A stretch of 64,000 bases of DNA. Source: Sebaldella termitidis ATCC 33386. Its GTDB lineage: Bacteria; Fusobacteriota; Fusobacteriia; Fusobacteriales; Leptotrichiaceae. The translations under genes were made by a program, and so were the position numbers. Positions within the stretch are counted from its first letter, which is position 1; every line of letters begins with the position of its first letter. Below the pieces are notes generated by a model. That model made no database searches and was not told the origin of the DNA. It saw only the letters and a program-made list of their open reading frames with translations. The stretch is from contig NC_013517.1 in the NCBI RefSeq assembly GCF_000024405.1, positions 1,798,001 through 1,862,000 of the forward strand. Direction: 5' to 3'. Shown here piece after piece: positions 1-64,000 of this stretch.

Positions 1-1
1 T

Positions 2-181
2 TACTATGATTCAAAACTTGATCTGATGAAGATGCTGAGAACAGAAACAAGTGATAAAAAACTTATGGAAGAAATAAAAAATGAAATATATTTTAAAAAT
101 AAACAGCATAATTTTACTGGAAGCCCGGAAGATAAAGAGAAGGAAAAAGAAAAAAATACTATGAGTGTAATAGGAGGTTAG
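2..181 (+). CDS. C-terminal end of an unidentified gene
   Basis: An open frame enters from the left edge and ends at the TAG at 179-181, 4 bases before the hydantoinase start, so the two are probably co-transcribed. The visible 59 residues are charged and low in complexity, with a Lys/Glu-rich stretch (EDKEKEKEKN) just before the end. Nothing in this tail identifies the family. Its position upstream of a hydantoinase would suit another purine-catabolism or hydroxylase gene, but that is inference only. Confidence 0.75.
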   Translation, partial: YYDSKLDLMKMLRTETSDKKLMEEIKNEIYFKNKQHNFTGSPEDKEKEKEKNTMSVIGG

Positions 182-185
182 GGTA

Positions 186-1580
186 ATGCTAATAAAAAAC
201 GGGTTGATTGCAACAGCAGGAGATTTATATCAGGGGGATATTTATATTGAGGACGGAATTATCAAAGAGATAGGAAAAGATCTGAATATAGAGGATTCTG
301 AAATTATAGATGCGGACGGGAAATATGTTATCCCCGGAGGAATTGACGTACATACACACTTTCATCTTGATGTGGGAATAGCTGTTTCCAGCGATGACTT
401 CAGAACAGGAACAATTGCGGCAGCGTGCGGAGGAACTACATCTATTGTAGATCATATAGGACAGGGACCGAGAGGAACTACACTTCATGATCCGATTAAT
501 CATTATCATAAACTGGCTGACGGAAAAGCAGTAATAGATTACGGCTTTCACGGGGTAATTCCATATGAAGTGGATGATGACAGGCTGAAAGAAATGGATC
601 AGCTTTTGGAAGACGGTATAGAAAGCTTTAAGATATATATGACTTATGGTCAGATGGTACATGATGAGGATTCCATAAAGGTCTTGAAGAAGGCTAAGGA
701 AAAAGGCGGGATTATTGCAGTTCATCCCGAAAATAACGATACTGTAAATTATTTGAAAAAATATTACAGTGAAAACGGAATGACTGCACCGATATATCAT
801 GCCAAAAGCAGACCGGAAGAATGTGAAGGAGAGGCAATAAACAGAATTCTGAATATAGCTCACCTTGTGGGTGATGCCCCTATCTATATTGTCCATCTTT
901 CAGCTAAGCTTGGTCTTGATTATATAAAAATGGCAAGAGACAGGGGACAGGAAAATATATATGCCGAAACATGCCCGCAGTATCTTGTTCTGGATGAAGA
1001 AAAATATAATCTTCCGGGAACTGAAGGGCTAAAATATGTAATCAGTCCGCCGCTAAGAAATAAAGCAAATCAGGAACCGCTGTGGAGAGCTGTAAGAGAA
1101 GGAGATATACAGGTAATAGCCACAGATCACTGCCCGTTTCTTTTTGAAAAAGAAAAGGAAGCAATGGGAAAGGATGATTTTACAAAGTGTCCTAACGGGG
1201 CTCCGGGTGTGGAAACAAGAATGCCTGTGATTTTTTCTGAGGGAGTAATGAAGGGCAGAATATCTATAAATAAATTTGTAGAGGTAACAAGTACCAATCC
1301 TGCGAAAATATACGGGATGTATCCCCAAAAAGGGACAATTGCCGTGGGAAGTGATGCAGATATAGTAATTATTGATAAGGATAAGGAAGTTACCATAACG
1401 AAATCAATGCTTCATGAAAATGTAGATTACACTCCTTATGAAGGAATGAAAGTAAAAGGCTATCCTGTAATGACCATAGTCAGAGGAAAGGTAATAGTTA
1501 AGGATAATGAATTCATAGGTGAAGAAGGATACGGAAAATTTATCAAAAGATATAAAAACGATGAATTAGTAAGATTTTAG
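186..1580 (+). CDS. hyuA: Hydantoinase / dihydropyrimidinase (HyuA-like)
   Basis: Cytoplasmic cyclic-amidohydrolase of 464 residues, the normal length for D-hydantoinase/dihydropyrimidinase. It hydrolyses a cyclic ureide or imide ring. All metal-site residues are visible: H56 and H58 in GGIDVHTHFH, the lysine expected to be carboxylated (K149 in SFKIYMTYG), H180 (IAVHPEN), H237 (IVHLSAKLG) and D314 (IATDHCPF), giving a binuclear centre. AGGAGG lies upstream of the ATG at 186. In gut bacteria that degrade urate anaerobically, a HyuA-type enzyme sits in the same cluster as selenium-dependent hydroxylase genes, and the genes that follow here are of that kind. Hydantoin, dihydropyrimidine or a urate-derived ureide are all possible substrates. 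Allantoinase is less likely from the motif context. Confidence 0.92.
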   Translation: MLIKNGLIATAGDLYQGDIYIEDGIIKEIGKDLNIEDSEIIDADGKYVIPGGIDVHTHFHLDVGIAVSSDDFRTGTIAAACGGTTSIVDHIGQGPRGTTLHDPINHYHKLADGKAVIDYGFHGVIPYEVDDDRLKEMDQLLEDGIESFKIYMTYGQMVHDEDSIKVLKKAKEKGGIIAVHPENNDTVNYLKKYYSENGMTAPIYHAKSRPEECEGEAINRILNIAHLVGDAPIYIVHLSAKLGLDYIKMARDRGQENIYAETCPQYLVLDEEKYNLPGTEGLKYVISPPLRNKANQEPLWRAVREGDIQVIATDHCPFLFEKEKEAMGKDDFTKCPNGAPGVETRMPVIFSEGVMKGRISINKFVEVTSTNPAKIYGMYPQKGTIAVGSDADIVIIDKDKEVTITKSMLHENVDYTPYEGMKVKGYPVMTIVRGKVIVKDNEFIGEEGYGKFIKRYKNDELVRF

Positions 1581-1586
1581 ATATAG

Positions 1587-1713
1587 TAAACCTCTTTGAA
1601 AATAGGTTTGGCAGAGTTGCTCTGCGATTATCGTTGGGTAAAAAAATAATAACGATACATTATGAAAGATACCAAAACAGAATGCTTTGATAGGGGGTAT
1701 AACGATAGAACCT
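1587..1713 (+). promoter_or_regulatory. Structured leader with competing hairpins before yqeC
   Basis: The gap between hyuA and yqeC holds three consecutive perfect stems: AAACCT/AGGTTT (1588-1593 with 1604-1609), GCAGAG/CTCTGC with a TTG loop (1611-1625), and TATCGTT/AACGATA (1629-1635 with 1651-1657). A second AACGATA at 1701-1707 and a second AACCT at 1709-1713 lie directly after the AGGGGG Shine-Dalgarno at 1692-1697, so both can pair alternatively with the upstream arms. This is the geometry of a cis-acting RNA switch over the yqeC ribosome site. It does not match the purine or E. coli Moco riboswitch sequences I can recall. Seen: the stems. Inferred: regulation. Confidence 0.5.
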
Positions 1714-1719
1714 TTGAAA

Positions 1720-2451
1720 ATGAAATATTTATATAAAGCTCTCGGACTGAAGAAAAATGATACTGTAGTGGTAACGGGAGCCGGAGGAAAGACTTCTTTT
1801 TGTCTGGAATTATGTGAAGAATTAAAAAGTAATAACAGGATAATTTTTACTACTACTACAAAGATATTTTTCCCAGAAGTCAGAAAAAATTATAAAATAT
1901 ATGTGGGTAATGACTTTTTACATAAGACTCTAACAGAAAACGGGGCATATATAACAGGGAAAGAAGAAAATGGACAGGGGAAGCTCCTTCCTTTCAGTCT
2001 TGATGAGATAGACAGCTTTAAGGAAAGAGCAGATTATCTGGTAATAGAGGGGGACGGTTCCAGAATGAGACCGCTTAAGGGCTGGAAAGAAACGGAACCT
2101 GTCTTTGTGGATAGAACAGACAGAACTGTAGGTGTAATAACCATAAAAAGTCTGGGATTAAAGGTAAATGATGAAAACATACACAGAATAGAGTTATTCC
2201 GGAAAATTTCCGGTGCAGAGGAGGGCGAAGAGGTAACAAAACAGCATTTATTCAATGTCATAATTGCAGAAAACGGTTTATTTAAAGGAGCTAAGGGGGA
2301 AAAAATCCTTCTTATAAATCAGGCCGACAGTGAAAAAGAATTTCAAGACGCACTGGATCTTGCCGGACTTTTGGTAAGAGAAAATCTGCTTCCTGATAAA
2401 ATAATAATATCTTCACTTAAAGAAAAAAAATATTATCTGTTAATTTTATAG
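1720..2451 (+). CDS. yqeC: YqeC family selenium-dependent hydroxylase accessory protein
   Basis: About 243 residues from the ATG at 1720. It has a P-loop-like VVTGAGGKTSF near the N-terminus, TTTKIFFPE, and the conserved VIEGDGSRMRPLKGW segment, which together mark the YqeC family. YqeC genes co-occur with selenium-dependent molybdenum hydroxylases (xanthine dehydrogenase, XdhD). The protein is thought to act in cofactor maturation, but its reaction is not established. The start is uncertain: the open frame runs back to TTG at 1687, and TTG 1714 and ATG 1720 lie 16-22 bases past the AGGGGG site. The best-spaced codon is an ATA at 1705. mocA follows 15 bases after the stop. Confidence 0.88.
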   Translation: MKYLYKALGLKKNDTVVVTGAGGKTSFCLELCEELKSNNRIIFTTTTKIFFPEVRKNYKIYVGNDFLHKTLTENGAYITGKEENGQGKLLPFSLDEIDSFKERADYLVIEGDGSRMRPLKGWKETEPVFVDRTDRTVGVITIKSLGLKVNDENIHRIELFRKISGAEEGEEVTKQHLFNVIIAENGLFKGAKGEKILLINQADSEKEFQDALDLAGLLVRENLLPDKIIISSLKEKKYYLLIL

Positions 2452-2466
2452 GAACAGGAGGCGGCT

Positions 2467-3054
2467 ATGAAAACAGGTGCAGTAATAATGGCTTCGGGTT
2501 TTTCCAGAAGAATGGGGGAAAACAAACTATTACTTAAATATAAAGGAAAAACATTTATTGAAAATACAGCGGATAAAGCTTTGGAATACGGTTTTGATAA
2601 AATAATACTTGTAACATCGCATAAAGAGGTAGAGCAGATTCTTGGGGACTTTGTAAAAAGCAGCAATAATTTTATGATAGTAACAAATAAAAATCCTGCC
2701 TTTGGATTAAGTGAGAGTATAAAGAACGGACTAAAGGAGCTTAGAGAATGCGATGTCTGTATGTTTTTTACAGGAGACCAGCCAGGGCTGACTCTGGGAA
2801 CGATAAAGAGAATTCTCGGTAGAGCAGGAAAAGATAAAATAATAATTCCAAAATATAGAGGAAAAAATGGAATGCCCACAGCTTTCGGCTCTGATTTTTT
2901 TGATGAGCTTATGAAACTTGAGGGAGATTCAGGCGGTAAACAAATAATGAATTCTCATAAGGAAAGTATAGAATATGTGGAAATAAACGATCCTTTGGAA
3001 GGATTTGACATAGATACCAGAGAGGATTATGAATATTTTATTTCAAAAATTTGA
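2467..3054 (+). CDS. mocA: Molybdenum cofactor cytidylyltransferase MocA
   Basis: Nucleotidyltransferase of 195 residues that transfers CMP from CTP to molybdopterin-Mo, making the MCD cofactor used by xanthine-dehydrogenase-type hydroxylases. Visible motifs are the N-terminal AVIMASGFSRRMGENKLLL nucleotide loop, FTGDQPGL around the metal-binding aspartate, and GMPTAFG. Length and motifs match MocA/YgfJ. The start ATG at 2467 follows GGAGGCGGCT. MocA beside yqeC and upstream of xdhC and yqeB indicates an MCD-type, probably selenium-containing, hydroxylase rather than a nitrate-reductase-type enzyme. Confidence 0.92.
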   Translation: MKTGAVIMASGFSRRMGENKLLLKYKGKTFIENTADKALEYGFDKIILVTSHKEVEQILGDFVKSSNNFMIVTNKNPAFGLSESIKNGLKELRECDVCMFFTGDQPGLTLGTIKRILGRAGKDKIIIPKYRGKNGMPTAFGSDFFDELMKLEGDSGGKQIMNSHKESIEYVEINDPLEGFDIDTREDYEYFISKI

Positions 3055-3070
3055 TTCTAAGGAGAAATTT

Positions 3071-3562
3071 ATGTATACAGTGGGAATAATAACAAGCAGT
3101 GATAAAGGATATAAGGGAGAGCGGGAAGATGAGAGCGGCAAGCTTATAAAAGAAATAGTAGAAAGATATAATATGAAAGTAGAGCGTTATGTAGTGCTTC
3201 CCGATGAAAAGGAAGAGCTTATGAATGAAATGATAAATATGGCGGATAATCTGAATCTGAACCTTGTACTGACTACAGGAGGAACCGGCTTCAGCAAAAG
3301 AGACGTAACTCCTGAAGCTACAAAAGCAGTAATAGAAAGAGAAGCTTCCGGTGTAGCTGAAGCAGCACGTTATTACAGCCTTTCAATTACTAAAAGAGCC
3401 ATGCTTTCAAGGGCAGTGTGCGGTATAAGAGGAGAAACCGTAATATTTAATCTGCCGGGAAGCAAAAAAGCAGTAAGAGAAGAGCTGGAATATATAATAG
3501 ACAGTCTGATTCACGGAATAGACATCCTTTTAGGAAGTGCATCGGAGTGCGGGGAAAAGTAA
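3071..3562 (+). CDS. Molybdopterin adenylyltransferase, MogA/MoaB family
   Basis: Protein of 163 residues with a single MoCF domain that binds molybdopterin and adenylylates it before metal insertion. Visible are the N-terminal VGIITSSDKGYKGEREDESG and LTTGGTGFSKRDVTPEAT (residues 67 onward), the pterin/nucleotide-binding signature. The ATG at 3071 follows AAGGAGA and begins exactly where the family begins. A longer in-frame start at 3029 would lie inside mocA. The stop at 3562 is 25 bases before the next gene. Whether it is functionally MogA or MoaB cannot be decided from the sequence. Confidence 0.9.
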   Translation: MYTVGIITSSDKGYKGEREDESGKLIKEIVERYNMKVERYVVLPDEKEELMNEMINMADNLNLNLVLTTGGTGFSKRDVTPEATKAVIEREASGVAEAARYYSLSITKRAMLSRAVCGIRGETVIFNLPGSKKAVREELEYIIDSLIHGIDILLGSASECGEK

Positions 3563-3587
3563 ACTTAAAAACCAGAAAGGAATGCAT

Positions 3588-4562
3588 ATGAAGAAAATAA
3601 ATGTCAAGGAAGCTGTAGGAATGACTCTCTGCCATGATATAACAGAAATAATTCCGGGAGGATTTAAAGGTGCAAAATTTTTGAAGGGTCACATAATAAG
3701 GGAAGATGATGTAGAAGTACTTCTTTCGCTGGGAAAAGAAAATATTTATATCTGGGAGGAAGATGAAAATTTTGTTCATGAAAATGATGCAGCAGAATTT
3801 ATAAGAAAGCAGGTAATGGGAAACGGTATGTCTGCTTCGGAAGTAAGGGAAGGGAAAATAAATTTTGTAGCCGAGTATGACGGACTTTATAAAATAAATA
3901 CAGAGCTTTTGAATAAGATAAACAGTATAGGCGAAATAATAATTGCTTCAAAATTTAATAATATTCCTGTAAAAAAAGGAGAAACAGTAGCAGCAACAAG
4001 GATAATTCCGCTGCGTATAGAAAAAAAACAGCTTGAAGAGCTTGAGGAAATAATGAAAGATAATGTACTTATGGAAATTAAAAGAATAAATCAGGACTTA
4101 AAAATAGGAATAATAACAACGGGAAATGAAATATTTTATGGAAGAATAAAGGATAAAGCAAGGGAAGCACTCGGGGAAAAGCTCGGGAAATACGGGGTTA
4201 CAAATATAGTTCAGGTTTTTATGCCTGATAAAAAAGAAAAAATCACTGCTAAAATAAAAGAACTTACTGATGATACGGATATTATACTTTGTACCGGAGG
4301 TATGTCAATCGATCCTGATGATGTGACTCCTGATGCAATAAAAGAATCCGGCTGTGAAATGGTTACATATGGTACCCCTGTACTGCCGGGAGCTATGTTT
4401 CTTTTAGGATATGTAAAGGAAAAAGTAATTATGGGGCTTCCAGGGGGAGTTGTTTTTTCAAAAAATTCTGTTTTTGATCTGCTGCTTCCAAGGATACTTG
4501 CCGGAGATATTATTACTAAAAAGGATATTATAGAAATGGGACACGGCGGTTTGTTAAGCTGA
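3588..4562 (+). CDS. MoeA-like molybdopterin-binding protein
   Basis: 324 residues from the ATG at 3588, chosen because AGAAAGGA sits 7 bases upstream; the frame itself extends back into the previous gene. Residues 170-310 form a MoCF-type domain with IGIITTGNEIFYG and CTGGMSIDPDDVTPDA, and LPGGVVF near the end. The N-terminal half (EAVGMTLCHDITEI...KGHIIREDD) resembles the shortened SAF-like part of MoeA paralogues found beside selenium-hydroxylase genes. A role in molybdate insertion or cofactor hand-over to the hydroxylase is likely. It is shorter than canonical MoeA (about 400 residues), so equivalence to MoeA is not certain. Confidence 0.85.
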   Translation: MKKINVKEAVGMTLCHDITEIIPGGFKGAKFLKGHIIREDDVEVLLSLGKENIYIWEEDENFVHENDAAEFIRKQVMGNGMSASEVREGKINFVAEYDGLYKINTELLNKINSIGEIIIASKFNNIPVKKGETVAATRIIPLRIEKKQLEELEEIMKDNVLMEIKRINQDLKIGIITTGNEIFYGRIKDKAREALGEKLGKYGVTNIVQVFMPDKKEKITAKIKELTDDTDIILCTGGMSIDPDDVTPDAIKESGCEMVTYGTPVLPGAMFLLGYVKEKVIMGLPGGVVFSKNSVFDLLLPRILAGDIITKKDIIEMGHGGLLS

Positions 4563-4574
4563 ACAGGAGAAGAT

Positions 4575-5732
4575 ATGGATTTTGACGATATAGAAAAGGA
4601 TATTATAAAATGGAGACGGATATTGCATGAAAATCCGGAGCTGTCATTCAAAGAATATGAAACAACAGAATTTATAAAGGAAAAGCTTCTTTCATTCGGG
4701 AATATTGAGATAATTCAGCCGGCAGAAACAGGGGTAATAGGCAGATTAAAGGGAGAAAATCCAGGGAGGACAATTGCATTCAGAGCTGATATAGATGCGC
4801 TTCCCTTGGAAGAAAAAACCTTCTGTGATTTCAGATCAAAGAATAACGGGGTTATGCATGCATGCGGGCATGATATGCATACTGCGATTTTATTAGGATT
4901 TGCACGTTTACTTTCAGAAAATAAACACAGGCTGAAAGGAGAAGTTTTATTTATTTTTCAGCGCGGTGAGGAGATGGCTCCCGGCGGTGCCGCAGAATTA
5001 AAAAGATCCGGAGCTTTAGATGAAGCAGAGATGATTTTTTCACTTCATGTAATGCCTGGTGAAAAAACAGGCAGAATAGGTGTGAAAAGAGGAACTGCCA
5101 CTGCGAATAAAAATACTTTTGATATATATGTAAAAGGTAAGGGCGGACACAGCTCCATGCCGCAGCAGGTAAAAGACCCGATTCTTATCGGGGCTGAAAT
5201 AGTGACTAATCTCCAGTCTGTAGTGGCAAGAAATGTTGATCCGTTTAATACTGCCGTGATTTCTACCGCGAGTTTTAAATCCGGCGAAGAATACGGAGTA
5301 ATTCCTGATACTGCCCATATAACAGGCGCTGTAAGAACCTTTGATGAAAAAACAAGGGAAATAGTGATAAGCAGAATGAAACTTATAGTAGAAAATATAT
5401 TGAAAGCATATGAAGCTGAGGGTGAAATAAAATTTTTTGAAAATGATTATAAAGCAGTATACAATGATGAGGAATTATGCGATATTGCTGAAAAAGTAAT
5501 AACAGAAAAGCTGGGGAAGGATGCTTTGGCAATAAAAGAAAGACCGGAGAGCTTCAGTGAGGATTTTTCAGAATATATAAATCCGGCTAAAGCTTGTATG
5601 GTATGGCTTGGAGCGGATAAAGACGGAAAAGAGAATCCAAAACTGCACAATCCTTATTTTTCCCCAAATGAAAAAGCAATGATAATCGGGGTAAAATATT
5701 TTTTTGGTATAGCCAAAGAACTATTAATGTAA
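4575..5732 (+). CDS. M20-family amidohydrolase (HippO/N-acyl-amino-acid type)
   Basis: Metallo-amidohydrolase of 385 residues. Metal and catalytic motifs are present: RADIDALPLEE, MHACGHDMHTA (C97, H99, H101), the catalytic glutamate pair in QRGEEMAPGG (E132/E133), SLHVMPG (H158), and a lid domain with GGHSSMPQQ. These place it in the M20D N-acyl-amino-acid/hippurate hydrolase group. It lies between two molybdenum-cofactor genes, 12 bases after the MoeA-like gene. Anaerobic urate clusters include an M20 enzyme (YgeY), so it may cleave an N-acyl or carbamoyl intermediate of purine breakdown, but the substrate cannot be read from sequence. Confidence 0.88.
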   Translation: MDFDDIEKDIIKWRRILHENPELSFKEYETTEFIKEKLLSFGNIEIIQPAETGVIGRLKGENPGRTIAFRADIDALPLEEKTFCDFRSKNNGVMHACGHDMHTAILLGFARLLSENKHRLKGEVLFIFQRGEEMAPGGAAELKRSGALDEAEMIFSLHVMPGEKTGRIGVKRGTATANKNTFDIYVKGKGGHSSMPQQVKDPILIGAEIVTNLQSVVARNVDPFNTAVISTASFKSGEEYGVIPDTAHITGAVRTFDEKTREIVISRMKLIVENILKAYEAEGEIKFFENDYKAVYNDEELCDIAEKVITEKLGKDALAIKERPESFSEDFSEYINPAKACMVWLGADKDGKENPKLHNPYFSPNEKAMIIGVKYFFGIAKELLM

Positions 5733-5778
5733 AATATTGGAAAAATGACTGTGATACAGTAGAATTCAGGAGGAAGAT

Positions 5779-6210
5779 ATGGGAAGAATAGTAGCGATAT
5801 GCATGAGTACAAAAAAAGGAATTCAGAAAAAAGAGATAGAAGAGACAAATTTAATAGAAAAATTCGGGCTTGAAGGAGATGCCCACGGCGGTGACTGGCA
5901 CAGACAGGTTAGTCTTTTGAGCTATGAAAGTATAGAAAATTTTAAAGATAAAGGTGCAGAAGTAGACTTTGGAAGTTTTGGAGAGAATCTTATAGTACAG
6001 GGGATTGATTTTTCGTCACTTTCTATAGGAAAAAGGGTAGCGGGGGAAAACTTTGAGCTGGAGGTAACCCAGATCGGAAAAGAGTGCCATACAAGATGCA
6101 GCATTTATACAAAAATGGGTGACTGTATAATGCCGAGAGAAGGTGTTTTTGCCGTAGTAATAAAAGGCGGTCACATAAAAAAGAATGATAAAATAGAAAT
6201 AAAAGAATAG
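5779..6210 (+). CDS. MOSC domain protein
   Basis: A stand-alone MOSC domain of 143 residues. It contains GLEGDAHGGDWHRQVSLLS, GSFGENLIVQGID and the cysteine-containing GKECHTRCSIY (C103, C107), followed by PREGVFAVV. MOSC domains bind pterin-Mo and can carry sulfur or selenium on the conserved cysteine, as in Moco sulfurase C-terminal domains and YiiM/mARC proteins. In this cluster a role in delivering sulfur/selenium or sorting cofactor is plausible but unproven. AGGAGG precedes the ATG. Confidence 0.88.
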   Translation: MGRIVAICMSTKKGIQKKEIEETNLIEKFGLEGDAHGGDWHRQVSLLSYESIENFKDKGAEVDFGSFGENLIVQGIDFSSLSIGKRVAGENFELEVTQIGKECHTRCSIYTKMGDCIMPREGVFAVVIKGGHIKKNDKIEIKE

Positions 6211-6269
6211 TATCAATGTTTCGGAACAGAAAATCAAAATTATTTTAAATTATACGGAAAGGAAAAAGT

Positions 6270-6755
6270 ATGAGCAATGAATTAAGCCATTTTGATAAAG
6301 ACGGAAAAGCAGTAATGGTAGATATAAGCGGAAAAAATGAAACTGAAAGAACAGCTGTGGCAACGGGAGAAATAAGAATGAATCCTGATACACTGAGAAC
6401 TATTAAGGAGGGAAATATAAAAAAAGGGGATGTTCTCGGAGTAGCAAGAGTAGCAGCAATTATGGCTTCCAAAAATACCTATAATGCAATACCAATGTGT
6501 CATAATATACTTTTGTCCAGTGCAAAAATAGAATTTGAAACAGATGATAAAAACAGTCTTATAAAAATAAAGTCTACGGTAAAGACTACAGGAAAAACAG
6601 GAGTGGAAATGGAGGCTCTGATGATGGTCTCAGTAGCCGGTCTTACAATTTATGATATGTGTAAGGCCATAGATAAAGGAATGATCATCGGAGAAATAAA
6701 GCTTGAAGAAAAACTCGGCGGTAAAAGCGGAGTCTGGAAAAGAGAAGAAAAATAA
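6270..6755 (+). CDS. moaC: Cyclic pyranopterin monophosphate synthase MoaC
   Basis: 161 residues, standard length. With MoaA, MoaC converts GTP-derived 3',8-cyclo-H2GTP to cyclic pyranopterin monophosphate, the first committed step of molybdopterin synthesis. Visible are the N-terminal [29 protein letters not shown]-type [34 protein letters not shown], and the C-terminal LGGKSG. The start has GGAAAGG upstream. moaA, moaD and moaE are not in this window, so the pathway is completed elsewhere. Confidence 0.95.
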
Positions 6756-6808
6756 CAAAATTAATTATTTAAATTTTAGTTTGCCAAATTAACGGAAAGG
6801 AGATCTTT

Positions 6809-7048
6809 ATGTCTGAATATCAGTTTTTATTTCATAATACAAGAGGGGCGGTAAGATTTGAGGATACTCTGAAAACTAAAAATATATCCTATAAAATTAT
6901 GCCTCCGCCCGTACAGCTGGAAAACTGCTGCGGGATAAGCATCAGGCTGGAATATGATGTAGTAGAGGAATTGCTATGTCCTGATGTAAGAGAGGTGTAT
7001 TTATTTAAAGACGGAAAGTATGAACTATACTGTGAAAATAAGCAGTAA
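6809..7048 (+). CDS. DUF3343 putative Se/S-carrier-like protein
   Basis: Small acidic protein of 79 residues that fits the DUF3343 family, a TusA/YedF-like fold. It has MPPPVQLENCCGISIRLEY with an adjacent cysteine pair (C40, C41) and a third cysteine at C55 (ELLCPDV). Family members are found beside selenium-utilising genes and are thought to carry selenium or sulfur on a cysteine; this has not been shown here. It sits between moaC and the activator ATPase with a good AAAGGAG site. The vicinal cysteines and the neighbours make a chalcogen-transfer role for the hydroxylase the best guess. Confidence 0.82.
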   Translation: MSEYQFLFHNTRGAVRFEDTLKTKNISYKIMPPPVQLENCCGISIRLEYDVVEELLCPDVREVYLFKDGKYELYCENKQ

Positions 7049-7074
7049 TTAATGCTGGGAAAACAGGAGGAAAA

Positions 7075-7827
7075 ATGTATTATATAGGTATAGATATTGG
7101 TTCAACAGCAGCTAAAACAGCAGTTTTTTATAATGGAGAATTTATACATTTTTTTTCACAGCCTACCGGCTGGAGCAGTCTGGAAACAGCAGAATCAATT
7201 CTTGAAAAACTCGGAGAGAAGGGAATCAGCAGAGAAAACAGTTTTTTTACGGCAACAGGATATGGAAGAGTTTCTGTACCTTATGCTGATAAAACCGTAA
7301 CAGAGATAAGCTGTCACGGGAAAGGCGCGGATTATCTGCTGAAAAAAGACTGTACGGTTATTGATATAGGTGGACAGGATACAAAGGCTGTAAAGATAAG
7401 AAACGGTATTTTGGAAAATTTTTCAATGAATGATAAATGTTCGGCAGGAACGGGGAAATTTTTGGAAATAATGTCAAATGCAATGGGAATAAGCCTGAAT
7501 GAATTGACCGACCTGGCAGTAAACGGGAGCGGAATCAAAATAAGCTCTATGTGTACAGTGTTTGCGGAATCGGAAATAATAAGCCTTATAGGAAAAGGAA
7601 CAAAACGGGAGGATATTGCTTTTGGGATTATTAATTCTGTTATTGAGAAAGTAGTGCAGCTTTGTGTGAAACAGGAAAACAGTCTGTACTTTCTCACCGG
7701 CGGATTAAGCAGCAACAAATATATATTAAAAAAACTGGAGTCAGCTCTCGGACAAAAGGTAGAAACACATAAAAATGCCAAATATGCAGGAGCAATAGGA
7801 GCTGCACTTATAGGAAGAGGTACCTGA
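7075..7827 (+). CDS. ATPase activator of double-cubane/2-hydroxyacyl-CoA dehydratase family (YjiL-like)
   Basis: 250 residues with the ASKHA ATPase fold of the BadF/BcrA/HgdC family. Visible are phosphate loop [16 protein letters not shown], a second [11 protein letters not shown], and the adenosine segment near LTGGLSSN. Two cysteines, C122 in [11 protein letters not shown] and C160 in [10 protein letters not shown], are at the positions that hold one [4Fe-4S] cluster across the homodimer. Such proteins use ATP hydrolysis to push a low-potential electron into a partner enzyme. The partner is the next gene, 31 bases downstream. Size and pairing match E. coli YjiL/YjiM. Confidence 0.9.
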
Positions 7828-7858
7828 GGAAAATCTTGAAATTGGGAGAGTGAGAATT

Positions 7859-9007
7859 ATGGAAGAAAATAAACTTCCGGAAATTTTTGAAACATTTGGA
7901 GATGCGAGAAAAAATGGATTTGTTACTGTAAAAGAATTAAAGGATAAGGGAAAAAAAGTAGTAGGGACCTTCTGTACCTATACGCCGAAAGAACTTATTT
8001 ATGCTGCGGGTGCATATCCTGTAGGACTTTGTGCTACAAGTGAGGAAACAATTCCCGAAGCTGAAAAGAAGCTTCCAAAAAACTTATGTCCGCTGATAAA
8101 AGCAAGTTATGGCTTTGCAGCAACAGATAAGTGCCCTTACATGTATTTTTCAGATTTGGTTGTCGGGGAAACTACATGTGACGGCAAAAAGAAGATGTAC
8201 GAGCTTTTAGGAGAAATAAAAGATGTGCATGTATTGCAGCTTCCCCAGAATCAGGATGAAAGAAGCCTGAAGCTGTGGACTGAGGAAATACACCATTTTA
8301 AAAAGGTACTTGAGGAAAAATTTGATGTAACAATAACGGAACAGGATCTGAAAGATGCTGTTAAGCTGTGTAATGACGAGAGAGAAGTAATGCAGAGATT
8401 TTACGAGCTTGGAAAACTAACGCCTCCGCCTTTAAGCGGTCTTGAAATGCATACTATTATGCATGGAACTACATTTACATTTGATAAAAACGAGCAGATA
8501 AAAAATATAAACGAAGTAATAGAAAAATTGATACAAAAACATCAGGAAGGAAAAAGCGAGGTAAGTGAAAGTGCGAAAAGAATTCTGATTACAGGATGTC
8601 CGAGCGGGGGAATAGTGGAAAAAATAATAAAGCCGCTGGAAGAAAGCGGAGCAGTAGTGGTATGCTTTGAAAATTGTATTGGAATAAAAAGCTTTGACAG
8701 AATGGTGAATACCGAAAAAGATCCGGTAGAGGCAATAGCCGAACGATATTTAAAAATACCGTGTTCTGTAATGACGCCGAACAAAGGACGTGAGGAACTT
8801 TTGGTAAAGCTTATAGAAGAATATAAAGTAGACGGTGTAATAGATGTTATTCTCCAGGCCTGTCACACTTATAATGTAGAAACTGAAAAAATCAGAGAAG
8901 TGGTTCAGGGTGCAGATACACCGTATATGAGTCTGGAAACTGATTATTCCCTGAGTGATTTCGGACAGATAAAAACAAGATTAGAGGCATTTGTAGAAAT
9001 GCTGTGA
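7859..9007 (+). CDS. Double-cubane-cluster / 2-hydroxyacyl-CoA dehydratase-like protein (YjiM-like)
   Basis: 382 residues from the ATG at 7859 (GGGAG upstream); a GTG at 7850 is less well placed. The N-terminal half carries C39 ([21 protein letters not shown]), C58, C77, C92 and C107, and the C-terminal half carries [17 protein letters not shown] and LQACHTYN. This cysteine-rich two-domain layout matches HgdB-type proteins and single-subunit double-cubane cluster proteins (DCCP), which reduce small substrates with ATP-driven electrons from their activator. There is no second dehydratase subunit nearby, which favours DCCP over a true hydroxyacyl-CoA dehydratase. The substrate is unknown; its place in a Mo/Se cluster is suggestive. 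Confidence 0.87.
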
Positions 9008-9026
9008 AGACAGGGGTGGAAAAAAT

Positions 9027-9842
9027 ATGCATGAAAATCTGGTGATAGTAAGAGGAGGAGGAGATATTGCCTCCGGCTCAATAGAAAAGCTTCATAAATG
9101 CGGTTTTAACGTGCTTGTTTTGGAAGTGGAAAATCCAAGCTCTATAAGAAGAAAAGTGTGCTATGGCGAGGCTGTATACACTGGAGAAATGGAAATAGAG
9201 GGAATAAAATCAAAAAAGATAAAATATCTTGATGAGATAAATAAGATGTTTGAGGAAAGAGTAATTCCGGTACTAATAGATCCTATGGCGGAATGTACCC
9301 AGATACTAAATCCTGTGGCACTGGTAGACGGAATACTTGCCAAAAAAAATTACGGAACAAACAGGGGAATGGCACCAGTAACAATAGCGCTGGGACCGGG
9401 ATTTACTGCCGGAAAAGATGTAGATATAGTGATAGAAACAATGAGAGGGCATAATCTGGGAAGACTTATATATGAGGGGGAAGCTATGACTAATACCGGA
9501 GTTCCCGGAAATATAGGAGGCTTTACAAAGGAAAGAGTTATTTACAGTGAATATGAGGGTGTTATAAATAATATACACGAAATAGGCGATATAGTGAAAA
9601 AAGGTGATATTCTTGCGAAAATAGGCGGTAATGAAGTTTATGCATCTATTGACGGTGTATTAAGAGGAATGATCAGAGATGGGTTTTATGTAACCAAGAA
9701 ATTTAAAATAGCGGATATAGATCCCAGAAAGGATGAGCAGAAAAACTGTTTTACAATTTCCGACAAGTCAAGAAGTATAGGCGGAGCAGTATTGGAAGCT
9801 GTAATTTCATCAATGAAGAAAAAAGGATTTCATTTATTTTAG
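9027..9842 (+). CDS. yqeB: YqeB family selenium-dependent Mo hydroxylase protein
   Basis: 271 residues, the short form of the YqeB/EF2563 family. The N-terminal VIVRGGGDIASGSIEKL is a dinucleotide-binding-like loop. It is followed by the conserved LEVENPSSIRRKVCYGEAVY, LIDPMAECT, APVTIALGPGFTAGKDVD and MRGHNLGRLIYEG. YqeB is a phylogenetic marker of selenium-dependent molybdenum hydroxylases and its biochemical activity is not established. It starts 19 bases after the double-cubane gene and is followed after 67 bases by xdhC. Confidence 0.9.
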   Translation: MHENLVIVRGGGDIASGSIEKLHKCGFNVLVLEVENPSSIRRKVCYGEAVYTGEMEIEGIKSKKIKYLDEINKMFEERVIPVLIDPMAECTQILNPVALVDGILAKKNYGTNRGMAPVTIALGPGFTAGKDVDIVIETMRGHNLGRLIYEGEAMTNTGVPGNIGGFTKERVIYSEYEGVINNIHEIGDIVKKGDILAKIGGNEVYASIDGVLRGMIRDGFYVTKKFKIADIDPRKDEQKNCFTISDKSRSIGGAVLEAVISSMKKKGFHLF

Positions 9843-9909
9843 TGTTTTGATATTTTGAAATACAGAAAAATGTAAATACTGAAATATTTGAAAAAATCAG
9901 GAGGATAAG

Positions 9910-10743
9910 ATGGAAGAGTTAATCTTAAAAAAGATACTGGAAAATCTGGAGAATCATAAAAAAGTAGCATTGGTAACTTTAACCGATGTAGGGGGCTCGA
10001 CACCGCGTGATACCGGCTCGCTTATGCTTGTTTGGGAAAACGGCGAGACATACGGTTCTATCGGCGGAGGAAAGGTAGAATATTTTGTTACCGGAGAAGC
10101 TGTGGAAGCTTTGAAGCAGAATACAGACAGAAATTTTGAACACAGTCTGACACCTGACGGTGATCTGGAAATGCAGTGCGGCGGTACTGTAAAAGGATTT
10201 ATAAAAATTTTCAGACCAAATGAAAAAATAGTTATTGCCGGCGGAGGACATGTTGGTGAAAAAGTTCTGGAACTGGCTAAATTTCTTGGATTTACCTGTG
10301 AGGTGATTGATGACAGGGAAGATTACATAGATAAACCCAGTCTTCAAAAGGCTGATAAAATAACAGTCGGTTTTTATAAGGATATAGTGAAGGATGCGGC
10401 AATAGATGAAAATACCTATGTGGTAATTGCTACAAAAAGTCATATTACCGATCTTGAATTTGTAAAAGAAGTGCTTAAAACAAAGGCAAGATATATAGGA
10501 ACAATAGGAAGCAGAAAAAAACAGATATTTCTGCGGGAGGAGCTTCTGCAGGACGGTTTTTCTGCCGAAGATATAAAGCGTATTTACGGGCCTGTAGGAA
10601 TAAATATATCCAATCAGATGCCGGAAGAGATAGCAGTGAGCATACTTGCAGAGATACTTATGGTAAAAAACGGAGGTACTACGGAACACAGAAAACTGGA
10701 AGATTCCATTGTTGATAATATAGTACAGAAGCATTTAAAATAA
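9910..10743 (+). CDS. xdhC: XdhC-family molybdenum cofactor sulfurase/insertion chaperone
   Basis: 277 residues. The N-terminal XdhC/CoxI domain shows VGGSTPRDTGSLMLV, GSIGGGKVEY and LEMQCGGTVKGFI (C90). The C-terminal Rossmann domain shows VIAGGGHVGEKVLELAKFLGF and the EVIDDREDY segment. XdhC binds Moco, aids its sulfuration and inserts it into xanthine dehydrogenase. It is the last gene of the cluster, with a terminator 14 bases past the stop. Together with mocA, yqeB and yqeC it predicts a hydroxylase gene close by, outside the window. Confidence 0.93.
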   Translation: MEELILKKILENLENHKKVALVTLTDVGGSTPRDTGSLMLVWENGETYGSIGGGKVEYFVTGEAVEALKQNTDRNFEHSLTPDGDLEMQCGGTVKGFIKIFRPNEKIVIAGGGHVGEKVLELAKFLGFTCEVIDDREDYIDKPSLQKADKITVGFYKDIVKDAAIDENTYVVIATKSHITDLEFVKEVLKTKARYIGTIGSRKKQIFLREELLQDGFSAEDIKRIYGPVGINISNQMPEEIAVSILAEILMVKNGGTTEHRKLEDSIVDNIVQKHLK

Positions 10744-10756
10744 ATTATATGTAAAA

Positions 10757-10786
10757 CTGCTTTGATTTTTCAGAGCAGCTTTTTAT
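10757..10786 (+). terminator. Intrinsic terminator of the Mo/Se cluster
   Basis: CTGCTTTGA (10757-10765) pairs with TCAGAGCAG (10770-10778), with one T-G wobble and a short T loop, and runs into CTTTTTATA. It lies 14 bases past the xdhC stop. Confidence 0.85.
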
Positions 10787-10808
10787 ATATACAAAAATTA
10801 TTTAATAT

Positions 10809-10816
10809 TGTATAAT
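10809..10816 (+). promoter_or_regulatory. Likely -10 promoter element
   Basis: TGTATAAT directly after the xdhC terminator, about 55 bases before the next gene. No strong -35 box is seen, so this rests on the consensus -10. Confidence 0.5.
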
Positions 10817-10871
10817 AAATTTTAAAGGAAGCAGAAGAATCGGGGAAATGAGCATTCCAAGGAGAAGAAAA

Positions 10872-11393
10872 ATGAAGAAAGTTATTTATATTTTGTTATT
10901 TTTATTATTATTAATTATTTACGGAATTGTAGAATATTATTCTTATAGTAATGTATATACGGGTAATTTCTGTGTAACTAAACAGAAAATTGAAGAACAG
11001 GCAGAAAAATATGAAAAACTCAGAATTGATGAAAATGGAAACTTTTCAAGATCATATGATGAATTAAGAAAGGCATTCTTTGATGATATTGTACAAAATG
11101 GAAAATACAGAATGTATATAGCAGATATAAACAGGAAAGTTTATGTAAATAATGAGGAAACACTCGAAGGACAGGGATTTCCCGGAAACATAATGGAGGT
11201 CAGTACTAAAAATACAGAAAATGGACAGAGACTGTATATGATCGTGGAAGACAATGAAAGCGGGAAAGAAGTATTCAGGATAAAAAGATACCAGATATAT
11301 CCTTATAAGGAGCTGCTTAATATGTCATATACAGGGTCAGCTTCAGTAGTCGTCCAATTTAGATGTGAACTGGAAAGAGGTTCAAAGAAATAG
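10872..11393 (+). CDS. Unrecognised membrane-anchored or secreted protein
   Basis: 173 residues from the ATG at 10872, chosen because AAGGAG lies 7 bases upstream; an in-frame ATG at 10848 has no good site. Residues 1-24 are a strongly hydrophobic segment after MKK (VIYILLFLLLLIIYGIVEYY), either an uncleaved signal anchor or a signal peptide. The rest is polar and mixed alpha/beta in character, with no motif I recognise. It may be exported and tethered at the inner membrane. It shares a transcript with the TtcA-like gene 34 bases downstream. Confidence 0.75.
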   Translation: MKKVIYILLFLLLLIIYGIVEYYSYSNVYTGNFCVTKQKIEEQAEKYEKLRIDENGNFSRSYDELRKAFFDDIVQNGKYRMYIADINRKVYVNNEETLEGQGFPGNIMEVSTKNTENGQRLYMIVEDNESGKEVFRIKRYQIYPYKELLNMSYTGSASVVVQFRCELERGSKK

Positions 11394-11427
11394 TTTCCGC
11401 CGAAAAAAAATAAAGTAAGGAGAACAA

Positions 11428-12282
11428 ATGAATTCATTATCAAATATAAGCTGTGAAGCTGTATTACCTGTAACTGAACTAAAAAGCACAGATGAAATAG
11501 AGAGAAGCATACAAAAAAAATATAGAAAATACCTGTGGTCGCCTTTTATAAAAGCTGCAAAAGAATTTTCCCTTGTAGAAGACGGAGACAGAATAGCAGT
11601 GGCTATATCAGGCGGCAAAGACAGCCTTCTTCTGGCAAAGCTCCTGCAGGAACTACAAAGGGCAAGTAGAACAGAATTTGAACTGGTTTTTATTTCTATG
11701 AATCCCGGATTTAATTCTGAAAATTTGGAAAATCTGAAAAAAAATCTGGATCATCTACGGATACCCTGTGAGATATATGATGATAATATATTTGAAATAG
11801 CTGAAAAAATGGCAAAGGATTATCCTTGCTATATGTGTGCCAAAATGAGAAGGGGGAGCCTGTATACCAAGGCAGTGAGTCTGGGCTGTAATAAGCTTGC
11901 TTTGGGGCATCATATGGATGATGTGGCGGAAACGGTCCTTATGAGCATGTTTCAGATGAGTAAATATGAAACAATGCTTCCCAGACTAAAAGCAGATAAT
12001 TTTGATATAGAACTAATAAGACCGCTTTATTATGTAGAGGAAAAAGATATAATAAAGTTCACTGCAAATAACGGGATTCTGGCTATGAACTGCGGGTGTA
12101 CAGTAGCAGCGGGGAAAACCTCGTCAAAAAGACGGGAAACAAAAGAGCTCATCAGAGAGCTTGCCAAGAGTAACCCCAACATAAAGAAAAACATATTAAA
12201 CTCTACCAAAAATGTAAATTTGGAAAAAATTCTGGGATGGAAGATCGGCGGTAAAAAATACGGTTATCTTGATAAATATTAA
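11428..12282 (+). CDS. TtcA-like tRNA 2-thiocytidine synthetase
   Basis: PP-loop ATPase of 284 residues. The nucleotide loop is AVAISGGKDSLLLA (SGGKDS at 61-66). It is followed by a CxxC pair (YPCYMCAKMRRG) and LGHHMDDVAETVLMSMF. A further NCGC motif is near residue 215. The two cysteine sites and the SGGKDS loop mark the TtcA family, which binds an Fe-S cluster and thiolates C32 of certain tRNAs. It is not TilS, which lacks these cysteines. The C-terminal tail is longer than the core enzyme needs. The start is supported by AAGGAG. Confidence 0.85.
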   Translation: MNSLSNISCEAVLPVTELKSTDEIERSIQKKYRKYLWSPFIKAAKEFSLVEDGDRIAVAISGGKDSLLLAKLLQELQRASRTEFELVFISMNPGFNSENLENLKKNLDHLRIPCEIYDDNIFEIAEKMAKDYPCYMCAKMRRGSLYTKAVSLGCNKLALGHHMDDVAETVLMSMFQMSKYETMLPRLKADNFDIELIRPLYYVEEKDIIKFTANNGILAMNCGCTVAAGKTSSKRRETKELIRELAKSNPNIKKNILNSTKNVNLEKILGWKIGGKKYGYLDKY

Positions 12283-12383
12283 TTAGTTTGTACTTATTCC
12301 ATAGTATTACATTGCGGGTTATTCAAAATGTGAAATTCAGGTAATAAAATTAACAGAAAGAGCTTTAAAGAAGGAGTAAAAAA

Positions 12384-12596
12384 TTGCAGTTTGATTCTTT
12401 TTCAGAACCTGAATACAAAGGAAATAATATTTGTGATACTGTAATTTTTGATACAGACGGAGGTATAACCGATACTCTGTCACTGAAGATTTCTGCCGGA
12501 ACAGTTTACCTTACTAACGAGCAAAATGGTAAAAAAATAAAAATATATCAAAATGATATCTGCAAAATGTGCGGAGAAATAAAAATTTATACATAA
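12384..12596 (+). CDS. Small hypothetical protein, TTG start
   Basis: 70 residues from a TTG at 12384, with AAGGAG spaced correctly upstream and a terminator immediately after the stop. The sequence is beta-rich and hydrophilic, with a short C-terminal CKMCGEIKIY. No family is recognised. The good ribosome site and terminator support it as a real gene. Confidence 0.6.
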   Translation: MQFDSFSEPEYKGNNICDTVIFDTDGGITDTLSLKISAGTVYLTNEQNGKKIKIYQNDICKMCGEIKIYT

Positions 12597-12625
12597 AAAG
12601 AAGGGCTTTTTTCAGCCCTTTTTAA
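12596..12625. terminator. Bidirectional terminator between convergent genes
   Basis: AAGGGCT (12601-12607) pairs with AGCCCTT (12614-12620), flanked by A-rich sequence on the left and T-rich on the right. It serves the small gene on the + strand and the lipoprotein gene on the - strand. Confidence 0.88.
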
Positions 12626-13194
12626 ATTTCGTCTTTAGGAATAACTCTCAACAAATTTTTTGTAGTAATTACCCAGCCGCTTTTTTCTTTTTCCAGAGTC
12701 AGGGTAGTAGCAGAAGATTTTTTTTCTTTTACTTCCTTTACAGCCTGTGAAAGGATATTCATCTGGTAGTCAACAAACTCTTTTTTTGCTTTTTCAAAGT
12801 CGTTGTTATTGCTGGGGATAAAGCTTTCTTTTGATGTCAATTCTTTAATTTTCTTATCAAGCATTTCTTTATCAAGCCCTGTTTCCTTAATAGTAACAAC
12901 TGCCTTATTATCTTTTATTTTTACTTTTTCTATTTCATAGTCAAATGAAGATCCTACGATCTTTAATGTATCAGACGTAAAGGTCTTTAATTCCGGATTT
13001 TGCTGATAAAGATTGTCATAGGACAGCTTAATATCAAAAGAAAAAAGATTTAACATTTGATCTAAATCGCCTTTTTTCAAAGAAGAGTAATATTTATCCA
13101 CGATGACTCTGATTTCTTTTTTTGAATTATTACAGGAAAAAAGTGACAGGAGCAGCAGAATGAGAAGCCCTATTTTTATATATTTAGATTTCAT
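12622..13194 (-). CDS. Putative lipoprotein, NTF2-like
   Basis: 190 residues. A lipoprotein signal is visible: MKSKYIKIG, a hydrophobic core and the lipobox LFSC with the lipidated Cys at 21. The mature part (YYSSLKKGDLDQMLNLFSF, then beta-strand-rich sequence ending in SGWVITTKNLLR) resembles small NTF2-like/DUF4878-type lipoproteins. It is broadly similar in design to the secreted protein at 20963-21508, which ends in KVAGKWMLKE. Function unknown. The gene stands alone on the - strand. Confidence 0.8.
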   Translation of the reverse strand: MKSKYIKIGLLILLLLSLFSCNNSKKEIRVIVDKYYSSLKKGDLDQMLNLFSFDIKLSYDNLYQQNPELKTFTSDTLKIVGSSFDYEIEKVKIKDNKAVVTIKETGLDKEMLDKKIKELTSKESFIPSNNNDFEKAKKEFVDYQMNILSQAVKEVKEKKSSATTLTLEKEKSGWVITTKNLLRVIPKDEI

Positions 13195-13678
13195 GATTCC
13201 TCACTTTCCTTTGATATTGACATTTTAGCATAATTTATACATTTTGAAAAGAAAGAAGGCTTTTTATTTATACAAAATAAAAGTATGGAAGCAGCAGTAC
13301 TTATTTCAGAAGGTATCAGCGATATATCCGCAAAAAAATATCAGCAGATGAAATAAAAATATTAAATAACTGTGATAAAAATGTTATAATAATTAATGAT
13401 GATCTTTTCTTTACTATTTTATCAAATTTTATATAAATAATAATATCCTTAATTAATACAAAACTTAATATTGAGCATTACTTGGCTTATGTTAATTTTA
13501 TTTGAAATGCCGTTTTTTAGTATTTAATATGAAAGACAGCCTTTTTTGCATGAAAAGCAGTATTTCAGAGTAAAATAAAACGCAGCCTGTTCTGCATGGA
13601 ATTATTAGTAAATTAACAGTGAGAGAGTTTTATAAATTTATTTAAATAAAAAATACTAAAGACAGAAAGGAGTCAGAT
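13195..13678. other. Intergenic region with a possible decayed small ORF
   Basis: 484 bases, very AT-rich. A short frame from ATG 13285 stops at 13356. A second frame in the -1 register runs on from the A7 run at 13332-13338 to a stop at 13436. Together they would read as one 50-residue protein if a base were restored in the A7. There is no Shine-Dalgarno, so this is at best a remnant. Nothing else is seen except AT-rich promoter-like sequence near the CDF gene. Confidence 0.4.
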
Positions 13679-14548
13679 ATGCATAATCATAAGCATTTTC
13701 ATGAAAGAGAAGAAAAAAGCGATACTAAAAACATAAAAATAGTATTTTTCATGAATTTGATATTTATGATAGTCGAAATTATAGGCGGTTTCCTTACAAA
13801 CAGTATGGCTGTTATGTCAGATGCTGTTCATGATTTCGGAGACTGTGTAACACTTGCCATGAACTGGTTTTTGGAGGAATATTCGGTAAAGCAGGATGAT
13901 GAGAAATATACCTACGGATACAGAAGATACTCACTTGTAGGTGTAGTGATAAACACTGTTGTTCTTGTTACCGGTTCGGTTTTAATAATAACTGAAGCAT
14001 TAAAAAGGATAAGTCATCCTCAGAAGCTGGAAAGCGGAGGAATGATAGCTCTTGCAGTGGCAGGGGTAATAGTAAACAGTCTTGCAGTATTAAGACTGAG
14101 AAAAGGCAAAAAATTAACAGAAAGAGCGGTAATGCTTCACTTGATGGAGGATGTCCTCGGCTGGGCGGCAGTATTGATTGCCGGTATATTCATAAAGCTT
14201 TTCGAGCTGTACATAATAGATACAATATTATCAATAGTGATAGCAGCATTTGTTCTGTCAAATGTGATAAAAAACTTTAAGGAAACAGCGGGAATTTTTC
14301 TTCAGGCTGTTCCTTCCGGATATAATATAATTAAATTAAGAAAAAAAATGATAAGAGTAAAGGGAATTCTTGATATTCATGATATACATCTCTGGTCTCT
14401 TGACGGAATAAATAATATCATTTCCTTTCATTGTGTCGTTCCTTATGATATTCTTACCGATGAAGTCCTCAAAATAAAATACAGACTGAAAAAATATCTG
14501 AAATATATAGGAATTAATCATATAACCATAGAAATAGAATATGACTAA
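13679..14548 (+). CDS. Cation diffusion facilitator family metal exporter
   Basis: 289 residues with six predicted membrane segments and a His-rich N-terminus (HNHKHFHE). The metal site is visible: MAVMSDAVHDFGD in helix 2 (the HDxxD motif of the Zn/Cd/Co CDF type) and LMEDVLGWAAVLIAG in helix 5. The C-terminal cytoplasmic domain (GILDIHDIHLWSLDG) is the dimeric metallochaperone-like fold. It exports Zn2+ or a similar cation from the cytoplasm in exchange for protons. The start ATG has AAAGGAG 8 bases upstream. It stands alone. Confidence 0.93.
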   Translation: MHNHKHFHEREEKSDTKNIKIVFFMNLIFMIVEIIGGFLTNSMAVMSDAVHDFGDCVTLAMNWFLEEYSVKQDDEKYTYGYRRYSLVGVVINTVVLVTGSVLIITEALKRISHPQKLESGGMIALAVAGVIVNSLAVLRLRKGKKLTERAVMLHLMEDVLGWAAVLIAGIFIKLFELYIIDTILSIVIAAFVLSNVIKNFKETAGIFLQAVPSGYNIIKLRKKMIRVKGILDIHDIHLWSLDGINNIISFHCVVPYDILTDEVLKIKYRLKKYLKYIGINHITIEIEYD

Positions 14549-14698
14549 GAAAAAACCGTAAAATAGAATAAGTAAAACCGGAAATGAAATGTAAGAGATA
14601 AAGTTAAATAAATAACTGTGGAAATCTTAATGATAGTGTTATGTTTTTTTGGAGTTTTTGAAATAAGTTAAATAAGATATATAAAAATCCTGTATTTC

Positions 14699-14728
14699 TT
14701 TTGGCAAAAGCCAAAAATGAGATATAAT
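14699..14728 (+). promoter_or_regulatory. mgl promoter with overlapping dyad
   Basis: The rest of the 329-base gap before mglB is featureless AT-rich sequence. TTGGCA (14701-14706) and TATAAT (14723-14728) are 16 bases apart and form a good sigma-70 promoter. The -35 lies inside the perfect dyad TTTTGGC-AAAA-GCCAAAA (14699-14716), a likely operator. The leader to mglB would be about 145 bases. Confidence 0.7.
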
Positions 14729-14877
14729 TTAGTGTAAGTTTCGTGATCGTAACAAAGTTTAATAGTCGCAGAATTTTTTTAATGTTTTTTGGATAAGGTA
14801 ACAGTAGTTTGAAAGAGTTTTTTATTATTTTGGCAATTGAAAATAAAAAAATATAATTGAGAAGAGGAGCAAACTAT

Positions 14878-15939
14878 ATGAAAAAATTCAGATGGACAAT
14901 GATTTTAAGTATCATAATGCTGCTTATCAGCTGTGGAAACGGCGGGGAAAAACCTGCTGCCGGAGGTGAAGCACCTGCGGGAGGCGAAGCAAAAAAAGAG
15001 ATAAAAATCGGAGTAGCATTATACAAGTTTGATGATACTTTTATATCATCAGTAAAAGATGCAATAAATGAAATTTCGGATGAAAAGTCAAAAGAAACAG
15101 GAGAAAAAATCACAATCAACGCAGTGGACGGACAAGGACAGCAGGCAACTCAGAACGATCAGGTGGACACATTTATAACACAGGGTTATGACGTAATCGC
15201 AGTAAATATGGTGGATAGAACTGCAGCTTCGGTAATAATACAAAAAGCACAGGCAGCAGGAATTCCGGTAGTATTCTTTAACAGAGAACCTGTAGCTGAA
15301 GACATGGCTAAATGGGATCAGCTTTACTATGTAGGAGCGAAAGCGGAAGAATCAGGAACAATTCAGGGAGAAGTAGCAGCAGACTATTTCAAAGCAAATC
15401 CAGACGCAGATAAAAATAAAGACGGAAAAATACAATATGTAATATTAGAAGGGGAACCAGGACATCAGGATGCTCTTTTAAGAACAGAGTATTCTATAAA
15501 AGCACTTGAAGCAGCAGGATTCCAGGTAGACAAGCTTGCAAGCGATACAGCATTATGGCAGAGAGCAAACGGTCAGGAAAAAATGGCTGCATGGATATCA
15601 GCTTTCGGGGATAAGATAGAATTAGTACTTGCTAATAATGATGACATGGCACTGGGTGCAATAGAAGCATTAAAAGCAGCAGGGTATCTGTCAGACGGAA
15701 AATTTATACCGGTTATAGGTGTAGATGCTACAGCACCGGCTAAAGATTCACTAAAAGCAGGATTATTATACGGAACTGTACTGAATGATGCAAGAGGGCA
15801 GGGAAAAGGTATCTTTGACATAGCATATGCACTTGCCAAAAAAGAAAATCCTGCAGAAAAAGTACAGGGTATAACAGATGGAAAATATTTATGGATTCCA
15901 TATCAAAAAGTAACTAAAGAAAATGTAGATAAATTTTAA
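14878..15939 (+). CDS. mglB: Galactose/glucose ABC transporter substrate-binding lipoprotein MglB
   Basis: 353 residues from ATG 14878 (GAGGAG upstream). A signal with lipobox LLISC is followed by a Gly/Ala/Pro-rich linker with a repeated GGEAPAGG-like unit, then a periplasmic-binding-protein fold: IKIGVALYKFDDTFISSVKDA, INAVDGQGQQATQNDQVD, VFFNREP, LEGEPGHQDA, ANNDDMALGAIEALKAAG. These are strongly MglB-like, with the aromatic and Asn/Asp contacts for galactose or glucose. As a lipoprotein it is anchored to a membrane rather than free. First gene of mglBAC. Confidence 0.92.
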   Translation: MKKFRWTMILSIIMLLISCGNGGEKPAAGGEAPAGGEAKKEIKIGVALYKFDDTFISSVKDAINEISDEKSKETGEKITINAVDGQGQQATQNDQVDTFITQGYDVIAVNMVDRTAASVIIQKAQAAGIPVVFFNREPVAEDMAKWDQLYYVGAKAEESGTIQGEVAADYFKANPDADKNKDGKIQYVILEGEPGHQDALLRTEYSIKALEAAGFQVDKLASDTALWQRANGQEKMAAWISAFGDKIELVLANNDDMALGAIEALKAAGYLSDGKFIPVIGVDATAPAKDSLKAGLLYGTVLNDARGQGKGIFDIAYALAKKENPAEKVQGITDGKYLWIPYQKVTKENVDKF

Positions 15940-15949
15940 TTAACCTCTG

Positions 15950-15979
15950 ATAATGTGAAGTTTTTATACTTCACATTAT
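15950..15979 (+). promoter_or_regulatory. Hairpin between mglB and mglA
   Basis: Perfect 11-bp stem ATAATGTGAAG / CTTCACATTAT around an 8-base loop, with no following T run. Such stems protect the upstream mRNA end and raise binding-protein output relative to the transporter. It sits 10 bases past the mglB stop. Confidence 0.75.
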
Positions 15980-16008
15980 TAAGTAAGAATGGTAAACCGG
16001 AGGGAAAT

Positions 16009-17523
16009 ATGGAAAACAATGATGTACTGGAAATGTTAGAAATAACTAAGGAATTTCCGGGGGTAAAGGCACTGGACAGTGTGACCCTGAAAGTAAAAGA
16101 AGGGACAGTACATTCACTGATGGGAGAAAACGGTGCCGGAAAATCAACATTGATGAAATGTCTTTTTGGAATCTATGCACTGGACAGTGGAAAAATACTG
16201 TTTAGAGGAGAAGAGGTAAATTTTAAGAATCCGAAAGAGGCACTGGAAAATGGAATTTCTATGATCCATCAGGAATTAAGCCCTGTTCCTTTTAGAAATA
16301 TTATAGACAATATATGGCTGGGAAGGTTCAAAACAAAAAGACTTCTCGGATTAAAGGTAGTAGATGAGAAATATCTGTATGCCGAGACAGAAAAACTGCT
16401 GAAAAAACTTCAGCTTGACGTGAGTCCGAAAACTGAAATGAAGGATCTTTCTGTTTCACAAATGCAGATGGTGGAAATAGCAAAGGCAATATCATATAAT
16501 GCCAAGGTTATTGTAATGGATGAACCTACATCTTCACTCACTGAAAATGAGGTAGATAAATTATTTGAAATAATAAAGCAGTTAAAATCTGAAGGAGTGT
16601 CAATTATTTATATTTCTCATAAAATGGAAGAAATATTGCAAATATCAGATGAGGTAAGTATTATGAGGGACGGAAAGTATATCGGAACCTGGGCGGCAAA
16701 AGAACTTACCACTGATATAATAATATCAAAAATGGTTGGAAGAGAATTAAATGAGAGATTTCCAGAAAAAAATAACGTTCCTGAAGAAGAGGATATATTA
16801 AGAGTGGAGAATTTGACATCTATAAGTGATAAATCCTTTACTGATGTCAGCTTTAACCTAAAAAAAGGGGAAATACTGGGACTCGGGGGTCTGGTAGGTG
16901 CTCAGAGAACTGAGCTTGTAGAAGCGATATTTGGTCTGCGTAAGATCAAGAGCGGAAAAATTTTTCTTAATAATAAAGAAATAAACATAAATAATCCGTC
17001 AGAAGCCATAAAAAATAAAATGGCACTTGTAACTGAGGAAAGAAGAGCAACAGGGATTTTTGAGGTATTGTCGGTTAAGGATAATATTCTTATTACGACA
17101 TATACTGATTTAATAAAATATCATGTTGCAGTAGATGATAAGCTGGGCAAAGTTATAACAAAAGAAAGCATAAGTAATCTGAAGATTAAAACACCCGATG
17201 AAAAAACACAAATAAGAAATCTTTCAGGAGGAAACCAGCAAAAAGTAGTATTTGCAAGATGGCTTTTGTCTTCGCCGGATATACTCATACTGGATGAACC
17301 TACAAGAGGAATAGATGTGGGTGCTAAATTTGAAATTTATAATATAATAATAGATCTTGCACAAAAAGGTAAAAGTATAATCCTGATAACTTCGGAAATG
17401 AGCGAGCTCTTAGGATTAAGCGACAGAATAGTTGTTATGTGTGAAGGAAAGAAAAGCGGAATCCTTGACAAGAAAGAAGCAAATCAGGAAAAAATCATGG
17501 AATTGGCTACTAAATATATGTAG
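16009..17523 (+). CDS. mglA: Galactose ABC transporter ATP-binding protein MglA
   Basis: 504 residues from ATG 16009 (CGGAGGGA upstream); the open frame extends to 15955 through the hairpin and is not a credible start. It has two fused nucleotide-binding domains. The first has Walker A GENGAGKSTLMK and Walker B VIVMDEPTSSL. The second has a degenerate Walker A (GLVGAQRTELVEA), intact LSGGNQQKVVFARWL and ILILDEPTRGIDVGAK. This asymmetry is usual for the MglA/RbsA/XylG family. It energises import of galactose or methyl-galactosides with mglB and mglC. Confidence 0.94.
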   Translation: MENNDVLEMLEITKEFPGVKALDSVTLKVKEGTVHSLMGENGAGKSTLMKCLFGIYALDSGKILFRGEEVNFKNPKEALENGISMIHQELSPVPFRNIIDNIWLGRFKTKRLLGLKVVDEKYLYAETEKLLKKLQLDVSPKTEMKDLSVSQMQMVEIAKAISYNAKVIVMDEPTSSLTENEVDKLFEIIKQLKSEGVSIIYISHKMEEILQISDEVSIMRDGKYIGTWAAKELTTDIIISKMVGRELNERFPEKNNVPEEEDILRVENLTSISDKSFTDVSFNLKKGEILGLGGLVGAQRTELVEAIFGLRKIKSGKIFLNNKEININNPSEAIKNKMALVTEERRATGIFEVLSVKDNILITTYTDLIKYHVAVDDKLGKVITKESISNLKIKTPDEKTQIRNLSGGNQQKVVFARWLLSSPDILILDEPTRGIDVGAKFEIYNIIIDLAQKGKSIILITSEMSELLGLSDRIVVMCEGKKSGILDKKEANQEKIMELATKYM

Positions 17524-17540
17524 ACTGGAAAGGAAAAACG

Positions 17541-18533
17541 ATGGATCAAACTTTTCAAATAAATAAAATGAAAAACTTTTTTGCTAAAAATGCGATCTAT
17601 ATGGTTTTGGTTGTTTTGGTTTTAATTATAGGAATGCTTAATAAAAATTTTCTTCAGATAAATAACCTGACTAATGTATTGATGATAGCTTCAGTAAGAA
17701 TTATAATAGCTCTCGGGGTAGGAGGTATACTGATTACCAAGGGAACGGATCTTTCTTCGGGAAGAACAGTGGGGCTTACTGCCTGTGTGGCTGCAAGTCT
17801 GATGCAGAGAGCAGATTATGCGGATAAAATGTACAAAAATCTTCCCCAGCTTCCTATAATAGCCGCAATAATTGCAGCTGTAATAGTGGGGATGGTAATA
17901 GGACTTATAAACGGTTCGGTAGTTTCATTTCTAAAGGTACCTCCTTTTATAGCAACTCTGGGAACAATGGTAATAGTATACGGTGCTTCAAGCATGTACA
18001 CGAAAGCAAAACCTATAGGAGGATTAAGAGATGATTTTACTAATCTTGCCACGGGAAAAAATGTACTGATACCAAATATTATCTTCATAGCAATTATTAT
18101 AATGATAATGATATGGTTTCTTCTGAATAAAACCGTCTTCGGGAAAAATATTTATGCTATAGGGGGAAATCCTATAGCCGCTGAGGTATCAGGCGTAAAA
18201 GTAGAAGCCAATCTTTTGAAAATATATATTCTTGCCGGGGCATTATACGGTCTTGCCGGAACATTGCTTGCTGCAAGAACCGGAGGAGCCACAAATAATT
18301 ACGGTCTGATGTATGAGCTGGATGCCATAGCTGCCGCTACAATAGGGGGAGTTTCTACATCGGGAGGAATAGGAAAAGTTTCGGGAATAATAACAGGGGT
18401 ACTAATCTTTGAAGTGTTAAATAACGGATTGGTAATATTGGGTGTTGATACAAATGCACAAAATATAGTTAAGGGTATAATAATAATTACAGCTGTTGCA
18501 CTGGATATACGAAAATACCTTGCTAAAAAATAA
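17541..18533 (+). CDS. mglC: Galactose ABC transporter permease MglC
   Basis: 330 residues with about eight to ten membrane segments. Family segments are LGVGGILITKGTDLSSGRTVGL, VPPFIATLGTMVIVYGASSMYT and AIGGNPIAAEVSGVKVEANL, followed by the ABC-coupling loop. It is the last gene of the operon, 17 bases after mglA, and is followed by a clear terminator. It forms the transmembrane dimer served by MglA. Confidence 0.94.
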   Translation: MDQTFQINKMKNFFAKNAIYMVLVVLVLIIGMLNKNFLQINNLTNVLMIASVRIIIALGVGGILITKGTDLSSGRTVGLTACVAASLMQRADYADKMYKNLPQLPIIAAIIAAVIVGMVIGLINGSVVSFLKVPPFIATLGTMVIVYGASSMYTKAKPIGGLRDDFTNLATGKNVLIPNIIFIAIIIMIMIWFLLNKTVFGKNIYAIGGNPIAAEVSGVKVEANLLKIYILAGALYGLAGTLLAARTGGATNNYGLMYELDAIAAATIGGVSTSGGIGKVSGIITGVLIFEVLNNGLVILGVDTNAQNIVKGIIIITAVALDIRKYLAKK

Positions 18534-18562
18534 TTTTTACAAAAGGTTTTAAATTTGGGAAG

Positions 18563-18596
18563 GCTGTCAGTCTGCTATGGCTGACAGCTTTATTTT
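18563..18596 (+). terminator. Terminator of mglBAC
   Basis: GCTGTCAG (18563-18570) pairs perfectly with CTGACAGC (18581-18588) and is followed by TTTATTTTTA. Confidence 0.92.
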
Positions 18597-18602
18597 TATA
18601 CG

Positions 18603-18645
18603 AAAAGGAACAGCAGGATAAAATTTTTTCCAGACTGTTCCTTTT
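18603..18645 (-). terminator. Terminator after the interrupted lipoprotein gene
   Basis: AAAAGGAACAG (18603-18613) and CTGTTCCTTTT (18635-18645) form a perfect 11-bp stem 12 bases past the stop of the full-length - strand frame. It is symmetric, so it could also back up mgl termination. Confidence 0.7.
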
Positions 18646-18657
18646 GGATTTTAGTGT

Positions 18658-18987
18658 TTAATATTCAGTGCATATTATATTTTTCATATCTTTTTCAATC
18701 AGCTCGATATCATCATAATTTCCGCTTTTACTAGCTGCCATAATGCCGTTTTTTTACATCTCCCAGAATCGTATACTAAAGCTTTTTAGCGGGGTTTCCA
18801 TATTAAACTTATACAGGTATAAATATGGAACCTCCGGCATGATACCCGCAAAAGTGTAATATGCTTTCTCAACGCCGGCATTTTTAGATTCTGCTGCTAA
18901 TTTTTTTACAGCAATCTCAGATTTGGCAGTACAGTCTGAAAAAGCTGTACATCCTGCCAAAATAAGTAAAAATAATATCTTTCTCAT
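18658..18987 (-). pseudogene. Small lipoprotein gene split by an in-frame TAA
   Basis: On the - strand, ATG 18987 begins a lipoprotein with a signal and lipobox (MRKILFLLILAGC). It stops after 77 residues at a TAA (18754-18756). The same frame continues without a break for 31 more codons (KNGIMAASKSGNYDDIELI and onward) to TAA 18658, and a terminator follows that second stop, not the first. This suggests a full-length protein of about 109 residues broken by a nonsense change, for example CAA to TAA. AAGGAG precedes the start and a TATAAT lies at 19010-19015 on the - strand. Function unknown. Confidence 0.65.
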
Positions 18988-19145
18988 TATAAAACTCCTT
19001 TTTTTATTTATTATAGCCCTAAATCAGGTTATTTTATATAACTCGGCTTATAATTCCGAAATATTAAAAATAGAGAAAACCGTAAATTTCTGACAGGTTA
19101 CAGATGGGAATATGAGATGATAAAAAAACTGTATAAATATTGTAC

Positions 19146-19334
19146 CAAAAATTTCTGTCGATCTTATATACGGAATATAATGACCTAGATCGACAAATGT
19201 AAAAATCATAGTATGTTCGATGAGTTTTTATTATAATGTAGACATAAAAATGTCAAGTTTTTGAAGACGAAAAAAAGAGGTCGACAGAAATGTTTATTTG
19301 AGGTATAATAAATAAAAGGTTTTTGAGGGGATAG
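19146..19334 (+). promoter_or_regulatory. Candidate CRISPR leader
   Basis: AT-rich non-coding DNA abutting the first repeat. It has repeated TCGACA-containing elements (around 19185-19200 and 19280-19290) and a matching inverted TCTGTCGA element near 19153, plus TATAAT at 19304-19309. The transcript would start close to the first repeat. From 18988 to here I see only the - strand promoter of the lipoprotein. Confidence 0.5.
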
Positions 19335-19497
19335 GTATTAATATAACTATCTTAGAATGTAAATATGTTATATTTTTTATCATTTTATCATCTCCTTAAT
19401 GTATTAATATAACTATCTTAGAATGTAAATTAATATTACCACCTTTTTTTAGTTTTTGTGTTTCATCGTATTAATATAACTATCCTAGAACACAAAC
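19335..19497 (+). CRISPR. Orphan CRISPR mini-array: three repeats, two spacers
   Basis: A 30-base repeat starting GTATTAATATAACTATCTTA and ending GAATGTAAAT occurs at 19335-19364 and 19401-19430 (identical) and at 19468-19497 with five changes, four of them in the last seven bases. Spacers are 36 bases (19365-19400) and 37 bases (19431-19467). Repeat and spacer lengths, a degenerate last repeat and a leader-like promoter upstream are the hallmarks of a type I-B or III array read on the + strand. There are no cas genes in this window. Confidence 0.85.
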
Positions 19498-19661
19498 ATT
19501 TTGATTAATTACCCTAAAATCCAAAAATCAAATAAAACTATTTTTCCTCTAAAATGGGGAATTTTTTTATATAATATTTAGAAATAAATAAAAAGAATAA
19601 ATAAGGATAGTGAAATTTTTAAAATAAAATGATATAATAAATAGAAAAAAAGAGGAATATA

Positions 19662-20348
19662 ATGAAAAAAACAGGAGAAGAAGTTCTGGGCAGCATAAAT
19701 AAACTAAAGATAATACAGAGAAACGATCATCAGAATTATACTCTGGATTCAAGGCTTTTATCAGATTTCTGCAGGATAAACAGACATGTAAAAAAGATAC
19801 TTGATATTGGTACAGGAAATGCAATACTGCCTTTGCTGCTGTCGCAAAAGTCGAAAGCAGAGATCACAGGAATAGAAATATTAAAAATATCAGCAGAGCT
19901 TGCTGTAAAAAATATTGAACTAAATAATCTATCTGACAGAATAAAAATAATAGAAGGCGATATAAGAAAGTGGGCTGATTATTTCAGACCGGCAGAATTT
20001 GACCAGATTATAACAAACCCGCCGTTTTTCAAATATGACGGTAATGATGACCAGATAAATGATCTGGAGCAGCTTTCCGTGGCAAGGCATGAATATAATA
20101 TAAAACTGGAGGAGATCATACAGATATCTTCTGTCTTATTAAAAAACAGAGCATATTTTACAATGGTTCACAGAAGCGAGAGACTGGCAGAGATTCTTGA
20201 GCTTCTTGTAAAATACGGACTGGAACCGAAGCGTATCAGATTTTGCCATACCAAAAAAGATGCACCTGCTAAAATACTGCTTATAGAAGCGGTAAAAGGT
20301 GCCAAAAAATCTTTAGTAATAGAAAGTCCGCTGATATTGTCAGATTAG
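19662..20348 (+). CDS. tRNA1(Val) A37 N6-methyltransferase-like (YabB/TrmN6)
   Basis: 228 residues with a class I SAM-methyltransferase fold: KILDIGTGNAILPLLL (SAM loop), ITGIEILKISAELAVKN, then the adenine-N6 motif IITNPPFFKYDG. This order matches YabB/YfiC. The substrate is probably A37 of a tRNA. TATAAT at 19633-19638 and AGAGGA before the ATG support expression on its own promoter. The gap before it (19498-19632) is plain AT-rich DNA. Confidence 0.88.
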   Translation: MKKTGEEVLGSINKLKIIQRNDHQNYTLDSRLLSDFCRINRHVKKILDIGTGNAILPLLLSQKSKAEITGIEILKISAELAVKNIELNNLSDRIKIIEGDIRKWADYFRPAEFDQIITNPPFFKYDGNDDQINDLEQLSVARHEYNIKLEEIIQISSVLLKNRAYFTMVHRSERLAEILELLVKYGLEPKRIRFCHTKKDAPAKILLIEAVKGAKKSLVIESPLILSD

Positions 20349-20376
20349 TGACGGAAACAGAATATAAGGAGGAAAA

Positions 20377-20943
20377 ATGGGATCAGAACCAAATGTTATA
20401 TTATATACAGCTATGAGTCTGGACGGATACATAGCAAAAGAGGATGGCAGTGTGGACTGGCTCGAAGATACAGGTGAGGGAGTGGAAGGAACATATCTGA
20501 AATTTTACAGCTCTATTGATACAATAATAATGGGAAGAAAAACTTATGACCAGATACTTACTTTTGGTGAGTGGGTTTATAAAGGAAAGGATACATATGT
20601 TTTGACTTCTGATATTTCAAGAGTACCTGAAAAACCGAATATTGAATTCAGAAATGATGAAATCGAGGATCTGACAACAGAGCTTAAGCAAAAATCCAAG
20701 TCAAATATCTGGCTTCTGGGCGGAGCCGAAACAGTGAATGCTTTTCTTGAAAAGAAACTTATAGATGAATACAGAATAGCCATAGTTCCGGTTATACTGG
20801 GTACAGGAATACCTCTTTTTACATCAGGAGCGGAAGAAAATCTTGATTTTAAACAGGTTACAGAATATGACGGAATAGTAGAGTTAAAGTATGAGAAAAA
20901 GAAGATGAAAATTGCAAATTTTGAAATAAATAATAATAAGTAA
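20377..20943 (+). CDS. Dihydrofolate-reductase-family protein (RibD C-terminal fold)
   Basis: 188 residues: VILYTAMSLDGYIAKEDGSVDWL, IIMGRKTYDQIL, TYVLTSD, IWLLGGAETVNAFL and IVPVILGTGIPLF. These belong to the YwjB/YyaP-like group of NADPH-binding reductases. It is not the housekeeping DHFR and the substrate is unknown. It follows the methyltransferase by 28 bases with GGAGG upstream. Confidence 0.9.
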   Translation: MGSEPNVILYTAMSLDGYIAKEDGSVDWLEDTGEGVEGTYLKFYSSIDTIIMGRKTYDQILTFGEWVYKGKDTYVLTSDISRVPEKPNIEFRNDEIEDLTTELKQKSKSNIWLLGGAETVNAFLEKKLIDEYRIAIVPVILGTGIPLFTSGAEENLDFKQVTEYDGIVELKYEKKKMKIANFEINNNK

Positions 20944-20962
20944 TAAAAACAGGAGGAATTAA

Positions 20963-21508
20963 ATGAAAAAAGTAATATTAATTTTGACATTAGTAATAGG
21001 ATTACTGGGATTTTCAGAAGGAAATGTAAAAACATTTGATAACCTTAATACAGCAGTCAGTGAATACGGAAAGGTAATGCAGGAAGTTCTTAATTATGCT
21101 TCAAGAGAAGACTTTAGCAGTACCGGAGATAATCTTGCGGGATTTTTGAAAAACAGCGGCAATACAGCACTGGAAAAGAAATGGGACGGAATCAGAAATA
21201 AGCTTGCAGAGCCGTATGAAATAAAAGCAAATACTCCTAAGATGGAGGGAAGCAGCAAGGCTGTGGTTAATTATGATGTTTACGGATATGACGAAGGTAA
21301 AATTGCCGAAATGATAGATCAGAATGTAGAGCAGTTTGTTCAAGAAGATGAAAACGGCGAAATAACAATAGATATGGAAAAATATATTTTAAGTGTGGAA
21401 GATTTTCTTAATAAAGCCAAAAAAGTAAAGGTGGCAGCTACGCAGATAGAATTTGAAAAAGTAGCAGGGAAATGGATGCTTAAAGAAAAGGGTGCCTTTG
21501 AAAATTAG
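20963..21508 (+). CDS. Secreted hypothetical protein
   Basis: 181 residues with a cleavable signal peptide (MKKVILILTLVIGLLGFSEG). The mature part is acidic, ends in VAGKWMLKEKGAFEN and looks like a periplasmic NTF2-like domain similar in style to the lipoprotein at 12622-13194. No catalytic motif. It lies 19 bases after the reductase with AGGAGG, so it belongs to the same operon. Confidence 0.8.
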   Translation: MKKVILILTLVIGLLGFSEGNVKTFDNLNTAVSEYGKVMQEVLNYASREDFSSTGDNLAGFLKNSGNTALEKKWDGIRNKLAEPYEIKANTPKMEGSSKAVVNYDVYGYDEGKIAEMIDQNVEQFVQEDENGEITIDMEKYILSVEDFLNKAKKVKVAATQIEFEKVAGKWMLKEKGAFEN

Positions 21509-21596
21509 TGTGCGGGTAATGTGAAATGCAATAAGGCAAATCAGGGAAAACCCGGTTTTATGGAAAATATATTTACTAAAGTCAGGAGATAAAAAT

Positions 21597-22466
21597 ATGC
21601 TTGCAGATTACCATATGCATTTTGAATATGGAAGTTATGATGAGGAGTGGGTAAAAGGTTTCTTTGAATCAGCATATGAAAAGGGCGTGACAGAACTCGG
21701 AATAACAGAGCATTCACATGGATTTAAGGAATTTAAGGATCTGTATTATGATGAACTGATACTGGATAACAGTGAGATTGGTGAATTTCAGAAAAAATGG
21801 CTCGGAAATGTCAAATCAAAATTTGTTCATACTCTGGATGAATACAGAGATTTTATAAACAGTCTTAAGCAAAAAGGCTATCCCGTGAAATTTGGGATAG
21901 AAGTGTGTAATTTCAGAAATCAGGAAAGAGTTTCCGAAATATTATCCAAATATGATTTTGATTATATAATCGTATCTATACATTTCATCAAAGGCTGGGG
22001 ATTCGATTTTTCAGCTTTAAAAGATATTTTCGAGAAGCAGAGTGTCTATAATATTTGGGAAGATTATGTAAGAGAAATCGAAAATGTCGCACAATCGGGT
22101 CTTTATGATATTTTAGGGCATCCGTTTAATCTGAGATTATTTAATAATTTCCCCGAAAAAAATGTAGATGATCTTTTGGAAAAAACAGCCGAAGCTTTGA
22201 AAGAAAATAACATGGCAATAGATATAAATACAGGAACTTACTATAGATACCCTATAAATGAGATAAGTCCTTATGAAGATTTTATGAAGCTAGTAAAAAA
22301 GTATGAGATACCGGTAATTTTATCAAGTGATGCACATGAGCCGGGACATGCCGGTTTTATGATTAAAGAAGCAGCAGAATATGCCTTAAGCTTTGGAATA
22401 GATAAATTTTTGAGATTTGACAAAAAAAAGAGAATTTCTGAAATGATTTGCTTAAAAAATAAATAA
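21597..22466 (+). CDS. PHP-domain histidinol-phosphatase-like hydrolase
   Basis: 289 residues with the metal motifs of the PHP fold in order: DYHMHFEYG, ITEHSHGF, KFGIEVCNF, the VSIHF strand, GHPFN, DINTGTYYR and SSDAHEPG. It matches the HisK-type phosphatase family. There are no his genes nearby, so histidinol phosphate is only one candidate among phosphomonoesters. CAGGAG precedes the ATG. Confidence 0.85.
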   Translation: MLADYHMHFEYGSYDEEWVKGFFESAYEKGVTELGITEHSHGFKEFKDLYYDELILDNSEIGEFQKKWLGNVKSKFVHTLDEYRDFINSLKQKGYPVKFGIEVCNFRNQERVSEILSKYDFDYIIVSIHFIKGWGFDFSALKDIFEKQSVYNIWEDYVREIENVAQSGLYDILGHPFNLRLFNNFPEKNVDDLLEKTAEALKENNMAIDINTGTYYRYPINEISPYEDFMKLVKKYEIPVILSSDAHEPGHAGFMIKEAAEYALSFGIDKFLRFDKKKRISEMICLKNK

Positions 22467-22488
22467 AATTGTAATAATATTAAATGAG

Positions 22489-22525
22489 TAAAAATTCTAA
22501 AATGTTTGATTTGTTTAGAATTTTT
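22489..22525 (+). terminator. Terminator after the PHP gene
   Basis: AAAATTCTAAA pairs with TTTAGAATTTTT around an 11-base loop, ending in a T run, 25 bases past the stop. Confidence 0.85.
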
Positions 22526-22674
22526 TATTTCTGTTAAAAAAAATTAACTATTAAAACAATTAATTTTTTAAAATCTTATGAATAAAAACTTGACAGTATT
22601 ATATTTTTGTGGTTGAATATAGTAGTATAATCATTCTATTTATAGGAGGCTAATTTAGAAAAAATTGAACTTAT

Positions 22675-22689
22675 AGTTAAAACTTAACT
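22675..22689 (+). promoter_or_regulatory. Dyad upstream of the TetR gene
   Basis: AGTTAA-AAC-TTAACT is a perfect inverted repeat in the leader of the TetR gene, downstream of TTGACA (22590-22595) and TATAAT (22626-22631). Those two boxes are 30 bases apart, so they are probably not one promoter. A self-binding operator is plausible. An unused AGGAGG lies at 22644-22649 with no start codon near it. Confidence 0.4.
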
Positions 22690-22743
22690 CATATGCTACT
22701 TTATAATAAAGTGATGAAAAATGTAACTAGGAAAGGAAAAAAA

Positions 22744-23346
22744 ATGGCGAGAAGAGCAGGATTTCAAATTAATCGAGAGGATATAATCAGAGCAGCAATA
22801 AAGCAAATATCAAAATATGGCTTTAGTAATTTTACATTATCAAATCTCAGTAAAGAGCTGAATATAACTAAGGCGGCGTTATATTGGCATTTCAAGAGTA
22901 AAAATGATATTTTGATGGAGGTTTTAAAATATATTGAACTGGAGTATATTAGTAAAATCAGTGAAATATGTGATGATAAAAGCCTTTCTGCAAGTGAAAA
23001 ACTAAAAAATTATCTAACATTTGTTTATGAAAAAAGTGAAAGTGATGTACATCTTTGTGTAATACCATCTAAATTATTAGGGGAATTTTTGCATAAAGAC
23101 AGTGAATTTCATGAAGAAATAAGAGAAATATATGCAAATTACAAAGAATCAATAGCAAAAATTCTCATAGACGGAATTATTGAAGGTGATTTTAAGAAAA
23201 ATACATCACCTATAGATCACGCAAGATTTATCGTAGGATCTATAGACGGTATTTTACAGCAATATATATCTGATCATACACAGGTACATAAAGTATTTAC
23301 AACAGGAGAAAAATTTTCAGAATATGTTATGACACTTTTTGTTTAA
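22744..23346 (+). CDS. TetR/AcrR-family transcriptional regulator
   Basis: 200 residues from ATG 22744, where AGGAAAGG lies upstream; an ATG at 22693 would add 17 basic residues without a good site. The N-terminal helix-turn-helix (INREDIIRAAIKQISKYGF, TLSNLSKELNITKAALYWHFKSK) is clear, followed by a helical ligand domain with no known ligand. Its usual target, an adjacent exporter or enzyme, is not next to it, so the regulon is unclear. Confidence 0.9.
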   Translation: MARRAGFQINREDIIRAAIKQISKYGFSNFTLSNLSKELNITKAALYWHFKSKNDILMEVLKYIELEYISKISEICDDKSLSASEKLKNYLTFVYEKSESDVHLCVIPSKLLGEFLHKDSEFHEEIREIYANYKESIAKILIDGIIEGDFKKNTSPIDHARFIVGSIDGILQQYISDHTQVHKVFTTGEKFSEYVMTLFV

Positions 23347-23840
23347 AAAAAGGACTGGCAAAAATCTGAACGAATATTTATTCTAGTAAAAAACAGGTTG
23401 TTTATATATAAAATTTCTGATAAGGCAATAAAAATTAACATGAAGTTATATTCGGATCAGAAATTTTATTATATATCAGCCTTTTTAAATTTACTGATTT
23501 TATAAATTATAATTTTCATACATGTAAAATAGAGAATTCGGCGCAATTAATCCTTGGATTAATTGTAGGATTCTTGAAGTAAAATATTCTGATATATAAT
23601 AATATAGAAAAATTGCTGAAATAAATAATTTCAGTATTTTAAAATATTTCAAATTTTAATATTTTATTTGCCGGAAATATTATTTGCAAGAAATCTCTGT
23701 ATAATACTAAACTTTTATATAGTAAAATAATCTGACGTATATTTTCAGATTATTTTTTTGACTGAAAAAAGAAAAATGATTTTATTTGGAAAAAATTAAT
23801 TAATATTATTTGTTTTTTAATACTTTAATTAAGAAAATTT
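23347..23840. other. Intergenic region with three strong dyads
   Basis: No coding frame is seen. It holds an inverted repeat with 13-bp arms (TAAAATTTCTGAT at 23409-23421 and ATCAGAAATTTTA at 23456-23468), a compact palindrome CAATTAATCC-TT-GGATTAATTG (23544-23565), and CTGAAA/TTTCAG near 23615-23633. The rest is AT-rich. The dyads could be a terminator for the TetR gene or regulator sites. Confidence 0.5.
23725..23759 (+). terminator. Intrinsic terminator in the long intergenic region
   Basis: AAATAATCTGA (23725-23735) pairs perfectly with TCAGATTATTT (23745-23755), followed by TTTT. A TATAAT at 23700-23705 lies just upstream, so any transcript from it would be tiny. Confidence 0.8.
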
Positions 23841-23848
23841 GTTACAAT
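23841..23848 (+). promoter_or_regulatory. Promoter of the 6S-like RNA
   Basis: TTGTTACAAT gives an extended -10 (TGn-TACAAT, hexamer 23843-23848) about 7 bases before the start of the structured RNA. The -35 is poor, as is usual with an extended -10. Confidence 0.55.
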
Positions 23849-23854
23849 AAGGAA

Positions 23855-24038
23855 CAGACTGGTGTATTGACCAGCTTGCTTTCAGTCAGATACTGCTGCC
23901 TGTTTTTACGTCTGCAGTATTATTATCAGTGAATGCGGGCGCTATTATCTTACTTATGTAAGCTGCTTCACAGAATGAAAAATATTCAGCAGCGTTTTAC
24001 TAAAGGCAGACTAGTCAATACACTAAATTATAATTTTT
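23855..24038 (+). ncRNA. ssrS: Rod-shaped structured RNA, probably 6S RNA (ssrS)
   Basis: About 185 bases between an extended -10 and a T6 run, notably richer in G+C than its surroundings. GTGTATTGAC (23862-23871) pairs perfectly with GTCAATACAC (24014-24023). The pairing continues inward with small mismatches (CAG/CTA, TTGCTTT/AAAGGCA), then an open region, then CTGCTG (23893-23898) with CAGCAG (23987-23992) and a further arm (TTTTT, TCTG). One long interrupted rod with a central opening, at this length, is the 6S RNA architecture; 6S binds sigma-70 RNA polymerase. A multi-branched riboswitch or a small inverted-repeat element are alternatives. Confidence 0.55.
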
Positions 24039-24055
24039 TGGAGTAGGAGTATATT

Positions 24056-24868
24056 ATGGAAGAAATTATAGAAAGAATACAGGATGAAATATTCTTAATT
24101 TTTATGTTATTATTATCATTTTCAGTGTTTATGTATATAATAACGGAAAAACTAAGCTTTGTTTCAATGTTTCTATGCATGACAGTATCTTTGGCAGCGG
24201 TAAATAAAGAGGCATACCTGCTTGATGCACTGGGGTTCTTTCTTTTAGGCATTATTTCGTTTGTTATCATGCTGGATATCGATATGTGGATAGAAATGGG
24301 AATAATGGAGATGAATTTGCGGCAGAAGATCGTAAGGATGATATGTATGGCAGTGCTGGCAGTACCTCTCTTTAGGATTCTTCATACATATTCTTTTATA
24401 AATAATTTTACTTTAAATCCCAGATCAGTAATTTTATGCTTTATTACAGGAGTGTTTGCGATTCTGGTATTAGGAATAGTGCCGCGGTATATGCTTGTAT
24501 TTTTATCAAGATTAAAACCAAATAAGAAAATAACTTCGTTTTTTATTATAAAAGCTATGAGATACAGAATGTTTCACGGAATGATTCAAAGTAAGCTTTA
24601 TGTGAGAGACGGAGTAGGAGAATATAAATTTGAGGTTTCAAACAGGGCATATAAAATGCTGAGAAACAAAACATATGTAAAAATACAGATGCAGGAAGGA
24701 CTTTTCGGTACATATTATGTAAAGAATAACTTTCTTGGAAGAGACAGACTTAGAACATTAAAAGAAGATATTCCGAGATTTCTGACAGCATTTGCAGTGA
24801 TAATTATTCTAATGGGATTATCAATTGCTTTCTGCCATGTTATAAATAACTATGCATGGGTAGGATAA
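24056..24868 (+). CDS. Unrecognised polytopic membrane protein
   Basis: 270 residues. About five hydrophobic segments lie in the first 150 residues and one at the C-terminus (FAVIIILMGLSIAFCHVI). A basic, soluble region lies between them (about 160-245), with the segment YVRDGVGEYKFEVSNRAYKM. No family is recognised. GGAGTAGGAG lies upstream of the ATG. The dus gene follows 28 bases later, so the two are probably co-transcribed. Confidence 0.75.
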   Translation: MEEIIERIQDEIFLIFMLLLSFSVFMYIITEKLSFVSMFLCMTVSLAAVNKEAYLLDALGFFLLGIISFVIMLDIDMWIEMGIMEMNLRQKIVRMICMAVLAVPLFRILHTYSFINNFTLNPRSVILCFITGVFAILVLGIVPRYMLVFLSRLKPNKKITSFFIIKAMRYRMFHGMIQSKLYVRDGVGEYKFEVSNRAYKMLRNKTYVKIQMQEGLFGTYYVKNNFLGRDRLRTLKEDIPRFLTAFAVIIILMGLSIAFCHVINNYAWVG

Positions 24869-24896
24869 AACAGCAGCGGAATAAAAGGTGGTAAAT

Positions 24897-25826
24897 ATGC
24901 AGATTATAACTGCACCTATGGCGGGGATAACTGATTACAGCTTCAGGAAAATACTGTATGAATTTTCTCCGGATATTATTTTTACAGAAATGGTAGATGT
25001 AAATGCATTAAAATACAGTAATCAGAGAACTCAGGATGAGATACTGAGAAAAGCCGGTAATGAGGCAGTACAGATTTTTGGAAATAAAAATGAAGATTTT
25101 TTAGAAGCAGTAAAGCTTCTTATAGAAAGAGGATTTGACCATATAGATATAAATCTGGGATGTCCTGTGAAGAAAATAATCAGGGCGGGAAAAGGTTCGG
25201 CCCTGCTTTTAGAATCAGATTTTGTGAAAGAATTACTTTTGAAACTAAAAAAAGAATTCAGAAATGATATTAAGCTGTCAATGAAAATCAGAACCGGATA
25301 TAAGAATTTTTCCGATCCTGAATATTATGTGAAGCTGGCCGAAGAGTACGGATTATTCCAGATATGCATACATGGAAGAACTCAGGAACAGCTTTACAGC
25401 GGACAGGCTGACTGGAATATAATAAAAAAAATGAAGCAGAAACATAAAAATGTAAAAATTATAGGAAACGGTGATTTAACAGATCTGAAAACAATAAAAG
25501 AAAAAACTGATTCTGCAAAGCCTGACGGTATAATGCTGGCAAGGGGACTTCTTGGTAATCCGTGGCTGCTGAAAGAAGCAAAAGATTATTTTAAAACAGG
25601 AGTATTCCATGAATCAGAAGTAGGCAGAGAAGAGATAAAGAATACTCTGATAAAGCATATAAATTACTGTATAGAGGACAAAGGGGAAATAAGGGCTAAT
25701 TTAGATATGAGAAAACATATCTTTTGGTATTTAAAGGAATTTGAAAATATAGAGAAAATAAAAAATGATATTATAAAAACAAAAACTATAAAAGATGTAC
25801 TGAAATATATTGTAAATAATGTATAA
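24897..25826 (+). CDS. dus: tRNA-dihydrouridine synthase
   Basis: 309 residues from ATG 24897 (AGGTGG upstream); the GTG at 24888 overlaps that site. FMN-dependent reduction of uridines in tRNA D-loops. Motifs: ITAPMAGITDYSFRKIL, QIFGNKNEDFLEAVKLL, DINLGCPVKKIIRAGKGSALL (catalytic Cys in NLGCPV), SMKIRTGY, CIHGRTQEQLYSGQADW and GNGDLTD. The N-terminal barrel is complete and the C-terminal helical domain is of normal size. Confidence 0.93.
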   Translation: MQIITAPMAGITDYSFRKILYEFSPDIIFTEMVDVNALKYSNQRTQDEILRKAGNEAVQIFGNKNEDFLEAVKLLIERGFDHIDINLGCPVKKIIRAGKGSALLLESDFVKELLLKLKKEFRNDIKLSMKIRTGYKNFSDPEYYVKLAEEYGLFQICIHGRTQEQLYSGQADWNIIKKMKQKHKNVKIIGNGDLTDLKTIKEKTDSAKPDGIMLARGLLGNPWLLKEAKDYFKTGVFHESEVGREEIKNTLIKHINYCIEDKGEIRANLDMRKHIFWYLKEFENIEKIKNDIIKTKTIKDVLKYIVNNV

Positions 25827-25925
25827 ACCGTGATGCAGCCGGAAGAAATTTATGGTAAGGATGAAATTTTATTTGCAAAAATAAGTACAATCTAGTAAAA
25901 TATAAAATACTGGAGAGGTGATTTT

Positions 25926-26777
25926 ATGGGAATTTTTTCTGCTAAAAAAACGAAAAATCAATATGCTAAAGTTACAACTAAATCTAAACTGACTTTAGAC
26001 ATAACAGAAAGCAGCCAATGGAAAAAATGTTCAAAATGCAACGAGATAATATATAATGAAGATTTGAAAAACAATCTTAATGTTTGTCCGAAGTGCGGGA
26101 ATTATTTTCCGCTGAATGCATTTGAAAGAATAGAATTATTAATAGATGAGAGAACTTTTGAAGAGCAGGACATTACACTCAATTCAAAAGATTTTTTAAA
26201 TTTTCCGATGTATAAAGAAAAGCTGGAAGAAAGTATTGATAAAAGCAGAATGTTAGATGCTGTAATTTCGGGTTCCGGGAAAATAAACGGAATCGGAGTG
26301 AACATAGCAGTAATGGATTTTAACTTTATGGGCGGAAGTATGGGCTCAGTAGTCGGAGAGAAGGTTACGAGAATACTGGAAAGATCTCTTGAAGAAAAGA
26401 TTCCGGCTATTGTGGTTTCAAGCTCGGGAGGTGCCAGAATGCAGGAAGGGATAGTGTCTCTTATGCAGATGGCGAAAACTTCAGGTGCCGTGAAGAGATT
26501 AAACGAAGCAGGAATACCTTTTATATCTGTACCGGTTAATCCTACTACCGGAGGAGTAACAGCTTCATTTGCTATGCTGGGAGATGTTATAATAACAGAA
26601 CCTGATGCATTAATAGGCTTTGCAGGTCCGAGAGTAATAGAACAGACAATAAACCAAAAACTTCCAAAAGGATTTCAGCGTGCTGAATTCTTATTAGAAC
26701 ATGGAATGATAGACATAATATCTGAAAGAAAAGACTTGAAAGAAACAATATTCAGAGTTCTTGAAAAATTAGTGTAA
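25926..26777 (+). CDS. accD: Acetyl-CoA carboxylase carboxyltransferase beta subunit
   Basis: 283 residues. An N-terminal zinc ribbon (C35, C38, C54, C57) precedes the crotonase-like domain with SSSGGARMQEGIVSLMQMAK, PTTGGVTASFAMLGD and GFAGPRVIEQT. With AccA it transfers the carboxyl group from biotin to acetyl-CoA, making malonyl-CoA. First gene of a tight accD-accA-pfkA-pyk run. accB and accC are not in this window. Confidence 0.95.
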   Translation: MGIFSAKKTKNQYAKVTTKSKLTLDITESSQWKKCSKCNEIIYNEDLKNNLNVCPKCGNYFPLNAFERIELLIDERTFEEQDITLNSKDFLNFPMYKEKLEESIDKSRMLDAVISGSGKINGIGVNIAVMDFNFMGGSMGSVVGEKVTRILERSLEEKIPAIVVSSSGGARMQEGIVSLMQMAKTSGAVKRLNEAGIPFISVPVNPTTGGVTASFAMLGDVIITEPDALIGFAGPRVIEQTINQKLPKGFQRAEFLLEHGMIDIISERKDLKETIFRVLEKLV

Positions 26778-26789
26778 ACTGGAGGTTAT

Positions 26790-27734
26790 ATGAGTATAGA
26801 AGCTGAAATGAGAGATTTGGAATCTAAAATAGAAGAATTAAAAAAGTTCTCAAAAGAACAGAAGATAGATTTTTCCAAGCAGATAGAAGAACTGGAAGAG
26901 GTTTTGAAAGAGAAAATAAAAGAATATTCAAAAACTGAGATAGATGCATGGGGAAGAACCCAGATATCAAGAAATCCAAAGAGACCTTATACAATGGATT
27001 ATATAGAAAGAATAGCGGATGATTTCGTGGAACTTCACGGAGACAGACTGTCAAAGGATGATCATGCAATAGTAGGCGGTTTAGCCTCTATAGACGGAAA
27101 CGGCATTATGATAATAGGGCATCAAAAAGGCCGTGATATGGAAGCGAATATATATAGAAATTTTGGTATGGCAAGTCCCGAAGGCTACAGAAAGGCTTTA
27201 AGGCTCATGAGAATGGCTGAGAGATTTGAGGTGCCGATTTTGACGTTTATAGATACTTCCGGAGCATATCCGGGACTGGAAGCTGAAGAAAAGGGACAGG
27301 CAGAAGCAATAGCAAAGAACCTTGCGGAAATGTTCGGATTAAAGGTTCCGGTAATAGCTGTGGTAATAGGAGAAGGAGGAAGCGGCGGAGCTCTTGGTAT
27401 AGGAGTAGCTGATTCTGTACTTATGATGGAAAACAGTATTTACTCTGTAATTTCACCGGAAGGGTGTGCAAGTATCCTGTTTAAGGACTCTAAAAAGGCT
27501 CCTGAGGCGGCAAGAAGTCTGAGAATAGATGCTTTTAGTTTAAAAAGTCTCGGAGTAATAGACGGAATAATAAAAGAGCCTATCGGCGGGGCACACAGAG
27601 ATTATGACGAAACTGCCAAAAATTTGAAAAATGCCGTGGTAAAGGAATTTAGAAAATTAGAAAAAATAGAAATTGAAAAATTGTTGGAAAACAGATATAA
27701 TAAATTTAGGCGAATTGGTGAATTTTTTGAGTAG
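26790..27734 (+). CDS. accA: Acetyl-CoA carboxylase carboxyltransferase alpha subunit
   Basis: 314 residues, 12 bases after accD with GGAGG. A coiled-coil N-terminus is followed by IGHQKGRD, FIDTSGAYPGLEAEEKGQAE, VVIGEGGSGGALGIGVAD and SVISPEGCASILFKD, the oxyanion-hole region. It pairs with AccD in the alpha2-beta2 carboxyltransferase. Confidence 0.95.
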   Translation: MSIEAEMRDLESKIEELKKFSKEQKIDFSKQIEELEEVLKEKIKEYSKTEIDAWGRTQISRNPKRPYTMDYIERIADDFVELHGDRLSKDDHAIVGGLASIDGNGIMIIGHQKGRDMEANIYRNFGMASPEGYRKALRLMRMAERFEVPILTFIDTSGAYPGLEAEEKGQAEAIAKNLAEMFGLKVPVIAVVIGEGGSGGALGIGVADSVLMMENSIYSVISPEGCASILFKDSKKAPEAARSLRIDAFSLKSLGVIDGIIKEPIGGAHRDYDETAKNLKNAVVKEFRKLEKIEIEKLLENRYNKFRRIGEFFE

Positions 27735-27742
27735 GAGGAAAA

Positions 27743-28705
27743 ATGAAAAAAATCGGAATTTTAACAAGCGGTGGAGACTCACCGGGTATGAACACAGCAA
27801 TCAGAGCCGTTACCAAGATGGCTATGAACTATAACTGTGAAATGTACGGTATCAAAAGAGGATATAAGGGAATGCTTAATGATGAAATATTTAAGCTGAA
27901 TCCTCTTGACGTATCAGGTATAGCAGATAGAGGAGGGACTATTCTGCTATCGGCGAGACTTCCGGAATTTAAGCAGCCTGAAGTAAGGGCAAAGGCAGCT
28001 GCAAATTTGAAAAGACATGGAATTGAAGGGTTAGTAGTAATAGGAGGAGACGGTTCTTATCGTGGAGCTGATCTTCTTTTTAGAGAGCACGGAATAAAGG
28101 TAGTAGGTATTCCAGGAACAATAGATAACGACATAGCTGGTACTGATTATACAATTGGTTATGACACAACACTAAATATTATTTTAGATGCGGTTTCCAG
28201 AATAAGAGATACTGCAAATTCACATGAGAGAACATACTTATTAGAAGTAATGGGGAGAGATTGCGGGGATTTAGCATTGTATTCTGCGATGGCCGGAGGA
28301 GCTAACGGGGTATTAATACCGGAAGTTAACAGATCAATAGACGAGCTTGCAGAAGATATAAAAGAAAGAAGATCTCAAAGAAAACTATCAGACATTATTA
28401 TCGTGGCAGAAGGTGTAGGTCATGTTTTTGACATCGCCAAAGAGCTGAAAGAAAAAATAAATACAGAGATAAGAGTAACTGTATTGGGTCACATCCAAAG
28501 AGGAGGTTCGCCGACTGCATTTGACAGAGTATTAGCTACTAGAATGGGCGCAAGGGCATTTGAGCTTCTTATGGAAGGTGAAAGCGGAATAATGGTCGGG
28601 ATGGAGAATAACAAAATGGTAACTCACGCTATCTCTTACGCATGGGAAAATAAAACTAACATTTCTTTGGATGATTATAACTTAACTCATCTTTTATCGA
28701 TATAA
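27743..28705 (+). CDS. pfkA: ATP-dependent 6-phosphofructokinase
   Basis: 320 residues, the length of bacterial PfkA, starting 8 bases after accA with AGGAGG. Motifs: [55 protein letters not shown] and [12 protein letters not shown]. The GGDGS with a following S/R favours ATP over pyrophosphate as donor. It commits fructose 6-phosphate to glycolysis. Confidence 0.95.
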
Positions 28706-28725
28706 TATTTAGGAGGATTTTAAAA

Positions 28726-30135
28726 ATGAAAATGACAAAAATTGTTTGTACAATCGGACCAAAATCTGAGAGTAAGGAAGTACTTACCAGTCTTATAGAT
28801 AACGGAATGAACGTTATGAGACTGAATTTCTCACACGGAGATTATGAGGAACATGGTGGAAGAATAAGAACAGCAAGGGAAATAATGGCTGAAACAAATA
28901 AGCATATAGCAATTTTATTAGATACAAAAGGACCGGAAATAAGAACAGGAAAACTGGAAAACGGGAAAGATGTTGTTCTTGAAACTGGAAATGAAGTAAT
29001 AGTAACAGTTGACTACTCATTTGTAGGAAATAAAGATAAATTTGCAGTATCATATGCCGGAATAATCAATGATTTGAAACCCGGAAATATAATACTTCTT
29101 GATGACGGGCTAATAGCTCTGGAAGTACAGGCAATAAGCGGAACTGAAATAAAATGTCTTATAAAAAATACAGGAGAATTAGGGGAACACAAAGGTGTAA
29201 ATCTTCCCGGAGTATCTGTAAGTCTTCCGGCTCTTGCTGAAAAAGACATAGAAGATTTGAAATTCGGATGTGAGCAGGGTGTAGACTTTATAGCAGCTTC
29301 ATTTATCAGAAAAGCAGGAGATGTGGCAGAGGTAAGAAGTGTCCTTGATGCAAACGGCGGAGAAAATATAAAAGTAATTTCAAAAATAGAAAGTCAGGAA
29401 GGTCTAGATAATTTTGACGAAATTCTGGAATTATCAGACGGAATCATGGTGGCAAGAGGAGATCTAGGAGTAGAAATACCTGTAGAGGAAGTGCCTTTTG
29501 CACAAAAAATGATGATAAAAAAATGTAACGAAGAAGGAAAAGTAGTAATCACAGCTACTCAGATGCTGGATTCAATGATAAGAAACCCAAGACCTACAAG
29601 AGCAGAAGTAGGGGACGTGGCTAATGCCATACTTGACGGAACTGATGCAGTAATGCTTTCGGGAGAATCTGCAAAAGGTAAGTATCCGTTGGAAACTGTA
29701 AAGACTATGACAGCTATAGCTGACAGAACAGACAGATTCAAAAAATATAAAGATCTTCTTTTTGACGGAGATATTACAATAACAGAAGCTGTATCTAAAG
29801 GTGCAGTGGAAGCAGGAAATCTTCTTGGTGCAAAGGCTATTCTTGTATGGACTAAAAGCGGAAGAGCTGCAAGAATGGTAAGAAAATACGGACCGGTAGT
29901 TCCTATAGTAGCTCTTACTGATAATGAACAAACTGCAAGACAGCTTTCATTAACAAGAGGAGTAACAAGCTTTGTTGATAAAAATCTGGATAAAACAGAT
30001 GAATTCTTTGCAAGAGCAATGGAACTGGTAGTAACATTGCCAACTATCAAAAAAGGTGATATAGTAGTATTAGTTACAGGAATATCTGAAACTGGAACTA
30101 CAAATACATTTAAAGTAGGAATAGTAGGAGAATAA
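28726..30135 (+). CDS. pyk: Pyruvate kinase
   Basis: 469 residues: [94 protein letters not shown] and [15 protein letters not shown]. The length matches the form without the extra C-terminal PEP-utiliser domain. Last step of glycolysis and last gene of the operon, with a terminator 7 bases after the stop. Confidence 0.96.
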
Positions 30136-30142
30136 TTTATAT

Positions 30143-30179
30143 AAAAAGAGGGACTGGTATATTTCAGCCCTCTTTTTTT
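30143..30179 (+). terminator. Terminator of the accDA-pfkA-pyk operon
   Basis: AAAAAGAGGG pairs with CCCTCTTTTT across a 15-base loop, whose inner CTG/CAG adds three more pairs. Confidence 0.9.
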
Positions 30180-30350
30180 GATCTGGTACACTACTATATT
30201 ACTTTGGATGCCGCTGTGAATTCTATTATCAGCCAGATGCCAAATATCCTTTGAAGTTCTTTCTAATATTAAAATATTCTGTATTATCTGGCTAAATATA
30301 GACAAGTTATAACATACAGAAATGAATTTTTTAAATAAAAATATAAAATG

Positions 30351-30379
30351 TTGAATTTTAGTGCATAGATTGTTATACT
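30351..30379 (+). promoter_or_regulatory. Promoter of the nitroreductase gene
   Basis: TTGAAT (30351-30356) and TATACT (30374-30379) are exactly 17 bases apart, with TGT before the -10. The remaining sequence from 30180 to 30460 shows nothing else. Confidence 0.65.
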
Positions 30380-30460
30380 AGTAGTGGATAAATATATTAA
30401 ACTATCAGCAAAACACTGAAACAAGAACAATATATAAAGAATTCGGGAAGGAGAACAATA

Positions 30461-31117
30461 GTGAAAAATTTAATCAATCGAAATGTAAATGATGTGTTTG
30501 ACGAAATTATTCGTAAAAGAAGAAGTATTCGTTCTTTTAAAAGTATTGTACCATCTAAGGAAATAATAAAGGAAATCATAACAGCAGGAGCTTATGCACC
30601 TTATGGAGCACTTGCAATAACTGATATCTCACAGTACAGACGTTTTTTTGTTTTTACTAAAAATCACGGATATCTGGACAGAATAAATACATATATAAAA
30701 GAAGCTGCAAAAGCAAATTTGGAAGAACTTGAGAAAGATCTGAAAAAAGAACCAGATTTAAAAGAGGAATCAGAGTCTTATAAAAGAAGACTTGAAAGTT
30801 TTGCCATGAATGGTTTTATCGGACTGTCAGAAGTACCATGTCTGATTATAATTGCTGAAAAGCGGGGACTGCCGTCAGTAGAAAGACAATCTTTGGCTCA
30901 TGTTCTGGAAAATATGTGGCTTAAAGTAGCTGCAATGGATATGGGAATGCACCTTTTTTCCATAATAGAAAGTCTTAGCAGCAGCAAGGAATTTAGCAGT
31001 CTTTTAAAGCTGAATCACGGGGAATACACTTATACAGGATGTGTAATAGGATTTCCGCTTACTAAAAGCGAGAAAAAGGAAGATATACACGTGGATAAAT
31101 CTATCAGCTGGTATTAA
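30461..31117 (+). CDS. Nitroreductase-family flavoprotein
   Basis: 218 residues with a GTG start preceded by GGGAAGGAG. An FMN-binding pattern is visible: IIRKRRSIRSFKS near the N-terminus, AGAYAPYGAL, and ENMWLKVAAMDMGMHLFS, followed by GCVIGFP near the C-terminus. Family members reduce nitro compounds, quinones or unsaturated bonds with NAD(P)H; the native substrate is unknown. Monocistronic. Confidence 0.85.
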   Translation: MKNLINRNVNDVFDEIIRKRRSIRSFKSIVPSKEIIKEIITAGAYAPYGALAITDISQYRRFFVFTKNHGYLDRINTYIKEAAKANLEELEKDLKKEPDLKEESESYKRRLESFAMNGFIGLSEVPCLIIIAEKRGLPSVERQSLAHVLENMWLKVAAMDMGMHLFSIIESLSSSKEFSSLLKLNHGEYTYTGCVIGFPLTKSEKKEDIHVDKSISWY

Positions 31118-31219
31118 GTATTAATCTTTTCATCTTTATATTTAACAGTAAATAATTTTCTTATTCTTACAACAGGTTTTTATACAAAAGAGGCGGATAT
31201 TCCTAAACAGTTGATATTA

Positions 31220-31228
31220 TGGTATAAT
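31220..31228 (+). promoter_or_regulatory. Extended -10 promoter
   Basis: TGGTATAAT, a consensus extended -10, lies 34 bases before the lysozyme start. Confidence 0.6.
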
Positions 31229-31262
31229 ATGCCAATAAGTTATGTTTATGGAAAGGGATAAT

Positions 31263-31970
31263 ATGAAAAAGATTTTTTTACTGGTTCCTTTGATAGTCAT
31301 TTTTGGTATTTACAGTGCTTTTGAGAATGGCTGGCTCAGATTAAACTATCTGGGGAAAAAAGAATTTCCTGTGAGAGGAATAGATATTTCCCATCATCAG
31401 AAAAAAATTAACTGGGAAGAACTGAGAAAGGCTGAGATCAATTTTGTAATAATCAAAGCTACTGAAGGTGCAGATTATCAGGATCCCAATTTCAAGGAAA
31501 ACTGGAATGAATCATTGAAAGAGGGATATGAAACCGGTGCATACCATTTTTACAGATTGTGTAAAAGCGGGAATGAACAGGCCGAAAATTTTATTAATAC
31601 AGTCCCAAAATCGGAAACTGCTCTTCCGCCGTTTATAGATCTGGAATATGGAGGAAACTGCAAGACTGATAAAAGCAGGGATGAAGTAAAAAAAGAAATA
31701 TATATTTTTCTGGAAACTGTAAAAGATCATTACGGGAAATCCCCTGTGCTCTATGCGACAGATTCTTTTTACAAAGATTATATAGAAAATGATTATCAGG
31801 AATATGACATATGGATAAGAAATATTATATCAAAGCCAAAACTGGAAAATAACAGAAAATGGACATTCTGGCAGTATGCGAACAGAGGCCGTTTAAAGGG
31901 AATAGAAGGTTTTGTTGATCTAAATATTTTTCATGGCTCTGAAGAAGAATACAGAAAATTTATAAAGTAA
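31263..31970 (+). CDS. GH25-family lysozyme, membrane-anchored
   Basis: 235 residues from ATG 31263; 31242 is in frame but overlaps the GGAAAGGG site. A hydrophobic N-terminal segment (residues 4-20) acts as signal or anchor. The catalytic domain follows: RGIDISHHQ (D41), FVIIKATEGADYQD, GAYHFYR and PPFIDLEYGG with the DxE catalytic pair, and FWQYANRG near the end. These are GH25 muramidase signatures, for cleaving peptidoglycan in the periplasm. Possible roles are wall remodelling or competition. recR follows 17 bases later. Confidence 0.88.
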   Translation: MKKIFLLVPLIVIFGIYSAFENGWLRLNYLGKKEFPVRGIDISHHQKKINWEELRKAEINFVIIKATEGADYQDPNFKENWNESLKEGYETGAYHFYRLCKSGNEQAENFINTVPKSETALPPFIDLEYGGNCKTDKSRDEVKKEIYIFLETVKDHYGKSPVLYATDSFYKDYIENDYQEYDIWIRNIISKPKLENNRKWTFWQYANRGRLKGIEGFVDLNIFHGSEEEYRKFIK

Positions 31971-31987
31971 GGAGAAGTAATATAGGT

Positions 31988-32572
31988 ATGAAATCACTGG
32001 ATAATATAATAGATGAATTTGCAAAGCTTCCGGGAATAGGAAGAAAAAGTGCAATGAGAATAGCATTTCATGTCCTTGAGATGGAAGATGAAGAGCTGCT
32101 TAATTTTATTACGATTTTGAAAGAGGCGAAAGAAAAAATAAAAAAATGTGAAATATGCGGAAATCTCACAGAAAATGATATATGCGAAATTTGTTCCGAT
32201 GAAGAAAGAGACAGTAGTATTATATGTATTGTAAAGGATTCAAGAGATATTATAGCTTTTGAAAAGTCAAAAACATATAACGGACTTTATCATGTTTTGG
32301 GCGGAATAATAGACCCTTTGAACGGAATAGGTGTAGATGATCTGGATATAGACAAGCTTACGAAACGACTTACAGGAAATGTAAAAGAGGTTATACTTGC
32401 TCTGGATCCCAGTCTGGAAGGAGAAACAACATCTTTATATCTTTCCAAAATTATTAAGGAAAAAGAGATAATAGTATCGAGAATAGCCAGCGGGATTCCT
32501 ATGGGAGGAAATATCGAATTTTCTGATATAGCTACTCTTTCAAGATCACTGGAAGGGCGTAAGGAAATATAA
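31988..32572 (+). CDS. recR: Recombination protein RecR
   Basis: 194 residues. A helix-hairpin-helix (LPGIGRKSAMRIAFHVL) is followed by a C4 zinc finger (C54, C57, C66, C69) and a Toprim domain (IICIVKDSRDIIAFE, YHVLGGIIDPLNGIG). It loads RecA with RecO and RecF at gaps. Length matches RecR. It ends just before a strong terminator. Confidence 0.95.
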   Translation: MKSLDNIIDEFAKLPGIGRKSAMRIAFHVLEMEDEELLNFITILKEAKEKIKKCEICGNLTENDICEICSDEERDSSIICIVKDSRDIIAFEKSKTYNGLYHVLGGIIDPLNGIGVDDLDIDKLTKRLTGNVKEVILALDPSLEGETTSLYLSKIIKEKEIIVSRIASGIPMGGNIEFSDIATLSRSLEGRKEI

Positions 32573-32585
32573 AATAAGTAAACTA

Positions 32586-32660
32586 AAAAAGACTGTAATT
32601 AATCAGTAAATCTCTAGTATTACGAGATATTGCAGTGATTTCTGACATTACAGTCTTTTT
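32586..32660 (+). terminator. Extended terminator hairpin after recR
   Basis: AAAAAGACTGTAAT (32586-32599) and ATTACAGTCTTTTT (32647-32660) form a perfect 14-bp stem. Inside it sits a second hairpin ATCTC/GAGAT, giving an unusually elaborate terminator. Confidence 0.85.
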
Positions 32661-33355
32661 ATATGGAATTATAATTTAAAATAATTTTCAAGTATATCCC
32701 CTAATTCAAATGTATGTACAATTAAAATTGATTTTACCATTAATTTAAAATAAAAAAATATAATATTTTTTTCTAAACAAAGAATAATTATTATAGATAA
32801 ACAATACACATTATGTTAATGTTTTAAACTTATAAATTGATTCTTTGTCTGATAAAATAAACAGGAAATGAAAACAAATTTATTAAAAAACTCACAAGAG
32901 GTGCTTACTAAAGCTAATATTATGTTATAATTATAATGATACACTATTTGCATGGTTTTAATAAGAAGCTAATTGTAGATATTTTACTGGATTTTTATGA
33001 TAAAAATAATTACTCTGTAAATGAGAGCAAACGCTGAAATATTAGATTAGTTTACATAATATTTCCAGAAATAAAATTGTACAGAAAGAAGGTACTGCGG
33101 AACTTTAGTTTATTAACTGGATTTTGGATTAAATAAAATTTATAAAGGAGGTACGATTATTATATTTTACTGATGTTAGAGCTTAAAAGACACTGGTACG
33201 GCATCAGGAGTCAGAATATCAGACAAAAATAGAGCAGGTAGTAAAAGTAAAGACAGAAAAAGTACGTAAGTATAAACGGATACAAAAATAGATCATTTAT
33301 TATTGAAATAAATAACAGACAGATTAGAACAGCATAAGGTAATTAAGGAGGAACA
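32661..33355. other. Long leader region of the first giant autotransporter
   Basis: 695 bases without an intact gene. Overlapping TATAAT boxes at 32926-32937 are candidate promoters. A perfect AAAGGAGG at 33144-33151 has no start codon near it, and 33187-33291 is an open 34-codon stretch that is Lys/Glu/Gln-rich and coiled-coil-like (HQESEYQTKIEQVVKVKTEK). A stop at 33184 separates them. This looks like a decayed small gene, perhaps a FadA-type coiled-coil adhesin, but the evidence is weak. AAGGAGG at 33346 serves the autotransporter. Confidence 0.45.
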
Positions 33356-36300
33356 ATGAAAGCAAATAAAAAATTATTAGTATCATTTTTAGCATTGAAT
33401 GCAGTATTATCAGTAAATGCCAGCGGAGCAGAAAAAGCAGCATCATCTAAATATGACAGAATGTATAACAGTATGGTAAAGAATCTTGAACAGGGAAAAT
33501 CTAACCAGAAAAACTATGAAATAATAGAACGAATACTTAATCAAAAAAATAAAGAATTAAAAGATTTATATCTACAGGGAGAATATGTTGTAAAACCTGA
33601 ATATCTGGAATGGCAGGTATTTTTCTCAGGATTTTATGATGAATACGGTAAGGGTGTAGATAATACTTCAGAAAATGCGGCCTATCATACTAAGGTAAGC
33701 GGATATTATGACGATAATGGTAATTATGTAACGACAAGCAGCAGTATAAACGGAATGGCGGGGAAACCTTATCAGCCATTACAGCAGCCGAAAGACATTA
33801 ATCTGGGAGTGAGTATTCCTTTGAAGGGAATGAGCAGGGAACCGCTTACATTATCATTATCTCCGGCAAGTGAAATAAGTATAAATCCGAGCACTCTTAC
33901 AGTAACTGCACCGACAGGGGTATCGATACCGTCTCTAAGTTTTCTGGAATTCCAGCCGCTGGAACCGATAGTAGAGTTACCACAGCTTGTACCGATTCCG
34001 ATAATAACAATCGGTGGAGCAGGAGGCGGTAACGGCGGATACACAGGATTTTATCCAAACAGTGATCCAGATGGTAATGCTATCATATCGCAGATGGATG
34101 TTCTTACAGGTGAGATTTATGCACATATAGCTAGTCATTCGGGTACAGGCGGATACGGCTCAAAAGTAATTTATGACAATTATGCGCTTACTAATTTAAC
34201 AGGAGGGCCGTCAGCAGGACTGACTATATCAGCCGGTGGACAGGCATTACCTGCCGGAGTATATAATTCTACTACAAATACAAGTGTTCAGGGAATATTT
34301 AAAGTCGTGGATAATACATTAACAAGATATGGAGTAGTAGGAAGCAATCCTGACGATCTGTCAATAACTCTGGAAGGGGATGACCCAAACCCGGTATTTT
34401 TAGGACAAATACTTCACTATGACGAACATTATTATGGGACACAATATAGACTTGACGGACTTGAAGCACAGGGCTGGATAACAGCAGCAGAAAAAGCAGA
34501 GCTTGCAGATAAGTTTCTTGATCCGGTGCTGGGTCATACAACTGCAAACAGATATTTCCAATATGTAGAAAATAACAGTACATGGAATCTGAAAGGATCC
34601 AGCATAGTAGCTGTGAATCTGCAGGCACACAGCGGTGGTCAGGCTGCAAACAGTATATTTATGAACAGGGGAAAAATAATAGGTCTGAATGAAGCAAGTA
34701 CAAATAATAATCTGGTAGGAAATCAGGTTGCCTTTATGTTTACTGAGGGAACAAGCAGTCAGAAACAGGAAGGGTTTGATAATACAGGCTTAATAGAAAT
34801 GAGAGCTCCGGGAAATGTCATCTATTTAATGACAAGCAGTGCGTCTTCTTCGGGTAATGGAAAACATATTCTTATGAATAACGGGGACATGAAGCTTTAC
34901 GGCAGACAAAATGTAGGGGTATATACAAGATCTGGAACAACAAATCTTACAAGAACAGAAATAAAATTATATAATCCGATAACAGTTCTGGGTGATGAAA
35001 GTATTGGTGTAGATATAGAAAGAGTATTAAACTTCGCCAATTCAAAAATAAAAGTAGATGTGGGAACAGAGGATCCTAAACAAACAGTAACAAGTATGTC
35101 GGGAGTAAACGGACTTGAAAACAGCGGTCATATAGCAAGTACAGGATATAGCGATCAGCATACTGATAATGCAATTGGAATGTATATTAATTTGGCATCA
35201 ACATTTACTCTGGATGACTATGAAATAAAACTGGGAGAATACTCTCAGAAAGGCATAGGAGTGAGAATTGAAAACGGTCATCTGACTCTGGGAAGTAATA
35301 TGCTGGATACAACAACAAAACACTCGCTGATAAGTGACGGCGGGATAGGGAATATATTAATTGCAGGAATCGGTTCTTCTTCATCTGTAACAACTGATGC
35401 AAATACTATATTAGAAGTAAAAAATGGTAAGTCACAGGTAGGAGTGTATGCTAATACAGGTTCAAGTGTTATTAATGCAGGGACATTAAATGCAAGCGGA
35501 GAAGGAACAAAAGGAATAGTCGTAGATACTGCAAGTACAATAACAAATTCCGGAGTAATTAATGTGTCAGGAGGAGTATATACTGATTCTTCAAATAATA
35601 AATCAGGATCTGTGGGAGTAGCAGTAAAAGATGCAGGTTCGACATTTACATCAGCAGGAGTGGGAAGCAATGTAACAGTAGATGTATCTGGTAAAGAATC
35701 TACAGGGCTGTTTGCTGATACAGGAGTAATTGATATTACAAACGGAACAATAAAAACTTCTGACGGTGCATTTAATTTATACGCCAAAGGAAGTACAGGA
35801 AAAATAAAGCTGACAAATGTAAATATGGAAACAGGTCAGAGATCACTGCTTTTCTATAATGAAAACGGAGGAACTTTTGAGCTGAATAATGTAAATGCCA
35901 CAATAAAAGGTGCTGCGAATGCAAATGACAGAGGAACGGCTTTTTACTATGTAGGAACAGGTGTTCTGCCAACATTGACAACTGCAGATTTATCAGCATA
36001 TTTTGCAAGCGTATTTAATAATACGGCAAATAATTTAACATTAAATATGGAGACAGGATCAAGATTATTTATAGTAGATAATGTGTCAATAGATCTGAGT
36101 GTAACAGCAACACCTCTAGGTTCTATAGCAGGAGGACCGACGGTAACAGGAAGTTCTGATTATAAAACATATATGATGTATAAAAGTCTGCTTGGCATAG
36201 ATCAGAATATCGCTCTTGATACAGCCACAGATGCATATAATAATCTGGAAATAGTAACATCAAGTATATATAATAACGGATACAACATAACTGGAAGTCT

Positions 36301-39300
36301 TACAAATCAAGTAGCAATGGGACAGGAAAACGGACTGGATACTCTCGGGGTTTCATTGCCGAGAAGTACAGTATCACTGACTAATGACGGAGGAAATATA
36401 ACATTATCGGGAGCTTCTTCTGTGGGAATGTACGCGAATTACGGGGAATTAAGAAATATGAATTCCGGAGTAATTAATGTAAGCGGGGCAGGATCTATAG
36501 GAATGTACGGGGCAAATGGTACTCTGGCAGATAATCAGACAGGATCTGTTATTAATATTTCCAGTTCAGGAGTAGGAATATATGCAGAAGGTAATAAACA
36601 AGGAATAGCACAGACTTTCGGAAACGGGAAAATAGATATAGTAAACAGTGGATTAATACAGGCAGGGGCATCATCTAATGCAATGGGAATATATGCAAAT
36701 AATAACAGTACGGGAATAGCGGCAGATGCACACGTAAATCTTTCAAACGGTACGATAGATCTGGGAGCTTCTGAAAATGCAGTTGGTGTTTTTGTAGATA
36801 AAGGAACTGTAACAGATTCAGGCTCTACAATAACAGTAGGTAAAAACGGAGTGGCTCTTTATGCTAAAGACAGTGTTGTAACTTTGGCAGGAACTACAAT
36901 AAATCTGTTCGGTGATAACTCATTAGGACTTTATCTTGACGGAACAACAAGCTTTACTGGAAGCGGAAATATAAATATAAACGGACAGAATGTTGTGTTG
37001 TTTAATATGAATTCAAGCGGAGCAATCAGTAATTCATTTAATGTAGTAAGTGTTGCACCGGGTTCTACATATACATTAGGAAATATAACAGGAGGAGTAT
37101 TTGAATACACAGGAAGCAGTAATCTTGCTTCAAACGGAACTCTTGTATCCGGAACAGGGTCAGCAATATATTTAAACGGTTCTGCAATAACAGCATCTCC
37201 CGGCTCTACAAATGTAGCAGGTGTTGTATTAGACGGACCATATACCGGGTTTAGTCCGCTGCCCGCAGGAATGACTTCGGGAACGGACGGTGAAAATGCA
37301 GGGATTATTACTTTGGGAGATAGTTCTGTCGGTATATACGGTAAAAATGGTTCAAGAATAAGTAATACAAATACAATAACAGTAGATAATGCTTCAGCAG
37401 GATTAATGACTTCCGGAGCAGGAGCTTTTGCTCAGAATAGCGGAACAATAACAGTAGGAACAGGTTCTCAGGGTATCTATCTGAAAGACGGGGATTATGC
37501 TCAGAATACAGGGAATATATTAAGTGCCGGAGCCGGAACAGTAGGTATTTATGCAAATAATGCATCGGTGCATGTAACTAATGGCGGAAATATTGATCTG
37601 TCAGGAGATAAATCAATAGGTATTTATTCTATAGGTACAATTCCGCAAAATATAAATAATACAGGAGCATTAAAAATAGGAGATTCTGTAAATACATCAG
37701 ATCCAAGTATAGGAATATACGGTGCAGTGGCAGGAAGCACAATAACAAACAGCGGAACAGTCACATCAGGAGTAAGATCAATAGGTATGTACAGTAACGG
37801 AGGAACTGTTAATAATATTGGTGCTTCAAACATAGGTAACTCAGGAGTGGGGATATATTCTACCGGGGGAGTTGTTAATCTAAATTCAGGTTCTGCATTT
37901 AATATGGGAACAAACGGAGCAGTGGGAGTATACGGAGTATATTCTGCTGTAAATAACTCTGCTGATCTTAATATAGGAAACAGCAACTATGGATACATTC
38001 TAAAAGGCGGATCACTGACAAATGCGGCAGGAACAAACAGCAGTATTGGTGATGATTCGGTATATATGTATAGTACTGAAGGAACAACGGTAACTAATGA
38101 CGGAACTCTGATAATGTCAGGAGCAAATAATGTAGGCTTCTATATGGCACAGGATCCGACAAGCAAAGTTGGCGGAGCTGTTATGATTAATAATGCCGGA
38201 GGTAATATTTCTGGAACTGTAGGAAATAACAATGTCGGAATATATAACTATGGTGGTATTGTAGATAACTACGGCGATGTGGCAGTGGGTAATTCAGATA
38301 TTAAATTTATAACAGGGACTACAAATGTAGATGTTAAAGCTAGTAAGTATTCAGTCGGGATCTACGGAGAGAATGCCGCGATTATAAACCGTGCGGGAGC
38401 TAATGTATCAGCAGGCTACGGCGGATATGGAATAGTAGCAAAAGGCGGAACTGCAAGCAACTTTGGAACAGTAACAACTACAGGTGATTATTCTACAGGT
38501 ATGTATACAGAAAACGGAGTAATAACAAATGAAGCAGGCGGAACTATAAATGTTTCAGGTAATAATACAATAGGAATGGCAGGAAAAGGAATAGGTTCGC
38601 ACATAATAAACCATGGAACAATTAATATAACAGGTAATGACGCAATAGGTATGTATGGTAATCTTGGAACAGTAATAACAAATACAGGGACAATCGATAT
38701 ATCGGGACAGAACAGCCAGATATTCGTATCATCAGATCCAGATGATCCCGGACATACAGTAGGAGCAGGAACGGCAACTATAAACGGAGGAACAGCAGCA
38801 AATGTGATAAGCTCGATTGGAAATATTCATGCTCTGCCGGCATTGATAAATGCAGGAATTATAAAATCAAACGGAGTACTGGCATTAGATGGTGTACAGG
38901 TAATGGTAAAGCCTGATCCTACGACAGCGCAGCCGTCATCAGATCCTAATTTTGATTTTTCATTATCGGGAACTTCGATAATAGCGGATGAAGTATTGAC
39001 ATCAAAGCCGATAGTAATACTTCCGGGATTCTCTGACGGAACAATAGCAGATGTATATAAACTGGAAGGATTAATAAAGGCATCATCAGGACAGTATGAC
39101 TTTGTAAGCGGATCATTGTTATGGGAAGCAACACCAAGAGCAACAGGAACAGGTGCAGATATATATATGTCAAGAAAAGCATTTACGGAATTTACAGACG
39201 GTTTATGGTATGAAGACTTTGGTACTGCATTGGAAAATAACTTCTTGGGTGCGACAGGCGACGGAGTGAAAATATATAATAAAACAGCATATATTCCTGA

Positions 39301-40285
39301 TGAACAAAATTTCAGACATATAATGGGAAGTCTTGCAGGAAATGTGTATGCTAATATAAACCAGAGAGAAGACGATATAGCCAAAACATTTGAAAATTCA
39401 TTGCATTTATTACAGGATTCAACAAACAATACAAAAGAAAATGTAAAAATAAATGTAATAGCAGGAAAAGGAAAGAACAAAGAAGAAACAGACGGAGTAA
39501 CAGGGTATGACTACACAACAACAGGAGTACTTGCATTAAGAGAAGTAGAAAGAACATATAAGCATACATTTGGTTATTCATTAGGATATTTACATACAGG
39601 ATTTGAATTTAATGACGGGAACAGCAGCGAAGAATGGGTGGATACTGTACAGCTTGGATTACATAACAAGTATAAAACAAACGGATGGACATTAAGAAAT
39701 GATCTGACAGGAAGGGTAAGTATTCATAACGTGGACAGAAATATAGACTGGCCGTCACCGCTTGGCAGATCAGAAATGAACGGAACATACGAAACATACA
39801 GTATAACAAGTGACAATATACTAGGGAAAGAATTTGGACTAGGAAAGAAAGCAAGTATAATGCCGTATGGAGCATTTAGAGCTATGTATGTGACAAGACC
39901 GGATTTCAGTGAGAGCGGACTGGAAAAGCTTGAGGTGGAAGGAAATGATGCATGGAGTGCTAAGCCGAGAGCCGGGGTAGAGCTGAAAGGAGCGCTGCCG
40001 TTAGGAGCTAATACAGCATGGCAATTAAAGGGTACGCTTGATTTTGCTTATGAATATGAGCTTGCAGACCTTAATGAAAGAGAAAAAGCAAGACTGATAG
40101 CAATAGAAGACGGGTATCATAAACTTTCAAAACCGCAGGATGAAAAAGGAACATTCAGAACAAGAGCAGCAATAGGCGTAGAGATAGAAGACAGATACGG
40201 AATATTCCTAACAGGAGAGTACTCAACAGGAAATGATAAGGAAAATGATTACAGAGCAGGAGTAACTTTAAAAGCAGTATTTTAA
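33356..40285 (+). CDS. Giant type V autotransporter, paralogue 1
   Basis: 2309 residues. A signal peptide (about 1-24) is followed by the fusobacterial autotransporter-associated N-terminal domain (YDRMYNSMVKNLEQGKSN, YVVKPEYLEWQVFFSGFYD, about 30-110). Next comes a Pro-rich stretch (about 175-230), then a very long passenger of Gly/Asn/Ser/Thr-rich turns such as VGIYG, NSGTI and GSQGIYLKDG, typical of a beta-helix. The C-terminal barrel (about 1950-2309) begins near LWYEDFG and ends in the outer-membrane signature YRAGVTLKAVF with terminal Phe. It should display the passenger on the surface as an adhesin or interaction factor. Very similar at both ends to 51912-58625. Monocistronic. Confidence 0.93.
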   Translation: MKANKKLLVSFLALNAVLSVNASGAEKAASSKYDRMYNSMVKNLEQGKSNQKNYEIIERILNQKNKELKDLYLQGEYVVKPEYLEWQVFFSGFYDEYGKGVDNTSENAAYHTKVSGYYDDNGNYVTTSSSINGMAGKPYQPLQQPKDINLGVSIPLKGMSREPLTLSLSPASEISINPSTLTVTAPTGVSIPSLSFLEFQPLEPIVELPQLVPIPIITIGGAGGGNGGYTGFYPNSDPDGNAIISQMDVLTGEIYAHIASHSGTGGYGSKVIYDNYALTNLTGGPSAGLTISAGGQALPAGVYNSTTNTSVQGIFKVVDNTLTRYGVVGSNPDDLSITLEGDDPNPVFLGQILHYDEHYYGTQYRLDGLEAQGWITAAEKAELADKFLDPVLGHTTANRYFQYVENNSTWNLKGSSIVAVNLQAHSGGQAANSIFMNRGKIIGLNEASTNNNLVGNQVAFMFTEGTSSQKQEGFDNTGLIEMRAPGNVIYLMTSSASSSGNGKHILMNNGDMKLYGRQNVGVYTRSGTTNLTRTEIKLYNPITVLGDESIGVDIERVLNFANSKIKVDVGTEDPKQTVTSMSGVNGLENSGHIASTGYSDQHTDNAIGMYINLASTFTLDDYEIKLGEYSQKGIGVRIENGHLTLGSNMLDTTTKHSLISDGGIGNILIAGIGSSSSVTTDANTILEVKNGKSQVGVYANTGSSVINAGTLNASGEGTKGIVVDTASTITNSGVINVSGGVYTDSSNNKSGSVGVAVKDAGSTFTSAGVGSNVTVDVSGKESTGLFADTGVIDITNGTIKTSDGAFNLYAKGSTGKIKLTNVNMETGQRSLLFYNENGGTFELNNVNATIKGAANANDRGTAFYYVGTGVLPTLTTADLSAYFASVFNNTANNLTLNMETGSRLFIVDNVSIDLSVTATPLGSIAGGPTVTGSSDYKTYMMYKSLLGIDQNIALDTATDAYNNLEIVTSSIYNNGYNITGSLTNQVAMGQENGLDTLGVSLPRSTVSLTNDGGNITLSGASSVGMYANYGELRNMNSGVINVSGAGSIGMYGANGTLADNQTGSVINISSSGVGIYAEGNKQGIAQTFGNGKIDIVNSGLIQAGASSNAMGIYANNNSTGIAADAHVNLSNGTIDLGASENAVGVFVDKGTVTDSGSTITVGKNGVALYAKDSVVTLAGTTINLFGDNSLGLYLDGTTSFTGSGNININGQNVVLFNMNSSGAISNSFNVVSVAPGSTYTLGNITGGVFEYTGSSNLASNGTLVSGTGSAIYLNGSAITASPGSTNVAGVVLDGPYTGFSPLPAGMTSGTDGENAGIITLGDSSVGIYGKNGSRISNTNTITVDNASAGLMTSGAGAFAQNSGTITVGTGSQGIYLKDGDYAQNTGNILSAGAGTVGIYANNASVHVTNGGNIDLSGDKSIGIYSIGTIPQNINNTGALKIGDSVNTSDPSIGIYGAVAGSTITNSGTVTSGVRSIGMYSNGGTVNNIGASNIGNSGVGIYSTGGVVNLNSGSAFNMGTNGAVGVYGVYSAVNNSADLNIGNSNYGYILKGGSLTNAAGTNSSIGDDSVYMYSTEGTTVTNDGTLIMSGANNVGFYMAQDPTSKVGGAVMINNAGGNISGTVGNNNVGIYNYGGIVDNYGDVAVGNSDIKFITGTTNVDVKASKYSVGIYGENAAIINRAGANVSAGYGGYGIVAKGGTASNFGTVTTTGDYSTGMYTENGVITNEAGGTINVSGNNTIGMAGKGIGSHIINHGTINITGNDAIGMYGNLGTVITNTGTIDISGQNSQIFVSSDPDDPGHTVGAGTATINGGTAANVISSIGNIHALPALINAGIIKSNGVLALDGVQVMVKPDPTTAQPSSDPNFDFSLSGTSIIADEVLTSKPIVILPGFSDGTIADVYKLEGLIKASSGQYDFVSGSLLWEATPRATGTGADIYMSRKAFTEFTDGLWYEDFGTALENNFLGATGDGVKIYNKTAYIPDEQNFRHIMGSLAGNVYANINQREDDIAKTFENSLHLLQDSTNNTKENVKINVIAGKGKNKEETDGVTGYDYTTTGVLALREVERTYKHTFGYSLGYLHTGFEFNDGNSSEEWVDTVQLGLHNKYKTNGWTLRNDLTGRVSIHNVDRNIDWPSPLGRSEMNGTYETYSITSDNILGKEFGLGKKASIMPYGAFRAMYVTRPDFSESGLEKLEVEGNDAWSAKPRAGVELKGALPLGANTAWQLKGTLDFAYEYELADLNEREKARLIAIEDGYHKLSKPQDEKGTFRTRAAIGVEIEDRYGIFLTGEYSTGNDKENDYRAGVTLKAVF

Positions 40286-40349
40286 GCAATAAAAAGTACG
40301 GAAAATGATATGTTCAATAAAATAAAAAGTATTTATTATATTTTTGGGA

Positions 40350-40380
40350 AGAGCCGGAGTTAAAAAATCCGGCTCTTTTT
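40350..40380 (+). terminator. Terminator of autotransporter 1
   Basis: AGAGCCGGA pairs perfectly with TCCGGCTCT around a 9-base loop, followed by a T run. Confidence 0.93.
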
Positions 40381-40521
40381 CTTGAAAAGAAAATAAAAAA
40401 TATTATTTGTTACAATTTTTTAAATAGAAATTTATTATAAGAAGAATGTTATCAAGAGTGATTTTTATTAGATGGTTTATGAAATTAATTTTAATTAATA
40501 AAAATATTTTATCAAATACTA

Positions 40522-40549
40522 TTGACTATTTTTGAAAACGAGGTAATAT
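40522..40549 (+). promoter_or_regulatory. Promoter of the PTS-sulfatase operon
   Basis: TTGACT (40522-40527) and TAATAT (40544-40549) are 16 bases apart. About 90 bases of leader precede the PTS gene. The inverted repeat in front of the ROK gene is not repeated here. Confidence 0.6.
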
Positions 40550-40646
40550 AAGAATATAAATAACGTTATATAGCTAAAAACATGTTTTTTTGAAAAAATA
40601 CAAGTAATTTGGTAAAATATTTTTATTAATTAGAAGTGGAGGAAAT

Positions 40647-42227
40647 ATGGGAATAAAGGAAAAAACTTTTAATCTGGGTCAGAAGCTTGGGAAGGCAATA
40701 TTGCTGCCAATAGCAATACTTCCCGTGGCAGGGCTGCTGCTGGGTGTATCAGCAGCATTATCAAACCCGGTTATAGTAAAAACATATCCGGCATTAAATC
40801 ATGTGGCGATACAGGCAGTATTCAAGATAATGAATGCCGCAGGAAACGGAGTATTCTCGGCGTTACCGTTAATATTTGCAGTGGGAATAGCAGTTGGTCT
40901 TGCTAAAGCTGATAAAGGAACAGCAGGTTTAGCTTCTGTAATAGGTTATTTAATAATGAATTGTACTATAAATGCATTATTGACTATTACAGGAAAGATA
41001 GCCCCGAAAGATATAGATCCGAAATTGTTCGGTCAGGGAAATATACTTGGTACGGTTACTTTACAGACCGGAATATTCGGAGGAATAGTTATCGGGTTAA
41101 TGGTAGCATATCTTCATAACAAATACTATCAGAAAAAGCTTCCAACGTATCTTGCATTTTTCGGCGGTTCAAGATTTGTACCTATAGTAACATCGGTGGC
41201 AGCTCTTGCAGCCGGAGCAGTATTATTCTTTATATGGCCTTTCTTCGGTGCATTATTCGCTTCAGCAGGTGTACTGGTAAATAAAACAGGAATATTAGGT
41301 GCATTTATATACGGGTTTATACTGCGTTTATTACTGCCTCTGGGGCTTCATCATGTTTTTTATCTTCCGTTTTGGACAACAGCACTTGGAGGAACACTTG
41401 AAGTAGGAGGAAAAAGTGTAGAAGGATTTCAGGCAATATTTCTTGCACAGCTTGGTGATCCTGATACTGCTAAGTTTTTTGGAAATCTTGCAAAATTTAA
41501 CAGCGGAAGATATCTGCATATTATGATAGGACTTCCTGCTGTATGTCTTGCAATGTATCGTGCAATACCTGATAAAAAAAGAAGAATAGCAACAATGGGA
41601 TTTTTGCTTTCAGCGGCATTGACATCTTTCATAACAGGAGTAACAGAGCCTATTGATTTTGCCCTTCTCTTTGCATCGCCTGTTTTATATCTTGTCAGCT
41701 GTGTATATTTTGCCTTATGTTTTGTGATAACCACTGTAGCGGATATTACCATAGGTTCCACTTTTTCGGCTGGAGTAATAGAATTTCTGTTATTCGGAGT
41801 AATGCAGGGTAATGCAAAAACCGGATATCTATACCTTCTGTTAATAGGAATACCTTTGTTTTTTGTATACTATTTCTCATTCAAATTTATGATTCAAAAA
41901 TTTAATTATAAAACTCCGGGAAGAGGGGATGAGTCAGATGATGTAATGATGGATGACGGAAAAGGCGGAAATGTTACAGACGGTAAAAAAGAACAGGCAA
42001 TTATAGACGGACTTGGAGGTCTTGAGAATATAGTGGATCTTGATAATTGTGCCACAAGACTTCGTGTAACATTAAAAGACGGAACTAAAGTAAATGAACC
42101 GAAATTAAAGGGAACAGGCGCAGTAGGAATTATAAGCAAGGGAAATTCAATTCAGGTAGTCTACGGACCAACTGTTAATATAATAAAAAATGATTTGGAA
42201 GCATATATAAAAAGTATTGAAATATGA
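40647..42227 (+). CDS. PTS glucose-family EIIBC permease
   Basis: 526 residues. The N-terminal EIIC domain has about ten membrane segments with LPIAILPVAGLLLG, SRFVPIVTSVAA and the substrate-loop ITGVTEPIDFALLFASP. A linker of about 30 acidic/Gly residues leads to an EIIB domain whose phosphorylated cysteine is C468 in LDNCATRLRV. There is no EIIA domain, so a shared EIIA elsewhere must feed it. It imports and phosphorylates a hexose or amino sugar. Co-operonic DUF3604 and sulfatase genes point to a sulfated or modified sugar. The stop is 20 bases before the next start. Confidence 0.92.
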   Translation: MGIKEKTFNLGQKLGKAILLPIAILPVAGLLLGVSAALSNPVIVKTYPALNHVAIQAVFKIMNAAGNGVFSALPLIFAVGIAVGLAKADKGTAGLASVIGYLIMNCTINALLTITGKIAPKDIDPKLFGQGNILGTVTLQTGIFGGIVIGLMVAYLHNKYYQKKLPTYLAFFGGSRFVPIVTSVAALAAGAVLFFIWPFFGALFASAGVLVNKTGILGAFIYGFILRLLLPLGLHHVFYLPFWTTALGGTLEVGGKSVEGFQAIFLAQLGDPDTAKFFGNLAKFNSGRYLHIMIGLPAVCLAMYRAIPDKKRRIATMGFLLSAALTSFITGVTEPIDFALLFASPVLYLVSCVYFALCFVITTVADITIGSTFSAGVIEFLLFGVMQGNAKTGYLYLLLIGIPLFFVYYFSFKFMIQKFNYKTPGRGDESDDVMMDDGKGGNVTDGKKEQAIIDGLGGLENIVDLDNCATRLRVTLKDGTKVNEPKLKGTGAVGIISKGNSIQVVYGPTVNIIKNDLEAYIKSIEI

Positions 42228-42247
42228 GAACAGCAAGGAGACAAAAA

Positions 42248-43801
42248 ATGAAAAACTATAAACTGCTTTGGGGGGATCTGCACTCAAATATACATCACAA
42301 TCAGATAAATGAAATGGAGAAATGGTATGAATTTGCCGGAGAAGTAACTGACTTCTGGGCAGTAGCATATTATCCCTATTATATGAGAAAGCTCGATTCA
42401 GGATTGGGTATAGAAGATATTTATGATAAGGAAATAAGAGAAGCTGACTGGGAGAAAGTACTGGAATTCTGTAAGGAAAAAAATTCCGAAGCCGGTAAAA
42501 ATGGAAATATTCCTGTGTTTGCAGGGTATGAATGGCAGGGGTCCGGTCTTGACGGGGATCATAATGTATTTTATCTTGGAGATAATAACGGGCTTTTTGT
42601 TCCTTTGAGATACGGGGAGTTATGCAGTATTCTTCCTTTGGGAGAAGCAATTGCCATACCGCATCATCCTGCTTATGCACTGGGAAGCAGAGGGAAAAAC
42701 TGGGGAACTCATAATCCTGATTATTCTCCGTTTATAGAAATATATTCATCACACGGCTCATCAGAAAGCGGGTATACAGACCGGCATATGCAGCGTCATA
42801 TACATATGGGGCCGAGAACAGGCGGAACATCGGTATTCGACGGATTGATAAACGGTCATGAAGTAGGGATAATAGCTTCCGGAGATAATCATTCAGTACC
42901 GGCAATGTATGGTCACGGACTAATGGCATGCTATGCAGAGGATAATACAAAGGAAAAAATATGGGAAGCGATGCAAAAAAAACATGTCTACGGTGTTACA
43001 GGAAACAGGATAAAATTAAAGTATAACATAGGTGATGCTATGATGGGGGATAAGATAAGCAGCAGAGCATCTTATGATCATATAATAGAAACAGAAGCCG
43101 GGGATGCTGTAGACAGAATAGAGCTTATCAGAAACGGAGTACTTGATAAAGTATATACACATTCCGGAAAATGGGAAGAAAAAGAGATTACCGGAGAAGT
43201 GACATTTAAATTTCGGGCAGAATTTGGATGGGGTCCTGATTTGAGAATTTATCCAGATATAACTATGAAAAAATGGAAAGGAAGTCTGAATACTTCCGGA
43301 GAAATAATAAGTATAGAAAAATGCTGGACCTCATACGGTCAAAAGCTGATATGGGATAAAAAGGATCAGTGTGAATTCGAACTGGCTACATATAAGACTT
43401 CCCAGAGCGGAAAATGGATGGGGCCGTCGCCTGTAACAACGGAAAGCTTCATATTTGAAATCAAGGCAGATATTGATTCAGACATAGAATTCACAATAGA
43501 CGGTAAAAATTTTACATATTCAGTAAGAAGTATCCTTGCTAATACCCAGCTTATCAGCTTTGAGGAGGAAGCAAGAAAGCTTTCAAAAGAAAGATTCGGA
43601 TTTGATGAATTTTACAGAAATGATAATTTTCATCATAATGCTTATAAAGTACTGATTCACAGGGGAACTCCCGAAGAAGGATATAAAGTACACTGGGAAA
43701 CTGTAACAGCAGGTAAAAAGAAAGAAAAAGACTTTTATATGGTAAAGGTGTTTCAGAGAGACGGAAATATAGCATGGTCATCACCTATATGGGTGGAATA
43801 A
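42248..43801 (+). CDS. DUF3604 family PHP-like protein
   Basis: 517 residues from ATG 42248 (AAGGAG upstream); the open frame begins at 42224 over the PTS stop. PHP-like metal motifs are visible: LLWGDLHSNIHHN (D10, H12), VFAGYEWQG, AIPHHPAYALG, EIYSSHGSSE and IASGDNHSVPAMYGHG. A beta-rich C-terminal half follows. This matches DUF3604, a family of predicted metal-dependent hydrolases with no settled reaction, often encoded near sulfatases. There is no signal peptide, so it acts in the cytoplasm on the imported sugar phosphate or its product. Confidence 0.85.
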   Translation: MKNYKLLWGDLHSNIHHNQINEMEKWYEFAGEVTDFWAVAYYPYYMRKLDSGLGIEDIYDKEIREADWEKVLEFCKEKNSEAGKNGNIPVFAGYEWQGSGLDGDHNVFYLGDNNGLFVPLRYGELCSILPLGEAIAIPHHPAYALGSRGKNWGTHNPDYSPFIEIYSSHGSSESGYTDRHMQRHIHMGPRTGGTSVFDGLINGHEVGIIASGDNHSVPAMYGHGLMACYAEDNTKEKIWEAMQKKHVYGVTGNRIKLKYNIGDAMMGDKISSRASYDHIIETEAGDAVDRIELIRNGVLDKVYTHSGKWEEKEITGEVTFKFRAEFGWGPDLRIYPDITMKKWKGSLNTSGEIISIEKCWTSYGQKLIWDKKDQCEFELATYKTSQSGKWMGPSPVTTESFIFEIKADIDSDIEFTIDGKNFTYSVRSILANTQLISFEEEARKLSKERFGFDEFYRNDNFHHNAYKVLIHRGTPEEGYKVHWETVTAGKKKEKDFYMVKVFQRDGNIAWSSPIWVE

Positions 43802-43818
43802 CAAGGAGGTACAAGGTA

Positions 43819-45183
43819 ATGAATATTTTATACATACACACACATGATTCCGGAAGATTTTTGAAACCGTACGGATATAACGTGCCGACTGACTATTTAT
43901 TGGAATTTGCCAAGGATGCCGTTGTTTTCAGAAAGGCATTCTGCGGGGCACCGACATGTTCGCCCAGCCGGTCAGTCCTGCTGACAGGAATGTATGCACA
44001 TAATAACGGTATGCTGGGGCTTGCTCACAGAGGTTTTAAAATAAATGATTACAGCAAACACCTTGCAAGCTACCTGAAAAATTATGATTATGAAACTGTT
44101 TTATCCGGTGTACAGCATGAGGCAGATTCTTGGCTGAATTATGATAAAGCTGCAAAGGTAATAGGCTACAGCTGTGATATTACTACTGTGCCTGAAAAAG
44201 ACAATGAAGAAGAGCTTGTTTACTGGGACAGAAATAATGCTGCCGAAACAGCAGAATACTTTAAGAAAGCTGCTAAAACCGATAAGAAATTTTTTATGTC
44301 ATTTGGTATGTTCAGTACTCACAGAAAATATCCCGTCATTCCGGAAAATAATACTGATCCTGATTATGTAGAGTTGCCGCCGAGAACTTATGATAATGAA
44401 AATAACAGGGCGGATACTGCCAGATACATGGATTCGGCAAGGATGGCAGATGATTGCATAAAAACTGTAATAGAGGCATTAAAAGATGCAGGACTTTATG
44501 AAAAGACAATAATAATCTTTACTACCGATCATGGTGTAGCCAATCCGTTTGACAAATGTTTTTTGAATGACAGCGGAATAGGAGTAGCTTTGATAATCAG
44601 AGATCCGAATCAGAAGAAACAGGGAAGAGCAATAGATGCTATGGTTTCGCATATTGATATTTTCCCCACACTGTGTGAGCTGACAGGAGTGGAGAAGCCG
44701 GAGTGGCTTCAGGGGAAATCACTGGTTCCCCTTCTTTATGAAAATAAAAAGGTAAGGGAAGAGATATATGCAGAGATTAATTATCACACATCATATGAAC
44801 CTGCAAGATGTGTAAGGAATGAAAGATATAAATATATAAAGTATTTTGATAAGACATATGACAAATATAACTATTCCAATATGGATGATTCCGAAGTAAA
44901 AGGATTTCTCATGAAAAATGGTCTTTTGGATATGAAAAAAGAAATGGAAATACTTTATGATCTGTACTTTGATCCGGGTGAAAGCAATAATGTAGCAGGA
45001 AAAGCTGAATACAGCGAAATTCTTGAAGAAATGAGAATAAAGCTTCAAAAGTGGCAGAAGCAAACTGATGATCCTGTGCTGGAAGGAAGAATAAAAGCAC
45101 CTGAAGGAGCAAAAATAAATAATAAAGAGTGTATGTCAGCTGGTTCTAAAAATAAAAATGACTACGAAAAGTTTCCGGATTAA
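43819..45183 (+). CDS. Cytoplasmic Cys-type sulfatase
   Basis: 454 residues from ATG 43819 (AAGGAGG upstream). The active-site motif is C47-S-P-S-R51 in GAPTCSPSRSVLLTG; the cysteine must become formylglycine. Metal ligands include the N-terminal HTHDSG and the FTTDHGVANPFDK segment, with SHIDIFPTLCELTGV toward the C-terminal half. The Cys form implies an anaerobic radical-SAM maturase (anSME), not present here. There is no export signal, which is unusual for sulfatases and fits desulfation after PTS uptake. It follows the DUF3604 gene by 17 bases. Confidence 0.92.
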   Translation: MNILYIHTHDSGRFLKPYGYNVPTDYLLEFAKDAVVFRKAFCGAPTCSPSRSVLLTGMYAHNNGMLGLAHRGFKINDYSKHLASYLKNYDYETVLSGVQHEADSWLNYDKAAKVIGYSCDITTVPEKDNEEELVYWDRNNAAETAEYFKKAAKTDKKFFMSFGMFSTHRKYPVIPENNTDPDYVELPPRTYDNENNRADTARYMDSARMADDCIKTVIEALKDAGLYEKTIIIFTTDHGVANPFDKCFLNDSGIGVALIIRDPNQKKQGRAIDAMVSHIDIFPTLCELTGVEKPEWLQGKSLVPLLYENKKVREEIYAEINYHTSYEPARCVRNERYKYIKYFDKTYDKYNYSNMDDSEVKGFLMKNGLLDMKKEMEILYDLYFDPGESNNVAGKAEYSEILEEMRIKLQKWQKQTDDPVLEGRIKAPEGAKINNKECMSAGSKNKNDYEKFPD

Positions 45184-45237
45184 AATATAAATTCATATAT
45201 AAATAGAAAAAAATGCTTTTTTATGTTATATATTTAG

Positions 45238-45314
45238 TATAATGTAATTAAGAAAAAAACGGTAACCGGTGCAGTATCTATCCAGATTAAAAGAAAAAGA
45301 ACGCTGCACCGGTT
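45238..45314 (+). promoter_or_regulatory. ROK promoter and inverted repeat
   Basis: TATAAT (45238-45243) is followed by a perfect 11-bp inverted repeat AACCGGTGCAG (45264-45274) / CTGCACCGGTT (45304-45314), 29 bases apart. It lies between the start of transcription and the ROK gene, suitable for an autoregulatory operator or an RNA stem. Confidence 0.6.
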
Positions 45315-45336
45315 AAAATACCGGAAAGGGTTATAT

Positions 45337-46554
45337 ATGAAAATCGGAATAAATCTTCAGGATATAAAACAGAGGAATCTTAAGGCAATATTAAGAGTAG
45401 TGAATAAACATGGTCAGATACCAAAAAAGGAAATAGCAGAGGTTCTCGGAATGACGCCTATGACTATTTCCAATATTGCCAATGAAATGATAGATGAGGG
45501 GATATTAAAAACAATAGGAAAGAAAGAAGAGAAAAATATAGGAAGAAAAAAAATTCTAATTGGTATAAATTATGAATATAAAAAGGTAATCGGAATATAT
45601 ATATACAGGGATGATGAGTTCATAAGGGCAAAAATCGGAATAACATATCTTAATTCCGAGGCTATAGATGAAATAAATCTGAAATATGAGAAGGATGAAG
45701 ATCCGGCGTACATTTTTCAGGATATTTCAAAAGGTATAAAAGAAAAACTAAAAAAATTAAAAGTCAATAAGAATGAAATTCTCGGGATAGGGATATCTAT
45801 TGTAGGTATAGTTGATCAGGAAAACGGAATAAGCGTGAATGCTCAGGGCTTATGGAAAAAGAAAGTGGAGGTAGCACAGGTATTCAAAGAGAATTTCGAT
45901 ATTCCTGTTCATGTGGCTAATAATATACATTCATATTTTCTTGCATATAAATTGTTTGAAAATATGCAGACAGATAATGGAAACTATATTTTTCTGAAGT
46001 ATGGAACGGGGATAGGGTCGGCTCTTATAATGAATAATGAAATACAGGACGGAATTCATTTCAGTGCCGGAAAATTATCACATATAAGAGTAGAATCACC
46101 TGCCATAGTAAAATGCCCATGCGGTGATATAAACTGTCTTGATGCGGTTGTAAATTTTTACAGAATTATAAATGAAGTAAAAGAAGTATATTCTGAGGAG
46201 GTAACACCTGTATTATATGAGAAAACAAACGGGATAGAGGAAAATATAAATATAGAACATATATTTTATGCTTATTCACAGGGAGAAGTGATGATAAAGG
46301 AAATACTGGAAAGAAAGTATTATGCCATAGCTTCTGTATTGGTGGATATAGTAAAATTCATTGATCCTGACAGAGTTTTTATTACAGGCTACGGTTTTAC
46401 CAACGAAACGCTGAACAGACTGTTTTTTGACTATGTTTATGAACTGAGCAACAGAAAAATAAGCAGAGAAATATTTGTGAAAAATGATATATATAAAATA
46501 CCGCAGTATATAGGTGCAGTAGCTCTTATTCTGGAGAAGGAATTCTATAATTGA
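45337..46554 (+). CDS. ROK-family transcriptional repressor
   Basis: 405 residues. An N-terminal winged helix (NLKAILRVVNKHGQIPKKEIAEVLGMTPMTISNIANEM) is followed by an actin-like ROK domain with IGIGISIVGIVDQENG, IFLKYGTGIGSALIMN and the zinc motif CPCGDINCLD. It resembles NagC/XylR-type repressors that sense a sugar or sugar phosphate. It is downstream of the PTS-sulfatase operon, whose product it probably senses. Own promoter upstream. Confidence 0.9.
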   Translation: MKIGINLQDIKQRNLKAILRVVNKHGQIPKKEIAEVLGMTPMTISNIANEMIDEGILKTIGKKEEKNIGRKKILIGINYEYKKVIGIYIYRDDEFIRAKIGITYLNSEAIDEINLKYEKDEDPAYIFQDISKGIKEKLKKLKVNKNEILGIGISIVGIVDQENGISVNAQGLWKKKVEVAQVFKENFDIPVHVANNIHSYFLAYKLFENMQTDNGNYIFLKYGTGIGSALIMNNEIQDGIHFSAGKLSHIRVESPAIVKCPCGDINCLDAVVNFYRIINEVKEVYSEEVTPVLYEKTNGIEENINIEHIFYAYSQGEVMIKEILERKYYAIASVLVDIVKFIDPDRVFITGYGFTNETLNRLFFDYVYELSNRKISREIFVKNDIYKIPQYIGAVALILEKEFYN

Positions 46555-46644
46555 TAATACGGCAGTTTTGTATTTCACAGAAGAAAGGCAGATAAGCTGT
46601 CTCTTTCTGAATTATAAACGGGACTGTTGTAATCAGGAGACAGA

Positions 46645-47373
46645 ATGCTATATTTTATTTTATCGTTAGTAACTTCCACACTGGGAAGTCTGATAGGAAT
46701 AGGAGGAGGGGTAATATTAAGACCTTCCTTAAAATTACTGGGGGAAAGTGCAAAATCAGCAGCGGCTCTTTCCACTTTTACGGTTTTTATAATGGCTGTT
46801 ATTAGTGTTTATAAATATAATAAAAGTAAAAAGATAGATTTTAGAACAGGTATAAAAGCGGGGCTGCTTATAGTCCCCGGAAGCTATATAGGAACATTTG
46901 CAATTGCTTATGTGGCTGAAAGCTTTATAAATTTCACATATTTATTTGTTTTGTTTATTTTGATATGTCTAATGTTTTTTAAGGAAAAAATACATAAAAT
47001 AGAAATAAATTATTTTTTTAAACTGATAATTTCTCTTGTAATAGGATTTTGTGCAGGAATTCTCGGGATAGGCGGCGGACCGTTTCTCATACCGCTTTTG
47101 ATGTTTGTATTTCATACAGAAATAAAAAAAATTCCCGGAACCAGTGTATTTATAGTGTTTATAAGCTCGCTGTTCAGTCTGGTACAGCATGCGGCTGACG
47201 GAAATATTGACTATATAAAGGCTCTGCCTCTGGCAATAGCAGCTATAATCGGTTCTGTTATAGGAACAAGGTTAAACAGAAAGACTGATGGAAAAACAGT
47301 AATAAATTTATATAATATAATAATGATACTGCTGTTTTTAGGCAGTCTGGCAGCTTTGACACTTAATCTGTAA
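46645..47373 (+). CDS. TauE/SafE-family anion exporter
   Basis: 242 residues, all membrane segments, with the duplicated family motif: SLIGIGGGVILRPSL in the first half and GILGIGGGPFLIPLL in the second, with inverted-repeat topology. Members export sulfite, sulfoacetate or similar anions. Beside a cytoplasmic sulfatase it would be the natural exit for released sulfate or a downstream sulfur anion, but that is inference. CAGGAG precedes the start. Confidence 0.88.
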   Translation: MLYFILSLVTSTLGSLIGIGGGVILRPSLKLLGESAKSAAALSTFTVFIMAVISVYKYNKSKKIDFRTGIKAGLLIVPGSYIGTFAIAYVAESFINFTYLFVLFILICLMFFKEKIHKIEINYFFKLIISLVIGFCAGILGIGGGPFLIPLLMFVFHTEIKKIPGTSVFIVFISSLFSLVQHAADGNIDYIKALPLAIAAIIGSVIGTRLNRKTDGKTVINLYNIIMILLFLGSLAALTLNL

Positions 47374-47442
47374 ATATTTGCAGCGTATACAATTTAGAAG
47401 GAAGTCAGGATTTTTGTGAAATTAGTATTTTTAAATAAACAG

Positions 47443-47484
47443 ATAAAAAATAGAGAGTGGGAGTCAGTGATCTCTCATTTTTTA
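47443..47484 (+). terminator. Probable terminator after the TauE gene
   Basis: An A-rich stretch then GAGAG pairs with CTCTC followed by ATTTTTTATT, with a 14-base loop. Imperfect but well placed. Confidence 0.6.
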
Positions 47485-47533
47485 TTATAAATCCGCTGAT
47501 GTTATATTAAAACCACAGATAAAGAAATTTAAT

Positions 47534-47562
47534 TTGACTGTTTACAGAGAAGTAATTATAAT
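47534..47562 (+). promoter_or_regulatory. Promoter of the Cys-cluster protein gene
   Basis: TTGACT (47534-47539) and TATAAT (47557-47562) with exact 17-base spacing. Transcription would start near 47569, which makes a GTG at 47577 an unlikely start and favours ATG 47661. Confidence 0.75.
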
Positions 47563-47660
47563 ATATAAAAAAGGGTGTGACTAAATCAAATCCTGAGAGA
47601 ACACACAATAATAAAGACATTAGAAAGGGAATGAGAGCCGCCAAGTATAGGAGTGAGATA

Positions 47661-48749
47661 ATGAGTTCAAGTCACGGCGAGACAGTAATGCAAAAACCAA
47701 TCAATGAATATGCTTTATATCTTAAAAGCCTGATACCGAAAAATATACCCGAAACTTATGCGTTGAATCCCATGTTTGAAGATGTTGCGGATGAAGAAAA
47801 CATACGAAACGGCATTATTGCATTCAGAGATTATTTATACTTATTCTGTGAACGCTTGATTTCAGACGGTCATTTATATTCAAAGCCGCACAAAACAAAG
47901 AATCTGGAAGATTATCCTTTTATAAATAATATTAATCACCTGTTGATTGAAATAGGTTATCACAGCCAATTTAATGAAAACGGGGATTCATTATTGATAA
48001 CTGAAATACCGCTGTTCACTCTACCAAAGCCTAAAGTTCCTTTTTCTAAACAAGTAGAATGCTTGCAATTCCTAACTTTATGCGGCTTTGTTTTTTCCGG
48101 TATTGATTTAGACGGGAAAAAAATCGAGTTTACAGAAGGTCAGGTTCTGGAAGTTACTTATCCTGACAATCCTCTTGTACTCACAGGTCTAAAGGTTCTT
48201 TCGATCGCTGCTAAGGAGCTGTGGAGAAGATTTTATAATAATGCTGATAATCTTCTGCGATGTGACTACAGAGCTATAAAAGCAGAGGATTCTGATGACT
48301 ATGATATTTTAAAAGAATTTTTGCAGTCTTTACCTGAAAAACTTCAGAAATTTGGTTTGGAATTACATCAGCGTTATAAAGATATGGGAATGACTTGCGT
48401 AGAACTTCATGATGATGCAAATCATTTTGCTTATGCGAATACAAAGAAAAGTAAAAAGACCTTGTCCAGAAGAGATATCTTTCAAAAAAGGGTATGGGAG
48501 TTTAGTTTATCTGTAAAATACGGATTCTGTTTAGTAGTAAGAATGAAAAAAGCTGATAAATATGCAGATATTATTGAAGGATTTCCTTTAGTCCTAAAAG
48601 AAAAGATTTTACAAGGCTACGGCTGTGACAGAAAGCTGCGCAATGAACCCTGTCAGGGCGGTTGCCAGGGGATTCGCATTCCTTTTGATAATTCAGTGCT
48701 TGAAATGAAAAAAGATATTGAAATATGGCTGGATAATGAGGTAATGTGA
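47661..48749 (+). CDS. Unrecognised protein with C-terminal cysteine cluster
   Basis: 362 residues from ATG 47661, chosen for the AGGAG 7 bases upstream; the frame is open to GTG 47577 but that lies almost on the predicted transcription start. No membrane segment or signal. The C-terminus has C322-x8-C331-x3-C335 in CDRKLRNEPCQGGCQGIRIP, which could bind zinc or an Fe-S cluster. The body is mixed alpha/beta with no motif I recognise. It is separated from its neighbours by its own promoter and lies upstream of the SAM riboswitch. Confidence 0.75.
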   Translation: MSSSHGETVMQKPINEYALYLKSLIPKNIPETYALNPMFEDVADEENIRNGIIAFRDYLYLFCERLISDGHLYSKPHKTKNLEDYPFINNINHLLIEIGYHSQFNENGDSLLITEIPLFTLPKPKVPFSKQVECLQFLTLCGFVFSGIDLDGKKIEFTEGQVLEVTYPDNPLVLTGLKVLSIAAKELWRRFYNNADNLLRCDYRAIKAEDSDDYDILKEFLQSLPEKLQKFGLELHQRYKDMGMTCVELHDDANHFAYANTKKSKKTLSRRDIFQKRVWEFSLSVKYGFCLVVRMKKADKYADIIEGFPLVLKEKILQGYGCDRKLRNEPCQGGCQGIRIPFDNSVLEMKKDIEIWLDNEVM

Positions 48750-48879
48750 TATAAAAAAGCCAGCCTGTAATAAAAATATATAAATTTGAAATTCATATAA
48801 AAATCTCTTGGTTATTGATAAAATAATCCAAATCGAAAATTAGTTTTATAATAAAAATATTTGAAATAAAAATTTATAT

Positions 48880-48907
48880 TGACAAAATAAAAAGTATGTA
48901 GTATAGT
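48880..48907 (+). promoter_or_regulatory. Promoter of the SAM riboswitch-metK unit
   Basis: TTGACA (48880-48885) and TATAGT (48902-48907), 16 bases apart, just before the aptamer. Confidence 0.85.
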
Positions 48908-48918
48908 ATCTATTAGAA

Positions 48919-49050
48919 AATATCATCAAGAGGAACTGAGAGACAGGCTCTGTGACGTTCCAGCAACCTACGTAAATCGTGTGGTGCTAATTCCTGAAAG
49001 ATGAAAATGAGTTATCTTCAATTTTGCTTTCGGGATTGAAGATTTTTTTA
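48919..49050 (+). promoter_or_regulatory. SAM-I (S-box) riboswitch with terminator
   Basis: The aptamer has the S-box core in order: ATCAAGAGGAACTGAGAGA, CCAGCAACC and GGTGCTAATTCCTGAAAGA. P1 is closed by TCATC (48923-48927) and GATGA (49000-49004). The expression platform is an intrinsic terminator ATCTTCAAT / ATTGAAGAT followed by T7. When SAM is bound, the terminator should form and metK should be off. The sequence fits SAM-I rather than SAM-II/III. Confidence 0.93.
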
Positions 49051-49157
49051 TTTCCGAGAAAATTTAACAGAAAATAACAGGGAAACGGGCTGTATTTTCT
49101 TAATATAACATTGATGATATCCCGATAAAAACTATATATTCAAGGAGGACAGTAAAA

Positions 49158-50312
49158 ATGTCAAAAAATTTGTTTTTTACATCAGAATTTGTATCACCGG
49201 GACATCCGGATAAAATATGTGACCAGATATCGGATGCGGTTTTGGATGCGTGTCTTGTAGATGATCCGCAGTCAAGAGTAGCATGTGAGGTTTTTGCTAC
49301 AACTGGTCTTGTAATGGTCGGCGGAGAAATAACTACCAATACTTATATCGATATACAGAAAATAATAAGAGAAAAAATCGAAGAAATCGGATATAGACAG
49401 GGAATGGGATTTGATTCTGACTGCGGTGTACTGAATACTATTCATTCACAATCTCCGGATATTGCCATGGGAGTGGACACAGGAGGCGCAGGAGATCAGG
49501 GCATAATGTTCGGGGGAGCAGTAAATGAGACTCCGGAGCTGATGCCTCTTGCTCTTACACTTGCAAGATCAATAATAAACAGACTGACAGTGCTTACCAG
49601 ATCAAAAGAACTCGCATGGGCGAGACCTGATGCAAAAGCACAGGTAACACTGGCTTATGATGAAAACGGAGAAAAAGTAGAATATGTGGACACGGTTGTT
49701 TTATCAGTGCAGCATGATGAAGAAGTAACTCAGGAAGAAATAAAAAGAGATCTGAAAGAAAAAGTAATCAGACCTGTTCTTGAAAAGTACGGACTGGACT
49801 CGGAAAAGGTAAAGAAATATCATATAAATCCTACTGGAAGATTTGTAATAGGAGGACCTCACGGAGATACAGGACTTACAGGAAGAAAAATAATAGTGGA
49901 CACATACGGCGGATTTTTTAGACACGGCGGAGGAGCATTTTCAGGAAAAGATCCTTCAAAGGTAGACAGATCAGCAGCATATGCGGCGAGATGGATAGCT
50001 AAGAATATAGTGTCAGCAGGAATAGCAGATAAGTGTGAAGTACAGCTGTCTTATGCTATCGGTGTAGCAGAGCCTACATCTATAAAGGTGGACACGTTCG
50101 GTAAATCAAAGGTTTCAGAAGAAAAAATAGCTGAAGCAGTGGCAGAGATATTTGATCTGACACCAAGAGGAATAGAAAAAAGTCTTGAATTAAGAGAGGG
50201 GAAATTCAGATATCAGGATCTGGCTGCTTTTGGGCATATAGGAAGAACTGATATTGATCTTCCATGGGAAAGAGTAAATAAAGCCGAGGAATTAAAGAAG
50301 ATTTTATTATAA
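49158..50312 (+). CDS. metK: S-adenosylmethionine synthetase
   Basis: 384 residues, standard length. Motifs: [24 protein letters not shown], the active loop [33 protein letters not shown] and [19 protein letters not shown]. It makes SAM from methionine and ATP and is controlled by the upstream SAM riboswitch, a feedback loop. AAGGAGG before the ATG. Confidence 0.97.
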
Positions 50313-50449
50313 GAAAAAAGAGGAATGACTTTCTTGAGCTTTTGCTGGTATAATAAAATATTTCCGGTTAGTTATCTGGATTTGAAAATATAGAATATTC
50401 ATACTCTGTCTGTTTTATTTTTTATATAAAATAAGAAAGAGGCTGAAAT

Positions 50450-50507
50450 AAAAAGCTCTGTTACTAGATTCTGCAATATATTTTATCAGTATAAAACAGA
50501 GCTTTTT
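50450..50507 (+). terminator. Terminator after metK
   Basis: AAAAAGCTCTGTT (50450-50462) and AACAGAGCTTTTT (50495-50507) form a perfect 13-bp stem with a 32-base loop. It is 137 bases from the metK stop, with AT-rich DNA between. Confidence 0.85.
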
Positions 50508-50575
50508 CAATTTCTTTATGGAAGTTTTTATATAATTATGCTAAAATTTGGCAAACAACTAAATCTGGAGGAAAA

Positions 50576-51382
50576 ATGAAGTATAAAATGCTGGTTACCG
50601 ACGTGGATGACACATTATTAACTGATGATCATGAAATAACAAAGGAAAACAGAGAGGCTATAATGGAGCTTCAGAAGAACGGGGTAAGATTCGTACTTGC
50701 AAGCGGGAGACCCACAGAGGCGATCACTGGTATAGCAAAAGAATTGGAGCTGTCTAAGTACGGTGGTTTTGTGGCTGGATATAACGGCGGTGAAATACTG
50801 GAAATGAGTTCGGGAAGCATGCTGGACAGGAAAGGACTGACTAGGGAAGAGCTTTTGGAAATATATGACAAATCAAAAAACATAGATTTAAAATATATAA
50901 CATATAAAGATAATTTTGTATTAGGAAAAGAAAAAGATATATTTGTGGACGAAGAGCTGAAAATAACAAACTTTGAGTATCTGGAATTCAAGGATCTTCA
51001 GGATGTAGAATTCGATATGCTTATAAAGTGTATGCTTGTGGGAAAGCCGGAAATTGTACTGGAAACCAGAAATATGCTGGAGCCTTTGTTTGACGGCAGA
51101 ATAGCTCTTACAATATCAAAACCGATTTTTCTGGAATTTATAAATAAGGATGCCAGTAAGGGAAATGCTGTAAGAACTATTGCGGCTAAACTGGGAATAA
51201 GCCTTGAAGAAGTAGCAGCTATAGGAGACAGCTATAATGATATAAGCATGCTTGAAATAGCAGGTTTTTCGGGAACTGTAGAAAACGGGAATAACGCAGC
51301 TAAAGAAACGGCTATGTTTATAAGCAGCAGTAATAATAACAGCGGACTTGCCAGATTTGTGGAAGAGATGAAAAAACAGTAG
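50576..51382 (+). CDS. Cof-type HAD-IIB phosphatase
   Basis: 268 residues: MLVTDVDDTLLTDD (nucleophile Asp and the acid two residues on), VLASGRP, KGNAVRTIAAKLGI and AIGDSYNDISMLEIAG. A C2B cap lies between. These mark the Cof/YidA-like sugar-phosphate phosphatases with broad substrate range. Monocistronic, AGGAGG upstream, terminator downstream. Confidence 0.92.
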   Translation: MKYKMLVTDVDDTLLTDDHEITKENREAIMELQKNGVRFVLASGRPTEAITGIAKELELSKYGGFVAGYNGGEILEMSSGSMLDRKGLTREELLEIYDKSKNIDLKYITYKDNFVLGKEKDIFVDEELKITNFEYLEFKDLQDVEFDMLIKCMLVGKPEIVLETRNMLEPLFDGRIALTISKPIFLEFINKDASKGNAVRTIAAKLGISLEEVAAIGDSYNDISMLEIAGFSGTVENGNNAAKETAMFISSSNNNSGLARFVEEMKKQ

Positions 51383-51430
51383 TATTATATGGCGGATACA
51401 GGATTATTTTTTTAATATTTTAAAATTCTG

Positions 51431-51462
51431 AAAATACAGTTTTTATTAACTGTATTTTTTTT
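51431..51462 (+). terminator. Terminator after the HAD gene
   Basis: AAAATACAGTT pairs perfectly with AACTGTATTTT around a 6-base loop and runs into T8. Confidence 0.92.
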
Positions 51463-51602
51463 ATAAATGGAAAATAAAATTATTGTATAAAAAATATATT
51501 GATAAATAAGATTTAAAAATTAGTTCAAAAGAATGCATTAATTTTACAGTGAAAGTAGCAGAATATAAGTCTGCACAGCTGTAATAGAAATATTTGTTAA
51601 TG

Positions 51603-51631
51603 TTGACAAATTAAATTTAAATGTGTAAAAT
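51603..51631 (+). promoter_or_regulatory. Promoter of autotransporter 2
   Basis: TTGACA (51603-51608) and TAAAAT (51626-51631) with exact 17-base spacing. The 5' leader would be about 270 bases. Nothing else is seen in the leader except the Shine-Dalgarno AAGGAG. Confidence 0.8.
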
Positions 51632-51911
51632 GATTTTATAGAAAATAAAATTTGTTATTTATTTTACTAAATAAACGAGTGTTTAAAAATTTGATATTGC
51701 AGGAACTTTGTTAGTTTACATTATTTCTATATAAAAATGAAAAAATATAAGCTTATCTCTTGTAACAATTTAACCGGATATATAGTTTATATTTTTTTGT
51801 TTGTTTTTGTATATGAAAGTAAAAATGTGTCAGAGAACTATAATCACCTGTTAAGTCAATTTTTTTATAATTCAGATAAAATTATTATACATGAAGGAGT
51901 AAGGAGAAGGA

Positions 51912-54900
51912 ATGAAAAATAAAAATTTTTTGATGTTTTTTCTGGCGGTAAATGCTTTTGCTGTTTCCCAAGGAGCAGCAGAAAGTATAAAACGTCCGGA
52001 AAAATATGAAAAACTTTATAACGGGATGGTCCAGAACATAGAAGCTGGAAAATCTAACGTAAAAAATTATGAAGTATTGGAAAAAATACTTGAAAAAAGA
52101 AATAAAGAGCTTAAGGATCTCTATGAGCAGAGTGATTACATCGTAAAACCCGAGTATCTGGAATGGCAGATATTTTTCAGCGGTTTTTATTCTCACAGAG
52201 AATCGGGGGATAACACACTTGCCAATGGTACTTACCACTCTGATCCGAGCAATGTAAACGGAAAATTTTACACAGCTCTGGGAGAAGCAAAGCAGGTAGA
52301 TCTGGGATTATATATTCCAGAGCGTACTATAAAAAGAAGTCCTGTAGAATTAAAACTGGTAAGTCCTCCGGAAATAAATCTGAGCAGTCTTGATGTAAAT
52401 CCGGAAGTGAACCCAAGCGTAAGTCCGGATGCTGCTTCGGGTACTTATAAGGAATATACGCCTGTCGGCAGTATGAAAAGCTTTCTTGAGGCTTATGAGA
52501 ATGTTTTTAAGTCAGAAACAAACAGCCAGCTAAAAGATGACGGAGTTACAGAGCTTATAAATTCAGGAGATCCCAGTAGTTCTTACAAAATAAATTATAA
52601 TGTAAATACTGGTTTAAATATAACTTATGATACTGTAACAGATTCTTTTAGTGAGAATAAACTTTTTACAAATGGTGATTCTCTGGTAACTTGGGGAACG
52701 AATTCAATAACGACTTCTTATGGAAATACTGCAAATGATCCTGCATTTTATGGAGGAGGAACACGGGTAGCGGGAGTTTACGGCGGAACTGGCAACAGTA
52801 TTACGAACAGCAATCAGATGGATTTAAAAGGACCGTTTACTTATGGAATGGTTGCTGAAGGTGGTAACAGCAATACTTTGATTAATAATTCCACAGGAAT
52901 AATAAGTGATGATAAGGAAAATGATATTACCGATACATGGTATAATAATGAAATCCCTCATATCGGGGAAACTATAACTTATACTCAGGAAAAAACAACT
53001 TCAGATCCGAATATAGTAATAAATGATCCATATAGAACAACAACAGTATCTAAACATCCAGACGGAAACATAATATATGTAAATGGAAGACCTGTATACA
53101 GACATGGAGGGACGGCGACAAATCCTGATGTTTCGTCAACTGTGACAACAATTGATTCGATTGATTATACACGAACAACTTCCGTTACTTCATATACAGG
53201 CGGATATCTCGGATATAAAGTGGGAATGTTTGTAAACAGTAATTTGAATCCGATAAATACAATCATACAAAATGACGGTAAAATTAAATTTAACGGTTAT
53301 AGTTCAATAGGTATGTATACTTCTGCCGGTGTCAGATTATCTGATGTTCAGATGCTCAATACAGCAACTATAGATATAAATACAGGCAATTATACTGGAT
53401 ATTCTAATTTTGGAATGAAACTAGACGGCGTTGTTAATAACGACCAGACTAAAAAAATAATTTCAAATACCGGAACAATTAGCATAAGTAACGGAGCCGG
53501 TATAGCAGTAGTAAACGGAAGCGTCGGAGAAGGCTTTGTGGAAAATTCGGGGACAATCACTGTAACAAATGGAACCGGAGTTTATCTGGCACCAGTGTCA
53601 ACTAGTGCAAGATTAGAAGATGCGGTAAATACAGCTTCCGGAATTATTGATGTAACTTCCGGAGCCGGAATGTACGCTTTAGGCGGACGTGACGAAATAA
53701 CAAGAGTTATAAATAACGGGGAAATATCTGTTTTAGGCGGAATGGGTATGGTTGCTTCGGGTAAAAATGCTGAAGCAGTTAATACAAGCAATGATTTTAA
53801 AATAAAGACTTCTACAGGCGGCTTCTATGCACATAACGGCGGAAAGGTCATTAATAGTGCAGATTTGACTGTTAATTCTTCAGGAGTATCCCTGTTTAAT
53901 ATTGATGTTAATTCTGAAGGAAGCAGTGTAGGAAATATAATAATGGACGGTACCAATTCAGTTGCTGTTTATAATAAAGGGAAATTTACATCAACTGGCG
54001 ATATTGATATAGCCAAAAGCGGGTCAATTGCTGTATATAGTACTGGAACAGATAATACAAATATAAAAGCCGATACTATAAAACTTGACGGAGCAAAGGG
54101 AGCAGCATTTTATACAGACGGCGGAAAAATAAATATATCTCCGAATACAGGGACAACAACAGCTGTAACAGTGTCAGGAGACTCGTCATACTTATTTTAT
54201 GACAGCAGCTTTAAAACAGGAGCTGTTCCAAATCAGACTTTTGTAATAGACGGAAATTTTACTGCTAATGTAAAAGATGGGGCTATAGCTTTTGACTTTA
54301 AAAATAATTCAGGAAATCTTATAGATTATGTAAAAAATAGTCTTTTGAATATAAAGAGCGGAACAACAACTATTAATATAGAAGGAACAGCATTTCATGC
54401 AAAAAATTCCACTATAAGTATTGATGAAGTTTCGCAGATAAAAACAACTGGCGGTCTTGCATCAGGCTCTGTCATATTAAAAGGAAGCGATGTATTTTAT
54501 GCAGAAGAAAGTACAATTAATATAGATCAGGATTCTGATCTTGATGATTCTGCGGATACATACCAAAAAAATCAGAGTCATATAGCAAATTCAAATGTAA
54601 ATCTTCTGTCTGGCATGACTATATCGGGAAGTAAAAATGATCAGTATGGAATCGGGCAGGAAGATTACAAAAACAGCGGTGTTACTTTAACAAATGCCGG
54701 TGATATAATTCTTACAGGATCAGGAACTACCGGAATATACGGGAATAATGCAAAAATTATAAATAATGGAAATATAACAACTGGAGACAGCAGTACAGGA
54801 ATTTTTTCATCAAATAATGCAGAAGTTACAAATACCGGAAATATAAACTTCGGGAATTCCGGTATAGGAATTTACGGGATAAATACTTACGGTTCCAAAG

Positions 54901-57900
54901 TACCTTCTTCCGGTTCCAAAGTACCTTCTTCATTTAATAAAATAAATATAACGATGTCATCGGGAACTATAACAGCTGACGGTACTACAGAAGGCTACGG
55001 TATTTTTGCGAATAATTCAAAAGGATATGGATTTTCTGAGGTAAACTTCGATGGAGGGTTAATTGATCTCAGCAAAATTTCTGCTGCGGATAAAAGCAAG
55101 GCAGTGGCTGTAGCTGTAAAGGATACAGACTTAAGCTCGTCAGGAAATATTAATACCGCTGAAAACGGAATAGCTTTTTATATAAACGGAGGAAATACAA
55201 GTATAACAGGCGGTACTATTAATTTAGACAAAGATAATTCAATAGGTCTGGCTCTTCAAAATATAGATACAAGCAGTTTTACAGGTACAGGAGCTGCATT
55301 TAATATAGATGGAAACGGTGTAATTCTTTTTCATTTAAAAGACTCAACAGGAATAAAGGATGATTTTACGGTAAATGTTGCATCAGGTTCTAATTACAGA
55401 TATGCAGATATGAAAAACAGCTCATTTACTTTTGATAAATCCTTTAGTATAGAGGATAATATAAATCTTATAGTTGCTGATGCTTCGGCTGTTCTTCTGG
55501 GGACAAGCTCGGATATTAGTTCCGCAGGAACGGGAAATATAGGGGTATATGCTAAAAATAAAGCTTCAGCTGCAGTTTTAAGTTCTCTCGGGGTTTCAGA
55601 CGAGATAACAAACAAAGGAAAAATCAACTTGGGGGATTCTTCTACAGGAATTTATGCAGAAGGCGGTGCCGGATTATTAAATGAAACTGCCGGAATCATT
55701 AATGTAGGAGATAATTCACAGGGGATTTATGCAAGAAATTCCGGATCAGCAGTAAACAGAGGAAAAATAAGCATCGGAGATTCTTCAATAGGAATTTATT
55801 TTAATAATGCATCTGCAGCAGTCAATTACGGAGATATAACAAGCGGCTCGGATAATGGCGTGGCGGTTTATATGGATGATCAGACAGCAGGCTTTAGAAA
55901 TGACGGTCTGATTTCATTAAGCGGTCAGAATAATATAGGTATTTACGATACGGGAACTGGTATCAGAGTTATTGATAACAACGGGGAAATATCAGTAGGA
56001 GATTCAGCTTCGGCAGACAGTCCGAATGTAGGTATATATTCTGTAGACGGTTCTCTGACAATAAATCATAATACAAATGCCAAAATTACTGCCGGAATAA
56101 ATTCAATGGGAATTTATGCAAAAAATACAAAAATAAATGCAGAGGGAATAATAAATATTGGAGATAACGGAACAGGAATATATGCTGATTCGGGATCAAA
56201 TGTGTATCTCGGCAGCAATGCAAGGCTGAATCTGGGAGCTGTAAATGCAGCTGGAGTATATGCACTCGACGGGAGTATCGTCGATAACTATACTTCTAAT
56301 ATAATATATCCGTCGGATTCTTATGCATTTGTACTGAATTCAGGGGCAGTTTTAAATAATTATGCTGCAAATACCATGCTTGATAACGGAAAAGTATACG
56401 CATATTCTGATAATGCAGTAATAAATAATAAGGGGAATTTTACCCTGACAGGTACTGATAATATAGTTTTATACGGAGTTAACAGCTCTGCAGTAACTAA
56501 TTCAGGAAAAATAGATGCAGGCGTAACTCAGGGAAGCAATATAGGAATATATGTAAAAGAAAGCAGTGCGGTAAACAGCGGAAAAATAATAATGGGAGAT
56601 TCTGTTATTGTTGATGAATATAATCCTTTTGTAAATAAATATTCAGTAGCAATATATGGAGAAAATTCCGATATTTTAAATGATACAAACGGTTCTGTTT
56701 CTGTCGGAGAAAACTCTGCCGGATTATATGCAGTAGGCGGAAGTATAGTAAATAAAGGGACGGTAACTTCTGTAAAAAACGGTGCAATCGGAATATTTAT
56801 AGATAACGGTACTGCAGAAAATACAGGTCTCATAGATTTATACGGAGCTGATTCAGTAGGGCTTGCAGGGAAAACAGGGGCAGTACTTACTAACTCGGGA
56901 ACAATAAGAATTCATGGAGATAATTCCATAGGGATTTTTGCAAATTTAAGTTCTTCGGTAATAAACAAGGGAACTATTGAAGTATTGGGGAATAACAGTA
57001 CAGGAATACATCTTCAGGGAAACTCGGTACTTTTGAATGAAGGAACTATAGTACTCGGATCAAATCTTTCGGAATCTGTGAAGGTATCATATTCAACAGG
57101 ATACGACATACCTGAAATACAGAATGCCGGAATAATAAAAGTATCCGAAAAATTCGAAGTTCCTGCTGATTTTCAGATTTCAATAAAGCCGGCTCCTTCT
57201 TCATTCAGAGAACCGACTGCATCTGAAATATTCTCAGATAATTATGCTCTTGAAGATATCGACGGAAGATATTTGATATCAAATGCAGTAAGCTTTGTGG
57301 CGCCATATTTTGCCGCGACAGAGCCTGTAGTAGTACTGCCTGATTTTTCACAGCATACAAATGCACTGGCATATAAGCTTGAAGATGTTTTTGTTCCTAC
57401 CACTCCTGACGGAGGACCGAATTCAGGCAAAGTAAGGGTAAAAAGCAAATCTATTACATGGGATGTTATTCCTGATGAAAATGCTGACGGAAATATAGAT
57501 CTCTGGATGGTGAAAATTCCTTATAATGTTTATACTAACGGTCTTTGGTATGACGGCTTCGGAAAATCGCTAGATGCAAATTATGCCGGAGCAAATGCAG
57601 AAGGAATAGAAATCTTCGATAAAATAGATTATATAGATAATGAAAAAGATCTAAGACATATTATGGCAAGTTTGGGAGGAAGTGTATATTCCAATATAAA
57701 CCAGAGAGAGGAAGATATAGCAGAGGTATTCGAAAGCTCGCTGGATCTTCTGCAAAGCTCGCATAATAATACAAAAGAAAATGTGAAGATAAATGTAATT
57801 GCCGGAAAAGGAAACAGAAAAGAAAAGACAGACGGTGTGGAAGAGTATGATTCTGCATATACAGGAGTAATGGCTCTGAGAGAAGTAGAAAGAACATACA

Positions 57901-58625
57901 GACATACTTTCGGATATTCGGCAGGATATCTTCATTCAGGCTTTGAATTCAAAGACGGCAATGAAAGCGAAGAATGGGTAGATACATTGCAGCTTGGAGT
58001 TCACAGTAAATACAGGGCAGATAACTGGGAACTGAGAAATGATCTTACAGCAAGGGGAAGTATTCATAATATAGACAGAAACATAGACTGGCCGTCTCCG
58101 AACAGCAGATCTGAAATGAACGGTACATATGAAACTTACAGTCTTACAAGTGATAACAGACTCGGAAAAGAGTTCGGAGTAGGAAAAAATGCTTCTGTAA
58201 CACCTTATGGAGGTATTAGGGCAATGTATGTGGTAAGACCGACTTTTGAAGAGGAAGGTTTGGAAAGATTAAAAGTCGAGGGTAATGATGCATGGAGTGT
58301 AAAACCAAGAGCCGGAGTAGAGCTTAAAGCTTCGGTTCCGATTGGGAAAAACAGTGCATGGAAAGTAAAAGGAACTTTGGATCTTGCTTATGAGTATGAG
58401 CTTGCTAATCTGAACGAGAGAGAAAGAGCTCAGCTTGTAGCAGCGGAAGACGGTTATCATGATCTTGCAAAGCCGGAGGAAGAAAAAGGACAGTTTAAAA
58501 CAAGGGCAGCAATAGGGGTAGAAGTAGAAGAAAGATACGGAGTCTTTTTGACAGGCGAATATGTAGCAGGTGAAAAGAGTCAGGAAGAGTATAGAGCTGG
58601 AGTAACATTAAAGGCTGTATTCTAA
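51912..58625 (+). CDS. Giant type V autotransporter, paralogue 2
   Basis: 2237 residues. Signal peptide MKNKNFLMFFLAVNAFAVSQG, then the same N-terminal domain as paralogue 1 (YEKLYNGMVQNIEAGKSN, YIVKPEYLEWQIFFSGFY), then a long Gly/Asn/Ser-rich beta-helix passenger (repeats of GIYA, NTGNI, SSAVTNSG). The C-terminal barrel from about 1880 ends YRAGVTLKAVF. The barrels of the two paralogues are nearly collinear (NTKENVKINVIAGKG, LREVERTYRHTFGYS, RNIDWPS shared), while the passengers differ almost throughout. Surface adhesin or cell-cell interaction factor is the likely role. It has its own promoter and terminator. Confidence 0.93.
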   Translation: MKNKNFLMFFLAVNAFAVSQGAAESIKRPEKYEKLYNGMVQNIEAGKSNVKNYEVLEKILEKRNKELKDLYEQSDYIVKPEYLEWQIFFSGFYSHRESGDNTLANGTYHSDPSNVNGKFYTALGEAKQVDLGLYIPERTIKRSPVELKLVSPPEINLSSLDVNPEVNPSVSPDAASGTYKEYTPVGSMKSFLEAYENVFKSETNSQLKDDGVTELINSGDPSSSYKINYNVNTGLNITYDTVTDSFSENKLFTNGDSLVTWGTNSITTSYGNTANDPAFYGGGTRVAGVYGGTGNSITNSNQMDLKGPFTYGMVAEGGNSNTLINNSTGIISDDKENDITDTWYNNEIPHIGETITYTQEKTTSDPNIVINDPYRTTTVSKHPDGNIIYVNGRPVYRHGGTATNPDVSSTVTTIDSIDYTRTTSVTSYTGGYLGYKVGMFVNSNLNPINTIIQNDGKIKFNGYSSIGMYTSAGVRLSDVQMLNTATIDINTGNYTGYSNFGMKLDGVVNNDQTKKIISNTGTISISNGAGIAVVNGSVGEGFVENSGTITVTNGTGVYLAPVSTSARLEDAVNTASGIIDVTSGAGMYALGGRDEITRVINNGEISVLGGMGMVASGKNAEAVNTSNDFKIKTSTGGFYAHNGGKVINSADLTVNSSGVSLFNIDVNSEGSSVGNIIMDGTNSVAVYNKGKFTSTGDIDIAKSGSIAVYSTGTDNTNIKADTIKLDGAKGAAFYTDGGKINISPNTGTTTAVTVSGDSSYLFYDSSFKTGAVPNQTFVIDGNFTANVKDGAIAFDFKNNSGNLIDYVKNSLLNIKSGTTTINIEGTAFHAKNSTISIDEVSQIKTTGGLASGSVILKGSDVFYAEESTINIDQDSDLDDSADTYQKNQSHIANSNVNLLSGMTISGSKNDQYGIGQEDYKNSGVTLTNAGDIILTGSGTTGIYGNNAKIINNGNITTGDSSTGIFSSNNAEVTNTGNINFGNSGIGIYGINTYGSKVPSSGSKVPSSFNKINITMSSGTITADGTTEGYGIFANNSKGYGFSEVNFDGGLIDLSKISAADKSKAVAVAVKDTDLSSSGNINTAENGIAFYINGGNTSITGGTINLDKDNSIGLALQNIDTSSFTGTGAAFNIDGNGVILFHLKDSTGIKDDFTVNVASGSNYRYADMKNSSFTFDKSFSIEDNINLIVADASAVLLGTSSDISSAGTGNIGVYAKNKASAAVLSSLGVSDEITNKGKINLGDSSTGIYAEGGAGLLNETAGIINVGDNSQGIYARNSGSAVNRGKISIGDSSIGIYFNNASAAVNYGDITSGSDNGVAVYMDDQTAGFRNDGLISLSGQNNIGIYDTGTGIRVIDNNGEISVGDSASADSPNVGIYSVDGSLTINHNTNAKITAGINSMGIYAKNTKINAEGIINIGDNGTGIYADSGSNVYLGSNARLNLGAVNAAGVYALDGSIVDNYTSNIIYPSDSYAFVLNSGAVLNNYAANTMLDNGKVYAYSDNAVINNKGNFTLTGTDNIVLYGVNSSAVTNSGKIDAGVTQGSNIGIYVKESSAVNSGKIIMGDSVIVDEYNPFVNKYSVAIYGENSDILNDTNGSVSVGENSAGLYAVGGSIVNKGTVTSVKNGAIGIFIDNGTAENTGLIDLYGADSVGLAGKTGAVLTNSGTIRIHGDNSIGIFANLSSSVINKGTIEVLGNNSTGIHLQGNSVLLNEGTIVLGSNLSESVKVSYSTGYDIPEIQNAGIIKVSEKFEVPADFQISIKPAPSSFREPTASEIFSDNYALEDIDGRYLISNAVSFVAPYFAATEPVVVLPDFSQHTNALAYKLEDVFVPTTPDGGPNSGKVRVKSKSITWDVIPDENADGNIDLWMVKIPYNVYTNGLWYDGFGKSLDANYAGANAEGIEIFDKIDYIDNEKDLRHIMASLGGSVYSNINQREEDIAEVFESSLDLLQSSHNNTKENVKINVIAGKGNRKEKTDGVEEYDSAYTGVMALREVERTYRHTFGYSAGYLHSGFEFKDGNESEEWVDTLQLGVHSKYRADNWELRNDLTARGSIHNIDRNIDWPSPNSRSEMNGTYETYSLTSDNRLGKEFGVGKNASVTPYGGIRAMYVVRPTFEEEGLERLKVEGNDAWSVKPRAGVELKASVPIGKNSAWKVKGTLDLAYEYELANLNERERAQLVAAEDGYHDLAKPEEEKGQFKTRAAIGVEVEERYGVFLTGEYVAGEKSQEEYRAGVTLKAVF
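54891..54932 (+). repeat. Perfect 21-bp tandem duplication in autotransporter 2
   Basis: Two copies, differing only at the last base, encode GSKVPSS-GSKVPSS at residues 994-1007. The length is a multiple of three, so the frame is kept. It sits at a loop between beta-helix turns. Confidence 0.9.
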
Positions 58626-58655
58626 TTAACATTTATTATTAAAAAATATAAATAT

Positions 58656-58698
58656 AAAGGTACTGTAGCAGTTAGAAACTGCAATACAGTACCTTTTT
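58656..58698. terminator. Terminator between autotransporter 2 and DUF1622 gene
   Basis: AAAGGTACTGTA (58656-58667) pairs with TACAGTACCTTTT (from 58685) and encloses a second stem GCAGTT/AACTGC. Flanking A and T runs make it bidirectional for the convergent genes. Confidence 0.92.
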
Positions 58699-58719
58699 TA
58701 TATAAGCAAAAACAGAAGT

Positions 58720-59052
58720 TTATCCCTGCCGTGCTGTCTCTTTTATCTCCTTTTGTAAAAAGTAGGAAATGAAAGTACGTATAAAAACTATTACAATAAG
58801 TGTTATTATTTCGTTTAGTTCAGGATGAGCTATAGTATCTATAATATCAGCAGCTATTAACACTTCCAGACCGAGAAGAATATATGAAGCCAGAAAAGTA
58901 CGGATATAAGCCCGCTGTACTGCTTTCTCGCTGCTGCTGCTTTTGGAGAGTTCATTTTTGAAAAACTGAAAGGTAGAAATAATAACTCCCCAGATGATAA
59001 TTACACCGGAGAAAAAACTCATAATAGTACCTAAATATCTGATATGTTCCAA
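58720..59052 (-). CDS. DUF1622 family membrane protein
   Basis: About 110 residues with three membrane segments: SFFSGVIIIWGVIISTFQFF, a central SYILLGLEVLIAADIIDTIAHPEL, and ITLIVIVFIRTFISYFL. The central segment is the DUF1622 signature. The start is probably the TTG at 59052, which follows an AAGGAG; the frame stays open to ATG 59097, giving 125 residues. Function unknown. Single gene on the - strand. Confidence 0.78.
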   Translation of the reverse strand: MEHIRYLGTIMSFFSGVIIIWGVIISTFQFFKNELSKSSSSEKAVQRAYIRTFLASYILLGLEVLIAADIIDTIAHPELNEIITLIVIVFIRTFISYFLQKEIKETARQG

Positions 59053-59097
59053 AATCCTTACACTCCTTTCTCCCAAAATAATATTTATAAAATACAA

Positions 59098-59398
59098 GAG
59101 AATTTTTTTTATTATACCATCTTTTATTAAGAAAAGATAAGCTAAAATATTTCTTTATGAAACCATTCATGTTTAACCGGATATAAATATAATACTATAC
59201 CAGTATAAAAAAATACTTTATGAAATATTATTTCCTAAAAAAAGAAAAATAATAATAAAAATGACTAAAAGTCAAATTTTATAAGTGAAGTAAAAAAAGT
59301 ACTGATAAAAATATCTTTTCCGAAAAAATTGAAGTTTGCTGAAAATTTACAAATACTTTTTTCAGGCTATTATTATAGGGAAGAATCAAAAATTGGAG
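59098..59398. other. Intergenic region before the PTS regulator
   Basis: AT-rich, with a small stem ATACT/AGTAT near 59196-59210 next to an A-run and no other element I can support. GGAGG at 59395-59399 is the ribosome site of the regulator. Confidence 0.5.
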
Positions 59399-61489
59399 GT
59401 GGTCATAATACTTAACTTGAAAGAAATCGAAATTTTTAATATTTTTATTTCTTCAGATGAAGTAAACATCAATGAATTAGCCGGTAAGTTTTATGTCACA
59501 GAAAGGAGTATAAGATATAATATCGAAAAAATAAATCAGGTTTTGGAGCTTCTCAATTTTAATACCATACAAAAAACCAAGAAAGGATGTCTTACATTAT
59601 CAAAAAATCAAAATCTGAATAAAATGCTGGATTTTCTAAAAGAACTGGAAATTTTATTACCTTATGAAAGGATGGAAATATTAAAGCTGACACTTGCTTT
59701 GGATCCGAACGGCCTAAATATAAACAGGCTTTATAAAAAACTGGAGGTCTCCAGAACAACCTTGAAAAAGGATTTTGATGAAGTAAAAAGAGAGCTTTTC
59801 CAATCAGGGCTTTTGGTAGAGCAGGTGAAGAAAGGCGGGCTTCAGATAAGCGGGGAATATGAAGATATAGAAAAATTCCGGATCAAATTTCTTATGAAAT
59901 ATCTTCAGCTTTATCTGGATAACAGACCGGGAAAATCCTTTGAAAAAATTATACTTAATATGATGAAAGATATTTTTAGACTTAATAATCCGGGACTGGT
60001 GAAAAAATTTATAAAAAATGTAGCAAAAAATCTGGAAATTATTATATCTGACGAACCATTCGGCATAATAGCCAGCTATATGCTTATAGTAATACTGAAC
60101 AATAAATCTGGAAAGGAGAATTTACAGGAGCCTGCTGTGACAGAAGAAAGGTTTCTGAAGGAAACAGATGAATATCGGTCAATAATAAAACATATAAGTG
60201 AAATTGAAATGGCAGAAGAAATAAAATTTAAAAATACCCAGATATTAAAACTCGCTGATCTGGTTTTAGGGAGCAATTCATTTCATATAGAAAATGATTT
60301 TTATGAAAGCTGGATAGAAATAGACCTTCTGGCTAAAAAGCTTATAAATAATATGAATCAGAAGATCGAAGCTGATATATCAAATGACGAAATACTTTTC
60401 AGATGTCTTATACATCATTTGAAACCGACGATTTACAGGATAAAAAAAGGCGTAAGAATAGTAAATCCAATATTTGAGAATATGAAAATAAAGAAAGATG
60501 ATTTCTATTATTATGTAAAAGATGCAGCAAAAGAACTGGAAAAAATGCTGGGACAGGAAATACCGGAAGATGAGCTTTTTCTGCTGATAATACATTTTAA
60601 GGCATCTATAGAAAGAAACCGGCCGAAGCATGTAAAAAAAATACTTCTGGTATGCAGTCTGGGATACGGAACAGCTACACTGCTTGCTCAGAATATAAGG
60701 GATACATATGAAGTGGAAATTATGGAAATACTTCCTTATTATGCTTTAAGAGAATCAATAAAGGAGTATAAGGGAATAGATCTTATAATTACCACTGTGG
60801 ATATAAAGGAAAGCAAAAAGCCAAAGAATGTGCCTGTGGTAAAAATAAATCCGATATTTACTCTGGATGATATCAAAATACTGAATGAGGCAAATCTGGA
60901 GCAGAGCAATAAAACCATACTGCTTTCTGAAATAATAGACGTAATAGAAAAAGAAACAAGAATTTTGAACAGGGAAAGGCTTATTGACAGTCTGAGTGTG
61001 AAGCTTGAAAACAAAATAATAAATGATATAGGGAAGAAAAAAGTAGAAATACTGGAAATTCTCAAGGAGGAAAATATTTATCTGAACCAGGAGGTGAAAA
61101 ACTGGCAGGAAGCTATTATATTCGGCGGTAAGGTGCTGGAATCCAGAGGATATATAAGCAGCTCTTATATAGATGATATGCTGGAAATGTCAAATAAATA
61201 CAGTGAATATATTGTTATTTCCGAAGGTGTGGCAATACCGCATTCCAAAAATAAAAGAAATGTATTTAAAACAGGAATGATGCTTCTTACCTTGAAAAAT
61301 CCCGTTACATTTCCTGCCGGGCAGTCAGTGGATACTTTCTTTATATTTTCGATTTACAAAAAGCAGGAACATCTGAATGCAATAAGCGAATTAATAGATT
61401 TGATACTGAAATATGATATAAGATCATACTTGAAAAAGGAAAGCAGAAAGAAGAATGTCATAAAATTTATTTCAAATGTGGAGAGCTAG
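59399..61489 (+). CDS. PRD-containing PTS transcriptional activator (MtlR/GatR-like)
   Basis: About 696 residues. An N-terminal HTH (NINELAGKFYVTERSIRYNI) is followed by a second HTH/Mga-like part, two PRD regulatory domains (one around ILFRCLIHHLKPTIYRI), an EIIB-like domain with C419 in LLVCSLGYGTATLL, and an EIIA type-2 domain with H615 in GVAIPHSKNKRN. Phosphorylation by PTS proteins on these residues sets its activity. The start is uncertain: GTG 59399 overlaps the GGAGG, TTG 59417 is 17 bases away, and an ATA at 59408 is at the ideal distance. The frame extends to TTG 59336. It very likely controls the gat-type genes that follow. Confidence 0.88.
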   Translation: MVIILNLKEIEIFNIFISSDEVNINELAGKFYVTERSIRYNIEKINQVLELLNFNTIQKTKKGCLTLSKNQNLNKMLDFLKELEILLPYERMEILKLTLALDPNGLNINRLYKKLEVSRTTLKKDFDEVKRELFQSGLLVEQVKKGGLQISGEYEDIEKFRIKFLMKYLQLYLDNRPGKSFEKIILNMMKDIFRLNNPGLVKKFIKNVAKNLEIIISDEPFGIIASYMLIVILNNKSGKENLQEPAVTEERFLKETDEYRSIIKHISEIEMAEEIKFKNTQILKLADLVLGSNSFHIENDFYESWIEIDLLAKKLINNMNQKIEADISNDEILFRCLIHHLKPTIYRIKKGVRIVNPIFENMKIKKDDFYYYVKDAAKELEKMLGQEIPEDELFLLIIHFKASIERNRPKHVKKILLVCSLGYGTATLLAQNIRDTYEVEIMEILPYYALRESIKEYKGIDLIITTVDIKESKKPKNVPVVKINPIFTLDDIKILNEANLEQSNKTILLSEIIDVIEKETRILNRERLIDSLSVKLENKIINDIGKKKVEILEILKEENIYLNQEVKNWQEAIIFGGKVLESRGYISSSYIDDMLEMSNKYSEYIVISEGVAIPHSKNKRNVFKTGMMLLTLKNPVTFPAGQSVDTFFIFSIYKKQEHLNAISELIDLILKYDIRSYLKKESRKKNVIKFISNVES

Positions 61490-61560
61490 TATTTTTTCTA
61501 TTTATATTTCCAGTAATGAAAATATTTACGGAATACGGAGATTTTGAAATCATCAGTCAG

Positions 61561-61572
61561 CCGGAATTCCGG
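61561..61572 (+). promoter_or_regulatory. Palindrome upstream of the gat-type operon
   Basis: CCGGAATTCCGG, a perfect 12-base palindrome in otherwise AT-rich sequence, 57 bases before the EIIA start. Candidate operator for the PRD regulator. Confidence 0.5.
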
Positions 61573-61628
61573 GAAAATATAAAAAACCGTTCATAATATT
61601 TTTAACTATATAAACAAGGAGGTAGAGA

Positions 61629-62096
61629 ATGCATAATTTATTTGATTATTTTAAAAAGGATCTTATATTTCTTGATTTTGAATCTGATAATCAAATTAAT
61701 TTTTTTGGTAAGATTTACAAAATACTTGAAGAAAGGGGCGATGTAAAATTTTCTTTTCTAAATTCAATAATAGAGAGAGAAAAGGAATTTCCCACTGGAC
61801 TGGATCTGGGGAAATATAAAATAGCAATACCGCACACTAATCCTGAACATATTAATACAGAAGCCATAGTTTTTGTAAGGAATAAAAATAAGATAGTATT
61901 CAGGGATATGGGAATGGATCTGAATGATCTGGAAACTGATTTCATATTTGTGCTGTTGGTAAAAAAGAACGGGGAACAAATAGAAGTTTTGGAAAATCTG
62001 ATGAATCTTCTTTCAGAGGAAAAGCTGCTGGATGAATTGAAAAATTCAGAGACTGAGGAAGAAGTATATAATTTATTAAGAGAAAAAATAAAATAA
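61629..62096 (+). CDS. gatA: PTS EIIA, galactitol/fructose type
   Basis: 155 residues with the EIIA type-2 core: EREKEFPTGLDLGKYKIAIPHTNPEHI, with active-site H69. It receives phosphate from HPr and passes it to EIIB. AAGGAGG upstream. First gene of the A-B-C-kinase operon. Assignment to galactitol rests on the EIIC partner. Confidence 0.9.
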   Translation: MHNLFDYFKKDLIFLDFESDNQINFFGKIYKILEERGDVKFSFLNSIIEREKEFPTGLDLGKYKIAIPHTNPEHINTEAIVFVRNKNKIVFRDMGMDLNDLETDFIFVLLVKKNGEQIEVLENLMNLLSEEKLLDELKNSETEEEVYNLLREKIK

Positions 62097-62111
62097 ACGG
62101 GAGGAAATATT

Positions 62112-62390
62112 ATGAAAAGAATTATCGTAGCATGCGGTTCAGGAGTAGCAACATCACAAACAGTAGCTTCAAAGGTAGAAAAGCTTTTGAAGGAGAAAAA
62201 GATAAATGCAAAGGTAGAGGCAGTGGATATAAAATCACTGAAAACATATTTAAAGCAGAGTGATGTGTATATTTCCATAGTACCGGCCAAGGAAGAGGTG
62301 GGAATACCCGTATTAAGCGGAATACCTTTTTTGACAGGAGTAGGGGTAAATGAAGAACTGGAAAAATTAATCAAAATAATAAACAGTTAG
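62112..62390 (+). CDS. gatB: PTS EIIB, galactitol type
   Basis: 92 residues, MKRIIVACGSGVATSQTVASK with phosphocysteine C8, the typical GatB N-terminus and length. It lies 15 bases after EIIA. Confidence 0.92.
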   Translation: MKRIIVACGSGVATSQTVASKVEKLLKEKKINAKVEAVDIKSLKTYLKQSDVYISIVPAKEEVGIPVLSGIPFLTGVGVNEELEKLIKIINS

Positions 62391-62437
62391 AGCAGTAACA
62401 GCAGAGCAATAAAATATCTAAGGAGGTTATTTAAGTT

Positions 62438-63799
62438 ATGAAAGAGATTATCAACTATATTCTGAACGATTTGGGAGCGCATGTTTTTCTGCCTATGATA
62501 ATGATAATAGTGGGTCTGATAGTCAGAATGAAATTTAAGGATGCATTTTCATCAGCATTAACACTTGGTGTGGCATTTCTGGGGATGGGAATGGTTCTTG
62601 GATTTATGTTTAATTCCATAGGGCCTGCATCCGAAAGCTTTGTAAAAAACACAGGACTGCAGTTAAATGCAATTGATACAGGATGGTCTCCGCTGGCTTC
62701 TGTCGCATGGGGATGGCCGTATGCATTTTTTCTTTTTCCGATACAGATAGGGATAAATATAATTATGCTTGCCACAAAACAGACAAATACCCTGAATGTG
62801 GATTTATGGAATGTATGGAATAAAATTCTTACAGCAGTATTTGTAACGGCAATTTCGGGAAGTGTAATAGCCGGACTTGCGGTTGGTGCGGTAGAAGTAT
62901 ATTTTGAGCTGAAAAACTCTGATCTTACACAGGCTGAGGTATATAAAATAACCAAGATTCCGGGAGTGGCATGTCCACATTCTATGGCACTGTTTAATGT
63001 AATAGTATATCCCTTTGATCTGCTTTTGAGAAAAATTCCGTTTTTTAACAGACAGCTTGATGCAGAACATCTTAAGGATAAAATAGGAATATTTGCAGAA
63101 AATCATGTGATGGGTTTCATAGTGGGAATACTTATAGGAATATTTGCAAGATATGATGTGAGTCAGATACTTACATTAGGTGTACAGGCTGCAACAGCAT
63201 TAAGAATATTTCCCATGGTGGCTAAATTATTTATGGAAGCCCTTGCACCTATTTCAGATGCAGCAAGTGAATTTATGAAGAAAAGATTTCCCGGAAGAGA
63301 ATTTTATATCGGGCTTGACTGGCCGTTTCTTGCAGGATCCTCTGAATTATGGGTAACTACTATAATTCTGGTACCTATTACAATATTATTTGCTGTAATA
63401 CTGCCGGGAAATAACGTACTTCCGTTCGGCGGGATTATTAATATCTGTATAGCTGTTCCTCTGCTGATAGTAACAGGCGGAAATCTTCTCAGAATGATAG
63501 TAATAGGAATAATAACTACACCGGTTTTTCTATATGTAGGTACTTATTTTGCACCGACTATAACTGAGCTTGCAAGAAAAGTAGGTACAGTGGAAATTCC
63601 TGCCAATTCAATGATAACCTGGTCAAGTATGGAAGCCCCAGTATTCAGATTTGTCTGGTCATATGCTTCCGGAGTAATGAAAGGAAATTTTACGGGAGTT
63701 ATTTTTCTGGCAATATGGCTGGCTTTGTGGGTTTTTTATGTGAAGGGCATGAAGAAAAGAAGGGAAGAAGAACTAAACGCAGAAATGGCGGAGGCATAA
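62438..63799 (+). CDS. gatC: PTS EIIC, galactitol type
   Basis: 453 residues with about nine to ten membrane segments. GatC-like segments are GMVLGFMFNSIGPASESFVKNTG, NHVMGFIVGILIGIFARYD, and GLDWPFLAGSSELWVTT. With GatA and GatB it forms a complete PTS permease. Related permeases also carry galactitol, arabitol or ribulose-type sugars, so the substrate is tentative. AAGGAGG precedes the ATG. Confidence 0.92.
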   Translation: MKEIINYILNDLGAHVFLPMIMIIVGLIVRMKFKDAFSSALTLGVAFLGMGMVLGFMFNSIGPASESFVKNTGLQLNAIDTGWSPLASVAWGWPYAFFLFPIQIGINIIMLATKQTNTLNVDLWNVWNKILTAVFVTAISGSVIAGLAVGAVEVYFELKNSDLTQAEVYKITKIPGVACPHSMALFNVIVYPFDLLLRKIPFFNRQLDAEHLKDKIGIFAENHVMGFIVGILIGIFARYDVSQILTLGVQAATALRIFPMVAKLFMEALAPISDAASEFMKKRFPGREFYIGLDWPFLAGSSELWVTTIILVPITILFAVILPGNNVLPFGGIINICIAVPLLIVTGGNLLRMIVIGIITTPVFLYVGTYFAPTITELARKVGTVEIPANSMITWSSMEAPVFRFVWSYASGVMKGNFTGVIFLAIWLALWVFYVKGMKKRREEELNAEMAEA

Positions 63800-63800
63800 A

Positions 63801-64000
63801 ATGATATATACATTCACTTTGAACACGGCAATAGACAGAATAATTTACTTTGAAGAGGAGCTGGAAAGAAAAAAAAATAATAAAATTTCACATTATTTAT
63901 ATGATGTAGGCGGAAAAGCAACACATGTTTCCATAATTCTGTCACAGCTGGGAATAGACAATATTGCGGCAGGATTCATAGGGACAGAAAAAGGCGGACT
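63801..64000 (+). CDS. PfkB-family hexose/tagatose kinase, 5' part
   Basis: Starts at ATG 63801, one base after the gatC stop codon, and runs off the window. The visible residues MIYTFTLNTAIDRIIYFEE and VGGKATHVSIILSQLGIDNIAAGFIG match the N-terminus of 1-phosphofructokinase/tagatose-6-phosphate kinase (FruK/LacC/PfkB). It would phosphorylate the ketose phosphate produced after transport, such as tagatose 6-phosphate. The catalytic C-terminal part is outside the window. Confidence 0.85.
   Translation, partial: MIYTFTLNTAIDRIIYFEEELERKKNNKISHYLYDVGGKATHVSIILSQLGIDNIAAGFIGTEKGG

Follow-up and report, generated by a model that had tools for sequence, protein, structure and literature searches.

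Double-cubane cluster proteins (DCCPs) are known from Carboxydothermus hydrogenoformans, in which a single-subunit HgdB-like protein with conserved cysteines is paired with an activator ATPase, DCCPR (6eno, 7yyl). The literature covered here, part of it represented by citing papers, gives the structure of DCCP and its test-tube reactions, with no established physiological role. Within the same partial coverage, a link between DCCP and selenium is already present, provisionally. DCCP and DCCPR occur in type 1 mlp gene clusters of the selenium type (Kountz and Balskus 2023, PMC10418091). In Slackia, STRING connects selenium genes with an activase and with a subunit of 2-hydroxyglutaryl-CoA dehydratase (Lin 2015, Table 1, PMC5322559). 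In Calderihabitans, a LysR regulator shares one transcription unit with DCCP (PMC7306483), and a LysR subfamily has been linked to selenium (Lin 2015, PMC5322559). An Escherichia coli transcriptome table shows yjiM and yjiL changing in the same direction as the formate hydrogenlyase genes (PMC9068703), a trend that is compatible with a selenium role and not specific to it.

Here, we analyze three adjacent genes, encoding a DUF3343 protein, an activator ATPase, and a DCCP, in a 64,000-nucleotide stretch of the Sebaldella termitidis ATCC 33386 genome (NC_013517.1, positions 1,798,001 to 1,862,000; hereafter the window, with positions counted from its first letter). The pair of ATPase and single-subunit HgdB-like protein, with its conserved cysteines, resembles the C. 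hydrogenoformans system. It differs in lying beside a DUF3343 protein with a Cys-Cys (CC) motif, inside a run of genes from yqeC to yqeB/xdhC, and the window copy is known from its sequence alone. E. coli K-12, a selD genome, has neighbouring, co-directional genes of these three families, ytiA-yjiL-yjiM. There, however, DCCP comes first, no selenium gene lies within ~8 kb, and YtiA has GGCG rather than CCG. The window locus is located inside the accessory system for Se-dependent molybdenum hydroxylases (yqeB, yqeC, mocA/ygfJ, and selD; Haft and Self 2008, PMC2276186), but the DCCP pair is neither confined to that system nor obligatory within it. Unlike the type 1 mlp clusters, the window cluster contains no methyltransferase genes. 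DUF3343 has been proposed as a selenium chaperone in a study that found no clear selenium-related branch of the family (Lin 2015, PMC5322559). The window protein belongs to this family, which follows selD in Fusobacteriota (SelD in 54 of 55 DUF3343 carriers). In contrast to that study, a CC subset here marks genes beside activase or DCCP. The trio is a known kind of reductase in a new partnership and context. We found no earlier account of strict selD nesting, trait independence, or the CC-motif partnership in the literature, in which citing papers alone stand in for Jeoung and Dobbek 2018 and 2022 and for Haft and Gwadz 2023.

Results and Discussion

The first gene of the trio (6809..7048, + strand) encodes a 79-aa Se_S_carrier-like protein of the DUF3343 family (PF11823), which scores 48.6 bits against a cut-off of 25 and contains the Cys41-Gly42 element. 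The second (7075..7827, +) encodes an activator ATPase of the acyl-CoA dehydratase activase/DCCP reductase type (TIGR00241 CoA_E_activ, 256 bits; cut-off 125). Its two predicted cluster cysteines, Cys122 (7438-7440, +) and Cys160 (7552-7554, +), are exactly where the initial annotation had placed them. The third (7850..9007, +) encodes the single-subunit DCCP and begins at GTG 7850 or possibly at ATG 7859. It scores 550 bits with NF040772 double_cubane, above the equivalog cut-off of 350 for the family named "double-cubane-cluster-containing anaerobic reductase". Among solved structures it is most similar to 6eno and 7yyl (E 4e-85), and eight of its cysteines (42, 61, 80, 95, 110, 276, 305, and 338) align with cysteines of 6eno in a sequence alignment. 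A profile search of the whole genome returned no other NF040772-related match. Assignment as a two-subunit 2-hydroxyacyl-CoA dehydratase (HgdAB/HadBC) was rejected, as the cluster contains a single HGD-D gene and the second subunit is absent.

All three open reading frames are intact and lie on one strand, with 26 and 22 bp between them, 53 bp separating them from moaC, and 19 bp to yqeB. Plausible ribosome-binding sites precede the genes of the moaC to yqeB stretch. Upstream of the trio are yqeC (1687..2451, +; TIGR03172, 164.7 bits), a mocA/ygfJ-like cytidylyltransferase (2467..3054, +; 185.1 bits, slightly below the cut-off of 186.45), and, from profile matches, genes for a MogA/MoaB-like molybdopterin-binding protein (3029..3562, +), a MoeA-like protein (3537..4562, +), an M20-family peptidase/amidohydrolase (4575..5732, +), a MOSC-domain protein (5779..6210, +), and MoaC (6270..6755, +). 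Downstream are yqeB, the selenium-dependent molybdenum hydroxylase marker (9027..9842, +; TIGR03309, 356.7 bits), and an xdhC-family maturation factor (9910..10743, +), which matches Pfam XdhC_C and XdhC_CoxI and falls under the NCBIfam xdhC cut-offs. Terminator-like sites at ~1611 and ~10757, which are consensus matches only, flank the run from yqeC to xdhC. Profile scores and intact reading frames thus bear out the initial annotation on the identities and coordinates of the trio, on its position between moaC and yqeB/xdhC, and on its embedding in a molybdenum-selenium maturation cluster.

Outside the window, ~17-37 kb upstream of the trio, are genes for a selenium-dependent XDH (TIGR03311, 1409 bits), ygfK, ssnA, ygeW, ygeY, and selD; a xanthine permease, a MoeA-type gene, and a tungstate/molybdate-type transporter are also encoded upstream of the window. 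SelD maps to G000:C1:1767447 in this genome, in which SelA gives only weak matches (~71 bits; cut-off 268). SelA above the cut-off was not found in three congeners either. In this organism the hydroxylase route is probably the sole use of selenophosphate from SelD, which would explain the trio's place inside the Mo-Se cluster. Near xdhC is a TtcA-like PP-loop gene (11428-12282) that is still there in congeners without the DCCP pair (L129, L130); TtcA-like matches also occur downstream of yedF-DUF3343 in a further locus (L138), near 9.2 and 10.0 kb. The window also contains two very long open reading frames, at 33356-40285 (2309 aa) and 51912-58625 (2237 aa).

The vicinal cysteine pair attributed to DUF3343 is present as Cys40-Cys41 (codons 6926..6931, +), but only one of its members is a family feature. 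Among 22 homologues, Phe8, Pro34, Cys41, and Gly42 are the only invariant residues, so that Cys41 is found family-wide and Cys40 in a subset. Of 33 DUF3343 proteins encoded next to activase or DCCP, 18 have the CCG motif, compared with none of the 25 whose only links are to YedF, SelD, or Sec lyase (p = 2e-6, an optimistic value because some sequences are close relatives). CCG is otherwise seen only in G088 and G089, congeners without the pair. The nearest relative of the window protein outside the genus is encoded between DCCP and activase (L161). At the sequence level, then, the CC motif marks the DUF3343 subset partnered with activase/DCCP. An AlphaFold model (pLDDT 87.6) predicts a small alpha/beta fold with the cysteine pair in a loop ahead of a strand. 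A fold search gave weak PII/ACT-like matches only (best E 0.012); because these are weak, no function is assigned to DUF3343 from its fold. A sequence search of the PDB gave no match at E up to 10.

The distribution of DCCP was compared with that of selenium genes in 195 evenly drawn Clostridia genomes, which contain DCCP in 27 (above cut-off), SelD in 49, yqeB in 25, SelA in 36, and DUF3343 in 132. One further DCCP, at 325 bits, lies below the cut-off and brings some counts to n = 28. selD is present in 27/27 DCCP genomes, and DCCP is present in 0/146 genomes without selD (Fisher 5e-20; the Fisher tests count genomes as independent though they are related, and presence lists were transcribed from result tables). 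About 43% of the selD-positive Clostridia have no DCCP, indicating that DCCP is not required for selenium use. DUF3343 was rejected as a selenium marker by itself, since its 132 carriers far exceed the selD count. The 98 Fusobacteriota genomes surveyed contain full-length DCCP in 18, yqeB in 48, DUF3343 in 55, and SelD in 57; SelD is present in all 18 DCCP genomes versus 57/98 in the background (p = 2e-5). Two of these genomes, G045 (L139) and G097, have SelD yet neither SelA nor yqeB above cut-off. Scanning the genome collection with the DCCP alignment yielded 80 loci, and 50 of their genomes were checked for SelD, which was found in 49; SelD occurs in 38% of bacteria (Lin 2015, PMC5322559). 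The single exception is a metagenome-assembled genome in which genes for Sec lyase and DUF3343 lie a few kilobases from DCCP (L050). Of the 14 genomes used as controls, only E. coli and M. jannaschii have DCCP, and they are also the only ones with DUF3343 and the only ones with SelD above the cut-off. All three samples show the nesting in selD genomes expected of a general selenium-utilisation gene.

Such nesting could also arise if DCCP and selD merely shared a lifestyle, strict anaerobiosis with low-potential chemistry, and DCCP acted on a substrate other than selenium. DCCP does reduce non-selenium molecules in vitro (PMC7306483), and many of its loci are unlinked to selenium genes. Clostridia, however, are anaerobic as a group, yet none of the 146 surveyed that lack selD carries DCCP, and in Fusobacteriota the remaining HgdB-like proteins are distributed independently of SelD (19/32 vs 38/66, p = 1.0). 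We therefore consider an incidental linkage highly improbable.

A role confined to Mo/Se hydroxylase maturation was the model of the initial annotation, in which the pair would reduce the chalcogen or the Mo cofactor ahead of the XdhC insertion step. The setting of the trio between moaC and yqeB/xdhC suggests this role, as does a Clostridia layout, yqeC-yqeB-yedF-selD-DCCP-activase-mocA, that recurs in three genomes without SelA (L165-L167). DCCP is also near yqeB in L051, L078, L099, and L110, and adjoins it in L051. In Fusobacteriota, yqeB is present in all 18 DCCP genomes, and among selD-positive genomes DCCP leans toward yqeB (18/18 vs 28/39, p = 0.011, with genomes treated as independent and kinship ignored). 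The Clostridia argue otherwise. Within the 49 selD-positive genomes, yqeB is found in 15/28 with DCCP versus 10/21 without it (p = 0.78), and DCCP is likewise independent of SelA (p = 0.11). DCCP occurs in 5/12 hydroxylase-only genomes, 13/22 selenocysteine-only genomes, and 10/13 genomes with both traits. The 13 yqeB-negative carriers show that DCCP is not restricted to yqeB genomes, as would be expected of a member of the hydroxylase accessory set, and 30 of the 48 yqeB-positive Fusobacteriota lack it. A yqeB-specific role was dropped on the Clostridia result, and dedication of the pair to hydroxylase maturation is, in our judgment, a poor explanation. Because DCCP is common to all selenium traits and absent from selD-less genomes, its simplest placement is at or above SelD. 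The DCCP pair probably acts in selenium supply at this level rather than in hydroxylase-specific insertion.

Comparison of four genomes of the genus (the window genome, G000, and G088, G089, and G090) points the same way on the dedicated role. An intact pair is present in G090, whose DCCP is 98% identical to the window copy. G089, which is 99% complete, lacks the pair and has yqeB directly after DUF3343. G088 retains a DCCP remnant of 26 codons, 77% identical and derived from the 3' end, between DUF3343 and yqeB (L129 9964-10041, -), with no activase at the site; this stump is direct evidence of loss. G088 and G089 both keep the CC-type DUF3343, yqeB, yqeC, xdhC, and selD, so the pair is dispensable for keeping the maturation cluster. 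Loss in two of the four genomes could indicate that the pair arrived with the CC-type DUF3343, has little function in the cluster, and is now decaying. The window genome and G090 carry intact copies of both genes, with the family-invariant residues kept, and we regard a decaying accessory of low value as improbable.

The initial annotation was thus half right in its interpretation. The three genes do form a selenium-linked unit, and the DCCP pair recurs with yqeC-yqeB-selD-mocA in Clostridia; the connection to selenium holds and is stronger than first thought. The predicted co-occurrence with selD was found throughout, that with yqeB appeared as a lean in Fusobacteriota and was absent from Clostridia once selD was taken into account, and the hydroxylase-specific model was not upheld. 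A DUF3343 carrier working with a double-cubane reductant remains the most reasonable proposed chemistry, detached from Mo hydroxylase maturation.

Gene neighborhoods were scored within 6.5 kb of DCCP in the 80 loci, some of which are cut by contig ends; labels come from HMMs built here on clustered neighbours, and the Sec lyase label takes in related cysteine desulfurases. Activase is near DCCP in 57/80 loci and DUF3343 in 20/80. A selenium gene is present in 25/80 and a methyltransferase gene in 11/80, which resolves to 21 loci with selenium genes only, 7 with methyltransferase genes only, 4 with both, and 48 with neither. The recurrent linkage partners are Sec lyase, YedF, selD, and DUF3343. 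On the DCCP tree, the selenium label requires 14 changes, at least 10 of them forced by well supported branches. A selenium-specific DCCP clade was rejected on account of this scatter; the window copy lies outside any selenium-linked clade, in a fusobacterial clade where most DCCP genes are either unlinked or have methyltransferase genes nearby.

DUF3343 abuts DCCP in 14 of the 28 Clostridia DCCP genomes. A second Clostridia layout is a compact DCCP-DUF3343-activase triad whose DCCP is a subtype with an N-terminal extension (L153-L164, L170, L171). This subtype typically lies beside a CC-type DUF3343; the second DCCP of L041, L046, L097, and L107 also belongs to it, and the four extended copies that the DCCP tree includes group on a branch of their own. 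Near one triad, a 620-aa fusion of an ATP-pyrophosphatase (Dph6-like) and a cysteine desulfurase/Sec-lyase-like domain (L159 7882-9741, -), with similar genes in L162 and L171, is a possible selenium or sulfur activation enzyme. In Fusobacteriota outside the genus, DUF3343 accompanies yedF in most sampled loci, usually near selD, and DCCP lies apart with its own activase or beside corrinoid methyltransferase genes; among these loci, only G082 has DCCP ~4 kb or less from DUF3343-yedF-selD.

The methyltransferase neighbors raise the question of whether the substrate is an organoselenium compound, such as methylated selenium or a selenoamino acid, whose C-Se bond the pair breaks as a selenium counterpart of MarHDK, with the released selenide carried by DUF3343. 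UroD-type or corrinoid methyltransferase genes lie near DCCP in the 11 loci above and in fusobacterial L112, L114, L115, and L119. Most such clusters have been assigned to methyl-selenide metabolism, with the nitrogenase-like MarHDK in a non-selenium clade (PMC10418091). No methyltransferase genes are found near the window copy or near most DCCP-DUF3343-activase triads, and the argument would proceed purely by analogy. We consider C-Se cleavage by the trio unlikely.

The protein families, the ligand cysteines as read in the sequence, the operon-like spacing, the selD nesting, the trait independence, the gene linkage, and the CC motif were obtained directly. From these, we propose that the trio is an ATP-driven, very-low-potential reductase with a DUF3343 cysteine carrier that serves selenium assimilation at or above SelD. 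The substrate is predicted, and we assign this reading a probability of roughly 0.5. The trio would probably help to supply usable selenium rather than fit selenium into one enzyme. In the proposed mechanism, the activase would spend ATP to push an electron onto the [Fe8S9] cluster of DCCP, as in the solved DCCP systems. The CC-type DUF3343 would present selenium as a perselenide or Se(0) on Cys41, with Cys40 as a resolving thiol, and the double-cubane cluster would reduce the bound selenium to selenide for SelD. The pair would be optional, widening or speeding selenium supply, and would not be needed to keep the hydroxylase maturation system. Against selenium assimilation stand the reported activity of DCCP on small molecules, e.g., acetylene (PMC7306483), and the 48 of 80 DCCP loci at which neither a selenium gene nor a methyltransferase gene was recognised within 6.5 kb.

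The standard potential of the Se/H2Se couple is -0.40 V, from which we calculate ~-0.55 to -0.57 V for Se(0)/Se(-II) at pH 7 and 1-10 uM selenide. This range is below what ordinary thiols or ferredoxin supply. A more specific and wider proposal, which we advance tentatively and at well short of even odds, is that double-cubane proteins are the ATP-driven selenide-generating reductases of anaerobes, with the DUF3343 Cys-Cys motif presenting Se(0) or perselenide and DCCP reducing it at ~-0.55 V or below. Reduction of Se(0)/perselenide and cleavage of C-Se bonds would have the same outcome, and the present data do not separate them.

Conclusions

The nesting of DCCP in selD genomes, whatever the selenium trait, ties its role to how cells make enough selenide for SelD. 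If the proposal is correct, selenide generation would be the first physiological substrate reaction for the double-cubane metallocluster. Both questions, the role of DCCP and the source of sufficient selenide, are approachable in E. coli K-12, where ytiA-yjiL-yjiM is the corresponding trio.
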